Source: Bugulina stolonifera
Lineage: Eukaryota; Bryozoa; Gymnolaemata; Cheilostomatida; Bugulidae
Reading direction: 5' to 3'
DNA: 64,000 nucleotides
NCBI GenBank assembly: GCA_935421135.1
Contig: OW285188.1
Span: 5,508,733 to 5,572,732, forward strand
The position numbers were made by a program, and so were the translations under genes. The notes beneath the pieces were generated by a model, which searched no databases, had not been told where the DNA came from, and saw nothing but the letters and a program-made list of their open reading frames with translations. Shown here piece after piece: positions 1 through 64,000 of the stretch (positions are counted from its first letter, which is position 1; each line of letters opens with the position of its first letter).

Positions 1-150
1 AGTGGGAGGGGGCCCAAAACGCTTGAGACAAATAATCGCACAATGGATTCCATGTGTCATGAAGCTCAATTTTAAACTGAGAAACCAACAATATATTATA
101 TGAGTTCTAACTTAAAACATGCATATTGGGGCTGGCTGGATGATCTAATG
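1..150. repeat. Diverged fragment resembling the element C LTR
   Basis: By eye this segment aligns with part of the 1488-bp LTR of the element at 46611-59603, around 46696-46860. Both share GAGACAAATAATC, ACAATGG, AAACCAACAA and similar spacing, but differ at many sites. It looks like an old relic of the same LTR family. The left boundary lies outside the window and the right one fades near 150-180. A pairwise alignment would settle its extent. Confidence 0.5.
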
Positions 151-381
151 TAGTAATGTGGAAGTGCAACTGTAAACTAGTTTAATATAACTAGCATTAA
201 GCCTACCTGTATCTGAAGTTATTCTGTCTCAAAAGTCACGACATTGTTTTAAGCTTTTATAATGTTGTTGCTGTATACTGGTACACTCTGTACGAACGTT
301 GAAATTTCACTTCACTGCCCTGCACTGTTGCAAACTTGATTGCTTAGTCGTGCTACTCCATAATATATTATCTTTACTTGT

Positions 382-421
382 ACGATAGCCAATACACTTG
401 CACTAGTGTATTGGCTATCGT
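382..421. repeat. Perfect 17-bp inverted repeat (hairpin)
   Basis: Arms 382-398 (ACGATAGCCAATACACT) and 405-421 are exact reverse complements separated by 6 nt. No gene context explains the hairpin. It could be a small palindromic insertion or a structured element. Confidence 0.85.
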
Positions 422-754
422 GCTAGTTGTTTCTGGAACTACCTGTGATATTTTGTACATTGCATTTATGTTTTTCTTATGCTTGTGATCCGGGTCCTTT
501 TGCACCAATTGTAACAAAGAACTACTTTTTGTCCGAGACTGACCTAATGTACTAGTCAACCTTTAGACTTGGAACCGCAACCAGATTACGTATACAGTGT
601 ATAAAGAGCACAGTTCTGCATTGTAACTTCAGTTGTCTGTAGGATGTTGTTAAATAAAGTGATCTAACTGAAAGAAAGTTCACTCATTCAATCTCTTACT
701 CTCTACTGCTAACAGTAGGGTAGCAGGCTCTCTCCCTGGCCTTGGGTTCCCCCA

Positions 755-975
755 GTTGTCATTGCCTGATGAGTAGCGTGAACCAGCAGTCCAACCCTCC
801 CCACAGCTGTAGCTGTAGCAACTGGCCTAGCTATAGGAATGGTGCCCAAACCTCCTGGTCTTGCGGTGACTCTGAGAGTTTAACTCTGGCCCATATGTGG
901 TATGGCTACACCTCAGACACCCAGGCGGACACAACAATTACATGGAAGTTCAGCAACAGCGTTCAAATCAAATAA
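755..975 (+). CDS. Possible terminal exon, unknown cysteine-containing protein
   Basis: A reading frame stays open from about 742 to the TAA at 973-975. It is preceded by a pyrimidine-rich tract ending in CCCCCAG at about 754, which fits a 3' splice site. The peptide has clustered cysteines (SCHC, SCSC) and aromatic residues (NWPSY, MWYGY, ITWKFS), suggesting a secreted beta-rich module. I do not recognise the family. No upstream exon is visible, and the frame has no ATG-initiated start. It could be the last exon of a gene starting left of the window, or chance. Confidence 0.25.
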
Positions 976-3172
976 GCATCAAACAACAAAAAAGATTAAG
1001 AAAACGCTGAAGTTGAAATTCGAAAATTTTTACAGAGTAATTATGATAGCCACAAATTAAGCTCAAAAGAGAAGACTATTAATTACTTATTAATATAACA
1101 ACGCAAGGCCAAGTTGTGTGCTGTTTTAAAACCATACTGCCAATTTAACATTATATGATGTTTTTTTTATTTGGTTTGAACAAACTTGTCATGGTTGAGC
1201 AAGGATTACAGGTGCTCCCACACTTCTGGGTATTTCACTAACTCTGAAGACTTCAATGGTTACCTTCAGGCCTCGGGCGTCCCTTGAGTCATCCCATTAT
1301 CTTGTCATGTGTTTACGGCATGTCGGTTGGACCTACTCCTTCTCTAGTCCCCAACCCTGGAAAGAAAGCCAGTTCTGGCTCACTCTCCTGTAAGCTGGTC
1401 TGGTTGTTCTATGACTTCCCCTCGGTTATTTGGCTGCACTCAACAATATATGGGTTCATCCACATAGAAAGTTTGTGTTTTTGTTCTTTTCTTAACTTGA
1501 GAAAGATGTCAAATTAGAAAGTTTTATACGTAGAAGTTTCACCCATCCATAGCAGGATCTTCTACGTACAGATTGAATTTGGTACACCCGACACTTTCGG
1601 TATTTTAGGTCCCTACACTACACTACACTTACACTACACTTCCGTCGCGATTACGCTATGATTGCACTACGGTTGCACTACGCTTACACTACGATTGCAC
1701 TACACCTACAATGTGTAAGGGCTACCTGGGCACTGTGCATCCTCATACCTAACCTACAGTGCATACCTAACTCCGTATTTTCAAAACTTTTATCCTCCAA
1801 ATTGACTTGGTAGACTCTAAGTCAAAGTCACATGTCATTCAAGTTTACAAGTCAAGTCATATTGATGTGGAACTCCAAGTCAAGTCAAGTCAGTAAGTTG
1901 GCAAGTAGAAGTCAACTTGTGACTTGACTTTGCAAGTAAAGTCAAACCTATGACTTGCACCCAGAGGTGGGACTAGATAGTTTTAAGAATAGAGAAATAA
2001 ATACTATTCTCAATTTACTCCAAAAAAAAGAATCTGCCTAATAGTAAAATTTAAATATAGGGAATAGCATGTATATTCGCTAAATCGTTACTAATTAGAA
2101 TTTGTCTTCTCTCAAATAAGTTTTGAGAGAGGACAAGTTAAAGGCGCAAGCACAAACATAGCTATTTCTTGTTTACTTTTCTTGAGCTTCGTTGTTCTAC
2201 AGAGTTCATTATTGTGCTTATATTACTATTTTTCTACAATGCGCAGTAGGCGGGTCATGAATTTGAAACATCACTGATAGTGTGATAGGAAGGCATCAGG
2301 GTAGCAGCAATATACTCAATTGACTATAGCCAAGTAAACTGCACGTGTAGTAGGTATCACATACATAGGTTTTAAATTGCTTGTGGAAACTGTGTAGCAG
2401 TAGAAGTGTAAAAGTTTTTTTACAGAAACGCACCAACATTACATGACTTTCACTATCAAACAGGAACGCTAGGAGTATCATTTGTTCAAACAACTTTGCC
2501 TGCAAATAGAGGCATTTTTATGTATATTTTGTTGCATAATTTTAAATACAGATTCATTCATCCATTTATTCGGATGTTCGACGTCCGACACCCGCATATA
2601 TCTGGCTAAATTCTAAGAAGTAGCACATCAATAAGATGTTTTTACAACAAATATTTTTTATTAACTCCTGGTCTCTGTGTGTAGACAAACATTTAATAAA
2701 TATAATAGTTATATCTTTATTTTTGTCTTTAGATGAGTGGTATTGAGCCAGTGTTCAAAGTGGAACAAATGAGGTGGGCACACAGTGCTTGCAGAATATG
2801 TTTGAGAAATTTAGATTTGCCTCCCTTGTTTCACTGTCAATATCTAAAATGTTGTGTATTTTTGGGTAAACAGTAGTACTTTAGACCTTCTAATATGAAA
2901 ATGTTTGCCACACATATTAATACCTAATTCTCATGTGTTAACTTGTAAAAGATATTAATATCAAAATAAAAAATACTTTAGACACGCACTAGATTAACCT
3001 ATTAAATTGAGTAGGTTAGCGACTTTTCAACGTTTTGGGCGAGGGCAGTCTGACTGACTGTAGCTAGTAAGGGAGCAATACCTTTACTAAAACAACTAGT
3101 AGACTAGCTAATGTACTAACAGGCTTCCAACTATGACCGAGAAAATAAGCAAATGAAAATGCAACCGGAACG
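976..3172. other. Unassigned AT-rich DNA with degenerate repeats
   Basis: No supported gene. At 1605-1710 there is a degenerate run of CACTAC and GATTGCACTAC units. At 1795-1965 the DNA is rich in AAGTCAAG and ACTTGACTT words, like the interior of the MITE at 6465-7062, and may be an old MITE fragment. A 47-codon ORF at 2733-2876 starts with ATG directly after a good acceptor-like tract (TTTTTGTCTTTAG), but nothing else supports it. Confidence 0.5.
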
Positions 3173-3240
3173 CGTTCCAGTAAGAATAGCTCTAATAAAT
3201 TCTTACCGTTCCAGTAAGAATAGCTCTAATAAATTGTTAC
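3173..3240. repeat. 34-bp direct tandem duplication
   Basis: Two 34-bp copies (3173-3206 and 3207-3240) begin CGTTCCAGTAAGAATAGC and differ at one visible position. They lie 38 bp upstream of the 5' LTR of the element at 3279. Confidence 0.85.
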
Positions 3241-3278
3241 CAGAACGGCGTTGCGGTGCGTTTTGGTACACTTTAAGC

Positions 3279-3440
3279 TGTAGTGGCTACCGGAAAGGGG
3301 CGTTAAGACAACGTCACGGATAGTTCGAGATTGAGATCATCTCGGGAGAAAACAGAACATATCTTGGAACCAACAAGAGAGGACGTACTTTGAGACGCGA
3401 CTGGAACACAGAGTTATTACTAGTAAGTACGAACTTCACA
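3279..3440 (+). repeat. Element A 5' LTR
   Basis: This 162-bp LTR starts TGTAGTGGCTACC and ends GAACTTCACA. It is the same length as the 3' copy with no indel. It is unusually short for a Ty3/gypsy LTR. Confidence 0.92.
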
Positions 3441-3458
3441 TGGTGTCAGAAGTTACAG
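3441..3458 (+). promoter_or_regulatory. Element A primer binding site
   Basis: TGGTGTCAGAAGTTACAG begins directly at the LTR edge. The TGG pairs with the CCA end of a tRNA, as expected for minus-strand priming. I could not assign the tRNA. Confidence 0.65.
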
Positions 3459-3875
3459 ATAGTTCCCACGTAACGATTGTCAGGTTTAGTTGAACCTGAT
3501 TAAGGTGGTGAAGGTAAAGAGTCAAGTTTGGTTGAACTTGATTGATACACATATCTAATTAATGACTAAAATAGTGATTTGATCTGTCTGACCTGACTAA
3601 CTACGAATAACTAGGATTAATTACTTCATAAATAATTAAAAGAATTGTTGTGGTGGACAGTAACAACGTTTCAGAACTCCGACATATACATAACTTATCA
3701 TTATTAACAAGTGAAGTGGAGTTTAGTTAAACTCCCACTAATAAGCGCATCTGATCTGATTTATAATTATCTATGGTTTGATTTGGTGGAATCAAAAATA
3801 CGAGTACGCCGAGTTTAGTTGAACTCTCTGGTTGCTGCAAATACGAACGATTACCTTCGGTGCCTGTGCAACAAT

Positions 3876-4751
3876 ATGAGTAGTAGAATGGCGGAAGGTG
3901 GTAAAGAGGAAAGGTTTGTGCAACAAATAAATTTTTCTGGGGGTAATTTAGCTGCAAGCTGGAATACCTTTAAATCACAACTTAACATTTACAAGATAGC
4001 AAAAAAATATGATGAAATATCAGAGGACGTGAAGATTGCTAATACATTACTACTGATGGGACCTGAAAGTGTGCCGATATTATGAGCAGTTTCAATTTGA
4101 TGAAACAGATGATGATAAGAAGAAGACCCTGGTGAATGTTCTCAAATTTTTCGGGAAATATTTTGAACAAGTCAAGAATGTCATATATGAACGGATGAAA
4201 TTTAACAGTATTGTACAAGGAGAGCTGCCTATACACCAGTTTATAATTAAACTCCAGACTCAAGCTGATGTATGCGAATATGGAACAATGAAGGATGAGC
4301 TGGTTCGTGACAGGATTGTAGTTGGAGTGAAGGATAAGCGCCTCCGAGAGTATCTAATAGACCTCGATGAACTGGATTTACAGAAATGTATTCAAAAAGC
4401 GAAGCAGTTTGTAAGCCACCATGAGCAATCTGACAGGTTGGCAGGGGCTACCAGCGATAACAATCTTGATGCGCTTCGAACTCAACGCGATAAGACAATT
4501 CGTCGAACAGCCGACAAACGGAGGGTGCCAAGCAGCAGGTAGACATGAGAAATCGTTGGAAAAGCTGTTTGTACTGCAAATATGGACCTCACAGCAGGGA
4601 AACCTGCCCAGCAAGAAATGCCCTTTGCCATGTGTACAAGACAAGGGGACACTGGGCCAAATCTAAATTCTGCAAGGGTAGAAAGCTTAGCTCAGCAAAT
4701 GAAGTGGCAGATGAAGTTGAGGGACTGTTTTTAGGGTCCGACTCAGAATGA
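3876..4751 (+). pseudogene. gag: Element A gag (capsid and zinc knuckle), frameshifted
   Basis: Gag is the structural capsid protein that packages element RNA. The frame likely starts at the ATG at 3876 (MSSRMAEGG), reads to a stop near 4085, and continues in the next frame at about 4069-4542 with capsid-like helical sequence. It returns to the first frame at 4545-4751 for a CX2CX4HX4C zinc knuckle (CLYC...H...C) and a second, degraded knuckle. At least two frameshifts and a TGA at 4749-4751, in the same frame as the following protease, are visible. The last stop could be a real gag terminus or a mutation. Confidence 0.75.
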
Positions 4752-4757
4752 CTAGAT

Positions 4758-6464
4758 GTGGTCAACTCTAGCCCAGTCACTGACACTGGCAAAGCATGGT
4801 TTGTGGAAATCATGATAAATTCTGAACCTGTTAGGTTCAAAGTGGACACAGGTGCAGCAGTGACTGCAGTTCCCGCAAATATGCCGGAGAAGTTCTTGGA
4901 CACAGAACCATCTAAGAAAATATTAAGAGGTGCGGGAAACCACAAGTTGAAAATAACGGGTGTGGCCAAAGCACAGTTGTGTAGAAACTCGAGGCAAATT
5001 GAGGAGACAGTTTACTTAGTGGAGGGTTTAGTGACCCCATTCTTGGGAAAGCCAGCCATATCTAAATTGGGATTAATTCAGTTTATAGATGAAATAGAGG
5101 GTAGTTGCCCCTGGTTTACTGAATTTCCCAAAGTATTTGAAGGATTGGGATCCATGAAAAACGAAGTGAACATTGTCTTAAAAGAGTCAATACCGCCACT
5201 TGCTCAGTCAGTGCCCCGGAGAATAGCTGCCGTACGTAAACATTCACTGGAGGTTGAGTTGCAGAGAATGGAAAAGCTAGAGGTAATCGAAAGAATAGAG
5301 AAACCGACAGAATGGTGCTCCCCGTGTATCGTCGTACCCAAAAAGAATGGTAAAATTCGAGTATGCATAGATTTCACCAGACTAAACCAAGCAGTAATGG
5401 GTGAATATCACCCTTTACCTACAACAGAGGAAACGTTGAGTGAATTAGGCTCTGCAGCGATATTCAGTAACCTGGACACGAACTGCGAATACTGGCAAAT
5501 GGGACTGGCCAAAGAATCTCAAGATGCTAACTACCTTCATAACCCCATTTGGTCGGTACATGTGCAAGAGGCTCCCTTTAGAAATTAGTTCGGCGCCTGA
5601 AATTTTCCAAAGAGAAATGCAAAAAGCTTTAGTTGACTGTGAAGGAGTAGTGTGTTAGATGGACAATATCTTGGTGTATGGAACTAATCAACAGGAGCAC
5701 GACATTCGTCTCAGAAGAGTTATCGGGAAACTCCAAGAGGCAGGGATAACACTAAATAAGGACAGATGTCAGTTTAATATGACAGAAATAGTGTTTTTAG
5801 GTCATGTTATATCTGCAGCAGGCATAAGAGCAGACCCAAGTAAAACCGAGGCAATTATTAAATTTGTGACTCCCGTATGTAGGAAAGAACTCCATCGTTT
5901 CTTTGGAATTGTAAACTACTTAGAGAAGTTCTCACCCTCATTGACACAAATCACACACCATCTTTGACAGTTGTTGCAGAAGGAGTCGAGCTGGACATGG
6001 GGACCTGATCACGTAAGGGAGTTTGAACGGTTAAGGCAATGCATGGCAGAAACTCCTACCCTGACTACATTTAGGCTGCGGTCACCGACAATGCTTAGTA
6101 CAGATGCCTCGTCTTATGGATTAGGTGTAGTGGTACTTCAGGAAGTTGACGGTGCGTGGCAACCTGTGGCATATGCATCGCGCACACTAACACCTGCTAA
6201 AAAAAGGTATGCTCAGATCGAGAAGGAGGCACTAGCAATATCATGGGGGTGCACAAAATTCCACTACTATTTAGCGGGTCGCGAGTTTGTCGTAGAAACC
6301 GATCATAAACCCTTAGTATCTATACTTGGAAAAAAGGAGCTAGCTAGACTGCCTCTTCGAGTTCAGAGATTCAGGCTAAAGATGATGTCCTACAGCTATC
6401 GCATGAAATACACACCAGGAGAGAAGGTGATTTTGGCTAATGCACTGTCAAGGTCACCTATTAG
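4758..6464 (+). pseudogene. pol: Element A pol, 5' part: protease, RT and RNase H
   Basis: A retropepsin carries its active-site triad DTG (FKVDTGAAVTAV) near 4845-4860. RT follows, with the finger motif (WCSPCIVVPKKNGKIRVCIDF) at about 5310-5375. The frame shifts near 5540. The catalytic YMDD position is ruined: it reads stop-MDN at about 5656-5667. RNase H begins near 6098 with STDASSYGLG, then KEALAISWG, ETDHKPL and LANALSRSP. A further stop lies at 5965-5967. The gene is interrupted at 6465 by a MITE and resumes at 7071. Loss of the RT active site and multiple stops make this copy incompetent. Confidence 0.88.
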
Positions 6465-7062
6465 CAGAGATGCCAGACTCGAGTTAAAGACTCTCACTCG
6501 AGTTAATTCAAGCAACATTTTATGGCTTATTAGAAAGACTCGTGACTTGAATGTATAGATAGCAAAAACTTGTAACTTGAATTGTAATTCAATTATGGCT
6601 ATGATCAAAGACTCTCAACTCACACATCATTATGTTGAAATATTCAATAACTCGAGTTTTCATTGGGCAGCTGTAAATTGCAATGGATAGAAATAACCAC
6701 AGTTATAACCACAATTGTAACCACAATTATAGCACATTTTGCACTAAAACAGTGACATTTTGCTTTGAAATTTGAACTTCTAGCACTATTTCCTAACAAT
6801 ATTTCAAATTATAATTATAATAGCTTAATGACTCTATAAAAAGACTCGAGTTAGACAAGCAAAGAATTGAATTGAAACTTGCTTGTAGTTAACTTGGATA
6901 ACTTGACAAAAACTTGAGTTTCTGGAGACATGTAAATATTTAACTTGTAACTTGAAAGTTTTGATCTGTTACTGAAAGAATTGACTTGTAACTTGAAGAG
7001 TCACAACTAAGAGTTGGCCATGGAAACTTGAGTTTCCAAAATAAAACTTGCACACATCTCTG
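6465..7062. mobile_element. hAT-like MITE nested in element A pol
   Basis: A 598-bp insert splits pol between RNase H and integrase. It begins CAGAGATG and ends CATCTCTG (8-bp terminal inverted repeat, with the CAG-G start typical of hAT). It is bordered by a perfect 8-bp target duplication, CCTATTAG, at 6457-6464 and 7063-7070. Eight-bp duplications are the hAT signature. The interior is AT-rich with many ACTTG/CAAGT words and no transposase ORF, so it is non-autonomous. Confidence 0.9.
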
Positions 7063-7070
7063 CCTATTAG

Positions 7071-8526
7071 TGAAACAGAGCACGTGAGCGAGGTGGCCCA
7101 TTCCGAAATGGTTGGTGAATTAGTTAATTCACTTGCCATATCCAATGGCAGATTGGAAAGGCTAAAAGCGGCGTTGCTAGAAGACGAGGTAGGAGGATTA
7201 CTAGTACGCTACATTTTGGAAAGATGGCCTCAATTTAAATATATTGATCCAGTTGTGAGGAACCTGTATACGTTCAAAGAATATTTAACCTATGTTGACG
7301 GTGTTGTATCCTACATGAATAGAGTATTCATTCCAAAGTTAGAGCAAAGTTCTGTGTTGGTAGCAGTTCATAAAGGACACCAGGGAGAGAACAAGTGCCT
7401 AAGATGAGCTAGAGAGGTAGTTTGGTGGCCAGGAATGACCAAAGAAATACGGGAAATGGTCAAGACATGCCCCAGCTGCTTAGAGTACCGGAGAATTCCT
7501 AGAGAACCGCTAATATGCACTGAACTACCAGTGAGACCCTGGTGGCGTCTGGCAATAGATCTGTTTGAGAAAGAGGGACAATCATATCTAGCAGTAGATG
7601 ATTACTTCAGCCGATACATTACTGCGCACAAAATGCGAGGGTCCACAACGTCTGAAGCGATCGTGAAAATCCTAAGAAACCTGTTCTGCATGCTAGGAAT
7701 ACCAAACTCGATAGCGAGTGATAATGGCCCCCAATTCATTTCAGAGAACTTTAAAGAATTTCTCCGCACCTGGGATATACAGCATGTTACCAGCTCACCC
7801 AAGTAACCTCAATCCAACGGAGAAGCCGAAAGGGCTGTTCAAACCGTTAAAGCATTGATGAAAAAAAATCTTGGACTAAAACAAGCGCTGTGTGCATACA
7901 GAGACACCCCATTGGCAAATGGGTGCTCCCCAGCACAATTGTCATTTGGTAGGGACATGAACTCGATGGGGTACCTCAATGAAAAGAGAATAGATCTGAA
8001 AAGACTACAGTGCTTTGAAAAAAGTCAAAGAATCTCACAAAGTGAGAATTATAACAGGCGGTATAGAACACAAGAACGTGGACCGCTGTCAGTTGGCCAG
8101 GAAGTCGCTATCAACGATCCGAGCAGACCCGCTTTGAACGCCAAGATCGTAGCAACTAGAGGTCGAGAGGTAGTTGCAGTAGGCGAGTCCGAATGGTTGC
8201 TGCGCCGAAACAGGCAGTTAGTTCACCCACGCAGTGAACAAGCGTCCCCGGAATCAAATACCAAGATGGGAGATAAGATCCCTGAGGCAACACACAAGGT
8301 AGTAGAACCAGATATACCAAAAGCACTACCAATGGAAAATCCACTGCCCAGTCCGACAGCACCTATGGAAAATGAGTTGCACAGACCGGCTGAGCTTCAC
8401 ACACATAGTCCACATCCAGGAGGTAGAAGTTTAGGCAAACCGACTTATCAGGCACCCGCGGCAACCAGAGAAGTTACAACTCGTAGCGACCGTATAAGTA
8501 GGAAGCCTAATCGACTTAACTTATAA
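7071..8526 (+). pseudogene. pol: Element A pol, 3' part: integrase
   Basis: Integrase inserts the element DNA. The reading frame continues the frame used upstream of the MITE. The N-terminal zinc domain shows H-x3-H (VHKGHQG) and CPSC. The catalytic core shows D in AIDLF, D in ASDNGPQF and E in NGEAERAV. Stops interrupt at 7405-7407 (just after the HxxxH) and 7804-7806 (just before the catalytic E region). The C-terminus is proline- and charge-rich and ends NRLNL at 8526. With the MITE and stops it is non-functional as it stands. Confidence 0.88.
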
Positions 8527-8553
8527 GTTTACACATATATTATTCAGGAAACA

Positions 8554-9181
8554 ATGAAGTCCTCTCTAATTGGAAACTCGTTGACTCAAGACATTAGAGG
8601 AACAGGATTTCGAACCATCTCCTTATCAGGTGCGAGTTGGCATGACATTTTTAACTATGTCTATGAACGACGGCACCGGATGAGTAATTCCATCATTTAC
8701 ATTCATGTCGGCCTCGTCAGATTCACTAGGATGCATAGGACCCAGAATAGAAAAGAGGTCCAACTCCTAACCAATGATCTGGGATCTGTCAGGTCTCACT
8801 TCGAGGAATGGGAGCGACTTAGGACATATGGGATTGTCCCAGTCATATGTACTCTGTTCCCAATGGATTTTAGAAGGTTCAACGATTCGTTGACTAGGCG
8901 GGCTAATCAGCCGTCTTCTAGTCAACATAGAACCAGGCCAGATCGTCAGATTCTACAAAGTTTTTATAGTCAGAATTCAAGCATGATCACAGAAATGATC
9001 GTGTCTGAAAACAAAGACATAATCGAGTTTAACAGGGAAAGTGAAATGTGTACACCTTTTATGCACAATCACATATTTACAAGAAGGAGAGGGCACTATC
9101 ATTTTTCGAGATTGGCTACTTAAAGATGGACTGCATCCTACTCGAACAATCATACACAAATGGATAAAGGAGATCGAATGA
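8554..9181 (+). pseudogene. Element A 3' ORF: SGNH/GDSL hydrolase-like protein, one frameshift
   Basis: Downstream of integrase, where Ty3/gypsy elements may carry env, an ATG ORF opens 27 nt after the pol stop. It shows SGNH-family blocks in order: IGNSL at the nucleophile block, SLSGASW, then IIYIHVG at block III. Next comes an I-V-P-V-I-C-T-L-F-P strand, a YSQNSSMI helix start, and, after a frameshift near 9080, KDGLHPT matching the block V D-x-x-H motif. The usual GxND residues after IHVG are replaced by LVRF, so activity is doubtful. SGNH domains are esterases or lipases; esterase-like domains are known in some LINE ORF1 proteins. A role here is unknown. No signal peptide or membrane segment is apparent, arguing against env. 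Confidence 0.6.
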
Positions 9182-9571
9182 GTAGTGGAGTTGAATAACA
9201 TAAAGTTGGAGTACAGACGAAGAGAAAGGTCACGTAGACGGAGATAGGATGCAGAAGAAAAAAAAAACAAGTTATTCGGTGTCTCCTTGTTTAACTAACA
9301 CTGGTTAACTAATTACTATTGCTATTCCCAATAATGATTGCATCGGTTTCAAATCTCTCATTCTAGGTGTAGTTGCACCTTACAAAAAAAAGAAGATTCA
9401 AGAAAAAAAAAGTTTTTGGTTGTCCTTCGTTTAACTAACACTGGTATAATTATATTATTCGTTAATTACTGTTTCTAATCTCAATACTGATTGTATGGCA
9501 CTTGTGATGCTGCATTGTTTTCAAATATCTCGTTTTAGGTGTAGTTGCACCTGATTGGATAAAAAGGACTT
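9182..9571 (+). other. Element A 3' untranslated region with internal duplication
   Basis: Two diverged copies of a segment containing CTTGTTTAACTAACACTGG (about 9286 and 9426) and TAGGTGTAGTTGCACCT (about 9364 and 9537) lie between the SGNH-like ORF and the polypurine tract. No coding signal. Confidence 0.6.
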
Positions 9572-9581
9572 AAGAGGGAGG
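9572..9581 (+). promoter_or_regulatory. Element A polypurine tract
   Basis: AAGAGGGAGG lies immediately before the 3' LTR start at 9582, as expected for plus-strand priming. The first two bases extend into the preceding TTAAG. Confidence 0.7.
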
Positions 9582-9743
9582 TGTAGTGGCTACCGGAAAG
9601 GGACGTTAAGACAACGTCACGAATAATCCAAGAGTGAGATCATCTCGGGAGAAAACATAACATATCTTGGAACCAACAAGAGAGGACGTACTTTGAGATG
9701 CGACTGGAACACAGAGTTATTACTAGTAAGTATGAACTTCACA
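9582..9743 (+). repeat. Element A 3' LTR
   Basis: This is the second 162-bp LTR, same length and termini as 3279-3440, followed by the TAAGC target duplication at 9744-9748. Confidence 0.92.
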
Positions 9744-9748
9744 TAAGC

Positions 9749-11523
9749 CCTGCCTTACACAAAGGATGCTCAAATAATATGAATTAAGTAATCAATTGAT
9801 TGCAACAAACTCTGAGACCTCGGCCCCATTACATAGGTATAAAAAGGCAAGTTATACATAGCAAGTTACAACAGCAGTCCAGGAATTGCGAAATAAGAGT
9901 AATTATGAACAAGTATGAGTATATACATACATGAAAAAGGTAAGTACAAGAGTAAGTAGGTGAGTATGAGTTGAGCGAGGCAACTACCAGGCACTTAGTG
10001 TGTATTGAATGCTTAAAATTGGTAGTTTAAAAACACCCAGGGCATTAACAAGTTTGACTACTACATGTAGTACCTGAATGATAGAAATGATTCACACGAT
10101 CTACTGTAGATAGTGAGGATGCTGTCAAACAAAGAGTAGGTGGTGTGGCCGAGTTACAGTAGTGCTATCAATGTCCAGAAAGATAATATACAGTGGTGAG
10201 TTTGGACAATCATACGACTTGCATGTTCCGTGTGTTGTACATGCATTGTATTTCGTATAACATTTTATTTATTCTAAGTTGTAACTGGAATGTGGAGCTG
10301 AGTGTCGAGTTGCTTTATAAGTTTATAGCAGCTCATCATTCTACACATACATTGGAATCCTTTACCAGACCTGTGGGGGCAACCTTATTGTATCGGACTC
10401 TGGGTGCCTACTATTATGTCATTGTCCCTTCCGATGCCTAGTCGTATCTTGTGATAATCTTGTGTTATCGTTTGAATCTCTCAGCCTAGGTTCCTCACAG
10501 GACCGAAAGCCAGAGCTACTAATGCAGCTGGATAGGTCATACCTATGCAGATATAAACACAGCTATATCAACTTGGACCTATTGCTCATGTTAACAACAA
10601 GTTGATACCAGCATTGCTAGTCAGTCAGTCACACCTCTCTCTCAGTGCATGTAAAGCAAGGAGAAACAATAGACCACTCCCTCCCGTACTCCTTCTGCAT
10701 AAATAGCAAGTGCAGGTAGAGCTCAACTGTGAGCTAAAAGAGCAAAGCTAGATTAATAAGTAGTCAATTGGGTAAAGCAAAACGGTAGTTCAGCAGTTCC
10801 AGTACATCTACTATTACTGCAAGTACTGCTACCTTTATAACTGAACTTTTAGTAATAATTTATAAAATACATGTAACTCTATAAATATAATCTGTTCAAT
10901 GTCAGTTATGAGGTTTTATACAGGTACAGGTTTCACCCATCGATGGCTGGGATGGTCACTGTTTGGTTGACCCAGTTACATGTATGATAAACTGCTGTAT
11001 ATGGTTGACCTCTATAACATGGTGTAATGCAGCTGAAAATCAATTACATGACTGTACTGTAACATCCCATTTATTCTTGTATTGTAAATAAAAGCTATTT
11101 TGTGTATATTGGTATATTATTGTAAGCTGAGGGCACATGCTAGAATCATTATAATTGCCCAATTATGCTGTACTGTAAATTCTTTCCTGACCTTAATGGG
11201 CCTCTTTCATGTTTTATTCCTTCCGATTGGTTATTCCTTTTGTACTTTGCTAGTTATAAAATAGTACGTCCACTAAATTTGCATTTATCATTCAGCTCTG
11301 CATTGATTTTTGTGCTTATTTGTAAATTACATGTAGATTGTCAAAACATCACTGTCTCCTCGGTTGCCATAGCGCTCAGTCTACAAGTTTTCCATATGTT
11401 TACAGCTCACCATGACTGTGTGTACAGTGCACATATAATTAGGCTACATATGTGTACATGTACAATATACTCATAGTAGTTCTGTGTACAATATACATTG
11501 TGTACATTCAATGCAAATAATTA
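9749..11523. other. Intergenic AT-rich DNA, no gene recognised
   Basis: Short ORFs occur (for example 10193-10441 and 11165-11476), but none has recognisable domains or splice context. I see no tandem array or transposon boundary here. Confidence 0.5.
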
Positions 11524-11849
11524 TACACTAAGATAGCACAGAAGAACGGGTGTAAAGTAAACCCACCCCACCACCCTACTGTATCTCCTTCTATTCTGTT
11601 ACCTAGCAACTGTTTGGTTTTCTGTACATGAATAAAACATGTTATTTGGTCAATATTACTTCAGATAATATTTACAATAATATAATATTTCACACTTGCT
11701 TGTTTACATAATATTATAATATTCTGTCTTAAGTTTTTATTTTAATAAAACCAACAATACATGTACATGATGTGTATATAACTATAATTAGCAATTTAAC
11801 TCCTGCTATTCCACCAGGGGACAGAGGTAGAGCTACATGCAAAATGTAC
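11524..11849 (+). promoter_or_regulatory. Upstream region of gene 1, shared with gene 2
   Basis: This region aligns with 31148-31447 upstream of the second paralog. Common stretches include ACCCACCCCAC, CTAGCAACTGT, AAACATGTT, CACACTTGCTTGT (ACTTACTTGTTTGT in gene 2), AATAAAACCAA and AATTTAACTCCTG. Two paralogs sharing sequence just before exon 1 suggests a duplicated promoter and 5' UTR. The transcription start is not identifiable. Confidence 0.45.
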
Positions 11850-11991
11850 ATGTATATCTCAACTCATATCTTTTGGCTGCTCTTACAATTTCTACACCTC
11901 ACAGTTCAGCATAATTTTGCAGAATTTAGTCTCCTCAGAGGTTTGGAAATTCGACCAGAATCTAGATGGTCTCCATATTTCTACGGACAGA
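11850..11991 (+). CDS. Gene 1 exon 1: signal peptide and N-terminus
   Basis: The ATG at 11850 opens a frame with a hydrophobic leader (THIFWLLLQFLHLTV) and then a conserved stretch (LLRGLEIRPESRWSPY) nearly identical to exon 1 of gene 2 at 31448. The exon ends at ACGGACAGA followed by GTAAGT, in phase 1, as in gene 2. An in-frame ATG at 11844 is an alternative start. The product would be secreted. No PAN exon or linker exon like those of gene 2 is visible downstream before 16633, so this exon may be orphaned. Confidence 0.6.
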
Positions 11992-13917
11992 GTAAGTTGT
12001 CCAACAGTAGACTACTGTAGTTTGTAAATGCATTAAAGTTTGTTTACGATTTGCTGAACTGACTAGTAAAAATGTTGTCCTATGACATTCACTTGGAGAT
12101 TAAATTATTTCTTTATGGTTTAGACTGAAAATATTGAACTGGAAGTGAACATGGTAAAGGGCTGCGCGGACTAAAATATTGGTGCATATTGCATCAGTTT
12201 TGCGTTTTGTGATTACTGATGTTTAACTTTTGCAATTTCCATGTTTATTGCACAGTATAAATTTTTGATGTTACAAAATGCAAATTGAGTGTTGATTGAC
12301 TACAACTAACTTAAAATGCTTTGACAAGGCGCTAGAAGCCGAGTTTAACTTTTAAGATAACAATTATGAATAAAACCTTTAAATAAATTTAAATCAATTT
12401 AATATTTAATTGGTGATATGTTCTACTGACTAAAATCTGTATAGCTACAGTATATGATGCTTAAATTAATCCAACAAAAAACCAGCACTGTGGAAGGAGT
12501 TCAATTCTTATTATAAACACCAGGAAAATAAAATAAATCAACAGTCAAGCTATCGTACCTATCCTCAATCATAAATTCAAGTCAATCCTTTCAGTTGCGT
12601 GTTACGTATAGGTAACATTTAGTGAACTTAATAATCCATCAGAAATATTTCCACCTGCACGTTTTGATATAATATTGCTAAAAATAGTGGAGGTTTTAAT
12701 CTGAGCTACAATAAGGAGGGGATAATCCTAAAGAGATCGAATGCAAATGTATTACAACTCCCAATTATCATTTTGTAGGTTCACTGGCTAGATTGATTCC
12801 TTGAATTTATCTACTCTTCTCCTTAGTTGAATTAATGAGTAGACAACTTATTTTGCTTACAATAAAAACGTAACTTCTGTGTAGCTGTCAGATATGACAT
12901 CGATAATATTTATATTAGATTTGTAATAATAGAAAAGGATGTAGGAAACCAGGCTGTAACCAATAGAATACCAGCATGTATACTCATTATTCAAAGGTGA
13001 AGACTACATGTAGACTCAGTACTTAACTTTAATGGTAATTATTATGATAGAGTGGCGGCGGACACCGCCTCAACATTTTTGGATTGCTATATTACACATA
13101 ACTAAGGCTTAGGCTAGTCAGTTAATAACAGCAACCAGAGCCATTACATTTTTAATGCACTAGATATAATATCATAGACATATACAAACATAGTTAACCA
13201 GCTGACCTATGGAATACATAAAAGAAAAACCCAAATACTAGATTACATTATATCCTAAAATTATTCTTATATCTTAATGGACAACAATATATATATATAG
13301 TTACAGTAATTTCATTTTTTTCATCTTTTGTGGAACATAGGCCAAGGTTGTTAGTCAGCCAGCTATTTACATATATTAGGCAAACATCAGCAGAAGAGTT
13401 ATCACATCATTAATCTTTCAGTAATATTTTTATAAGACATCATGGACAAAATATCGCATTTCGAATTAGGTAATACTAAGGACATTAGTTGTAGAACTAT
13501 AGACAAAGAGAGATAAAAGCACTATGATTACACACTATTATAAACACATAGAATAGTAGGACTGTAACAAAACACATCAGACTACGCTAAAATTATACTA
13601 TTATATGGATATGTTAGATGTTTCAGTTTTTTCTTTTTATTTTTCTGATGCCATTGTGTATCATTCCGTATCCACAGCAGTAGGCTTAATCTATGACATC
13701 AGGTTAGCACAAACACGGAAGTTGGCATCTGTAAATATTAATAGATTACTTTTTTTTGATGTGGTATAATCCTAGAAACACTATATCAATAGTTAATGTA
13801 ACATTTGTATCCACAGTAGATATACTGTGAAAGGTTGGGACTTACAGCTAATATCAATTCAATATAGACAGCAGTAAAAGTAGCATAGAGCAAATACATT
13901 GAACTGATGAAACATTT

Positions 13918-14085
13918 CTGGGAATTGAAATCAAAGTTACAAATAGATAAAATAGGTGAACAACCACAGAGTAGAAGATATGCTGGCTGTCTGGGAATTG
14001 GAATCCAAGTTACAAATAGATACAACAGGTGAACAACCACAGAGTAGAAGATATGCTGGATGTCTGGGAATTGGAATCACAAATA
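13918..14085. repeat. 73-bp tandem repeat, 2.3 copies
   Basis: Copies start at 13918, 13991 and 14064 (partial) with CTGGGAATTG and have a period of 73 bp. Copies contain GTGAACAACCACAGAGTAG. Confidence 0.85.
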
Positions 14086-14320
14086 GAGTGACTCAGTTTG
14101 GAGATTGCTTAATAATTAACTTAGAAATTAAGAATAACAAATGGCTGATGAAATACATAGGAAATATCATATATATATATATATTCATTTCTTATAGAAT
14201 TTTGCTGACTAAGAAAATACCTGCATAATTTAGTGAGAAAGGTATGTAGAATAAGCCAAGAATAGAATTGGAAAACCCAAGAAAGAGTATAAAAGAAGGA
14301 GAGAAAACAGTAAGAATCAG

Positions 14321-14392
14321 AGCACATTGGGAGAACGCTCAGAGAGCACATTGGGAGAACGCTCAGAGAGCACATTGGGAGAACGCTCGGAG
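14321..14392. repeat. 24-bp tandem repeat, 3 copies
   Basis: Three copies of AGCACATTGGGAGAACGCTC plus 4 nt start at 14321, 14345 and 14369. Since 24 is a multiple of three, a short ORF crosses them, but no coding role is supported. Confidence 0.88.
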
Positions 14393-15886
14393 GACACATC
14401 AAGGGAGCACACAGGACAGAAGAAGAGATGACGATATTATAGAAGGAATAATCTAAGTGCTCAGTTATAATTGACTAGTATTATTATTAATTTTTTTTGG
14501 AGATATTCGGACTCAGACTCAGAGTAAGTCTTTATATATATATATTACATAGATATTGATATTCCCTTTTGATAAGGAGGCTGATTGACAATTGTACCAG
14601 CTATACCAAAGTGCTTGAATATTTCTTTTGAGATTGACCGATTGGAGATAACATTTTTTTGGTAAGGCAATTAATTACATTCTGTACGCAGCAATTACAG
14701 ACACTGATATTTTGGTTATTTGATCGCGAATTGGATTCAGTACATTGAACATTAGATTGATCCATTATTGGAGATTCAAATTTACTGAGTGAATTACATT
14801 GAATTATTCGATTGGAGATACGGATAAATTTGGATGCAAAGTCTATATATATCTCAGAATTGCTGAGAATTCGATTGGACGAATTTATACAATTCCAGTG
14901 AGACAATTTCATATAACTCCACTGAAGCATTTTCATACAATTTCAGAGAGGCAATTTTGTACAATTCCACTGAGGCGTTTTCATACAATTCCAGTAGGAT
15001 ATTTTTCATACTTTTTTTCATGAAGAGATTTTAGTACATATTTCATTGAGGTAATTTCTAATACAACAATTCTTGAACCTCAAATTTATAGGAGAAGTGA
15101 TTGATTTACAGGCAAATAACTCCTATCATACCTGATACACAGATCAAGGGAAAGAGATACACTTGAATAGAGTTGACTTGTTAGCACTTGCTGATTGGAC
15201 AATATATATCGCATATAAATTCTCCAGGGGAGCTAGTCCCAATTCTGTCACTCGGATTCTTATATTCTGAAATAGACAAGAATCACATTTTCTGTATGTC
15301 CACGAGAGGAAATAATTACTTGATTGCATACATCCTGAGTGTTACCATTACACGCACATAGAACCATAGAACCAAATTATAACAATTCATATAATTAATA
15401 GATTGAGTACAGGAGGTTATAGAAAATATAGATTATTGAAACAAATTTATTCATAGTGGGAAGTTATCACCTCTATCACGATTATCAGAATTGGCAGATA
15501 TCCAATTGAATAAATTGCATGAACTTAGAAGTTATCTTCTCTCAATAGAGATATAGTTGACGTGAGAAGACAACTATCAATTAGTGAGACGGACATTACA
15601 TAGAACCAAAGTTGTCTTCTCTTAATTTATTGGAGGTTAATAGGGGAAGATAATTCCAAATTACACAGTACATTGCACAAACCATTGAATACAAACACAA
15701 CCAATCTATATATTATATACCACATAGAACTCTTAGTGTACTAGCATACTTAGTATACGTATACACATATACAATATAACATCACAATACACAATCATAC
15801 AAATTCCATTCCAAATCATTCTCATTTCCCTCGTGACATAGCTCCTAACAACGTTTTCCATTTTTTAAACTTGCGTTGAAGTTGTA

Positions 15887-16453
15887 CATCCATGTAGCAT
15901 CCACGTAGCATCCGCGTAGCATCCGCGTAGCATCCGCGTAGCATCCGCGTAGCATCCGCGTAGCATCCGCGTAGCATCCGCGTAGCATCCGCGTAGCATC
16001 CGCGTAGCATCCGCGTAGCATCCGCGTAGCATCCGCGTAGCATCCGCGTAGCATCCGCGTAGCATCCGCGTAGCATCCGCGTAGCATCCGCGTAGCATCC
16101 GCGTAGCATCCGCGTAGCATCCGCGTAGCATCCGCGTAGCATCCGCGTAGCATCCGCGTAGCATCCGCGTAGCATCCGCGTAGCATCCGCGTAGCATCCG
16201 CGTAGCATCCGCGTAGCATCCGCGTAGCATCCGCGTAGCATCCGCGTAGCATCCGCGTAGCATCCGCGTAGCATCCGCGTAGCATCCACGTAGCATCCAC
16301 GTAGCATCCACGTAGCATCCACGTAGCATCCACGTAGCATCCACGTAGCATCCACGTAGCATCCACGTAGCATCCACGTAGCATCCACGTAGCATCCACG
16401 TAGCATCCACGTAGCATCCACGTAGCATCCACGTAGCATCCACGTAGCATCCA
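15887..16453. repeat. 11-bp minisatellite, 51 units in two blocks
   Basis: The unit is CATCCGCGTAG or CATCCACGTAG. By coordinate arithmetic there are two variant units (15887-15908), a homogeneous block of 34 CCGCG units (15909-16282), a block of 15 CCACG units (16283-16447) and a partial unit. Because 11 is not a multiple of 3 and the unit lacks stops in any minus frame, all three minus frames are open for about 200 codons with an 11-residue period (MLRGCYADATR). That is a property of the repeat, not evidence for a protein. Confidence 0.95.
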
Positions 16454-16632
16454 ATAATTGGTAAGTAAGTAGATAGTATGTAATACAATAACATTATTAT
16501 GCTATGTTGTGTTAGTAGTGGTGTTATCTTATAATATATACTGTTGTCATCTCACATCCCTTGGCATTGTATCATGTGCAATGTAAAGCAGCTGGATAGG
16601 ATACCGGTTAATAATGACTAGTATTCTATTAA

Positions 16633-16851
16633 ATTGCCAGCAAGCATTTGACTCTGGTGAACGTTGTTCTGGAATATTCGCACTGAAAAACCCATCTACT
16701 GTTGATGGTGAATTTGATGCTTTCTGTGAGTTTGATAATGAACATGGATGGACTGTGATACAGAGAAGGTTGGATGGTTCTGTTGATTTCTACAGAGATT
16801 GGAATGAATATGTTATTGGATTTGGTGAAGTGGCTGGAGAGTACTGGATAG
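16633..16851 (+). CDS. Gene 1 fibrinogen-domain exon A
   Basis: The exon encodes the first 73 residues of a fibrinogen C-terminal (FReD) domain. It shows CQQAFDSGERCSGIF, then FCEFDNEHGWTVIQRRLDGSVDF and GFGEVAGEYWIG, which are hallmark FReD motifs. It ends before GTATGT in phase 1. The paralogous exon at 37251 has a clean acceptor (CTTTCAG), but here the matching positions read TATTAA, so the acceptor AG is lost. An in-frame ATG at 16614 could instead start translation directly before the domain, giving a protein without signal peptide. Products of this family are usually secreted lectin-like or immune recognition proteins. Confidence 0.85.
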
Positions 16852-17821
16852 GTATGTATGTCTTTTGCAATATTACGGTGAGGATATATTGCTGGTGATA
16901 TAATTGCCAATGTACATAGTCTTTTGTTGATCGTAACTGTTTTAGTACCCGATTCATTGGCTAATAGGTTAATTAGCTAATTGTATCTTGAATAAAGAAA
17001 AAGAATAATTATGGAAGTTAAATCATTAAAAGTATAGTACTGATATGATTATTTGTTGAATATCTCATTAAAGAAAATAAAAGTACTTACAAGTAGTGCG
17101 ACTACAATCCACTAAACTGAGAACTGGGACTTCTAGAGGGCTATAAAGTCCTATAATAGTAATAATAATAAGTAGAGGACCTAACAATAAAACAGTTAAA
17201 TCCATTTCATAAGTCTACATACAGTTACATGTACATTTATAATAACACCATAAACAGATTTGACAATTATTTAACAACACTGATTTTCTTCTCACCCGTT
17301 TACAAGAATGGTGCAGTGTAATTGTGTTAGAAAAGTGTAAAAATGTACGATTTATGAATAAATGGTAATTTGTGAGATTTAAAAAGGTACAACAGCTACA
17401 TATATGTAGCTGTTGTTAGCTTAGGATGTGTATCCCCAGAGCTTGATAGAGTTGTATGTACACACATCATTTAACACTAAGATGCTGAGCAACTCCTACA
17501 ATTCACTATTATTAGACTTGATATCATAATTTAAGCTGTCTTATCCACAACTTGCCAGCAGCATTTCCTAGAATTAATATGTTACACCATTTATTATAAT
17601 GAGATCAATGTTTGTAGTAAAACAAATCTGGGCAGTGGAGATCAAATTAGCAGTTTATCAACTTTTTCCTCTGTTTGATTTGATTCAGCTAATTTTTGTT
17701 GACTGCTAAAAGTTGAGAATTTATAGTTACTATCTGCAAGCCATTCAGCCTCCTTACCAAATCCCTGTCTGGTCCGTCCACTCTTGGACTTGTCTAGTAC
17801 ATACACCTGATATAGATATAC
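16852..17821 (+). other. Gene 1 intron, no feature recognised before the solo LTR
   Basis: AT-rich intron sequence. The stretch near 17548-17600 (CTTGCCAGCAGCATTTCCT) resembles the sequence into which element B inserted in the paralog at 37640/43044, so it serves as an empty-site comparison. Confidence 0.55.
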
Positions 17822-18529
17822 TGCAATGGTTTTTGGAGGTTTGTGATGTCATCCTAAGACGACCCCTTGTCTAAAATGAAGAACCTATGAGTGGTGCTAG
17901 GTCTTCTCATTATGAAAGATCAACAGGTACCAGTAGTGCAATGACTACTCAAGACGACCCATGTGGTCCCGAGTCAATGCTTGGTTGCTATACTGAGAAA
18001 GAGTAGGTTCCCATCTAGCAGGAAGCTCGGGAAGCAAGGTCGAAGACCTTGACGACTGGAGCGACCAATGCTACGAAGTGAAGACTCTGTATAAGTAGTA
18101 TAGAAGTGTCTTTATTGAGATCCAAGCATCAACTGAGACAATGAATACAAAAACAATGCTCTTTATATACTATGAGAACTTCCGGAGGAAGTTCCAGTAA
18201 AAAGGCCGACGTAGCGTCGTCCGGAAATTGCACAACAAGATGGCAGCCAGAAGCCCGAAGCCGACCCAAAACATGTCGGGTACAACAAAAGATGCTTAAA
18301 ATCATCTAATTCATGTACAAAATGAATATCAAGTAATTCTGAGAGGTCGTCCCTCTTTACATGGGTACAAAAAAGACAAAATTGCTCAGTAATGCACCAT
18401 ATACAGTAAGTATATAAGTGATAGTTTACTACACAGACAAGTTGACACAGGCAAGTTAACGCAATAGATGTCCATAACAAGCACCATGTAGTCGGGTGGT
18501 TAAGTTTAGAGTCACATTTTACCACTACA
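17822..18529 (-). mobile_element. Solo LTR of the element D family (minus)
   Basis: On the minus strand the LTR runs from TGTAGTGG at 18529 to CATTGCA at 17822. It shares with the D LTR at 61672 the segments GACCTCTCAGAAT, GGGTCGGC, CTTCCGG and AAGACACTTC. The flanks read ATAC (17818-17821) and ATAT (18530-18533), an imperfect 4-bp target duplication. No internal region remains. It sits in the intron upstream of exon B of gene 1. Confidence 0.8.
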
Positions 18530-18554
18530 ATATTACCTTCTCTGTATAATACAG

Positions 18555-18691
18555 GCTTAGAGAACATCTATTACCTGACTAAGACTAACAGAGAGCTGAG
18601 TATCTATCTGGAGGATCATGAAGGGGAGACAAGGGAAGCCAACTATTCAACATTCTATCTTGATGACAGTTCTACCAACTATCGTATCACA
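18555..18691 (+). CDS. Gene 1 fibrinogen-domain exon B
   Basis: The exon lies between TATAATACAG and GTAAGG and completes the split Gly codon from exon A (phase 1). It encodes 45 full codons including LENIYYLTKTNRELSIYLED and STFYLDDSSTNYRIT, matching the central FReD region (G-L-x-x-I, L-x-I-x-L, Y-x-F). It ends in phase 0. The paralogous exon at 45511 has the same length (137 bp). Confidence 0.88.
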
Positions 18692-19194
18692 GTAAGGGTT
18701 ACCCATCTATTTGTATATCGTACTATCAATCACACATGCCTACACATTCTCAATAGCTGGATTGTTAACTGGTCAGCTGAAGGTCTGAGTCAAGTCAACA
18801 ACAAACTACATTGTACACCAAACACAGTCATGTGCAAGAAAACTTTCTAACAAACAAAAAAGCAGAAATTGATAATAACTAATGGAAAGGGGCACTGACA
18901 GCTATTTCTTCCCTTTCACACCCTGAATCAACTTTGATGCTCATTAAGAATGACATAAGCTTTGGTGAAGTCGAACTCAAGTTACGGGCGAATTGTAAAG
19001 TTAAGCTGATGGTATTATGAATAGTTCCGCACATGCATACATGTACACAGCCAATTACATGGTCACATTGAATACAACAAGTACACAATAATAATTGTAG
19101 TACTCAGCCACAAGAGTACTAGCATTGGAAAAAGGTTATTCAGCTACCTGGCGTCACAGTATTGCACAGTCACAGTAATTGTTATGTATAATAG
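18692..19194 (+). other. Gene 1 intron segment, nothing recognised
   Basis: AT-rich intron between exon B and the solo LTR at 19195. No repeat boundary or gene signal seen. Confidence 0.5.
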
Positions 19195-19915
19195 TGTAAT
19201 GGTTTTTGGCTTTATATGCGGTGGTCCTAAGACGTCTCCCGAGTCCAAAATGAAATGCCTATAAGCAGTGCTAGTAAGCCTTCTCATTACATGAAAGATT
19301 GATCGGTGTCAGTAGTCAAAGAACTACCAAAGACGACCCATATGATCCCGAGTCAATACTTGTTTACTATACTGAGAAAGAGAGTGATCTGACCTAGTAG
19401 GCAGTTCGTGTTGCAAGGTCGAGGACCTTAACAACTAGAATGACCTATCTACGAAGTGAAAGTCTCTATATATAAGTATAGAAGTGTCTTTAACGAGATC
19501 CAAGCATGAACTGAGACAACAAACGTAAAAACAATGCCTTTTATATAGTAATAGAACTTCCGGAGGAAGTTCCGGTAAAAAGGCCGACGTAGTGTCAAGA
19601 AAAGACAACGTAGGGTCGTCCGGAAATTGCACAACAACATGGCGGCCGGAAGCCCGATGGCCGACCCAAAACCAGGTCGGGTTTTTATAAAAGATGCTTA
19701 GAATCATCTAGATCATATGCAAAATTAATATCAAGTAATTCTGAGAGGTCGGGCCTCTTTACATGGGTATAAAAACAGTATAATGACTCAGCAATGCCAC
19801 ATTCAGGTATACAGATAACATTCAACCAAGTAACAAGGAATACAAGCAGATATATATGTATGGATACGTATGTGATTAGTGTCAGATGGTAGAGAGACTG
19901 TGCGTAACCATTACA
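19195..19915 (-). mobile_element. Solo LTR of the element D family (minus)
   Basis: The 721-bp LTR has termini TGTAATGG and CCATTACA when read on the minus strand, flanked by a perfect 4-bp duplication, ATAG (19191-19194 and 19916-19919). It contains the family's TATA-type box (TATATAAAAGGC, minus, around 19536-19547) and the GACCTCTCAGAAT segment. It lies in a gene 1 intron. Confidence 0.88.
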
Positions 19916-20381
19916 ATAGGCAGTAGTCGAATTTGGGGGAGTCGTGGGGGGACGCAATCCCTCCACCATAAATTTCAGGGGGTCTCTCAGACTGATAGAC
20001 CCCCTGCAGATTACTATTATAATAATAATACTAATTGGACCATATTTTACCTTAAGATCTTGGACCAACTACTGGCATTGTAAATAAATATCAACATGTA
20101 ACCTTGTAACCTGTGTAACGTATGAATGAGTATATAAATATAATATCATGTATCCTTGTAACCAAATAAATTGAGTTGCAGGCGAGGGTAGGATATTGAG
20201 TTGTGCCAGTTACCACATGTGTGTGGGAAACATTTGTCTCACGCTGTTAACTAAGTAGCTAAACTATGGTAATCCACAACAATATGTTGTTAGCTACATC
20301 AGCCTAATTAACTATAAATCTAGGCCACCAAGATCATGGCATCGATAAATCATGTTGTAATGAATTTCAATACTATCACAG

Positions 20382-20499
20382 GTAACCGGGTTCAGTGGAG
20401 ACGCTTCTGATTCTTTGCAAAACAGTGGATTTCCATTTTCTAGCAAAGACAGAGACCATGATGCCTCAGGCTCTGATAATTGTGCAGAAACCTACAAAG
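20382..20499 (+). CDS. Gene 1 fibrinogen-domain exon C (calcium site)
   Basis: The exon is bounded by ACTATCACAG and GTAATTT. It enters in phase 0 and leaves in phase 1. It encodes VTGFSGDASDSL, then FSSKDRDHDASGSDNCAETYK, which matches the FReD calcium-binding loop (D-x-D-x-D) and the conserved NCA. Length and motifs are normal for this part of the domain. No counterpart was found for gene 2 within the window. Confidence 0.88.
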
Positions 20500-21212
20500 G
20501 TAATTTGTGAACACAATTGTATACTTTGCTACTAGTTTTACGTGCATTACAACCTCAGCATGAGCTGAGAGTATAGCCTGCCCTGTCTTTGTTAGTCTGC
20601 TACTGCTAGTAGGTATTATAATCGAAAGAAATCAAAATTGAATCAAACCAACAGTCCTGAACACCTGAGCTAGACTGTGTAATGAACACATACAAATGTA
20701 GAGTATAGCTATAGAAAGTACACGTACATGTTAACTGATACAGTACAACATGTAAGTTGTCAGAAAAGCAGAAAAGGTGACAGTTATAAAAAAGACCAAA
20801 ACAAGGTGAGTTTCGTTGACTGAATTTGAGTGGTGGGCTGGAGCAGGGGCGGGTATCAGAAAAATTTCAACACCAGCCTATTTTCAAGAAGTCATAGATT
20901 TCACTCGTCTGAGTGAATTATTACAAGATAAGTGTGAAACATGAACATGTATGGGTACAGTCTACACATATAACATGCAACTATTACAGCACTATACAAT
21001 GACTATACTGCCTGGGCAAGTAAATAGAAAATGAATTAAAGCCTGGACATGCATAGTATTGATAGTTTACAGAGCACAGCTAGTATTGCATGCTTGATTG
21101 AACACATGCCTAGGATGGTGGCGTGGGTGCCTATAGCCACCCCTGGGCTGGGGTGGTTCACCTTACCCCCTACTGCATGTGACTTACAGAACGCTATGTC
21201 TGTATGTTGTAG

Positions 21213-21254
21213 GAGCTTGGTGGTACACAGCATGTTTCGCCGCTAACCTGAAAG
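21213..21254 (+). pseudogene. Truncated duplicate of gene 1 last exon
   Basis: Directly upstream of the last exon, an acceptor-like TGTATGTTGTAG is followed by a sequence encoding GAWWYTACFAANLK. It closely copies the start of the real exon at 21278 (GAWWYMACFKSNLN), but the copy stops after about 42 bp. It looks like a partial tandem duplication of intron end plus exon start. Confidence 0.7.
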
Positions 21255-21277
21255 TATCATGCTATCGTTTCTTTTAG

Positions 21278-21447
21278 GAGCATGGTGGTACATGGCTTGT
21301 TTTAAATCAAACCTGAATGGTGCTTGGCACCCTGCCAACAGTTTAGGTGGGGACAATATGGATTCTGCTGCCGGCATAATCTGGTCTACATGGAAAGGGT
21401 ATCACTACTCTCTCAAAGCTGTTACTATGATGATAACTAGAGGATAA
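21278..21447 (+). CDS. Gene 1 fibrinogen-domain last exon with stop
   Basis: After TCGTTTCTTTTAG the exon completes a Gly codon and encodes AWWYMACFKSNLNGAWHP, then IIWSTWKGYHYSLKAVTMMITR, ending GGA TAA at 21442-21447. WWY-x-x-C-x-x-x-x-LNG and the C-terminal KxxxMMIR-like ending are FReD hallmarks. With exons A-C it gives about 215 residues, a full-length fibrinogen C-terminal domain. Confidence 0.9.
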
Positions 21448-21910
21448 GCTGCTTGTACACAAGACTATTTGTGACTGTGTTCATGTTATTATACAAGTTT
21501 AATACATTAATCAACCTATCCCTACGTTGATTAATTATATTATATTCTCCCTATATTTCAGCAATATTATTTTTGTTACTGTCCAGCCACTTGGCCATCC
21601 TATTTAACACACCTCAGAAGTTCGAAACTTGTATGGGCGACAGGAGCTGGGCTCTGAGTGGAAGAGCTCACCTTCCACAACAGGAGTGCATAGTCAGTGA
21701 CCACTACATCAACCTGCCACCCCAATGTGGTCACATACCTGCCAGAATCTGGCTTCTCCTTGCGAATCAGGGCAGAGGTAGATCTTTAACGTGCGTGTTT
21801 TTGATATAGACACTACACGAGACCTCCTGTATTTTTTATACGCCCTGATCCAAACAGGCGCAGCTAGGGTGAAAGGCTTGCTGAAGGCCTTTGCTAGAAA
21901 GGACACAGCT
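21448..21910 (+). other. Gene 1 3' flank; no gene
   Basis: Likely 3' UTR and flank. No AATAAA close to the stop was picked out with confidence. The right part (from about 21740) merges into the minus-strand SINE-like sequence. Confidence 0.4.
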
Positions 21911-21975
21911 GGGGTTTGAACTCACAACCTCTCGGTTTATGTGCATGTATGCCACCAACTGTGCCACCCTGACAC
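21760..21975 (-). repeat. tRNA-derived SINE-like element (minus)
   Basis: On the minus strand 21953-21965 reads TGGCACAGTTGGT, an RNA polymerase III A box, and about 45 nt downstream GAGTTCAAACCCC (21911-21923) is a B box. The spacing is tRNA-like, and the following sequence is unrelated to tRNA, as in SINEs. The tail boundary is uncertain. Confidence 0.65.
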
Positions 21976-22304
21976 TCGAAATATAGTGCTGTATGTCACA
22001 CAGTCATGTTGTCATGCTCTACAATATAGAGCTGTTGTGCCTCAGTGTACCCTCTCAGTCATTCAATCAATCTTGTCTATTAGATAAACTTTAATGGAAC
22101 ACTTGAGTAACACCCACTTTGAATTACTATATAGGCTGAATTATCATATTGATTATTTGTGTAAGGAACACTTTTAACTTTGTATAATCTTTATAATCTA
22201 GACTGTGTCTAGCACTCCATATTTATATGCAGTTACATACCCGGGAGGGGGGACTGTTGTTCAATGTAAAGAACTTAATTGATTGTACCGAGTTAGTGTT
22301 CATC

Positions 22305-22544
22305 CATAAAACTGATGTGAATTTGGAACAATAAATTCTAATGAAACTTTCTGACATCTTCACTATTTGTTGCACCATGTTACATTGTATTCTTTTTTTC
22401 CATTAAAATCTGTTTACATTATTTCATAAAACTGATATGAATTTGGAACAATAAATTCTTATGAAACTTTCTGACATCTTCACTATTTGTTGCACCATGT
22501 TATGTTATATTCTTTTTTTCCATTAAAATCTATTTACATTATTT
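22305..22544. repeat. 120-bp tandem duplication
   Basis: Two 120-bp copies (22305-22424, 22425-22544) begin CATAAAACTGAT and differ at few sites. Each contains AATAAATTCT and a T-rich run. Confidence 0.9.
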
Positions 22545-23200
22545 CATGTTGTTTTTTATTTATCCGACTTTTATGACCAACTCAGGAAGTGAAGCCAAGT
22601 TAGCCTTGAAGGAGCTCCATCTTGTATACTCTTCTGTGGAAAGTAAGGAACTACATTACAGATTAATAGAAGTTATCTTGTTCAATGTATGACGACAGGT
22701 TCACTTAATTATTACATAGATTATTCATTCAGTCTTGAGGCTACTGAATAACAAACTAAAATAAACGAGGTTCTGGTGTCAGCATTTATTGTATGCTGAT
22801 CAACTTGGTAAAACCATGTAATCTGCTGTGCTGAATGGGGCTGTCATGAGTTTAGTTTTGAACTATCTGACAAGCTCCTTTGTATTTTTTAGTTACCTTT
22901 TATTTTTAAAAAAACACAGCTTATTTCCTTGCTTTTAGAATACAATAAAACCACAATAAAAAAAACAAATCTACAATGGGCAATCACTTAGCTAAGTCTT
23001 ATCATTTGCATATTCTACAGAGGTCACTTTGTGTTCTTATTGGTTTATCTTGTGGAACTCTAACAAAGTAACGTCTTATTCTACAGGCAGGTCTAACAAA
23101 GTAACATCTTATTCTACAGGCAGGTCTTTATTCGGTTTTATTCACACAACAACAACAAGCTCGCTCTTTTAGAAAATGGATTTTTAATCCAGTCCCAAAA
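22545..23200. other. No gene recognised
   Basis: AT-rich sequence. A 32-bp direct repeat around AACAAAGTAACGTCTTATTC occurs at about 23060-23125. Confidence 0.5.
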
Positions 23201-23280
23201 ATTACCCATGCTACTAATTACCCATGCTACTAATTACCCATGCTACTAATTACCCATGCTACTAATTACCCATGCTACTA
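23201..23280. repeat. 16-bp tandem repeat, 5 copies
   Basis: Five exact copies of ATTACCCATGCTACTA occupy 23201-23280. Confidence 0.95.
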
Positions 23281-23575
23281 ACTGCAATCTGCAGTATTAT
23301 AGCACCACACTCTGCTACACCCTGGTAACCAATGCTGTTAACTAATCATGGGTAGTTAGTACCCGTGCTGCGTTACATTGGTTACTAACACAGTTCCTGT
23401 CTATAAGTTCTTTAGGACTGCACCTATTCTATAACAACGGCTCTAACCACTCACAACTCTTCAGTTACCTTCTCCACACATTATTCAATAAAACAGTCTC
23501 CTAACTGCGGTGATAGATTTGATTACTAAAATGTGTTGTTTTGTATGCCCGTGTTCATTCAACAGAGAAATATTA

Positions 23576-23578
<3 letters not shown>

Positions 23579-23632
<54 letters not shown>
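23579..23632. repeat. (GT)n microsatellite
   Basis: A dinucleotide run of about 52 bp with one GG interruption. It borders the GGGGACC-rich region that follows. Confidence 0.95.
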
Positions 23633-23633
<1 letters not shown>

Positions 23634-23640
23634 AGCTCAG

Positions 23641-23990
23641 GCGACAGTTGCGGGGACATTCGTCTGCACGCACACCCGACAAGTGGGGACCAGTTTGACT
23701 TGCGGGGTCCGGCCCGGTCCCCACAACTGCAACAGGCTCAGTTGAAAGGAAATTTCATTCTGAGCAGATAGATACCTAGTTTTGGGTCGGTCCCCACAAT
23801 GACCATTTTTGATGCACACGCTTTTGCACAAATATTGGGGAGATAACAACAGTGCGCAGACGGTGTGTGCATAGGCATGTGCATGGCCTGGACCCCACAC
23901 TGTATGTCTTGAGTCAAGCAAAAACGCGGACCCCACTTTAATGACGGTTGGCAGGTGGCGGTCCCCACTTTGATAATCTCCTGCAGGTCT
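23641..23990. repeat. Left flank rich in GGTCCCCAC motifs
   Basis: The segment contains GCGGGGACAT, GTGGGGACC, CGGTCCCCACAA (twice), GGACCCCAC (twice) and GGTCCCCAC. The motif faces mainly the opposite way to the satellite at 25290-28320. 23642-23659 is an exact reverse complement of 30379-30396 on the other side of the satellite. Confidence 0.7.
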
Positions 23991-24094
23991 CTCTATTGCG
24001 CATGGAAATGCAGTTGCGGGTACCGCTTGACAGGAAGTGCTCTTGTATGTTAGAAGGAAAAAAACATCGTATTGACTGTGTGCATCTGTTACTT

Positions 24095-24420
24095 TCCATA
24101 AAAGTCATTGTGGGGACCGTTAACCGTTTATTGATATTATATTGAATGTGTGCATGTGACTCGTTATGTAAAGGTTCTTGTGGGGACCGCCTACTGTATA
24201 ATGATATTATATTGACTGCGTGCATGTGATGCTTTCAATAATGGTTATTGTGGGGACCATGAACAGTATAACTACATTGTATATTGGGACCTCTGTGTGC
24301 ATGTGATACATTGTGTTATAGTTCTTGTGGGGACCGCTTACTGTGTAGCTATGTTATATTGATTAAGGTGCATATGTTGCTATCAAAGAAGAGTTATTGT
24401 GGGGACCGCTAACACTTTCA
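24095..24420 (+). repeat. Diverged satellite units
   Basis: Four to five diverged units of the 70-bp satellite are visible, each with TTGTGGGGACC, a TATTATATTGA segment and GTGCATGTGA. They are separated from the main array by about 870 bp of other sequence. Confidence 0.8.
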
Positions 24421-25289
24421 GCCATGAGGACGAGTATACTCGCAGCTATGTTTTTCACAGGGCCCTGAGGAGGAGCATACTCGCAGTTGCAGTCTTTTAT
24501 TCATAACAGCAAAACTATTGGGTTTGTGGTATAAGTAAAGCAATATTTAGTGAGAGCATACTTTTTTTCGTTGACACATAATCTCCAGGATTCTAGTGCT
24601 AATACAAATGATTTAATTGGGTGATGAAAACAACTACATTAAATGTCTTCGGGAACTAAACTTCAGACCTAGGTCGATCTACAAAAATATTTTCGGGCAC
24701 ACACCTGTCACAGGGTCGTAAAGTCCTCATTTTCGCGCGAAGAAATCAGGTGTGCCGATGAGCTAAGAATGGTTTCGTCCGGCCAACCAAAATCGCAGGC
24801 CAATAGCCCTTCAGAGCTGAGCTGGACGGCTATCTTGTGATTTTTATTTGTGAAAACACCTATAGTATATCCTCTGTTTAGAGTAAAAATGGCCTCCTTC
24901 AATAGGTTTGATGCTGTCGGTTTGATTGATGAAATTATTGGCTGTGAGAGGCCAGAACTTGGTTCAAACACTCATCCAAGTATGTTTAGCTAATTTTGGC
25001 ATGATGTTAACTAAATTTTGATAGGAAATAGAGTACTTGCTTGGTAAATAATACTATTTTAGTATTGAGTTTTTAGCAGAATGATAAAAATAGGTTTCGC
25101 CTATCTCGCTGTCATCTAATGGCTATGCATGATGGCTCAGGTTTGTTTCTATTAATAGTTCTGCAGGTGTTAAGCTTCATTTTGATACATAATTTTTATA
25201 GGTACAGCGAGGATTAATGTGATTAAAATGTTGATGGAAAGTAGGAAAAATGGCCAAGACCACATAGCCTGCCACATAGGAACGCGCTG
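24421..25289. other. Unique island between satellite blocks, with candidate exon
   Basis: A short duplicated motif (GAGTATACTCGCAG and GAGCATACTCGCAG) sits at about 24432 and 24472. An ATG at 24889 in good context (TAAAAATGG) opens 30 codons (MASFNRFDAVGLIDEIIGCE) ending at a donor-like CCAA/GTATGT near 24979. This could be a first exon of an unidentified gene. No downstream exon is confirmed. Confidence 0.3.
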
Positions 25290-28200
25290 TGGACTCATGA
25301 TAGTATTAACCGTCTAACGACATTATACAGACTGTGTGCAAGTGATACTTTCGATAAAAGTACTTGTGGGGTCCACAAACCGTCTAACTATATTATAATT
25401 ATTGACTTTGTGAATATGACACTTTCTATAAGAGCACTCGTGGGGACCGCTACCTGTCAAACTATATTATATTGACTGTGTGCATGTGACACTTTCTATT
25501 AGAACACCTGTGGGGACCGCTAACTATATTATTTTGACTGTGTGCATGTGTCACTTTCTATAAGAGCACTTGTGGGGTCTGCTACCTGTCAAACTATATA
25601 ATATTGACTGTGTGCATGTGACACTTTCTATAAGAGTACTTGTGGGGACTGCTACCTGTCCAACTATATTATATTGACTGTGTGCATGTGACACTTTCTA
25701 TTAGAACACCTGTGGGGACCACTAACTATATTATATTGACTGTGTGCATGTGTCACTTTCTATAAGAGCACTTGTGGGGTCCGCTAACTATATTATATTG
25801 ACTGTGTGCATGTGTCACTTTCTATAAGAGCACTTGTGGGGACCGCTAACTATATTATATTGACTGTGTGCACGTGTCACTTTCTATAAGAGCACTTGTG
25901 GGGTCCGCTACCTGTCAAACTATACTATATTGACGGTGTGCATGTGTAACCTTCTATAAGAGTACTTGTGGGGTCCGCTACCTGTCAAACTATATTATAT
26001 TGACTGTGTGCATGTGACACTTTCTATAAGAGTACTTGTGGGGTCCGCTACCTGTCAAACTATATTATATTGACTGTGTGCATGTGACACTTTCTATTAG
26101 AACACCTGTGGGGACCGCTAACTATATTATATTGACTGTGTGCATGTGTCACTTTCTATAAGAACACTTGTGGGGTCCGCTACCTGTCAAACTGCATCAT
26201 ATTGGCTGTGTGCATGTGACACTTTCTATAACAGCACTTGTGGGGCCCGCTACCTGTCAAACTATATAATATTGACTGTGTACATGTGTCACTTTCTAAA
26301 AGAGTACTTGTGGGGACCGCTAGCAGTCCAAATATGTTATATTGGCTGCGTGTGTGTGATACTCCTATTGATGGTCATTGTGGGGACCACCATCCGACTA
26401 AAGTTATTGTATTCGCTGTGTGCATGACATGGTTTCTATGGCAGTACTTGTGAGGTCCGCTAGCAGTCTAACTATATTATATTGAGTGTGTGCATGTGTA
26501 ACTTTCTATAAAAGCGCTTGTGGGGTCCGCTACCTGTCTAACTATATTATATTGACTGTGTGCATGTGACACTTTCTATAAGAGCACTTGTGGGGCCCGC
26601 TACCTATCAAACTATATTATATCGACTGTGTGCATGTGTAACTTTCTATAAAAGCACTTGTGGGGTCCGCTACCTGTCAAACTATATTATATTGACTGTG
26701 TGCATGTGACACTTTCTATAAGAGCACCTGTGGGGTCCGCTACCTGTCAAACTATACTATATTGACTGTGTGCATGTGACACTTTCTATAAGAGCACTTG
26801 TGGGGACCGCTAACCGTCTAACTATATAATATTGACTGTGTACATGTGTCACTTTCTAAAAGAGTACTTGTGGGGACCGCTAGCAGTCCAACTATGTTAT
26901 ATTGGCTGCGTGTGTGTGATACTCCTATTGATGGTCATTGTGGGGACCACCATCCGACTAAAGTTATTGTATTCGCTGTGTGCATGACATGGTTTCTATG
27001 GCAGTACTTGTGAGGTCCGCTAGCAGTCTAACTATATTATATTGAGTGTGTGCATGTGTAACTTTCTATAAAAGCGCTTGTGGGGTCCGCTACCTGTCTA
27101 ACTATATTATATTGGCTGTGTGCGTGTGACACATTCTATTAGAGTACTTGTGGGGTCCGCTAACTATAATATTATATGGACTGTGTGCATGTGACACTTT
27201 CTATAAGTGCACTTGTGGGGTCCGCTACCTGTCAAACTATATTATATTAACTGTGTGCGTGTGACACTTTCTATTAGAGTACTTGTGGGGTCCGCTAACT
27301 ATAATATTATATGGACTTTGTGCATGGGTAACTTTCTATAAGAGCCCTTTTGGGGTCCGCTACCTGTCAAACTATATTATATTGACTGTGTGCGTGTATA
27401 ACTTTCTATAAGAGCACTTGTGGGGTCCGCTACCTGTCAACCTATATTATATTGACTGTGTGCATGTGTAACTTTCTATAAGAGTACTTGTGGGGACCAC
27501 TAGTACTTTAACTATATTATATTGACTGTGTGGATGTGATACTTTCTATAAGAGTACTTGCGGGGACCGCTAGCAGTCTAACTATATTATATTGAGTGTG
27601 TGCATGTGTAACTTTCTATAAAAACGCTTGTGGGGTCCGCTACCTGTCTAACTATATTATATTGACTGTGTGCATGTGACACTTTCTATAAGAGCACTTG
27701 TGGGGCCCGCTACCTATCAAACTATATTATATCGACTGTGTGCATGTGTAACTTTCTATAAGAGCACTTGTGGGGTCCGCTACCTGTCAAACTATATTAT
27801 ATTGACTGTGTGCATGTGACACTTTCTATAAGAGCACTTGTGGGGTCTGCTACCTGTCAAACTATACTATATTGACTGTGTGCATGTGACACTTTCTATA
27901 AGAGCACTTGTGGGGACCGCTAACCATCTAACTATATAATATTGACTGTGTACATGTGTCACTTTCTAAAAGAGTACTTGTGGGGACCGCTAGCAGTCCA
28001 ACTATGTTATATTGGCTGCGTGTGTGTGATACTCCTATTGATGGTCATTGTGGGGACCACCATCCGACTAAAGTTATTCTATTCGCTGTGTGCATGACAT
28101 GATTTCTATGGCAGTACTTGTGGGGTCCGCTAGCAGTCTAACTATATTATATTGACTGTGTGCATGTGATACTTTCTATAAGAGTACTTGCGGGGACCGC

Positions 28201-28320
28201 TAGCAGCCTAACTATATTATATTGAGTGTGTGCATGTGATACTCTCTATCAGAGCATTTGTGGGGACCACTCACAGTCCAGTTATGTCTTATTGACTGTA
28301 TGCTTAGAATACTTTATTTA
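25290..28320 (+). repeat. 70-bp satellite array (TGTGGGGACCGCT family)
   Basis: Tandem units of about 70 bp carry CTTGTGGGG(T/A)CCGCTA, ACTATATTATATTGACTG, TGTGCATGTGACACTTTCTA and TAAGAGCA. A 60-bp variant lacks TACCTGTCAA. The array spans about 3 kb, roughly 40 units. Diagnostic variants (GATGGTCATTGTGGGGACCA followed by CCATCCGACTAAAG) recur near 26370, 26930 and 28040, giving 560-bp and 1110-bp spacings, which is higher-order repeat structure. Open frames crossing it are repeat artefacts. Confidence 0.95.
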
Positions 28321-28553
28321 GTACAATCATGTAGTTATTGCAGGATCGTTTAGTGGTGAGTCATGTTATATATTTATATGATGTTCTCTTTCTCTTGCAG
28401 CATCTGGAGAGTGTTTAAGTTTTAGCATAACTTGTGTTTCATGTACGGAAGTTAGATTAGGCTTGAAAGTGGTCATGATATATCTAAATAAATTAGATGA
28501 TATTGCTCACACCTATACATTTTTTGTACGTGTATATGTCTATTAGTGATAAT
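28321..28553 (+). other. Satellite edge with a possible exon
   Basis: After a pyrimidine-rich TTCTCTTTCTCTTGCAG (to 28399) an open frame reads ASGECLSFSITCVSC and continues to a TAG near 28545. It is acceptor-like but unsupported by homology. It might pair with the candidate exon at 24889 across the satellite, in which case the array would be intronic. Confidence 0.25.
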
Positions 28554-28737
28554 GTATTTTTAGGCAAAGAAATTTAGGCCTACTTTTGAGCGGCAGGAGA
28601 CTTGTTTCAAGTCCATTAAAATGCCAGCCCCCAACTGTGGTTTGAATCCGAGGCGCCTATGATAGGTAGTAGCCTAGCACAGTGATTTGAAACAAGTCTC
28701 TGACCGCTCAAAAATAACTTTCCTTGCCTAAAAATAC
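28554..28737. repeat. Inverted repeat enclosing a tRNA-like B box
   Basis: Arms 28554-28610 and 28687-28737 are imperfect reverse complements (both contain GAGACTTGTTTCAA in one orientation). The loop region contains GGTTTGAATCC, a B-box match. This looks like a foldback of SINE-type sequence. A third related segment lies at about 28925-29035. Confidence 0.65.
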
Positions 28738-28879
28738 ATAATAATATATAAAAGATGGCCAAACACCCTAACATCTTATATATATACATGTACATAACAA
28801 GGTGGCCGTAGTAAGAGTGGTGTATTGAGTGAAGTCCGCTCAGGGCATGTCTATTGCTCACTGGTGAAGCTTCCTTTTT

Positions 28880-29035
28880 AAGGCTGTTTAGGTGGTGTAG
28901 TGGTGGCATGTTCTGTTCACTGCGCTGGCGATTCGGTTCCGTGGAGGCACCAGTCAGAGACTAAATTTTTATTGATTTTAAAAAGCTATCTCCGAATGCT
29001 CAAAGATAAAATTTTTTCCGTAAAAATGCATCATT
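28880..29035 (+). repeat. SINE-like tRNA-related sequence
   Basis: GGTGTAGTGGTGGCATG resembles an A box and GATTCGGTTCC a B box about 34 nt later. The following CAGTCAGAGACTAAATTTTT tail resembles the arms at 28554-28737, suggesting the same SINE family. Confidence 0.5.
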
Positions 29036-29989
29036 ATGTGCAGAAATGGCCACCCCCCCCCCCAACACCCTATCCTTGTGACGTAGTTTCATTAAGGTCA
29101 TGCTTATAACAATTAAAGGGAAGTGGGATAGGAGAGTGCCTATCCTTTTAACAAGAGGTCATGGGAAGAGAGCTTATATTGACCCTCTGGGAAACAGCCA
29201 GAATACCCACCAAAAATCCCTAAGTCATTTCCTTACCTAGCAACGCCATGCCATGCAAGGCTCATAGGCATTGAAGCAAATTGCAGAAAACTTCTCACAA
29301 ATCCAAAGGCCAGAGGGCATTCCTAGTACTAAAATTCCAAAATATGTTGCCACAATATCCCTGACAGGTGTGTAGACAAAAAGAATTTGCCACTGTTCGA
29401 ATATTTTAGTTAGAACCAGGACGTCCTGAAAACATTTGAACCCCAATTCTCAACCCGAAAACCCAAACTAATGTTTTTGAAACACCTTGTTTTTAACATT
29501 TATGGAATGCTTCTTTACCAGCAAAAGCTTTACAATGGGGTGAATTTTGCTCTGTCAAAACATAAACAAGCGCTACGGTTGTTGCAAAGTTGCTCGAGGC
29601 AAAGACTTTTCTCCCTATGGCCATGCAATGGTTAACAATACCTTGCCAAGACTTTATATTACCGTTGCAACCTTATGTTTGGTGAGCAACACAGCTTTAT
29701 GCTAAGTGATACAAGTGAAAAGGCTTGCCATAAGACTTGACATAACACTACATGTGTGTATATTTCTTCCCACTTGAAGGCTCCAGTCTCTGGCAACTAC
29801 CATGGCTGACAAGGATTCTTCATCCAATTCAACAATATTTTTCACCAACATCCAAGAAAGAGCTTTTTGAAAGACCACAATTTGGTCTTATACATGTAGA
29901 TAGGCTGGATTGCTGTTCTAGACCTTTCCAGGGTGCCTTGGCGACGCCCTGGACCCCTGGCATGTTTACTTTGCCATCCCTCTGGCAAT
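29036..29989. other. No gene recognised
   Basis: Mixed sequence without domains or repeat boundaries that I can support. Short ORFs on both strands look random. Confidence 0.45.
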
Positions 29990-30407
29990 TTTCTAGAAAC
30001 CCCTCTGAATTGTCTTCTCTTGGCGTGTGCATGACTACTTTTTGGGGACCATTTTGCACAAACACAGCTATGTGTGCAACTAGCGGACCCCGCTTTTATT
30101 CAGAAATGCAGATGGTTATGCGGTCCCCACTTTGTGGACTTCTAGCAGATGACACTTTTTGCACGGTGCCCGCAACTGTTATCTCATCTGCAAAATATTA
30201 TGAAAGTGCGTTGCCTGGACCCCACAACTGTTTTGAAGTATTGTGGCCACAATTACCAAAATGAAATTATATGAAAATGGTTTTCTTGGTTGGTGAAAAG
30301 TTGTCTTTTCAATGAGCCAATAAACAAGCTCCTAGCCCTTCTAGAAGTGGTGGTCCCCGGAATACGCACTTGGGTCAGATGTCCCCGCAACTGTCGTCTC
30401 ACCCGTA

Positions 30408-30410
<3 letters not shown>
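29990..30410. repeat. Right flank rich in GGTCCCC motifs
   Basis: It contains TTGGGGACC once and then GGACCCCGC, GCGGTCCCCAC, TGGACCCCACAAC, GTGGTCCCCGG and GTCCCCGCAACTG, mostly inverted relative to the satellite. 30379-30396 is the exact reverse complement of 23642-23659. An ORF of 170 codons crossing it has no recognised domain. Confidence 0.65.

Positions 30411-30438
<28 letters not shown>
30411..30438. repeat. (GT)n microsatellite
   Basis: A run of alternating GT directly after the right GGTCCCC-rich flank, mirroring the GT run left of the left flank. Confidence 0.95.
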
Positions 30439-30443
<5 letters not shown>

Positions 30444-30644
30444 CATATGATGAGTGCTTTATATATAGATTTGTAGTGCTGGGAACTACACGTACACTTG
30501 TGTAGACGTAGTGAACTGGCTTTGAATCTGATATTGTAACTGTGACTATCAGGTTGATGTAACACGACTTCTGTTTGCAGACAGACCATGTGGTAATATT
30601 GCATAGGATGTGACTTTATTGGACATGCGTGTACAGTAATGTAA

Positions 30645-30757
30645 ATAACATATACATATACCATATACATATACATATACCATGTACATATACCATGTAC
30701 ATATACATATACCATGTACATATACCATGTACATATACCATATACATATACCATGTA
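30645..30757. repeat. ATATACCATGTAC minisatellite
   Basis: Irregular array of 6- and 12-bp units (ACATATACCATGTACATATACC type). Minus-frame ORFs of MYMVY repeats across it are artefacts. Confidence 0.9.
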
Positions 30758-31147
30758 CATTGTAAGCAGGGTATTCCAGTTGTGCTGGTTACAGTAAAAT
30801 GGTAGACATATTTAATCTAAAATAGTAAGCGAAGAATATTAGAGTTAATCTATTCCATTTGGACGAGAAAGGGATATTGATCTGTACAACTCAGGTCTAC
30901 ATTCAGATGGTTCTTGCTAGTTAGGCTATAATGTACATGTACTTATTACAGTTATCTAGTAGGCAGCTGAGTGGCCACAATAGTTAATTTTGACTAATAA
31001 AATATTGAATCAAAAAAGTCTATGAAGTAGAAATACGTAGTATTCTGTAAATCATTGCAGCCCTAGTAATAATATAACAAAAGATTCTACCATGATTTGA
31101 ATCCAATCCTAAACATTAATTTGGTAACTACTGTATCTACAGTATAT

Positions 31148-31447
31148 ACTGACATAGTGCAGAATAATGGGGTTTAAATACACCCACCCCACCCATCACT
31201 CTAGCTCATTCTATCCTGTTGCTAACATGAACCTAGCAACTGTCTGCATCCTGATCATCCAAACATGTTGTAAACATGATATTTTATCAATGCTACTTAT
31301 CTATCGTTGCATTTGTTCTAATTAGGTGGGCACACTTACTTGTTTGTCTATTATCTACACATTTAAATAAAACCAATAATATTTGTGTTCACCTATGATC
31401 AGTAATTTAACTCCTGTTATCCTAGAAGTAAACAAGCGAGAGCAACC
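31148..31447 (+). promoter_or_regulatory. Upstream region of gene 2, shared with gene 1
   Basis: Homologous to 11524-11849 through several conserved blocks including ACCCACCCCACC, CTAGCAACTGTC, ACTTACTTGTTTGT and AATTTAACTCCTG. It likely contains the duplicated promoter and 5' UTR. No TATA box is assigned. Confidence 0.45.
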
Positions 31448-31589
31448 ATGTATATCGCAACTCATCACTTATGGCTGTTCCTACAATTTCTACAGCTCAC
31501 AGTTCAGCATAAATCTGCAGAGTTTGGTCTCCTCAGAGGTTTGGAGATTCGACCAGAATCAAGATGGTCTCCATATCTCTATGGAAAGG
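31448..31589 (+). CDS. Gene 2 exon 1: signal peptide and N-terminus
   Basis: The ATG at 31448 (CAACCATGT) opens a hydrophobic leader (HHLWLFLQFLQLTV), then AEFGLLRGLEIRPESRWSPYLYGK. The exon ends before GTAAGT at 31590 in phase 1, completing a Gly with the next exon. It is the paralog of 11850-11991, with about the same length. The product is predicted to enter the secretory pathway. Confidence 0.75.
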
Positions 31590-32024
31590 GTAAGTTCTCA
31601 AATTTTCTCCATAGACCTGATTGTAAACATATCAAGTTTGATTCATGACATGCTGAAATTAGTTCTAGAACATTCACTTAGAGACTAAAACCTTTCTATG
31701 GTTCTGATTGCATCAATCACTACAATAGTAAATAGTGATAGCAAAATATTGTAATAGTAATATACACATGTAGCTATGTATGTACAGTAATCTGCAAACA
31801 ATGCGCTATCTGTTTCAGCGTTTGACATGCCTGTATCTGCAGATAATCATGTTCTACAGATTGCACCTGCGTTTTACGTTGTAGTTTTAATTGATCTTGA
31901 GATTGAGGTTAGTTTTACCTCGTTTTTATATTTCACACTGAGAAGACCATTTTCTTCCATCTAAAACTACTTATAAGTAGGTACTAACAGGTGCATGTAT
32001 ATGAATTGTTTCTGCTACATTTAG

Positions 32025-32191
32025 GTGTGACACTCATATCAATATGTGGAAATCTATGTCTATCAGACCTAAGGTGTTCTGCTGCTATCTTTGATAAATC
32101 TCTGGAACAATGCCAACTTTCAACTTGTCCTCTTGACCTTTACTTTCTAAATAGAGGAACTGAACTGGTCTACATGGACATGGGAGAAGTG
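32025..32191 (+). CDS. Gene 2 exon 2: PAN/apple-like module
   Basis: The exon lies between GCTACATTTAG and GTAAGT, enters in phase 1 and leaves in phase 0. It encodes GVTLISICGNLCLSDLRC, AAIFDKSLEQCQLSTC and GTELVYMDMGEV. The spacing C-x3-C-x5-C ... C-x4-C with SAAIFD fits the core of a PAN/apple domain, a small disulphide-bonded module that binds proteins or carbohydrates. The exon-sized match is suggestive, not decisive. Confidence 0.65.
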
Positions 32192-32247
32192 GTAAGTGTT
32201 TTCATGTTATCTGGACCATGACCCTCCTGATTGAAGTATGGCACAGC

Positions 32248-32376
32248 AGCCACCTGCTAGCACTGTAGTCACCTGCTAGCACTGTAGTCATCTGTTAGCA
32301 CTGTAGTCACCTGCTAGCACTGTAGCCACCTGCTAGTGCTGTAGTCACCTGCTAGCACTGTAGTCACCTGTTAGGT
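32248..32376. repeat. 19-bp tandem repeat, about 7 copies
   Basis: Units of CACCTGCTAGCACTGTAGT with minor variants (CATCTGTTAG, CTAGTGCTG). Located just inside the intron after the PAN exon. Confidence 0.9.
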
Positions 32377-32629
32377 AAGACAGTGTACAATGTATAATCT
32401 GAAAAAACACAAACAGGACATGAGAAAATAATATACATGTAGCTGTAGCAGCTGAGATACAAGAATCAATATTTAAATAATGTACATTTACATGTACATG
32501 TGTTCCCTGCTGGTACATGTGCATGTATGTTGTGCATTTATATATTTTATAAAAGTTTGTCCTTGTCATATATGTATGAGCTAACATAGTATACATTCAT
32601 TAATGGCACCGGTTGGGTGATGAGCCTGG

Positions 32630-32795
32630 AGCAGTCGTGGCTTAGTGGTAAGGGCTCTGGACTTCCATATGGGCGTCCCAGATTCAATTTCTATAAGGGT
32701 CATTGGTGTTGTTAGGAAGGACATCCAACCTTATGATGCTTCTGTGCCACCTTAATTAAATTTGCCATCGGTGAAGCGCTTTCTCCACCACAAAT
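32630..32795 (+). repeat. tRNA-derived SINE
   Basis: TGGCTTAGTGGTAAGGG is a good A box and CAGATTCAATTTC a degraded B box at tRNA-like spacing. A non-tRNA body follows (GTTAGGAAGGACATCCAAC and a CGGTGAAGCGCTTTCTCC end). The pattern is that of a tRNA-headed SINE. Confidence 0.75.
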
Positions 32796-33269
32796 TAGAA
32801 AAAATGCTGATCTCTTAAGATCAATGCTTTCTTACCTGGTATTAATAGCGGGAAGTAAAATTGGTAAATTGGTAAGCTGGGTGATAAGTCTGATGTGGGG
32901 AAATAGAATTGTCCCATGCTGATATCCAAGACACTGTGCCTACATACAATGCAGTATAGTATAGTATATATACAGTCATGTAATACTGTATGTAAACCCC
33001 TCAAAGGAAAATCTAGTGCTAGGCGGTTTTGATTTGCACGTGCATTCAGTTTTTTTGCTGATTTTTCTAAAAAACTGAATGAAACCGAAGTTGTCTTCTC
33101 ACCCTCGGTTTAATTCAGTTATTTTAATTCATGAAAAAAACACCGAACCGAACCGGAAATTAAATACTCAATTTTGGGAGTTGTCACACCCTGCTTTAAG
33201 CTGTAATGGCGGCCATTTTTAGTTTTATCTAATAAATTGCAATTATTAAATGCCAATTATCGATAATAA

Positions 33270-34077
33270 TGTGATGGTACAGGACATTTGTATACGACCC
33301 CAACTCCCGGACGAAGCTCCACCGCACCCTAAGTGCCTAGTAGTTGTTACAGCGCTACTCACCTGACACTAACATTCTCACAATTAGTGCTCGTATACTT
33401 ACCTTTAACTGCATTGCATGTTCAAAGTACTTAATTACCGTCTATATACATGTCTCCATGTGTTTATGCTCATTCCTTATTCATGTATCTTACTATATGT
33501 TGTTGTACATAGTCACATGAATGTTACTAAGTCCTTTTTTATGCCTTTTATACCCATGTACAGAGGCCCGACCTCTCAGAATCCATTGATATTCATTTTG
33601 TACATGAATTGGACCATTATAAGCAACTTTTGTAGAACCCGACCTATTTTGGGTCGGCCGTCGGGCTTCCGGCGGCCATCTTGTTGCGCAACTTCCGGAC
33701 GACCACACGTCGTCTTTTCCCGACGTCACGTCGGCCGGAAGTCCTTATACTATATAAAGGGCACTGTTTTACTGTTCATTGTCTCAGTCTACACTTGGCT
33801 TTCAATAAAGACACATCTATACTTGATACAGGGACTTTCTCTTCCTTTTACTAGGTCATTCGCTTTGCGAACCGCCTACTAGGTTGAACTACTCTCTTTC
33901 ACTGTATAGTCTGAAGGTCGGACTTGAGATCAGATGGGTCGTCTTTGGTAGTATTTGGGCTACTGAGACCGCTCGATCTTTCATGTAATGCGAAGTCCTA
34001 TTACCACTCATAGGCACTTCATTTCTGGGTCGATAGTCGTCCAAGGACGACCGCACCAAATCACAGAAACCATTACA
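33270..34077 (+). mobile_element. Solo LTR of the element D family (plus)
   Basis: The 808-bp LTR starts TGTGATGG and ends CCATTACA, flanked by a perfect ATAA duplication (33266-33269, 34078-34081). It has TATATAAAGG at 33751, CAATAAAG at about 33803 (polyadenylation signal) and the family segment GACCTCTCAGAATCC. No internal sequence. An ORF across it (33418-33882) is LTR-derived. Confidence 0.9.
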
Positions 34078-34829
34078 ATAATATGCAAGTATAACAACTA
34101 AAATTGAGTGAAACTAAAGTAAATCATCTCTGGATGACAATGATGGCTGTGGCGAAGTCTTTATTCAAAGGATGACATCGAATTATGAGGATTGAAAGAT
34201 GCATAACATAAATTGACGTGTTCGTAATTTCAGCCATTACCGGAAATGGCCGCTATCTTTATTTTGTTCAATAATTTGCAATAATTAAATATTAACTATT
34301 TATAACAATATGCAAGTTTGACTACTAGAATCAAATGAAAACTACAGTAAACCGTTACTGGGTGACATTGATGGCTGCAGCTAAGTCTGTATTCCAAGGA
34401 TGGCGTCGAATTATAAGGATTAAAAGAAGCTCTAAAATGGCAGCCATTTTCATTTAACAATTATTAAACATTTATTATTTATAATAATATGCAATCGCAG
34501 TGGCGGATCCAAGAAAGGAGAGAGGGTGGTGCAAAATAGATAGCTGGGGCTTTTTTGAAGGTAAAACTTCAATTTTCGTGTGCGGTGTGCTTTGTACTCC
34601 GTTACACTGCATCACAGCGTCCCTTCCAGCTGGGGGTTTGGGAGCACTGTAAGGCCCACAACGGGGTCCGGGGCAGCACCCCGGCCGCCAAGCAAAATCC
34701 TTGCATCTGTGGGTCCAGGAGGGCCTGCGAGCCAATTCTGTTCATTCAGTTGAATGAGTTTGTGGCAAGTTGAGTTAAGTTGAATAGTTGTAACTAAGCT
34801 ATAATTGTTTTGCAAATATGAAAACATAT

Positions 34830-35492
34830 TGTGATGGTACGCCCAGTCGTATCTTACATCTGACACTCATTATTGCGTGCATACATGTATATATCTGCTT
34901 GTACTTTACTCTTATATTGTTATATATGATTGTATGATTATATCTAAGTCTTTTAATGCCTTTTATACCCATGTACAGAGGCCCGACCTCTCAGAATCCA
35001 TTGATATTCATTTTGTACATGAATTGGACCATTATAAGCAACTTTTGTAGAACCCGACCTATTTTGGGTCGGCCGTCGGGCTTCCGGCGGCCATCTTGTT
35101 GCGCAACTTCCGGACGACCACACGTCGTCTTTTCCCGACGTCATGTCGGCCGGAAGTCCTTATACTATATAAAGGGCACTGTTTTACTGTTCATTGTCTC
35201 AGTCTACGCTTGGCTTTCAATAAAGACACATCTATACTTGATACAGGGACTTTCTCTTCCTTTTACTAGGTCATTCGCTCTGCGAACCGCCTACTAGGTT
35301 GAATTACTCTCTTTCACTGTATAGTCTGAAGGTCGGACTTGAGATCAGATGGGTCGTCTTTGGTAGTATTTGGGCTACTGAGACCGCTCGATCTTTCATG
35401 TAATGCGAAGTCCTATTACCACTCATAGGCACTTCATTTCTGGGTCGATAGTCGTCCAAGGACGACCGCACCAAAACACAGAAACCATTACA
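34830..35492 (+). mobile_element. Solo LTR of the element D family (plus), recent sister of 33270
   Basis: Starts TGTGATGG, ends CCATTACA, flanked by ATAT (34826-34829, 35493-35496). Its 3' 550 bp is almost identical to the LTR at 33270-34077, while the first 120 bp differ. TATATAAAGG begins near 35166 and AATAAA at 35219. Confidence 0.9.
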
Positions 35493-36352
35493 ATATTATC
35501 ACATTTTTTTGAACCCCTAGACGTTATAAAAAGATATTTTCATGCTACAATGTAGGTTGACACACATAGAATAATTGGCAAACATAATGAACAAAATACA
35601 AAAAATTGAAAAAACATCAAAAAAAATTTTTTTTCTGAAATTTACAGTGGTGCAAATTCACCACTTGCACCGCCCCTGGACCCGCCCCTGAATCCTAACT
35701 GCTATAATGGTATGAAACTACAATAAATAACCACTGGGTGATAATACAATGTATTATGGCTGCAGCTAAGTCTAAATTGCAAGGATGGCATCGAATTATA
35801 AGGATTGAAAGACATATAACATGAATTTACGTGTTTTCAACACCAGCCATTATTGAAAGTGGGTGCGCTAAGAGGTCAGGCGCGGTTTGAATTTTCAAAC
35901 CAAATAAAACCACACCGCCGCATTCGGTGTCAGTTCACATTTTAAATTTTGTCGTTTTTTGAACCGAAAGAATAAAACAACCGAAAAACTAAATGACACC
36001 GAAACACCGCCCAGCACTAGGAAAATCTCTAAAACATATATAAACTTACACCTGAACATGAACATCTAAGTTTTCTCTCTGAGTACAATAGGGTACTATA
36101 TAGTTATCATAAAAGTGCTGCAAGTAATAATCATGTTCATTATAATCATTATTTTAATACATGTTCCAGTGTGCTACCCATGCTCTACCAACACACACAT
36201 ATCATTTACAACTCTATACTACATTCTACATGTACATTGCATACATTGTAGCCAAGCTAATTCATACAATTATAAGTACACGTTAGCATGTGACTAACAA
36301 ATGACTGAATGTTTTAGCCAATGGACCTCACTGTTTTATCCGTCTCTTTCAG
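35493..36352 (+). other. Intron sequence, no gene
   Basis: AT-rich. Repeat-like block at 35690-35870 resembles 34340-34450. Nothing else supported. Confidence 0.45.
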
Positions 36353-36404
36353 CATTCAAATAATAGCGTGAGCTCAAGGGATGGAAATCATCTGACTTAT
36401 CAAG
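36353..36404 (+). CDS. Gene 2 exon 3: linker
   Basis: A 52-bp exon between CGTCTCTTTCAG and GTAAGTAAG. It enters in phase 0 and leaves in phase 1, exactly joining the PAN exon to the fibrinogen exon. It encodes HSNNSVSSRDGNHLTYQ, a hydrophilic linker with a sequon (NNS). Support is from splice sites and phase only. Confidence 0.6.
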
Positions 36405-36509
36405 GTAAGTAAGTAAAGAGTGAGTACATGTATGTTGACGTCAAGTCATGTGGAGCGTAAGTAAGCAGTGGGTGAGTAAGTAGAGGATAAGTAATGTGAG
36501 GTTTGCTGT

Positions 36510-36790
36510 GCAATGCTATGCTATGCTACGCTACGCTACGCCACGCCACGCAATCTAACACCACGCTATGCCATGCCATGCTATGCTATGTTATGCTATG
36601 CTATGCTATGCTATTCCATACAATGTTATGCCATGCTATACAATGTTATGCTATGCTATGCTATGCTATGCTGTGCTGTGCTGCGCTGCGCTGCGCTGCG
36701 CTGCGCTGCGCTGCGCCACGCCACGCTACGCTATGCCATGCTATGCTATGCTATGTTATGCTATGCTATACCACCATGCTATGCTATGTC
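36510..36790. repeat. Pentanucleotide microsatellite (CTATG)n with variants
   Basis: Runs of CTATG, CTACG, CCATG, CTGTG and CTGCG arranged in blocks. Overlapping open frames in all plus phases arise because 5 is coprime to 3. Confidence 0.95.
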
Positions 36791-37250
36791 AGAATTTCAA
36801 ATCAAAGAAAACTAACAGGTAGAATAAAATCTGATGGTATACTCTGTAGTTCTAAAACAAATGGCGATAAGGGTTGATATTGTGATGCTGAGCACACGAG
36901 TACCGATGCTGGTACGAATGTTGGAAGAGTCTAGGAGTGGTCGACTAGATTTGCTTAAAACTACATAAAGAGTGAAGAGTACTTGTATGATATTATTAAA
37001 CTGAGTTGCGTGTGCGACCCATGGGGTCCGAGTTAATGTTTAGAATACATGTAATTCTTGAAGGAGTATGTATAAATTGAGCAAGACACCACTGCCAAGG
37101 CACTAGTATGCATTCAGAGTTAGGTTGGTGTTGGCTGAAACTAGTAACTGTTAGTACAAAGGAATGTCCTGTCTCACCTCAATATTACATAATAATATTA
37201 AAATGCATATCACATCTTGCTACATGTATGTGTAATGTCCAAACTTTCAG

Positions 37251-37469
37251 ATTGCCAGCAAGCATTTGACTCTGGTGAACGTTGTTCTGGAATATTCACA
37301 CTGAAAAACCCATCTACTGTTGATGGTGAATTTGATGCTTTCTGTGAGTTTGATAATGAACATGGATGGACTGTGATACAGAGAAGGTTGGATGGTTCTG
37401 TTGATTTCTACAGAGATTGGGATGATTATGTTAACGGATTCGGTGAAGTGGCTGGAGAGTACTGGATAG
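37251..37469 (+). CDS. Gene 2 fibrinogen-domain exon A
   Basis: Clean acceptor AAACTTTCAG and donor GTATTT bracket 219 bp. It completes the split Asp codon from the linker exon (D-C-Q-Q) and encodes the FReD start with GWTVIQRRLDGSVDFYRDW and GFGEVAGEYWIG. It differs from gene 1 exon A at only about five residues. Phase 1 in and out. Confidence 0.88.
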
Positions 37470-37652
37470 GTATTTGATTTCATGACTGAATTACTTGATA
37501 TGATAATTTGATCTGTTAAACTGTGCTTCAGATTCTGCTCATAGATTTTTGTTAACAGATCACCAGTAGCACTTCCTGTAATTAATACTATGAACTACTT
37601 CATATGATAATTAGTTTTTTGTAGATGTTTGTCTACAACTTACCAGTAGTAT
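37470..37652 (+). other. Gene 2 intron up to the element B insertion
   Basis: Short AT-rich intron stretch ending in the GTAT target site (37649-37652). It contains two CCAGTAG(C/T)A-type words resembling the gene 1 intron at 17548. Confidence 0.5.
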
Positions 37653-38240
37653 TGTAATGGACGACCCCAGTCCGTTTGCTAGCCGACGACCCTTAAGGCC
37701 GTCGAGCCCTTTATGTTATTATATAATAGTCTACCATTATAGTCGTCTTTGTTGTATCATAAATAGTATCCTGTAAGTGTTTAGCTTGTTACATAATCTT
37801 TAGTATATGATTATGTAACCTTTTCTATAGCTAATTATAGTGTTTGATTACTAGCCGTCTCTATCATGAACGGCCTTATTGTTATTTGAACGACCTTGTG
37901 TAAACGGCTTACTAATGTGAACGGCCAACGGCCGGAACTAGTGGTTTTCTTTGTCTAGTATTTCTTTTGTCTCCTTCAGCTATATAAGGAGCCTGATTCT
38001 TGTTGTACTTTGCAATCTCTTGTATGCCTTCGTGCCCTCAAGATCACTCAATACATCATACATACACTTATATATTCTATGAGTTATATTGATGCGTTGA
38101 TCAATTGATACTTGAGCATTACACTTTGAACATACGCTAGGGAGGTTGTTTTGGCTAGGTAGCCGTTCTCTGCATCTGCACCTACGAGTCGTCGGTGGCT
38201 TGTGTACAGACCTTGGGCCGTCTGGGACACATCCACAACA
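37653..38240 (+). repeat. Element B 5' LTR
   Basis: TGTAATGGACGACC to CATCCACAACA. Contains TATATAAG at 37981-37988, a likely promoter TATA box. Confidence 0.93.
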
Positions 38241-38241
38241 T

Positions 38242-38259
38242 TGGTGGCAGCGGTGGGAT
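38242..38259 (+). promoter_or_regulatory. Element B primer binding site (tRNA-Leu type)
   Basis: TGGTGGCAGCGGTGGGAT lies one nt after the LTR. It complements a 3' end ATCCCACCGCTGCCACCA, the pattern of animal tRNA-Leu. Element D uses a near-identical site. Confidence 0.8.
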
Positions 38260-38296
38260 TAGGCGAATCCCTGACGACTTGTAGCAAGGGCAGATA

Positions 38297-39217
38297 ATGC
38301 AGAGGCGGAACCTAGCCATGGAGAGCACACGGTCATCCGCAGGGGAGGATACCGGAGATGTTCACAGACTGGTGGGTCTTGTGGAACGACTGTTACTGGA
38401 ACAGCCTCGTCCAGCAGTACAGGCCTTCAAGGCACCCTGCTACGACGGCGGCAGTGACGTCGAGTTCTTCATTCGCCAATTCCAGGCCGTCGCTACGGCG
38501 AACGGCTGGAATGAGGCGGCCACCTTCTTACCTCTCCGGAACTCGCTCTGTGAGGCGGCCAAGGATTGTGGACGGCCAGATACCACTGCAGGGATCTGGG
38601 TAGCTCTCAGGAGCCGTTTTGGTATGTCCCCTCGGGAGGCACGCCAACGGCTCGGTCAGTTGAGGAGAGACCAGCACACTCCACTTCAGGCACAGGCTAA
38701 TGAAGTGGTAAGGCTGGTCGAACTGGCTCATGGGGAGCTGCCAGAGGCGTATAGGATGACCCTGGCAGTGGAGGCGTTCACGCAGACGTTGGGCAATGGG
38801 CACCTCCAACGGCACCTGTTGGCGGTGGGAGCCAGGGATATGGAAACGGCCGTGCGAGCGGGCACGGAGTTCCTTAATGTTCAGGCTACCCCCGTCAGGA
38901 CGGACCGAGGAAGATACTCCTCGGCCGTCAGGGCGGTGTCATTAGAGGACGGCCCACCCATGGAGCGGGAAGAACAGGAGGAGCGGCTAGCCTGGCGGGA
39001 TGAAATGCAGGAAATGGTGCAAAAACTGCAGGTTATCATCCGACAGGTAGTAGAGCTCAAGGAGTTGGCCAAACAGAAGAACATGCCACCCCCAGTGTCC
39101 AACAACCCAGTCTCATGCTGGCACTGTGGAGAAGAGGGGCATGTACGACGCTTCTGTACGGCCAAGGAAGGGAGCCAGGCTAAGCAGTCGGGAAACGGGC
39201 GAGGCCCGGTTCAGTAG
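38297..39217 (+). CDS. gag: Element B Gag
   Basis: Gag forms the particle and binds element RNA. The 306-residue ORF starts at an ATG 57 nt after the LTR. The capsid-like part spans roughly residues 40-190 (YDGGSDVEFFIRQFQAVA, then ALRSRFGMSPREARQRL). The nucleocapsid zinc knuckle CX2CX4HX4C has C274, C277, H282 and C287. The ORF is intact and ends TAG at 39215-39217, overlapping ORF2 in the -1 frame. The capsid segment is homologous to the broken Gag at 62753 in element D. Confidence 0.92.
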   Translation: MQRRNLAMESTRSSAGEDTGDVHRLVGLVERLLLEQPRPAVQAFKAPCYDGGSDVEFFIRQFQAVATANGWNEAATFLPLRNSLCEAAKDCGRPDTTAGIWVALRSRFGMSPREARQRLGQLRRDQHTPLQAQANEVVRLVELAHGELPEAYRMTLAVEAFTQTLGNGHLQRHLLAVGARDMETAVRAGTEFLNVQATPVRTDRGRYSSAVRAVSLEDGPPMEREEQEERLAWRDEMQEMVQKLQVIIRQVVELKELAKQKNMPPPVSNNPVSCWHCGEEGHVRRFCTAKEGSQAKQSGNGRGPVQ

Positions 39218-42200
39218 AGACCACTGCTAGCCGGGCCGTCACTGAGCTGAGAGTGGATGGCCACACGGCCGGGGGCCGTTCCTTTGCGACCCCCATCACA
39301 CCCAACCTCTGGAGAGGCGCTGCCCACCAGGTAACCCCGGTGGACCTAGCCCCCCTTGAGGCAATGTGTGTCGATCAGTTGGTAGTGAAGGATGGCCAGC
39401 CGTCGCCCTCTGTCGCCCGACGGAGGAGGAGGAGACGGCACCAGCGCCGAAGGGACACAAAAAGCCAGGAACTACATTTGGAGAGTTTATATGTAGACGG
39501 CCTGGTAGAAGGAGTGAGGGCCCGTTTCCTGATTGACTCAGGTTGCACGGCCAACATGCTCGCTCCTAGAATTGCGGCAGCAATACCTGATAGCAGAAGA
39601 CCAGATAGGCCGTTCACGCGTACGACGGCTATGCTGGCAGATGGGTCTAGACTCCCACTGGAAGGGACGACCCAGGCTGAGCTCTGTATTAGTAAAACCT
39701 GTGGCGAAGAAACATTTGTGGTGGGAACCATCAGGGCAGATGGGGTGCTAGGGATGCCTTTTCTGACGGCACATGACTGTGCGTTAGATTTCAGGAGGCG
39801 GAGTTTGGGCATATATGGTGAGAGGATCGCCTGTACCATTGGCTCTGGTACAGAGACGACCCCCGATGAAGTAGCGCGACAAAGGCGTCAGACGACGGCC
39901 AAGCTACATACCGGGACTCCCATAAGCGACCCCAGGGCGCCAGAAAACATGCAGACGCGAAAACGACCAATCCGGGTCCAGTCTGTCTCTGTTGGCCCCA
40001 ATGAGCGTTGTGGCAAACAGGTGCGAAAACGGCCATCCACGGCCCAGCCTGTCCCTGTAGCAACGGACTCCCAGCGTCCAGATAGAGGGCGAGGTAATCC
40101 TGCACTTGAACGAACCACCCAAACGTATGCCGTCACAGACAGCACAGGCAGAGCTCAGGCCGTCCCTTGGCAGTGGACGGCCAGGATCCAGAAACGGCCA
40201 GTCGCCGAGATAGGGCGTGGCCTAATGCGGACGACCAACCGCAGTGATGTCTGGAGTCCATCAGGTATTAGCGCTGCCTATATAAGTGGGGACACTTTCT
40301 TCGAACAGTGCAGTTGTGAGGGAATTACTACGCGGACCACTCGTTTCCGCTCATGCGCATCTTGTTTGCAAACATTTTGCCTTGGGCCAACGTGTGATAT
40401 CCCGGAGAATTCAGAACCTTATAACTGTACTACACTTACCTGGGAAGAGAGTATGGATCCCCAAGGTGAGTTATGGGATGAGCTGGCTTCTCTGGAGCTA
40501 GATAAGTCGTTGGACGACCCAGGGTTGGACAGTAAGTCGTCCGGACAGTCTGATGTGCTGTTGGATTCCTCACTCGAAAGTTTGGCTACTACATTAAACA
40601 CTCCTACGAGGCCCCTATCTGGGAACGTTGGTTCTCAGAGGGTATGTAGAGTGAGTAGTAGTCCAGACTCGAAAGGGCCACACACACAGGCTACCTCCGG
40701 CGGCCCTGTCACCAGCGACTTGGAAGCTTCAGGGAAGGGCACCACGCCTGGTTCAGTTTTTACTACTGTAATAGACTGCACACCTACGCCGAAGTTCGTA
40801 GGCAAACTTAAGGGAAAGGTTATGCCTTCTCCTGACCGTTTCCTACGGACGTTAGAGGCTAGGGCCGTCCAGTCGTCTGTACAGAGTGTCATAAATACTG
40901 AATCTGTGCTTGTAGGTGAAGCAAGTCCCATGGAGATGTCCCCCAGTCAGTGTGGCGCTGGCTGCAACGTAGGAGAAGGGAGAGTGACCCCTAGAGTAGA
41001 GCAACGGGCCGCTGAGTCGACGACCCCTCCAGTGGACGACCCTGTCGTCGCTGGAGGAAAGTCGGCTCAGTTGGAGTCATCTGCCAAGGGGTCGGACCTG
41101 TTGGGTGATGGGGAGCCAGTCTCTGCCGTCTTGCCGTCGGTGCAAGTTCGTGTAGAGCCGTTGTCTCTCACGCCCAAGCAGGTTGAGGAGCTGCGGGCTG
41201 GCCCCATACCAGACCAGTGGCTATCATCGGGCTCACGAAAGATGATAGACGTCTGTATGGGGGGTTCCGGGAAGAACCGGCATTGCACCATATGCCTCTT
41301 CCCTGGGACGGCGAAACGGGTACGGACCCATATCATGCAGCATGTGGCTAGATGCTACTGTGGCTGTAGGTATGAAAATGTGTCCCGGGACGCTGTCTGG
41401 AGCCATCAGCACCGTGGCAAGAAGCAGAAGAGATGTGCCCAGGCTGGGGTGATTTACCGGGTTGATGCGGCCTCCTTTCCTGCCTTTAAGAGAGCAATGG
41501 GATGGCCTGCATCTCTCGGCTGGTCGGTGCCAGTACCTTTCTTACTGGGACCCGATGGTCGTAAGACCAAACCAGATACAGCTGCTCCTTCTCTTCCTTC
41601 CACTGAGGAAGGTGGGAGTAGTACAGCCACCAGCCTTGGAGTACGAATGCCAGCCTGGCACCCGAAGGCAGCGCCCGCTGCTTCGATGGTGTCAGGTGAA
41701 GAAAAGAAGAAGATGTCCCCAGCAGAGCAGAACCGGACACCAGCAGTCGAGGAGCCAGCCCTCCAGATCACAGAAGCAGATGTCACCCTGGATGAGCCCA
41801 CGTCTCCCAACTCTGATAGCTCACCACTCCCCCAGGCAAGCCAGCCGCAGAAGAAGCCAGAGGCACCCGTCTCTCCTGTCCGCCGGAAACGGCCGCTTCC
41901 TTCTGCACAGATGCTACCTCGGAGTTCCCTATCAGACCGCAGACGGCCATCCAGGGACCGTTCCCCTGCCAGTGAGGAGCCTAGGACCTCTAGACGCCAT
42001 GCCCGGAGACCCTCTGAGGACAGTAGAAGTCGGAGCCCACTAATGCCAGCCCACTTTGACAAGGAGCTGGAGCGGCAGCTGACAATAGAGCCGTACTCTT
42101 ATGGTTACGACCAGCGGATGAGGGATGTCTCAGACCCTTTACGGAGACACCTACGCGCAGCAGACAGAGTAATCAACCATTTAGAGACCAAGAAGGCACA

Positions 42201-42297
42201 GCTAGATGGAGTGGCCCGTAGCAGAGTATCTGACGAGTTGAAGCGAGTGAAACGAGAGCGTGCTACCTACCAGAGGCTAATGCAAGAACTTCCCTGA
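39184..42297 (+). CDS. Element B ORF2: retropepsin fused to a novel zinc-finger/coiled-coil protein
   Basis: The frame is open from 39184 in the gag overlap to TGA at 42295-42297; the first in-frame codon often taken as start (39253) is GTG, so frameshift expression is likely. Numbering from 39253: a basic patch (55-70), then a retropepsin with DSG at 95-97 and a GMPFL flap-like strand near 165-175. A low-complexity region follows, then a C2H2-type finger (C678, C681, H693, H697) and a second Cys/His cluster (C701-C705, H718, H720). Next is a Pro/Ser/Arg-rich stretch, with a helical charged C-terminus (LETKKAQLDGVARSRVSDEL). There is no RT, RNase H or integrase. The 500-residue middle and the C-terminus match nothing I recognise. 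Confidence 0.85.
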   Translation, partial: AVGKRARPGSVETTASRAVTELRVDGHTAGGRSFATPITPNLWRGAAHQVTPVDLAPLEAMCVDQLVVKDGQPSPSVARRRRRRRHQRRRDTKSQELHLESLYVDGLVEGVRARFLIDSGCTANMLAPRIAAAIPDSRRPDRPFTRTTAMLADGSRLPLEGTTQAELCISKTCGEETFVVGTIRADGVLGMPFLTAHDCALDFRRRSLGIYGERIACTIGSGTETTPDEVARQRRQTTAKLHTGTPISDPRAPENMQTRKRPIRVQSVSVGPNERCGKQVRKRPSTAQPVPVATDSQRPDRGRGNPALERTTQTYAVTDSTGRAQAVPWQWTARIQKRPVAEIGRGLMRTTNRSDVWSPSGISAAYISGDTFFEQCSCEGITTRTTRFRSCASCLQTFCLGPTCDIPENSEPYNCTTLTWEESMDPQGELWDELASLELDKSLDDPGLDSKSSGQSDVLLDSSLESLATTLNTPTRPLSGNVGSQRVCRVSSSPDSKGPHTQATSGGPVTSDLEASGKGTTPGSVFTTVIDCTPTPKFVGKLKGKVMPSPDRFLRTLEARAVQSSVQSVINTESVLVGEASPMEMSPSQCGAGCNVGEGRVTPRVEQRAAESTTPPVDDPVVAGGKSAQLESSAKGSDLLGDGEPVSAVLPSVQVRVEPLSLTPKQVEELRAGPIPDQWLSSGSRKMIDVCMGGSGKNRHCTICLFPGTAKRVRTHIMQHVARCYCGCRYENVSRDAVWSHQHRGKKQKRCAQAGVIYRVDAASFPAFKRAMGWPASLGWSVPVPFLLGPDGRKTKPDTAAPSLPSTEEGGSSTATSLGVRMPAWHPKAAPAASMVSGEEKKKMSPAEQNRTPAVEEPALQITEADVTLDEPTSPNSDSSPLPQASQPQKKPEAPVSPVRRKRPLPSAQMLPRSSLSDRRRPSRDRSPASEEPRTSRRHARRPSEDSRSRSPLMPAHFDKELERQLTIEPYSYGYDQRMRDVSDPLRRHLRAADRVINHLETKKAQLDGVARSRVSDELKRVKRERATYQRLMQELP
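39190..39237 (+). promoter_or_regulatory. Programmed -1 frameshift signal
   Basis: GGGAAAC at 39190-39196 is a canonical X-XXY-YYZ heptamer, and its phase in gag (G GGA AAC) is exactly right for -1 slippage. Six nt downstream a perfect 7-bp stem pairs GGCCCGG (39203-39209) with CCGGGCC (39231-39237) across a 21-nt loop. The -1 frame is open from 39184 through ORF2. This should yield a Gag-protease-ORF2 fusion. Confidence 0.88.
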
Positions 42298-42440
42298 TCC
42301 GGTATACACTGACTCTCTTGTATATATCTTGTGTGCCTCATATCTTATCCATATTATTATCACGTGTGAACCTATATATATGCTGTACCTTTTTTGCTAG
42401 TCGTGCATTACTATTTTTGTCATTGGAATCCTAGTGTCTC

Positions 42441-42455
42441 CAATTGGGGGGATTG
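42441..42455 (+). promoter_or_regulatory. Element B polypurine tract
   Basis: CAATTGGGGGGATTG directly precedes the 3' LTR. The G6 run is the likely plus-strand primer. Confidence 0.75.
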
Positions 42456-43043
42456 TGTAATGGACGACCCCAGTCCGTTTGCTAGCCGACGACCCTTAAG
42501 GCCGTCGAGCCCTTTATGTTATTATATAATAGTCTACCATTATAGTCGTCTTTGTTGTATCATAAATAGTATCCTGTAAGTGTTTAGCTTGTTACATAAT
42601 CTTTAGTATATGATTATGTAACCTTTTCTATAGCTAATTATAGTGTTTGATTACTAGCCGTCTCTATCATGAACGGCCTTATTGTTATTTGAACGACCTT
42701 GTGTAAACGGCTTACTAATGTGAACGGCCAACGGCCGGAACTAGTGGTTTTCTTTGTCTAGTATTTCCTTTGTCTCCTTCAGCTATATAAGGAGCCTGAT
42801 TCTTGTTGTACTTTGCAATCTCTTGTATGCCTTCGTGCCCTCAAGATCACTCAATACATCATACATACACTTATATATTCTATGAGTTATATTGATGCGT
42901 TGATCAATTGATACTTGAGCATTACACTTTGAACATACGCTAGGGAGGTTGTTTTGGCTAGGTAGCCGTTCTCTGCATCTGCACCTACGAGTCGTCGGTG
43001 GCTTGTGTACAGACCTTGGGCCGTCTGGGACACATCCACAACA
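42456..43043 (+). repeat. Element B 3' LTR
   Basis: Same length as the 5' LTR. The one difference seen is TATTTCCTTTG here versus TATTTCTTTTG upstream. Followed by GTAT. Confidence 0.93.
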
Positions 43044-43072
43044 GTATTTCCTGTAATATAATATATCATTTG

Positions 43073-43535
43073 CTGGGCTCTCAAGTTCTCAGATTTTCCC
43101 CCGAGCAGTTCGGATTTTGAGTGCTTGCTCGGAGTGCTCGGGAGGATTTTCATTATCGATGATCTGCTCGGATTTTGGGAGATTTTCTCACATTAGCTAT
43201 ATTTTGGATTGAAATGCTTTGAAATCTCCAAATTAATCTTCAGTTTATCTCATAGCTTGTGAGTTGCTTAGAAAAAAGCTACTAATTCTATTACTTTTCA
43301 AGGGCAAAGACTGAATTACATGTATGTACTGGGATTATTAGGCTGTGAGAAATTACTTAGGCTAACTCTGCAGAGCAATAGATATGTGCATGTAAGTGAC
43401 CAACAGCTTTATTTATATATCTGACCAACTGTTGGTAGAGTAATACTGCTACACTGCTTACACTGCAACACTGCTTACACTGCAGTACATTGTGCATTTG
43501 CTCGGATTTTTTGACTGAGCAACTTGAGAGCCCTG
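43073..43535. mobile_element. hAT-like MITE in gene 2 intron
   Basis: The right end reads, on the minus strand, CAGGGCTCTCAAGTTGCTCAG; the left end reads CTGGGCTCTCAAGTTCTCAG, giving about 20-bp imperfect terminal inverted repeats with a hAT-type CAGGG end. CATTTG flanks both sides (43067-43072, 43536-43541), shorter than the 8 bp expected, so the duplication is incomplete or decayed. No ORF. Interior has GCTCGGA words near both ends. Confidence 0.7.
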
Positions 43536-44239
43536 CATTTGTGTAAGTGGAGATCAATGTTTGGAGTGTAAGTGATAAGCATCAGCACACGTGGAGATGA
43601 AGTGGACAGGCTATCAACTTACCATTCTATCTTATTCATTTAGTTCTTACCTTATTCTCCATTGGGTGGAGCTAAATGGAGAATAAAAGGACACGACTTT
43701 GAATTGGAGTTAGGCTGCGTTGAAAGCATTGTTCACAAGTTGACAATGCTACCATTACTTGGTACCTCAATAAACATACATTGTATATCTAAACTGTCCT
43801 AAGGGTATCAGTCTACAAGAGAAGCAGCCACGTAATGTCTAAAGTACCTGCAGTGATGTCATCACTAGGGGTTATCTGCTCCTATTCATGCAACCATTTC
43901 CAACCATCTCTACTCCGTTACACAATAGCAGTAATATCAAATATCGACAACTGTTTTCATAGCAAATGCAGTGTTTATTCCGTAAAACACAAATCCGTAT
44001 ACTAGTACATTATGTACTACATGGCTGCCACAGCTCCAGCACATCAGGTCACTGAGTGAGCATGTTAAATGTGTTTATTAAGTAAAAAGTTAGCCTATTT
44101 AGTCAATCAACTTGCAAACTCAAAAATATTTTTATATTCTTATTGCAATAAACACCAAATTTTATGTTTAAAGAATACCATTTAGCAATCAATTTACAGC
44201 ACATGCACATGTTCACACCAAATTTTTCATTTTTAGTAC
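43536..44239 (+). other. Gene 2 intron, nothing recognised
   Basis: AT-rich intron between the MITE and the solo LTR. No repeat boundaries seen. Confidence 0.5.
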
Positions 44240-45203
44240 TGTGGTGAAACATCCTCCGTGGTAATGGCACCTAGGCCAGCCACACTGACATTATGATAGC
44301 TGACATTAATTACATTATCTTATCCATGCATTGTTATCCATTTTCATCTATGCATTCATTATTATCTTATTTATATACTGCGTGTCTTATATACATATGT
44401 ACTAGCAATCAAGCCTTGGGATTACGTTCTATTGCAACTTGGTTTTTCTCACATTTATATACTTATTTAGTAATTTGTCTGTTCTTACTTGATTGTGAAT
44501 TATTAGTCTTTTTGCCACTTTACATAGTACCTTCGTGGCCGACCTTATAGATTTAGCTCATAATTATATACGACATGTTTCTCCTTATTGTAAGCATATT
44601 TTGTGCGAAGGCCGACCTTTTATGTGGCTGAGTCGGGCAGAACCAGACATATTATTGCGTCAGTTCCGGAGCCGACCCCATGTCGGTAAAACCGACACCA
44701 TGTCGAGCTCCTTTGGCCGGAAGTTTGTTATGTATATAAGGCAGTGCATTTTGTGTTGTGAATCAGTTGTTGATTGCGCTTGAACCTACAGAGGCTTACT
44801 CTTTAGGCGGGTAACTCCACCTGAGAATCCTTTGGATTCAGTACGGCTCGAGTTCACCTCATCCTAGGCTAAGCATATCTCTATCCCCCCTTAGGCTTAG
44901 GCCGATCCCGGGTCCTAATGAACCTAGCGTCGGACTTAGGTTCTCAAGGTTAGACATTCTTTCTCTACACTCCCTCGGAGTATAACCTCTACATGACCTA
45001 CGTCGGTCTTGAGCTCCAATGAGTCTCTGCATCGGCCTACGTCTGATATAATCTACAATCTACACTATAAAGAGCACCCATAACCATTCACTCTTTTATG
45101 TAATGAGCAGAAGGTACACTTGGTCGGCCTCTACCATCTTTCAAGCCCTTCACATACTTGTAGCCCTCGGCTCTCGCATGCAATAGTACTCAAAAACATT
45201 ACA
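44240..45203 (+). mobile_element. Solo LTR, distinct family
   Basis: Starts TGTGGTGAAACA and ends AACATTACA, flanked by a perfect GTAC duplication (44236-44239, 45204-45207). It contains ATGTATATAAGGCAG (TATA box near 44732) and many GCCGACC/TCGG words like the other LTRs, but it does not align throughout with the D or B LTRs. Length 964 bp. Confidence 0.85.
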
Positions 45204-45510
45204 GTACAACCATAAGACAAACTCGGCGATTCTTGTTGCTTGTAACAACACAATGTGCGGGTGTAATTCATTTGTTTTAGCAGAGCTGAAACCTACCAGG
45301 ATGTTCTCGAGCCCAGCTGGTATTGTGCTAACTGGCCCAACTGCTGCTAGTGCAGTACAGTCCATATTTAACGTTCATGCACTAATCACATTCCTTACCA
45401 AATCCCTGTCTGATCTGTCTTCTCCTGAAATTGAGTATTACATTGTATATACACTTTACAAATATATCTTTACAAAGTGCATTGTATACAATCTTCTCTG
45501 TATAATACAG

Positions 45511-45647
45511 GTTTAGAGAACATCCAGCACTTGACTACGACTAACAGAGAAATGAGTATCTATCTGGAGGATCATGAAGGGGAGTCAAGGGAAGCCAACT
45601 ATTCAACTTTCTATCTTAGTGACAGTTCTACCAACTATCGCATCATA
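45511..45647 (+). CDS. Gene 2 fibrinogen-domain exon B
   Basis: The exon lies between TATAATACAG and GTAAGT, 137 bp, and is the paralog of 18555-18691. It encodes LENIQHLTTTNREMSIYLED and STFYLSDSSTNYRII, completing the Gly codon from exon A. The distance from exon A (8 kb) is mostly element B, the MITE and a solo LTR. No exon C or last exon was found after it, though element C occupies most of the following sequence, so gene 2 is either continued beyond the window or truncated. Confidence 0.85.
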
Positions 45648-45964
45648 GTAAGTACCTGTATATTATGTAGGCTCTTACTACTGGCTATTGTTTCTGCTGT
45701 TATGTTGTCCTCTCCCTAAATTAATTTTAGTGATTACAAACACATGTACATGTATATATTATAATACATGTATGTAATGTTTGATAAGACCTCAGTATGT
45801 TATGTCTTTTATTACTATTAGTTTCATGTCATAAAATGTTTTAGTTAAAATCACTGGAATATAAATTATAACACTCATCAGACAAAAGACATACTACTAA
45901 TGGGCAAAGGGTATGGTTAGGGGTGTTTTATACACAGTGATTGTCTGGCTGAATGCTACATACT
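45648..45964 (+). other. Gene 2 intron, nothing recognised
   Basis: AT-rich with repeated ACATGTA words. No supported feature. Confidence 0.5.
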
Positions 45965-46022
45965 GTAATGGGCGACCCCCAGTCCGTTTGCCTGTCGACA
46001 ACCCTTTAAAGGCATTGGAGTT
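45965..46022 (+). mobile_element. Fragment of element B LTR start
   Basis: TGTAATGGGCGACC, then CAGTCCGTTTGC and AACCCTTTAAAGGCATTGGAG, matches the first 55-60 bp of the element B LTR with scattered differences. The rest of the LTR is missing. Confidence 0.75.
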
Positions 46023-46610
46023 TGCACTCATTTTACCCATGGGTACATTTGATGACTTTTTTCACCCCTCATTATTTTAGCTGCCAAACCTTAAAATGCA
46101 ATTAATTTTAGTTTTCACCTAGCAATGATGCTCTATATAGATTGCGCAATAGTTACTGTAAAATTCCAAATGACACGATATAGTATAATTCCATATACTT
46201 TAAAAATAGTTGATTACTTCTATAAATGACAGAACACATTATTTATTAATGCAAGAAAATTATTTTTTGTTATTATCCTGTTGGTATACTGTTTCACTGA
46301 CACCAGAATCTACCCTAAATTGTGCAAGGCAAGCATTTGAGGGCTTACAGTAGTATAACTTGAGTGAGTGTTAGAATAAAAACTTCAAGTGGAAGTCCAG
46401 CCTCATTGGAATTTTAGAAGGTATAATATTGAGATAATGCAAATATGTAAATAATAAAATAAAAAAATACAATTTTGAGTTTTATGATAGGTTTTGAGAA
46501 AGATATTCTTGCTATTAATATAGGGCCTAGGTATGTATAAAAAGTTCTGCTATTTAAAAATTCTGTAAAGTTTGCCCTAGGGTTATCATGGTCACTGTCA
46601 GAATACATTG
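46023..46610 (+). other. Intron-like AT-rich DNA up to the element C insertion
   Basis: No gene recognised. The last four bases (46607-46610, ATTG) are the element C target duplication. Confidence 0.5.
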
Positions 46611-48098
46611 TGTAATGAAAATTTGCCCCTTGTACTAGGGAGAAGAGAAACTGTTATTGTTTGCCGGCTTTTTATATGCAGTTATCTCCCACGATGGTAA
46701 GGTGCCCAAAATACTTCGAGACAAATAATCATACAATGGCTTCTATGGTGTAATGGAGCTTCGTTCAAAGACAATGAAACCAACAACACGAGTTCCCTTG
46801 TATATTATGGGTCACAGTTTAAACACGCAGTTTGGAACTAGTTGGATGCCTATTGGTCCATGATTAAATTAGACAGCATACAACTCCAACAAACATTTTG
46901 TTTAAAAGAAGACTAAGAATTACTATATAAAAAGATGGAAGTTTAAGACAATAAGGGCTTGGAAGTAAAACAAATCCCAATAGACAGACTATTAATTACA
47001 CAACATAATTTGGATAATTTGGATAATATTAATTGACTGAGTTGTATGCTGTCCTTAGCCTTACTGCCAAGGTGTAATATATATGATATGATATAGGTGT
47101 TGTTTATACATGTACATGTGTATGATAGTAATATTTGACCAAGCTGTATGCTACATGTAACTTATATTGGTTACCAAGTGTTATGTAACATAGTATTAGT
47201 GAGTTGGGATTAATTAGACCGAATTTTAAAGAACAACTTTTACTAAATATATTTTACATACTACAGGCATCATGGCTACAATAATGTGTTAAAAATAGAA
47301 CTTAAGCATTTGCACATGTTACATTAATACTAAAAGATATTGAAAATAGTATACGCCTAATTAACAAGAAAGAAATATAAGTGTAAATGCATGGCTGAAT
47401 GCAACAACTTACTATGTAGCTGTGGAGGTGTCTCCAAAAGAATAGAATAGTAGTTAGAGAAGTACACGTTGTTATAGTGTGGGTATCCAATACTAAACTG
47501 GGTACTGAACCTAAGTTTTCGCTCAGTTTTATAGTAGTAGTATATTTATAGCGTCTAAAAATAACCTAAGAAACTGATTGGACGTTGTAGTGTCCGAAAT
47601 CGGCAAAAACACATAATTAAAACTTCAGACATTTTCCGTCAGAAGACGCAGAATTAAATTGTAAACCAGATTATGGTGCTGGGTGGAGATGGGTTCAAAC
47701 CAACCAATTGACGTAAGCATGACCAGGCACAGGCGGTCAGACAAAAAAAAACAAGCGTTACAAACAATGTTTTAGTGGTTAATTAAACGTCAGCGTTATG
47801 ATGCATATCCTGGTACAGGCTTGAATAAGTATTACAATAATGTATGCCTAATCCTGGTACAGGCTATAATGTGGAAATGACCAGGCAAATTAATATGTGG
47901 AAGCTTCTTACAGAATAAAAACGACAACATCAGATCTTACAAAATATAAAAACCATACTAATGATTAAAAAGTTCATGTGCAAATGTGTTGAAAATAATA
48001 ACGTGAGATGCCATAATGTATAGTATTCTAATGTAGTAGCAAGCGCTATAGACTATGTAATGTTCAATGCAATAAGTCAATGTTAGTAGACCCTTATA
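46611..48098 (-). repeat. Element C 3' LTR
   Basis: The downstream LTR in element orientation. On the minus strand it holds TATAAATATA (plus 47541-47550), a TATA-box candidate. A 62-codon minus ORF inside it is repeated in the other LTR and is not thought to be a gene. Confidence 0.95.
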
Positions 48099-48112
48099 CC
48101 ATCCATTCTTTA
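48099..48112 (-). promoter_or_regulatory. Element C polypurine tract candidate
   Basis: On the minus strand TAAAGAATGGATGG abuts the LTR. It is mostly purine with interrupting T residues, so a weaker tract than usual. Confidence 0.5.
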
Positions 48113-48599
48113 ATCAGTGTCGACCCCGACACTACGTCTCAGAGGGTTCGGAAGAGCAAGTCAGGTTGGTGTCAGCTTGGTTAGGATCGGTCGTCAAATG
48201 GTCAGCAGCCGGTAGTATGGATAACAGGTCAGAATGCAGTCCAGTCCAAGTCGTAGAACAGGATCAGGTTGAAGATCAGGTCGCAGGTCAGGAACAGGTT
48301 GTACACTAGGTCACAGGTCAGGAACAGGTTGTAGTTCAAGTTGTAGAACAGGAACAAGTTGTCTATCAGGAATAAGTAGTAGAACAGGAACAGGTGTTGA
48401 TCAGGAACAAGTAGTAGAACAGGAACAAGTCAGGGCTGTAGTTGTAGTCCAAGCTGTAACATGCAGTCGTAGTAGTAGTCATAGCAGTAGAAGTAGAGGC
48501 ACAGGTAGTAGTGAGGTCAGGTGCAGGGGGACCAAGTCAGCGTCCACATCTCGATGTTTCACAAGATAGGCCAACTTGGACCGTAGACAAAGGGACGGC
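48113..48599 (-). repeat. Element C 3' untranslated region with degenerate repeats
   Basis: On the plus strand this reads as loosely repeated CAGGAACAGGTTGTAG, GTAGAACAGGAACAAG and GTCAGGAACAGG words (about 48225-48440), then GTAGTAGTAGTC runs. No ORF. The repeat resembles the GGAACAGGTG words in the Pro-Ala coding part of ORF2 (48920-49020), so ORF2 may once have extended here. Confidence 0.7.
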
Positions 48600-49541
48600 T
48601 TATCCTGGCCGAACGTTCGTAGGAGGTAGAACGCCCTCCAGCCACTCCAACAGGTGAAGCCATAAGTTCCTAGCTGGGGGTAGGTCCCTGCCCCTAGGTG
48701 GCCTAGTGAAAAAATTCCTGTCCACCTCGTGCCTCACCAGGCTAACCCAGCGGGGCAGGAAGCGTTCCGGGTCATGGCGAGGGCCAAAAATTCCATCAAG
48801 CCTAGCTGGTCCCAGTCTCCTGTGGATGCCTCCACCTGCAGTGCGGGTAGGGGCCGTACGTGCCGTCGTCCTGGAGACTGGTGCCACTATAGATGAGGGT
48901 GCTGCGGCTGGAACTGGCGTTGGGGCTGGAACAGGTGCTGTGGCAAGAACAGGTGCTATTGCAGGAACAGGTGCGGTGGCAGGAACAGGTGCGGGGACAG
49001 CCGCAGGAACGGTTGCAGTGGTAGAATCCAGGGGCGGAACCGGAGTACTAAGTTGTCTGATCTGGGCATCCCGCTCCCTCAGCGTAACCTTTAGCCGCCC
49101 CACTTCTTTAACTAGAGCCCCGGTGCCAGAACTCCGGCCCCGGGCCCTCTCGACGTCCAACTTCTTCTGAAGCTCCGAGATCCTCGCATCTCTCCGTCCC
49201 AATCGCTGTTTGAGGAGCTTTATCTCCGCCATCAACTCCTCCTTGCTGCGACGAAGTTCTCCAAAGTCAGCCGACCTTTTCACCCTCTTGTCCTTCCTCT
49301 CCTGAGCCCTTGTCTCCCTCTTGTCATCTTCAATCCCATTCCCCTTCCTGTCATCTCCAGTCCCATTCTCCTTCCTGTCCTCTCCAGTCCCATTCTCCTT
49401 CTTTTCATCTTCAATCCCATTCTCCTTCACGGGCTGCTCACCTTCATTTCCAGTACCAAACAATAATTCCATTTCCTCATCACCACTCGAAAGCTGGTCC
49501 TCCATCTCCCGAGACTCGCTAGTCGACCTCTTCCAAGACAT
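48600..49541 (-). CDS. Element C ORF2: coiled-coil, Pro-Ala-rich accessory protein
   Basis: A 313-residue ATG-initiated ORF lies downstream of pol, where env is usual in gypsy-type elements. Order: acidic N-terminus, four 9-10-residue KENG-type repeats (39-74), a basic stretch (KRVKR, 84-89), a predicted coiled coil (96-165, ELMAEIKLLKQRLGRRDARI), a Pro-Val-Ala repeat tract (166-222), and a basic/aromatic C-terminal part (LPRWVSLVRHEVDRNFF, WLHLLEWLEGVL). There is no signal peptide or membrane span, so it is not an envelope. The ATG follows immediately after a strong acceptor at 49542-49543, suggesting expression from a spliced RNA. Function unknown; a coiled-coil RNA- or Gag-binding role is only a guess. 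Confidence 0.8.
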   Translation of the reverse strand: MSWKRSTSESREMEDQLSSGDEEMELLFGTGNEGEQPVKENGIEDEKKENGTGEDRKENGTGDDRKGNGIEDDKRETRAQERKDKRVKRSADFGELRRSKEELMAEIKLLKQRLGRRDARISELQKKLDVERARGRSSGTGALVKEVGRLKVTLRERDAQIRQLSTPVPPLDSTTATVPAAVPAPVPATAPVPAIAPVLATAPVPAPTPVPAAAPSSIVAPVSRTTARTAPTRTAGGGIHRRLGPARLDGIFGPRHDPERFLPRWVSLVRHEVDRNFFTRPPRGRDLPPARNLWLHLLEWLEGVLPPTNVRPG

Positions 49542-49561
49542 CTAAAATGAAATAAGATAAG
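49542..49561 (-). promoter_or_regulatory. Predicted 3' splice site for ORF2
   Basis: On the minus strand CTTATCTTATTTCATTTTAG ends exactly at the ORF2 ATG. It is a textbook pyrimidine tract plus AG. The matching donor may be 56785. Confidence 0.6.
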
Positions 49562-49699
49562 TGTGACTAACCGCTGTTTCACAGTTCAGTAAAAGACCAG
49601 AAAAAAAAAACAAAAAAATAAAATAAAAGAAAGTCTCCGCAATAAAGTCCAAGTCCCATCCATGTCCACTGTCACAAAGTCAGCAATCAGCTATCCCAA

Positions 49700-52600
49700 C
49701 TATCTCCTTTTCCTGAGGTTGTAGCGAGGCTCCACATCAACCTCTTCATCTTCAGACACGTCAGTTGTCCCCTCCCCTTCATTGTTCATGAAGCCATCCA
49801 CCAAGATCTCTCTCTCATCCACAGACACCCGTGGTGGCAGTGATGGTTCAATTTTGATGACAGACCCGTCATCCTCCCTCAACTGCTCTTCTGCTGCCAT
49901 TGTAGAGGCGATATCAGCAATCGGGTCAGCGGGTTCAGGTGTGGGGAGAGAGGAGGCGGCAGGTGCTTGAAGCTGAGAGTAGTCGTACTCCTCGATCCGT
50001 CTCGGGGTAGCCCTCTTTAGGTGATTCAGATGGACCCACATGGGCTTGGATTGGTGGGTAGAGCTGCTGCCAATGAGCGCGTTACTCCCCAGGATGACCC
50101 TAATCACATATGGGCCCTTGTAGCGCGGTTGAAGTTTAGGGGAGAGCCCTTCAGCTGGCGTTGGCCGCAGCAGATACACCCGTTCAGCAACTTCTAGCTT
50201 TGATGGATTGGTAAACCTGTCATGGTACCGTTTCTGGATGGCGCTGGCCGCTTCATTCTTTTCACGAGCCAAGTCATAAGCCTGCTGCAGCCTTGTATGG
50301 AGGTCGTTGACAAAGTCCAATTCTGACTCCCACTGGGGTTCCGTGTCCGGTGCAAGGAGATGAGTAGGCAGCCGTGCATCCCGTCCATGTTCTAGCTGGA
50401 ATGGTGTTGAGCCTGTTGATGAGTGTACGCTTGTCCGATAGGCCATCATGACAAGGTCCAAATACTGGCACCAGTCAGTTTGGTTAGTTGAAACAAACTG
50501 GCGCAGCATCTCTGCCATAGTCCGATTCCATCTCTCCACCAATCCTTGGGTCTGTGGACGATAAGCGCAGGAGAGCTTCTGTCGCATTCCCATCAGCCTT
50601 GAAACTTCAGCAAACAAGTTGGAAGTGAATTGTCTTCCCCTGTCAGACGCTACAGAGAGTGGGACTCCATGTCTTGTTATAATCTGCGACACAAAGGCTC
50701 GAGCTACTACAGGTGCTGTGGCTGACCTTAAAGCCACACATTCAGGCCACTTGGTGAACCGGTCTTGCATAACGAGAATCCATTTATTTCCCCTTGAGCT
50801 CCTGGGCAATGGTCCAACAATGTCGATGGTTACACTCTGCCATGGTGCAACTGCAGTAATTGGAGTCATCTGCTCCTTGATAGGATGAGTTGGTGATTTC
50901 CTAGTCAGGCATCCTTCGCATGAGGCTATCCAGTTGGCTACATCAGCTCTGAGGCCAGTCCACTCATACTTCTGCATAATTTTCTTGCATGTCCTTTCCA
51001 CTCCTAGATGTCCTCCCCAAGTTGAGTCATGCATTTCGCCAATGATCCGTCCAATCAGGTGTTGAGGAACCACAATCACATGTTGTCCGCTTGGCAGTGG
51101 CAAGGCAAGGCATCCACTTCCTTTCATCAGTACCCACTTGTTAGCCAGAGCGATGGTTTCCTTGGTAGCTTGAGGTGCACCAGTTGTTAGGTAATCAATC
51201 ACAGCATTCAGCCTGGGGTCTTTCTTTTGTTCCTGCAGAAAGTAGTTTGCTTCATTATTCTCCAAGTTGAGCTGGTATATGTTGCATACTAGTGCCTTGG
51301 TATTGGGGTCAGATTGATAGACCAAGGTTGGTTTAGAGAACGGGTTCATCCTGCTCAGGAAGTCAGCAACCACATTCGAGGTCCCTTTCTTGTAATAGAT
51401 CTTCAGGTCGGAGAATTCAGACAGCTTCTGGATCCATTTCATCATCCGTGGGCTGTCACACTGCCTGATTCCCCAGCTAAGGCACCTCTGGTCACTATAG
51501 ACTGCCACTTGGTGTCCGTAAAGGTAGTGCTTCCAATGCTTGAGTGCCAAGACTATTGCAAAGAGCTCCCTCTCCACAGTTTCATAGCGGCCTTCAGTTG
51601 GGGTGAACTTCTTGCTGAAATAAGCAATGGGTTGGTCTTGGCCATTAACAACTTGTGACAAGACGGCTCCGGCTCCGGCAGCACTGGCATCAGTATGTAG
51701 AACAAAGGGTTGGTCAAACCTGGGGTAGATTAGAAGTGGGCTAGTGGTGACCTTTTCCTTCAAAGTCTTGAATGCCTGCTGACATTCTTCAGTCCAGTTG
51801 AACTTGTTCTCCTTCTGGGTGAGGTTGGTCAGTGGCTGGGCGATGATGCTGAAGTCCTTGATGAACCTTCGGTAGTAAGAACAGAAGCCAACAAATGACC
51901 TTACTTGGGTCACTGTTTTTGGAGCAGTGTAGGTAGCCAACTTTTTGATGTTTTCAGGATCAGGTCGCACACCTTCAGTTGTTACTAGGTAACCCAAGAA
52001 AGGAAGAGAGTCCCTAGCAAATGCACACTTCTTCATCTTTAGCCTCAAGTTGTAGTGGTCCAGCCTTTGAAATACTTCTTCTAGGTGCTTGAGGTGATCC
52101 TCCCATGTCTTTGAAGCTACCAGGACGTCATCCATATAAAGTATGCAGCTTTGGAAGTGTAAGCCACTTAAAACAAACTGCATGAGACGGCTGAATGTAG
52201 CAGGAGCATTGCGTAGGCCAAAGCACATGTAGTTGTAGTGAAAGAGTCCTTTTTCTGTAATGAAGGCGGTGTATTTCTTGGACTCCTCCTCCATTGGAAC
52301 TTGTAGGAAGCCACTGTGAAGATCCAGAGTTGTTAGATATTTGGCGCCAGTCAGGAACTCCATGCTTTCATCCACCTTAGGTAGCGGGTAAGCGTCAGCC
52401 TTGGTTACCCTGTTGACTGCTCTAAGGTCCACGCATGGCCGAATTTCACCATTGGGTTTCTTTACTATTACCAGGGGAGATGCCCATGCAGAACAGCTTG
52501 GCTCGATGATCCCAGCATCCAACAGCTCATCCAGCTTCTCATTCAGCTGACCTCGCACACTTGCAGGTACTCTGTAGGCCTTCTGCTTGATGGGGGTAGG

Positions 52601-55600
52601 CTCAACAACTTCGATCCGGTGCTTGATTATGTTAGTGCCTGGCAGATCCTTGTCTCCAGCTGCAAAGATATGAGCATATCTGTTAACCAGGGCACTCAGT
52701 TCCTCCTGTTGCACCCATGTCAGAGATGTTCCAGATAGGTCGACGTCTAATGAGGGGGTGGATTCAGGTCTCCTCTCCATCCTAGTTGGTGCAGTTGTGC
52801 AGACTGTTGCAGTTGCCTCCACATAGCCAAGCCTCTGGTTTTCATAAATTATTATTGGGTGGTTGGCTGGGTTTACCACTCGAATGGGCATCCGGTGTGA
52901 AGCTTTTACTAAGGTCCTGGGGCTAAGAAACTGGTCTCCTTTCTCCAAGTCCTGCTCAAAGACTAGGTCCTGTCCAGGTTTGATTGGAATGCTGGTGGTA
53001 CAATAGACTATAGCCATAGACCTTGCAGGTAGAATTTGGGTGTCGGTCACCTTAGCTGCCAGTGGCGGTGTCCTGGAATGTTCAAGTGGTACATATTTGG
53101 CTCCAACCTTCAGACGTCTGCTGCCTGGGTCCAACATGATGGCTCCCCACTTCTTGATGCAGTCATAGCCTAAGATTCCATCCTGGTCACTACCATCAAA
53201 GACTCTGAAGACTTGGGTAACCTCAAGGTCTCCTACTGTCAGAGTTGCTTCTGCTTCACCATATAGAGTTATCCCCTCTCCGGTGACTGAGACTGCTGGT
53301 GGGCAGGTAAGTGGTGAGAGAGTCAAGCCTAGCCTTCTTGCCATATTTTTAGAGAGAAGGGATATTGCAGATCCAGAATCAAAGAGGTACCTTCCCATAG
53401 TACCATTGATCGCTGCCAATATGACCATGGTGTTGTCATGATCATCGTTTCCTGTCATCAGGTGTCGGACATTGGCTGTACCTTCTACGCATCTGTCAAT
53501 CACTTCTTGTAGAGGCTCCTCTTCTTCCTGCAATTCAATGTCCTGGTTTGGTGGTGGTGGTGTAGAGTCAGGCGTGGTCTTCCTCCTAGTCAGCCTGGTG
53601 ATGATGTGCTGTCGGGCTCCAGGAAGAAACTTTCGGGTGAGTAGTAGCAACCAATAACCACAGGTTGCTGCGCAGACAAGAAAAACCCATAAGTGAAAAG
53701 GGTTTTTGAGTAGAGTGACGAGTGACAGCATTCCACGCTCCATAATTCCTCTGGATAAAGTATCTGCTATTTGGTCAGCATCATAGCCATCATCTGGTTG
53801 GAATTGTGCTCCCAATAGTGCCATAACTTCTGCTTGAGCTGATGCTGACTGGAACACTGAGTTGAGATGGTCAGATGGCTGTAGCTCTTCCCATGAGTAG
53901 ATGTTGACAGGTCGGAAGATGATTGGTGACATCAGAATGTTGTGATCCTCGGCTGGTAGATGTGACAAGGTCCTGAGTTTTGACACACTTCCTGATTTGG
54001 CCAGCTCTCCAGTAGTGCGGTTGTAAACATAGAGTTTGTGGTTGAGCTGTATTGGTAGACTGGAGACAAGTCTGCAATCTGTAGGTGTGCCGTAATGAGA
54101 GGTAACTAGTGTGACTGGTGATAGGTAGCCTTGTTGAGTTTTGTTCAGGAATTTGAACTCTACTGGTATTTCTTCGGTGCAGTGGTCCGTCTGAGCTAGC
54201 GGCTTGAGAGCTCCTTTGGGGAGTGGTAAGCATTTCCAGACTTCAAGGAATCCATTTCCTGCTCTGCTGTAGAGGAGACTATCATTAAGAAGGATTCTGA
54301 TTGCCTCCACAGGTCTGCTGAGTGCTGTAGTCCTCCAGGCTATAGCGTTGTTCCTCATGTTGTCACAGGTCATCTTTAAGTTGTGACGGTAGGCATAGTT
54401 TATTTCAGTTCGGATCCGTTCATACATTGCTTGTTGTTCTGCTGCCAGTTGAGTGGATGTTACAACACCGTCTAAGGCCCAATGTGCAGCTTCCCTTCTC
54501 TGGCGCTGCTTCGGTATCCGGTAGGCCAACCCTTGGTCCGAGATGTTCAGCATCACACCACAGTCCACCTCTGTTCGCTCATCAATGTGAGTCAGTGCAA
54601 GCATACCATTATCGGCCAACCAGCTTCTATGGGATTGTCTGCCCTCCATTTCCTTGTAGAACAGGAACTTGCAATTGGCTGTCTTCTCTGCCTTCCAGAT
54701 TAGAGCTTGACTTCCTACTTGACATTCATTGCTGAAATAGCTGGGACAGGAAGTGACATCAATACCGCTACAGCTGAAGTGGTCTTGGTCATGCTGCATG
54801 TAGACCCTTACAGGAACTAGGTAGTAGTTGGTGGCTGTGTATTCTACCCATTTGCAGCATTCTGGAAGTCCTCCTCTTGGCTGTCTCCAGTTCAAGTTGT
54901 TGTTGGTAGCCCAAGTGCCTGATTTCAGTGATGACAGTTTTCCAGCTGGTGACATCTTGCTGTTCATCATTCCCCTGCATTGGCTGGTTGTTACGGCAAT
55001 GTCATCGGTAGTGAATTCCTGTAGATGCTCATCGTTGAAGAAATAGGTGCGAAGTCTCGCCCTCTGTTTCACGCCCTTGCATATCCATCCTGGCACATCA
55101 TACTTGACATGATTATACTTGTATATCTGGTAGCTGACACTGACTGGAACATCAGTGTTGTTGTGTTGAATCATGAGGTCACACTCCGGGGGTTCAGGTA
55201 GTGCAAACAGTTGTCCTGGCATCTGGGTGTTGCAGACTTGGGCACGTTGAGCATCACAAGGTTGAAAGAAGAGGACACAAGCTAGCATGGAAATATAGAG
55301 ATAGCTGTATCCTGGCCTCCTTCCAGAAGGTGAGATTCCACGGTTGCTCGGGATATCACGGTGTTGAGATCCGTTGCCATCATAAGTTACATCATGGTCT
55401 GGAGTTTCATTCCTGGCATCTTGGGTGGCGCTCCTGGACATTCCGGGGCTCCTGGTTTCAAGCTGGGCATTATCTTCCTGGAACTGGGAAGTTGTTCGTC
55501 CAGATTTCACTTGGCGGACCCTTGGCTTGTGACGAGGGTTAGTAGGGCGGTTGTTGGAGTTTGGAGTCGTCCTCACTCGGCAGCTGGACATCATGTGGCC

Positions 55601-56701
55601 ATATAGGTTGCAACGAAAACAGCGTGGCTGACCGTCTCTATTGTAGTTGGGCAGAGTCCTGGGTCCTGGCATCCTTCGTGGTTGAAATGATAGGTGGTTG
55701 TTGAAGTTGGCTGGCTGGCTCCGGGGGAAGTGGTGATGTATTCTTGGCCATCTCTCCTGCTCAAAGTGGTTTGGGTGCTGCCGCTGACCTTGACGCTGTT
55801 GTTGGGAGAAGGGGTTCTCCTGTAGCCGGGTGGTGAGTTGGTTAACTTGCGTGGTCAAGTCTGACATTTTCTTCTCCAGGGCCTCACTTGCTGAGTTGGC
55901 TGACTTTATTGCTGCCACTGCAATCTCTCTGTCCTCCTCCATGTATGCTCTATTTCCTTCAGCATGGCAGGCTATGTTCAGGGCCTCTTGGCTGGTTTTT
56001 GGATCCTTGGCTATGACCTTGTTCTTGAGGTATAAGCTCATACCTCTTATGAACCTCTCCAGGAATTGGCTGTCAGGCATCTTCTCATCTCCTGGATAGG
56101 CATGTTTGGATAACTTTTCCAATTCATCATAATAGGCAACTGCTGACTCTCCTGGCAGCTGCTTTCTGGAATAGAAGGCGGTGGTTCCTGCTCGTCTCCC
56201 TCCTGACAATGTTTTGAAGTATTCTTTAAGAACCGTTGTCAAGGCATTGAAGTCTGTCTTTCTTTCTGCTACTTCTTCTACCTTCTTCTTATAGACTTCG
56301 AGGGCATGACCATGCAGTCTGGTGCTGAGAAACCTGGCTTTCTTTTCTGCTGCATCAAGTCCATAAGCATCACAGGCAAGCTCATAGTCTTGTAGGAACC
56401 TTTCAAAGGGAGGGTCAGTATTTGGGTCACCGCTGTATTTGGGAAAGCTCTCTCCCATCATGCTATTAACCAACATAGCTTCCATGACTGGGGGTTGTGC
56501 TGCTCCGTTAGCTGCTGCCTCTGCTTCCTGTGCTGCTGTGGCTGCTCGCTCTGCGTCTGCTCTTCGTTGATCGGCTGTCTCCAACTGCTGTCTCAGCTGG
56601 ACGACTTCTTCTGCCAAACGTTGACGGTCCCTCTCGAGCTGTCGGGCGTCACGGTCAAGGTGCTGCTGTAGAGGGTCTTGTACAGAAGTTTGAGTAGTCA
56701 T
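49700..56701 (-). CDS. Element C polyprotein: Gag-Env-protease-RT-RNase H-integrase
   Basis: One frame is open from 56806 to TAG at 49700; its first codons lack ATG, so translation likely starts at the ATG at 56701 (MTTQTSVQ). Numbering from 56806: coiled coil 46-103; Gag capsid about 125-290; zinc knuckle C396, C399, H404, C409. An envelope-like block (about 500-1085) is listed separately. Retropepsin DSG is at 1143-1145; RT has YMDD at 1557-1560; RNase H has D1706, E1747, D1772 and D1815. Integrase has H1926, H1933, C1963, C1966 and D1995, D2055, E2091 with exactly 35 residues between the last two. GPY is at 2231-2233, with an acidic tail ending RYNLRKRR. No stop or frameshift separates any unit. 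Confidence 0.95.
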   Translation of the reverse strand: MTTQTSVQDPLQQHLDRDARQLERDRQRLAEEVVQLRQQLETADQRRADAERAATAAQEAEAAANGAAQPPVMEAMLVNSMMGESFPKYSGDPNTDPPFERFLQDYELACDAYGLDAAEKKARFLSTRLHGHALEVYKKKVEEVAERKTDFNALTTVLKEYFKTLSGGRRAGTTAFYSRKQLPGESAVAYYDELEKLSKHAYPGDEKMPDSQFLERFIRGMSLYLKNKVIAKDPKTSQEALNIACHAEGNRAYMEEDREIAVAAIKSANSASEALEKKMSDLTTQVNQLTTRLQENPFSQQQRQGQRQHPNHFEQERWPRIHHHFPRSQPANFNNHLSFQPRRMPGPRTLPNYNRDGQPRCFRCNLYGHMMSSCRVRTTPNSNNRPTNPRHKPRVRQVKSGRTTSQFQEDNAQLETRSPGMSRSATQDARNETPDHDVTYDGNGSQHRDIPSNRGISPSGRRPGYSYLYISMLACVLFFQPCDAQRAQVCNTQMPGQLFALPEPPECDLMIQHNNTDVPVSVSYQIYKYNHVKYDVPGWICKGVKQRARLRTYFFNDEHLQEFTTDDIAVTTSQCRGMMNSKMSPAGKLSSLKSGTWATNNNLNWRQPRGGLPECCKWVEYTATNYYLVPVRVYMQHDQDHFSCSGIDVTSCPSYFSNECQVGSQALIWKAEKTANCKFLFYKEMEGRQSHRSWLADNGMLALTHIDERTEVDCGVMLNISDQGLAYRIPKQRQRREAAHWALDGVVTSTQLAAEQQAMYERIRTEINYAYRHNLKMTCDNMRNNAIAWRTTALSRPVEAIRILLNDSLLYSRAGNGFLEVWKCLPLPKGALKPLAQTDHCTEEIPVEFKFLNKTQQGYLSPVTLVTSHYGTPTDCRLVSSLPIQLNHKLYVYNRTTGELAKSGSVSKLRTLSHLPAEDHNILMSPIIFRPVNIYSWEELQPSDHLNSVFQSASAQAEVMALLGAQFQPDDGYDADQIADTLSRGIMERGMLSLVTLLKNPFHLWVFLVCAATCGYWLLLLTRKFLPGARQHIITRLTRRKTTPDSTPPPPNQDIELQEEEEPLQEVIDRCVEGTANVRHLMTGNDDHDNTMVILAAINGTMGRYLFDSGSAISLLSKNMARRLGLTLSPLTCPPAVSVTGEGITLYGEAEATLTVGDLEVTQVFRVFDGSDQDGILGYDCIKKWGAIMLDPGSRRLKVGAKYVPLEHSRTPPLAAKVTDTQILPARSMAIVYCTTSIPIKPGQDLVFEQDLEKGDQFLSPRTLVKASHRMPIRVVNPANHPIIIYENQRLGYVEATATVCTTAPTRMERRPESTPSLDVDLSGTSLTWVQQEELSALVNRYAHIFAAGDKDLPGTNIIKHRIEVVEPTPIKQKAYRVPASVRGQLNEKLDELLDAGIIEPSCSAWASPLVIVKKPNGEIRPCVDLRAVNRVTKADAYPLPKVDESMEFLTGAKYLTTLDLHSGFLQVPMEEESKKYTAFITEKGLFHYNYMCFGLRNAPATFSRLMQFVLSGLHFQSCILYMDDVLVASKTWEDHLKHLEEVFQRLDHYNLRLKMKKCAFARDSLPFLGYLVTTEGVRPDPENIKKLATYTAPKTVTQVRSFVGFCSYYRRFIKDFSIIAQPLTNLTQKENKFNWTEECQQAFKTLKEKVTTSPLLIYPRFDQPFVLHTDASAAGAGAVLSQVVNGQDQPIAYFSKKFTPTEGRYETVERELFAIVLALKHWKHYLYGHQVAVYSDQRCLSWGIRQCDSPRMMKWIQKLSEFSDLKIYYKKGTSNVVADFLSRMNPFSKPTLVYQSDPNTKALVCNIYQLNLENNEANYFLQEQKKDPRLNAVIDYLTTGAPQATKETIALANKWVLMKGSGCLALPLPSGQHVIVVPQHLIGRIIGEMHDSTWGGHLGVERTCKKIMQKYEWTGLRADVANWIASCEGCLTRKSPTHPIKEQMTPITAVAPWQSVTIDIVGPLPRSSRGNKWILVMQDRFTKWPECVALRSATAPVVARAFVSQIITRHGVPLSVASDRGRQFTSNLFAEVSRLMGMRQKLSCAYRPQTQGLVERWNRTMAEMLRQFVSTNQTDWCQYLDLVMMAYRTSVHSSTGSTPFQLEHGRDARLPTHLLAPDTEPQWESELDFVNDLHTRLQQAYDLAREKNEAASAIQKRYHDRFTNPSKLEVAERVYLLRPTPAEGLSPKLQPRYKGPYVIRVILGSNALIGSSSTHQSKPMWVHLNHLKRATPRRIEEYDYSQLQAPAASSLPTPEPADPIADIASTMAAEEQLREDDGSVIKIEPSLPPRVSVDEREILVDGFMNNEGEGTTDVSEDEEVDVEPRYNLRKRR
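53550..55315 (-). CDS. env: Envelope-like glycoprotein segment embedded between Gag and protease
   Basis: This is a domain of the polyprotein, residues about 498-1085. It opens with a signal-peptide-like run (ISMLACVLFFQPCDA, 505-519) and continues as a cysteine-rich ectodomain with sequons at N549, N754, N841, N888 and N929. A furin-type site RQRR lies at 768-771. After it comes a helical stretch and a C814...W...R...G...C859 arrangement of the kind seen in domain III of class III (herpesvirus gB-like) fusogens. A membrane span covers about 1037-1057 (LWVFLVCAATCGYWLLLL), followed by a basic tail. Class III assignment rests on pattern only. Env from such sources is reported in some invertebrate LTR elements, but normally downstream of pol. 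Confidence 0.75.
55286..55288 (-). promoter_or_regulatory. Possible internal start codon for Env
   Basis: M507 sits three residues before the hydrophobic core of the signal-like segment, in context TTCCATGC. A spliced RNA that skips gag could start Env here. AG dinucleotides at the end of GGATACAG just upstream offer possible acceptors, none strong. Confidence 0.35.
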
Positions 56702-56779
56702 GTGAAAGAGGAATAGACAACTCCAAGTTAGCAATAGCACTACTGGCACAGTGCTATGTGTAGGTCCACCCAAAAATGG

Positions 56780-56790
56780 GCTCACCTCAG
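56780..56790 (-). promoter_or_regulatory. Predicted 5' splice donor in the leader
   Basis: On the minus strand CTGAG/GTGAGC matches the donor consensus well, with the cut between 56786 and 56785. It lies 84 nt upstream of the Gag ATG, as major splice donors do in retroviruses. It could feed ORF2 and Env acceptors. Confidence 0.5.
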
Positions 56791-56806
56791 AAATTAAGTA
56801 TAACAC

Positions 56807-58093
56807 CGGTTTTACACAGTACTTAAATTCAAGGAGAGCTAGAGAGGTATATTAGAGTTGCTTACTTTGTGGTGGGGTGGTAGCTGACGGCAAGAGTGTT
56901 GTTGGTTTTAGTCAATTCTTCTATGGTGAGCAGTGACAGCTTTGGGCAGAACTGATTCTGCAATTCGAAAAAAAAAAATAGGGGTGATTAGTCTTTTAGT
57001 CTGTAATTTCTTGTCTCCTGTCCAGAGCAGAGATTCTTGAGTATTTCAATGTTATGGCTGCATGCAGATTCCGCCCATAAACAAATCTTCTCTGTCTTTA
57101 TACATGTCCCTTTAGTTACGGCTCAAAATTTCAATGGCAAAGACTTAAACAAATAAAATACATGTGTCAATAAACAATCACAATATTCCAACAATAAATT
57201 AATCCCAGGACATGTTCCTACGCAGTGGTCAAAATAAATTTCATATGTATTCTTCTTAGAGCCGATTTGTCAATAATTTCCCATCAACTGGGGCGTACGA
57301 CTTTATCAAACAGAAAATTGGTTAACCAAATCTTGGTGCAAGCTGGACACTCTAAATTTAAGAGTTGGCCATGCCCACTCACACCAGTAAACCACACTGC
57401 GATTTAAGGAACTCTTAAAGAACTGGAACATTCAAATATCATAGACAAAGATGTCCAAAAACAAATCAATTGGGACGCATCACTATCATTACATCAAGTG
57501 TAGCTAGCACTTGGGATACTATAAGTTAACTTTTAACAGGACAGGAGTTAATTTTACAAGACTAACAGGCTGAGATTATGAATGAACTATGAACATTCCA
57601 TAGTAGAATAGTTTGCATACCATAGTAAATAACTAGAGGTTAATGACACTGAATGGATAGCAGTAACTTGCATTAGGTTGCCAGGGTAACCTGACCAAGA
57701 ATGATAATAATATTACCAGAGATACATCTAGCCTAGCCAGATAGGTAATTAATCACTAGTGAGGAAAGGGTTGACAGTGTCACATATAAGTAGAATAATT
57801 AAATACAGCTAAGTACTAAGTAATAAATTAACACTGGGTGGAACACACAGTACACTATATCAGTGCACTAATGACCTAAGCTATAATGATGGTCAATCAT
57901 TATCATAATTCTAGAGTAAGCTTACACAACTAAACTGCTATTAGTCATAATAGTATATTATTTCTACATATACAAGTGTCTTAGGCAGTAATAACATAAC
58001 CCTTTAAATAGTACAGTACTGCTAGGGTCATATTATTACACTAAAATATATCCCAACCAGTCCAAACCATCTGCTTAAACTGTAGCCCTACAA
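56807..58093 (-). other. Element C long leader (5' untranslated region)
   Basis: About 1.3 kb between primer site and polyprotein without an ORF of note. It may contain packaging signals, upstream splicing or an internal ribosome entry. Nothing specific can be shown. Confidence 0.6.
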
Positions 58094-58111
58094 GTTACGG
58101 TTTGACTTCCA
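58094..58111 (-). promoter_or_regulatory. Element C primer binding site candidate
   Basis: On the minus strand, four nt after the LTR, TGGAAGTCAAACCGTAAC begins with the TGG complementary to a tRNA CCA end. The tRNA could not be identified. Confidence 0.55.
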
Positions 58112-58115
58112 AATT

Positions 58116-59603
58116 TGTAATGAAAATTTGCCCCTTGTACTAGGGAGAAGAGAAACTGTTATTGTTTGCCGGCTTTTTATATGCAGTTATCTCCCACGAT
58201 GGTAAGGTGCCCAAAATACTTCGAGACAAATAATCATACAATGGCTTCTATGGTGTAATGGAGCTTCGTTCAAAGACAATGAAACCAACAACACGAGTTC
58301 CCTTGTATATTATGGGTCACAGTTTAAACACGCAGTTTGGAACTAGTTGGATGCCTATTGGTCCATGATTAAATTAGACAGCATACAACTCCAACAAACA
58401 TTTTGTTTAAAAGAAGACTAAGAATTACTATATAAAAAGATGGAAGTTTAAGACAATAAGGGCTTGGAAGTAAAACAAATCCCAATAGACAGACTATTAA
58501 TTACACAACATAATTTGGATAATTTGGATAATATTAATTGACTGAGTTGTATGCTGTCCTTAGCCTTACTGCCAAGGTGTAATATATATGATATGATATA
58601 GGTGTTGTTTATACATGTACATGTGTATGATAGTAATATTTGACCAAGCTGTATGCTACATGTAACTTATATTGGTTACCAAGTGTTATGTAACATAGTA
58701 TTAGTGAGTTGGGATTAATTAGACCGAATTTTAAAGAACAACTTTTACTAAATATATTTTACATACTACAGGCATCATGGCTACAATAATGTGTTAAAAA
58801 TAGAACTTAAGCATTTGCACATGTTACATTAATACTAAAAGATATTGAAAATAGTATACGCCTAATTAACAAGAAAGAAATATAAGTGTAAATGCATGGC
58901 TGAATGCAACAACTTACTATGTAGCTGTGGAGGTGTCTCCAAAAGAATAGAATAGTAGTTAGAGAAGTACACGTTGTTATAGTGTGGGTATCCAATACTA
59001 AACTGGGTACTGAACCTAAGTTTTCGCTCAGTTTTATAGTAGTAGTATATTTATAGCGTCTAAAAATAACCTAAGAAACTGATTGGACGTTGTAGTGTCC
59101 GAAATCGGCAAAAACACATAATTAAAACTTCAGACATTTTCCGTCAGAAGACGCAGAATTAAATTGTAAACCAGATTATGGTGCTGGGTGGAGATGGGTT
59201 CAAACCAACCAATTGACGTAAGCATGACCAGGCACAGGCGGTCAGACAAAAAAAAACAAGCGTTACAAACAATGTTTTAGTGGTTAATTAAACGTCAGCG
59301 TTATGATGCATATCCTGGTACAGGCTTGAATAAGTATTACAATAATGTATGCCTAATCCTGGTACAGGCTATAATGTGGAAATGACCAGGCAAATTAATA
59401 TGTGGAAGCTTCTTACAGAATAAAAACGACAACATCAGATCTTACAAAATATAAAAACCATACTAATGATTAAAAAGTTCATGTGCAAATGTGTTGAAAA
59501 TAATAACGTGAGATGCCATAATGTATAGTATTCTAATGTAGTAGCAAGCGCTATAGACTATGTAATGTTCAATGCAATAAGTCAATGTTAGTAGACCCTT
59601 ATA
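58116..59603 (-). repeat. Element C 5' LTR
   Basis: The upstream LTR in element orientation, seemingly identical to 46611-48098. TATA candidate at plus 59046-59055. Confidence 0.95.
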
Positions 59604-59607
59604 ATTG

Positions 59608-60439
59608 CAAGGGCTACTTTGCATATCCATATTTGATTGTGTATTGGAAATAGAAACTTGAGACTAGCTTGTGTATTACTATGGCTATAGGGGAATATCC
59701 TTACAAACAAGGATGCTGTGCCAGGATGGCAAAATACAGATTCATGCTTGTTTATAAATATAATGTAGCCCATGATAAATGAGCCATGGTAGTCCTGTAC
59801 ATGTACAAATGTACATGCAGGTCTAAGAGGGCAGATGATGCTGAATTAAATTGGTGAATAAAGATGGAAAGTGGTATTCTTGGGTTTCCAAAACTCTGAA
59901 ACGAGCAACCATCGACAATTTTTCACATAACATCTAGTATTGAAACATATTGTTATGCCCTGTCTGCCTTGTAATGTTTGAGGGCATGTGTACATGATAA
60001 AAATTAGTTTTTGAAATTTCAGATGTATCTTTTTCAAAAATAATACTGGCACTGATTAGCGTGTTCATTAGAATATTGTTATTCAGGTGACAAAGAATGT
60101 TACTCATAAATAGCATCATCCCATTGACAGCAGTCATCATTTTGTTATTATAACTGGTAATAACATTTACTGTGGTCACAAATACTCCAGCAAACTCCAC
60201 TCATTGTAAAGTAATTAGTATAGTCTATTTTCCTGGCAAATAAAAATCAGAGAAAACTGCCAATAGTGGGTGGGGTATTGGAATACCCTTATTATAAACT
60301 CAATAGGAGGAAAGCTCAGTTCCTAAGCTATCTTTTGGTATATTGTTCATCATTATAGCATCATTTTCATCAGAGTATGTTTAGATTATGCTAGGTAGGG
60401 TAGCGATGCCTTCCGAAAATTGCACTACGACTGAGAAAA
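59608..60439. other. No gene recognised
   Basis: AT-rich DNA right of element C. Minus-frame ORFs (60-90 codons) have no recognisable features. This should continue the sequence that lay right of 46610 before insertion. Confidence 0.5.
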
Positions 60440-60535
60440 TAGCCCCTCCAATGCCTTTAAGGTAGTCGCGCCCTTTATTATATTATATACAATGTAAATA
60501 CTGATTTCTCGTAGTATCGTCTTTATTGTATACTT
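60440..60535 (+). mobile_element. Fragment of element B-type LTR
   Basis: CCTTTAAGG...GTCGCGCCCTTTAT...ATTATAT...GTATCGTCTTTATTGTAT resembles positions 20-110 of the element B LTR (CCTTAAGGCCGTCGAGCCC...). Diverged relic. Confidence 0.5.
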
Positions 60536-60544
60536 ATACGCATT

Positions 60545-61015
60545 GTAATGTTTTGTGGGTATAATATGCATGGTCGAGAGATGACCTACATGTACTTGCA
60601 CATGTAAAGAGCCTATGAGTGATGCTAGGCCTTCATCATTACATGAAAGATCGACAGATACTTGTAGTTATGAAGTTAACCAGGACAACCCATATGGCCC
60701 AAAGTCAATACTTGTTGCTATTCTTAAAAAAGAATATGTTCAGACCTAGTAGGTTGTTCGGGCATCAAGGTTGAAGAACTTTTCAGCTGGAACTAACCTT
60801 AGCCACGAAAGAAGGCTCTGTACAAGTAGTATAATAAAAGTGTCTTTATTGAGATCCAAACATCAACTGAGACAATAACAGTAGAAAACATTGGCTTTAT
60901 ATAGTATTCTAACTTCAGGAAAATTGTTCAGGTAAAAGGCCGACGTAGCGTCGTCCAGAAATTGCACAACAAGATGGTGACTGGAAATCCAAGGTCCGAC
61001 TGAAGAGGGTAAAAG
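60545..61015 (-). mobile_element. Truncated, diverged LTR of the element D family (minus)
   Basis: Shares with the other minus-strand copies GAGCCTATGAGTGATGCTAGG, TTACATGAAAGATCGACAG, AAAAGTGTCTTTATTGAGATCC, GGCTTTATATAG and GGCCGACGTAGCGTCGTCC. It stops after the segment corresponding to the LTR promoter, so the U3 start is missing. Confidence 0.75.
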
Positions 61016-61671
61016 GAAAGATGGAACACTCAACGATAATACCCTGTCTTGCTAAATACGTCCAATTAGGCGGCACCGACCTTCCGCGATCAGCTTTCTT
61101 GCCATTAGCTTACTAATATTTTGGATAGCTATTCGGCTGTAATCGAAGCTTACCAATTGTTAGTGCTGCACAGTGTTGCCTCCCCATGGTTATTCGGTTT
61201 TCTGGAGGAATTTAATCAAACACCGGTTGACACCGGTTCTCTTGGTCCTGGTCGGTTACGGTGTCAAACGATGCTGAATTTGGATCAATATACCGGACCG
61301 GACCCCTGGGTTCTGGTCTCAAGCGGTGCTAGCCAGTGTCACATTTCGTTTGATATATCGGATCAAGCCAGTTCAGGAGCTGGTTTTCCTATCAGTTGTG
61401 CCATCATTCAATACAAGGGAACAAAACTCCTCAACATTGTCTTGCAACATGAATTCATGTTGACCATCCTGTTTATTTTATTCTATTTTCAGATATGGCT
61501 GGCAGACAGGGTTTCATGAAAACATAGTATATTATTTTTGTTTATGTGGCAACTGGGTTACTAACAGTAATTAGTGCTTACCACTACTCCAAGATTTCGA
61601 TTTGCCCATGTAGTTTGGTGATAGTCAAAGTTTTATTGGGTCTTACTTCACCTACATATTTTATATAATAT
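61016..61671. other. Unassigned; one unsupported ORF
   Basis: A 132-codon frame (61121-61519) begins with TTG, has no known motif and includes ACCGGTT-type repeats. I see no splice context. The final ATAT (61668-61671) is the expected left target site of element D. Confidence 0.4.
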
Positions 61672-62347
61672 TGTAATGGTCACGCGCAGCCTCCCGACTG
61701 CATAACACTAACTATATACTTATCCTTGTACTGTACTTGTACTGTATGCATTACTGAGTCATTATACCCTTTTTATACCCATGTAAAGAGGCCCGACCTC
61801 TCAGAAATACTTGATATTGATTTTGCATATGATCTAGATGATTTTAAGCATTTTTTGGCAAACCTGACCTATTTTGGGTCGGCCCTTGGGCTTCTGGCCG
61901 CCATATTGTTGAGCAATTTCCGGACGACCCTACGTCGTCCTTTTACAACACTACGTCAGCCTTTTTACCGGAACTTCCTCCAGAATTTCTATTACTATAT
62001 AAAGGGCATTGTTTTCATGTTTGTTGTCCCAGTTCATGCTTGGATCTCAACAAAGACACTTCTATACTACTATATATAGAGACTTTCACTTCATAGATAG
62101 GTCATTCTAGTTGTTAAGGTTCTCGACTTTGCAACACGAACTTCCTACTAGGTCAGATCACTCTCTTTCTCAGTATAGCAAACAAGCATTGACTCAGGAT
62201 CATATAGGTTGTCTTTGGTAGTTCTTGGACTACTAGTACTTGTTAATCTTTCATGTAATGAGAAGGCCTAGCACTACTCATAGGCACTTCACTTTGGACA
62301 AGGGAGTCGTCTTAGGACGACAGTACCAAAACCCAAAATCCATTACA
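61672..62347 (+). repeat. Element D 5' LTR
   Basis: TGTAATGGTCACGC to ATCCATTACA. Contains TATATAAAGGG at 61996 (promoter), preceded by ATAT at 61668-61671. Aligns with the solo LTRs over most of its length. Confidence 0.88.
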
Positions 62348-62348
62348 T

Positions 62349-62366
62349 TGGTCGCAGCGGTGGGAT
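62349..62366 (+). promoter_or_regulatory. Element D primer binding site
   Basis: TGGTCGCAGCGGTGGGAT, one nt after the LTR, differs from the element B site by one base (tRNA-Leu type). Confidence 0.8.
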
Positions 62367-62394
62367 TCTAAGGTCGTACTCTTGCAGTACGAAG

Positions 62395-62645
62395 CAGAAG
62401 GAAGGTGACCTCGGACTCGGACCCGGAAGCATTAACCACACAAGACTCGTATAGAGTTTAAAGTGCATTCCCTCGTGGCTTCGCTGGATGTAGCCCAACC
62501 GACCTCACTCTTCAATACTTCACCGGCGATTAGGACTCGGACCCAGGAACCCGCATAACGAGAAGGTGACAGAAAGCTAAAGTGCACCCTTAATTCTCGT
62601 GGTTCTACTGGATGTAGCCCGACCTATGCCGGCTCTTCAACTAAA
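62395..62645 (+). repeat. Imperfect tandem duplication in the element D leader
   Basis: Two related copies carry GACTCGGACCC(G/A)G, then AAAGTGCA(T/C)(C/T)CC, CTCGTGG, and CTGGATGTAGCCC(A/G)ACC, about 115 bp apart. Confidence 0.7.
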
Positions 62646-62752
62646 GACCGACCACGGATCCAGAACAGATTGACAGTACTCAGTACGTCGTACTAGGCCG
62701 ACCCGGCCTATCAACTAAAGTAACTTAGTCACTACTCGGACAACCTACCGGC

Positions 62753-63586
62753 ATGGACCGACTAAAGGACCTGCTTCAGCAGGTGATGTACCAGACAGGA
62801 CAGAACACCAACACGCTCACTTATGATGGATGACAGGACGTGGAGCTCTTCGTAGAGAAATTCTCCACCATGGCCGACCGATGCAAGTGGAACCCCAGAG
62901 CACGTCTCATACGGTTAAGGACTGGACTACAGGGACCTGCCACAGAATGTGGACGACCTAGCGCAGTCGTCTAAATATATTCTTCCGACTCCGGGACCAA
63001 TACGAGATGACTGCTCGAGAGGCTCAAACAAGATGCTCACACTTCGCTCCAAGACTACGCCATCCTCGTCCGGTGAATCAGGGCAACAGCCTTTGAAGGA
63101 GCACCACCTGTATCCTTGGGTGAATGGACCCTAGAGAGGTTTTGCCTCACGGTCCACAGCCCCAGTTTACAAAGGTACTACGCACAGACACAACTCCACA
63201 ATTTGGATGACACTGTAGAGGCCGGGATACTATTCCTACAGGCCTGCAACAAAGGGACGACCCCTCAGAAAGAGAAATTCCCAGATGACCTCATCCAGAA
63301 GGCTCTCCACATCCTACTACAACGATGTCAGGAAGAAGCCAGGCCGACGGACACATCAGAACTCGTCTTAGTGGAAGAACCTATACCCACTAGGCTCGAA
63401 GAAAATAATAGCAGCACAACTCAAGAGAAGCCAAGAGTAACTAGTCACCCCCCTACTAGGCTGACGGTACCCATAAAACCCATCATAGTGGAAGAACCTA
63501 TACCCACTAGGTCAAAGGAAGGCATTGGACGACTCGACCCAAAGCAGAGCACCCCAGAGGTGATAGAAGATCACCCCCTAGGCTGA
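62753..63586 (+). pseudogene. gag: Element D gag, broken
   Basis: The ATG at 62753 starts MDRLKDLLQQV and runs to YDG, where TGA (62828-62830) interrupts. The frame continues as DVELFVEKFSTMADRCKW and CGRPS, then needs a shift for LRDQYEMTAREAQTR, matching LRSRFGMSPREARQR of element B Gag, and another for the long C-terminal frame ending at 63586. The C-terminal part repeats VEEPIPTR twice. The order of blocks is that of element B's Gag, so the two are related. Confidence 0.75.
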
Positions 63587-63722
63587 AGGAACAAACTAGA
63601 ATCTAGATGTTCCAAAAGTCACGGCTCGACCTTCCGAGGCGCGCCCGGCACGCCCCCAACTCAGGAAGACTACCAGGAATTGACTACAAGCAAACATGGC
63701 ACTAGTCAGCAACTGAAGATTC

Positions 63723-63770
63723 CCATAGAAACCCAGTACAGCCTGATCGGGCTGTACTGGGTTTCTATGG
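63723..63770. repeat. Perfect 21-bp inverted repeat
   Basis: Arms 63723-63743 (CCATAGAAACCCAGTACAGC plus C) and 63750-63770 are exact reverse complements with a 6-nt loop, TGATCG. Confidence 0.9.
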
Positions 63771-63780
63771 AAATCTTGTT

Positions 63781-63826
63781 GTTTGGCAGTTTTCTACACA
63801 ATTTGTTGTGTAAAAAACTGCCAAAC
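63781..63826. repeat. Second inverted repeat, 21 bp with one mismatch
   Basis: Arms 63781-63801 (GTTTGGCAGTTTTCTACACA plus A) and 63806-63826 pair except at one position, with a 4-nt loop. It starts only 10 nt after the previous hairpin. Confidence 0.88.
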
Positions 63827-64000
63827 ACTACAGTCCAAGTCCGCAGCCTAAGGATCGACATGGAGCAAACCGTGCTGAGTCAAAGAGCAGAGCTACCTCT
63901 GAACCTCTCAAGCGACGTTTAAGTTTTAACAGTCCAACCTAACTCAGAGGATGCAAAATATCTCGTAGCCGACCTTCTAGATGTGTTCCCGACGACGGAG

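What the first reader, a model, noticed from the sequence alone, without database searches (positions are those of the whole stretch)
49700..56701. Envelope-like glycoprotein inserted in frame between Gag and protease of a young LTR element
Seen: one unbroken frame runs Gag (zinc knuckle C396-C409), signal-like segment (505-519), glycosylated ectodomain, RQRR, membrane span (1037-1057), then DSG protease, YMDD RT, RNase H and DD35E integrase. Known: gypsy-type and BEL elements that have env carry it downstream of pol, usually expressed from spliced RNA. Inference: a Gag-Env-Pol order in one polyprotein is, as far as I know, undescribed. The topology is self-consistent: Gag in the cytosol, ectodomain in the lumen, the single span returning protease, RT and integrase to the cytosol. 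Signal peptidase and furin-type cleavage could separate the parts.
Basis: partly seen in the sequence, partly recalled or inferred. Interest (0 to 1): 0.93.

Follow-up and report, generated by a model that had tools for sequence, protein, structure and literature searches.

The report
Retroelement with envelope inside its polyprotein
A young, intact virus-like mobile element in a marine animal's genome carries its membrane-fusion envelope protein in an unusual place, fused between its capsid and enzyme parts in one giant protein, and relatives in the same genome and in other sequence data share that order.

Summary
On the minus strand a Ty3/gypsy-type element (identical 1,488-bp LTRs, 4-bp target duplication) has one unbroken 2,333-aa frame: Gag, signal-like segment, ectodomain, membrane span, protease, RT, RNase H, integrase. 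It is not private. Within the flanks examined Gag lies upstream in 20, pol downstream in 15, pol upstream in none. Of eight pol-carrying elements followed along their length (families A-D, envelopes down to 18% identical), seven keep one open frame. Two database proteins show the same joins. The block is most likely a class III fusogen of Monjiviricetes (chuvirus-like) type: three relatives pass Pfam's cut-off, the window copy alone does not, and the 50 listed PDB matches of a modest model of its fusion domain are class III fusogens by title. Env dN/dS between two copies is 0.09 (17 changes). Three young elements carry Gag-Env with no pol found. My literature searches found no description of this order. 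Expression as one polyprotein, processing and infectivity are inferred. New variant of a known kind, high interest.

The parts
58116..59603 (-). 5' LTR, 1,488 bp
   Evidence: identical to 46611-48098
46611..48098 (-). 3' LTR, 1,488 bp
46607..46610 (.). 4-bp target site duplication, left copy (ATTG)
59604..59607 (.). 4-bp target site duplication, right copy (ATTG)
58094..58111 (-). candidate primer-binding site (TGG..., 4 bases after the 5' LTR end); no tRNA match tested
   Evidence: sequence
49700..56701 (-). single frame Gag-Env-PR-RT-RH-IN (ATG at 56701; open upstream to 56806)
55430..56701 (-). Gag (approximate limits)
   Evidence: Retrotrans_gag 0.0047 (below cut-off); same region in P0006 and P0007
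55580..55621 (-). CCHC zinc knuckle
55250..55309 (-). internal signal-peptide-like segment, perhaps cleaved after ...PCDA
   Evidence: function inferred, no signal-peptide program run
53693..55249 (-). Env ectodomain (class III fusogen type), 5 N-x-S/T sites
54494..54505 (-). RQRR, furin-type site
53636..53692 (-). membrane span
   Evidence: hydropathy
53162..53416 (-). aspartic protease (DSG)
   Evidence: Asp_protease_2 7.4e-11
51989..52465 (-). reverse transcriptase (YMDD)
   Evidence: RVT_1 4.1e-35
51413..51796 (-). RNase H
   Evidence: RT_RNaseH 3.6e-30
50555..51070 (-). integrase: H2C2 zinc finger and rve core
   Evidence: 1.2e-17 and 9.3e-14
48600..49541 (-). ORF2, 313 aa, unknown accessory
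   Evidence: also in the second family A copy at 87% identity

Best explanation
An LTR retroelement of Ty3/gypsy type acquired a class III (Monjiviricetes/chuvirus-like) fusion glycoprotein in frame between Gag and protease. It is most likely translated as one Gag-Env-Pol chain. Gag is made in the cytosol. The internal signal segment starts translocation at the ER, and signal peptidase frees the Env N-terminus, leaving Gag tethered by that segment. The single span stops translocation, so protease, RT and integrase stay cytosolic and tethered to Env's tail until the protease cuts them free. Gag, Env and Pol are thus delivered to one membrane patch, and the fusogen serves cell-to-cell or cell-to-germline transfer. 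Shown: order, single frame, recent insertion, fusogen type by homology through relatives, an excess of synonymous change, recurrence in many loci. Inferred: polyprotein translation, topology, cleavages, budding, infectivity.
For: Frame, LTRs and TSD. Same order and frame in other families: 7 of 8 pol-carrying elements followed along their length are open throughout. 21 Env loci, within the flanks examined: Gag upstream 20, pol downstream 15, pol upstream 0. P0006 = Gag-Env; P0007 = Gag-Env-protease. Monjiviricetes_fusion above cut-off in P0007, f5 and f7. The 50 PDB matches listed, of 548 with E up to 10, are class III fusogens or complexes of them by title. Env dN/dS window vs second copy 0.087 (4 non-synonymous, 13 synonymous changes). 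Signal core and span sit at matching places in A-E. In families A and B and in P0007 no Met lies within 46 residues before the signal core, so a separate start there is unlikely.
Against: The window's Env alone has no Pfam hit, and P0006 and families D and E have none above cut-off. The full-length model is poor (pLDDT 37) and the domain model modest (pLDDT 49.6). No Foldseek match reaches E 0.001. P0006 and families D and E have a Met 2 residues before the signal core, and C one at 20, so internal initiation is possible there. No furin-type motif before the span was found in B, D or E. The hydropathy peaks of the window copy alone are not significant. No RNA or protein data were examined.
Confidence: 0.75

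Rival explanations
1. Same gene order, but Env is made mainly from a spliced or internally initiated RNA, as in errantiviruses and retroviruses; the long frame is only the genomic arrangement.
For: Known env genes of gypsy-type elements are spliced (recalled). P0006 and families D and E have a Met 2 residues before the signal core, C one at 20.
Against: No near-upstream Met in A, B or P0007. A splice would have to keep frame into the signal. The frame runs unbroken past the span into pol in 7 of 8 elements.
Confidence: 0.2
2. The Env block works mainly as a membrane anchor for Gag and Pol during intracellular assembly, not as an infectious fusogen.
For: Topology would tether Gag and Pol to the same membrane (inference). 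Young Gag-Env elements with no pol found exist.
Against: Several ectodomain cysteines and fusion-domain residues are conserved across families, which a mere anchor would not need.
Confidence: 0.2
3. Private insertion, misassembly or chance frame.
For: None found.
Against: 21 loci on nine large contigs, LTRs and TSDs, two database proteins with the same joins, low dN/dS.
Confidence: 0.01

Closest known systems
Anakin: BEL-Pao elements of mosquitoes with a chuvirus glycoprotein (PMC7642597, abstract and passages read)
   Same: LTR element carrying a chuvirus-type glycoprotein as envelope.
   Different: Pao, not gypsy. The passages I saw do not state where the glycoprotein lies relative to pol in Anakin. 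A later survey by the same group (PMC10084718, abstract passage and other passages) reports Gypsy fragments flanking such glycoproteins in insects, two cases inside complete elements (Anakin and one unclassified element in Bemisia tabaci), and no clear capture by Gypsy or Copia.
[quoted passage not shown]
   Same: LTR elements with captured envelopes; Cer-7's is said to come from a herpesvirus, so also class III if right (class recalled).
   Different: Envelope lies downstream of the polyprotein (stated in PMC7642597).
Errantiviruses (Drosophila gypsy, ZAM)
   Same: gypsy-type pol with an envelope.
   Different: env is a separate ORF after pol, from spliced RNA (recalled); likely baculovirus origin is stated in PMC12440569.
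Retroviridae
   Same: LTRs, Gag, PR-RT-RH-IN, Env.
   Different: gag-pol-env order with spliced env (recalled).
Monjiviricetes (chuvirus-like) class III fusion glycoproteins
   Same: Pfam PF24664 matches in relatives; class III structural matches.
   Different: There the glycoprotein is a separate gene of an RNA virus (recalled).
Hepatitis C virus type polyprotein (core-E1 junction; PMC5402940, search listing only)
   Same: Works alike: capsid protein followed by an internal signal peptide and a glycoprotein in one chain.
   Different: Unrelated virus; a likeness of mechanism, not membership.

Membership tests
Ty3/gypsy (Metaviridae) LTR retroelement | LTRs with short target duplication | tested here: met
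   1,488-bp identical LTRs, 4-bp TSD
Ty3/gypsy (Metaviridae) LTR retroelement | pol order PR-RT-RH-IN | tested here: met
Ty3/gypsy (Metaviridae) LTR retroelement | CCHC Gag of gypsy type | tested here: inconclusive
   knuckle present; Retrotrans_gag 0.0047, below cut-off, in the window; 3.9e-7, above cut-off, in f7
Ty3/gypsy (Metaviridae) LTR retroelement | RT clade placement with named reference elements | not tested
   only a 10-row tree within this genome
Errantivirus / retrovirus gene order | env downstream of pol | tested here: not met
   Env lies before PR in the window; no pol found upstream of Env at the 21 loci within the flanks examined
Class III (Monjiviricetes) fusion glycoprotein | match of the window's Env to the family profile | tested here: not met
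   the window copy alone has no Pfam match up to E 10
Class III (Monjiviricetes) fusion glycoprotein | match of homologous Envs to the family profile | tested here: met
   P0007 1.6e-7, f5 4e-10, f7 9.6e-9, above cut-off; P0006, f12, f13, f14 and f16 not above cut-off. The window matches f5 at 5.6e-43
Class III (Monjiviricetes) fusion glycoprotein | class III fold | tested here: inconclusive
   50 of 50 listed PDB hits (of 548 with E up to 10) are class III by title, E 0.006-0.06, on a modest-confidence model
Class III (Monjiviricetes) fusion glycoprotein | membrane fusion activity | not testable with these tools
   needs expression

The most novel reading that the evidence does not exclude
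A previously undescribed group of retroelements that makes Gag, a class III fusogen and Pol as one membrane-threaded polyprotein, like a flavivirus-style polyprotein, in at least four families (A-D), with pol-less Gag-Env partners that move with enzymes supplied by the full elements.
Probability: 0.6. Interest if true: 0.92.

Novelty: new variant of a known kind. Interest (0 to 1): 0.86.

Why it matters
Envelope capture is how retrotransposons become retroviruses, and every route I know of adds env after pol as a separately expressed gene. Here the fusogen sits inside the replication polyprotein and is kept there across families. That implies a different way to couple capsid, envelope and enzymes and to set their ratio. 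The pol-less Gag-Env elements make it testable which parts must travel together. It also puts a chuvirus-type fusogen in complete gypsy-type elements, which the arthropod survey whose passages I read did not clearly find.

Tried and rejected
Chance or assembly error: rejected. Private insertion: rejected by P0006 and P0007. Full-length Env model: pLDDT 37, not used for any fold claim. Scans of viral contigs with four queries and of genome contigs with one, each resting on two to six short patterns, gave no relatives. PDB searches by sequence gave two non-significant hits and none. Single origin of Env versus swapping between pol lineages: not decided. In a 10-row RT tree the Env-bearing rows are not one clade, but holding them together is not rejected (AU p 0.178), and only 4 Env-less RTs were included. 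L047 (C6:4351618) was fetched but left out of the tree because its frame is broken; c2 and f6 were left out too. Papers: searches listed none that I could tell, from title or start of abstract, describes env between gag and pol in one frame; the four phrases, 'gag-env-pol' among them, gave one unrelated paper. Each listing shows at most 25 of up to 356 papers, and most subscription papers and bioRxiv are not held. I recall, unchecked, a preprint on env-carrying gypsy elements across animals with herpes-gB-like envelopes; if right, the class III part is less new, but I do not recall this gene order in it.

Full report
What is there. The window's element lies on the minus strand. Its LTRs (46611-48098 and 58116-59603) are 1,488 bp and identical, flanked by ATTG on both sides, so the insertion is recent and both ends are real. 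One frame runs from 56806 to 49700; the ATG used here is at 56701. Pfam finds a weak Gag (0.0047, below cut-off), aspartic protease, RVT_1, RNase H, H2C2 and rve, and nothing in the block between the zinc knuckle and the protease. That block (610 aa as cut) has a signal-like segment, 20 cysteines, five N-x-S/T sites, RQRR and a membrane span, then a basic and an acidic stretch. Hydropathy alone is not beyond chance in this one sequence (269 and 144 of 2,000 shuffles).

Relatives outside the genome. Three searches of about 5.8 billion proteins gave three relatives of the block. P0006 (912 aa) is Gag then Env, 33% identical to the window over Gag and the signal region and 44% in Env; it looks cut by a contig end and has a tail that I take, from memory, for sequencing adapter. 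P0007 (1,060 aa) is Gag, knuckle, Env, protease in one protein; Env is 48-50% identical, with Pfam Monjiviricetes_fusion 1.6e-7 above cut-off and protease 1.3e-8. P0008 (330 aa) covers only the second half of Env and says nothing about order. Their hosts are unknown. R-x-R-R is kept at the same place in the window, P0006 and P0007.

Relatives inside the genome. The window lies in a 234.95-Mb, 27-contig assembly. Nine contig lengths equal chromosome sizes 36.81, 28.45, 20.48, 20.27, 19.55, 19.49, 16.40, 16.36 and 14.31 Mb in the Bugulina stolonifera genome note (PMC10213821, passages), so I take the host to be that bryozoan, window on chromosome 2. The Env query gave 24 matches, which are 21 loci once adjoining pieces are merged (L003/L011, L009/L024, L010/L020). 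Ten were followed into 10 kb on each side and ten within the 1.5-kb flanks already held; the window is the 21st. Gag lies upstream of Env in 20 of 21 (not seen at L022); some are decayed or partly deleted. For f5 and f7 this is by Pfam; for f6 by the same open frame and knuckle. Pol lies downstream in 15 of 21. The six without are the three pol-less elements below and L008, L018 and L023, where only 1.5 kb was looked at. Pol was seen upstream of Env in none.

Families (letters are mine). A: window and C8 copy c2 (LTRs 99.7%). B: f5 and f6 (LTRs 99.9%). C: f7 (LTRs 477 bp, 100%). D: f12, f13, f14 (LTR pieces 100, 99.9 and 98.0% over the part fetched). E: f15, f16, f17. Further decayed ones include L009 and L021. 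Env identity to the window is 23% (B, C), 18-19% (D) and 18% (E). B and C are 41% identical in Env; E is 85% identical to f12 and so a derivative of D. Of the eight pol-carrying elements followed (window, c2, f5, f6, f7, f12, f13, f14), seven have one open frame from Gag to integrase; f6 has a frame change within RT. Protease was not detected by the family A query in f12 and f13 but was in f14. Each element has a hydrophobic segment just before the first conserved cysteine and a span about 480-500 residues after the start of the Env match. A furin-type motif before the span was found in A and C, not in B, D or E, by a simple pattern.

What the block is. The Env of f5 (B) and f7 (C) hits Monjiviricetes_fusion at 4e-10 and 9.6e-9, above cut-off. 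In D, f12 and f13 give only sub-threshold herpes gB hits (0.011, 0.0011) and f14 a sub-threshold rhabdovirus hit (0.11); f16 (E) gives none. The window Env matches f5 at 5.6e-43 in the genome search, so the link is by homology through relatives. A template-free model of the window's fusion domain (206 aa, mean pLDDT 49.6, best stretch about residues 22-116) was compared with the PDB: the 50 matches listed, of 548 with E up to 10, are by title herpesvirus gB (some as antibody complexes), baculovirus GP64, VSV or Mokola G, or Dhori glycoprotein, that is, class III fusogens (class membership recalled), at E 0.006-0.06, none under 0.001. The whole-Env model was too poor to use.

Selection and prevalence. 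Window against c2: Env 4 non-synonymous and 13 synonymous changes (dN/dS 0.087); the 424 Gag codons compared 7 and 5 (0.39); PR-RT 8 and 13 (0.19); RH-IN 3 and 5 (0.18). f12 against f16 Env, pol-carrying against pol-less, gives 0.092 with synonymous sites near saturation; f5 against f7 Env gives 0.53, also near saturation and so of little weight. Counts are small for the first. Of listed RT copies over 50% identical to the A, C or D query (5, 4 and 3), 11 of 12 have Env at the expected place; the exception, C6:4351618, is decayed and matched neither Gag nor Env. Each RT search scored only 150 of 644-777 candidates. Two more listed RTs (C1:26050143 and C6:16564117) lie beside Env loci L009 and L021. 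The remaining listed RTs, 29-43% identical to the queries and in frames of up to 1,757 aa, lie over 10 kb from the 21 Env loci by my comparison by eye. So most gypsy-type elements here have no Env that this query finds; a far diverged Env could be missed. A-family RT is nearer to one Env-less RT (43%) than to B-D (29-32%), and the RT tree does not decide between one old capture and module exchange.

Pol-less Gag-Env elements. f15, f16 and f17 lie on three chromosomes with TSDs CATG, GGGC and CCAG and LTRs of about 2.9-3.0 kb, 99.8-100% identical. Their main frame is 2,048-2,049 aa, Gag then Env, ending soon after the span, and the 3' LTR starts about 745 bp later. No pol match was found in the 10 kb on either side with family A queries, which do find D's RT. 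f12, which has pol, shares their LTR end and following bases. I infer that they move with enzymes supplied in trans by D-type elements. That a Gag-Env chain survives without pol suggests it is a working unit.

How it most likely works. One RNA, one chain: Gag stays in the cytosol, the internal signal opens translocation, the span closes it, and Pol is cytosolic. In A and B and in P0007 the nearest Met is 47 or more residues before the signal core, so a separate start is unlikely; D, E and P0006 have one 2 residues before, and C one at 20. Signal peptidase, a furin-type enzyme in some families, and the element's protease would separate the parts. The closest likeness is the core-E1 junction of hepatitis C virus (PMC5402940, search listing only). 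None of these steps was measured.

Novelty. Chuvirus glycoproteins in Pao elements (Anakin) are known, and Roo, Tas and Cer-7 are said to carry envelopes downstream of the polyprotein (PMC7642597, passages). A later survey by the same group found Gypsy fragments beside such glycoproteins in insects and two complete elements with one (Anakin and an unclassified element in Bemisia tabaci), and states no clear capture by Gypsy or Copia (PMC10084718, passages). The Troyka paper (PMC12440569, parts 1-3 of 5 read) names Errantivirus and Anakin as env captures; those parts say nothing about this order. My searches listed no gag-env-pol single-frame element that I could tell; that library lacks most subscription papers and bioRxiv preprints. 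It is therefore, as far as I can tell, a new variant of a known kind (enveloped LTR retroelement) with an unusual architecture.

Noticed in passing
window 37653-42755, + strand: A second young LTR element (LTR stretches of at least 300 bp identical) with a CCHC ORF (38297-39217, sub-threshold) and a 1,014-aa ORF (39253-42297) with a sub-threshold aspartic protease match but no RT match at E 0.01: perhaps an RT-less, non-autonomous element; GC about 57%.
   Followed up: partly
L039-L044 (G000 C4, C5, C8): Three young LTR elements that encode Gag-Env with no pol found, with 4-bp TSDs and an LTR end shared with the pol-carrying f12.
   Followed up: partly
window 48600-49541, minus strand: 313-aa ORF after pol, charged and Pro/Ala-rich with 27-bp tandem repeats; present in the C8 copy (87%), no significant match in f5-f7 and f12-f17. 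No Pfam match above cut-off.
   Followed up: partly
L033-L044 (families D and E): The Gag side before Env is about 1,390-1,620 aa with no CCHC found by a simple pattern, and in f12 and f16 the weak capsid match lies near residues 596-755: far longer than in A-C.
   Followed up: no
window 4758-6558, + strand: Protease and RNase H of another gypsy-type element in separate ORFs.
   Followed up: no
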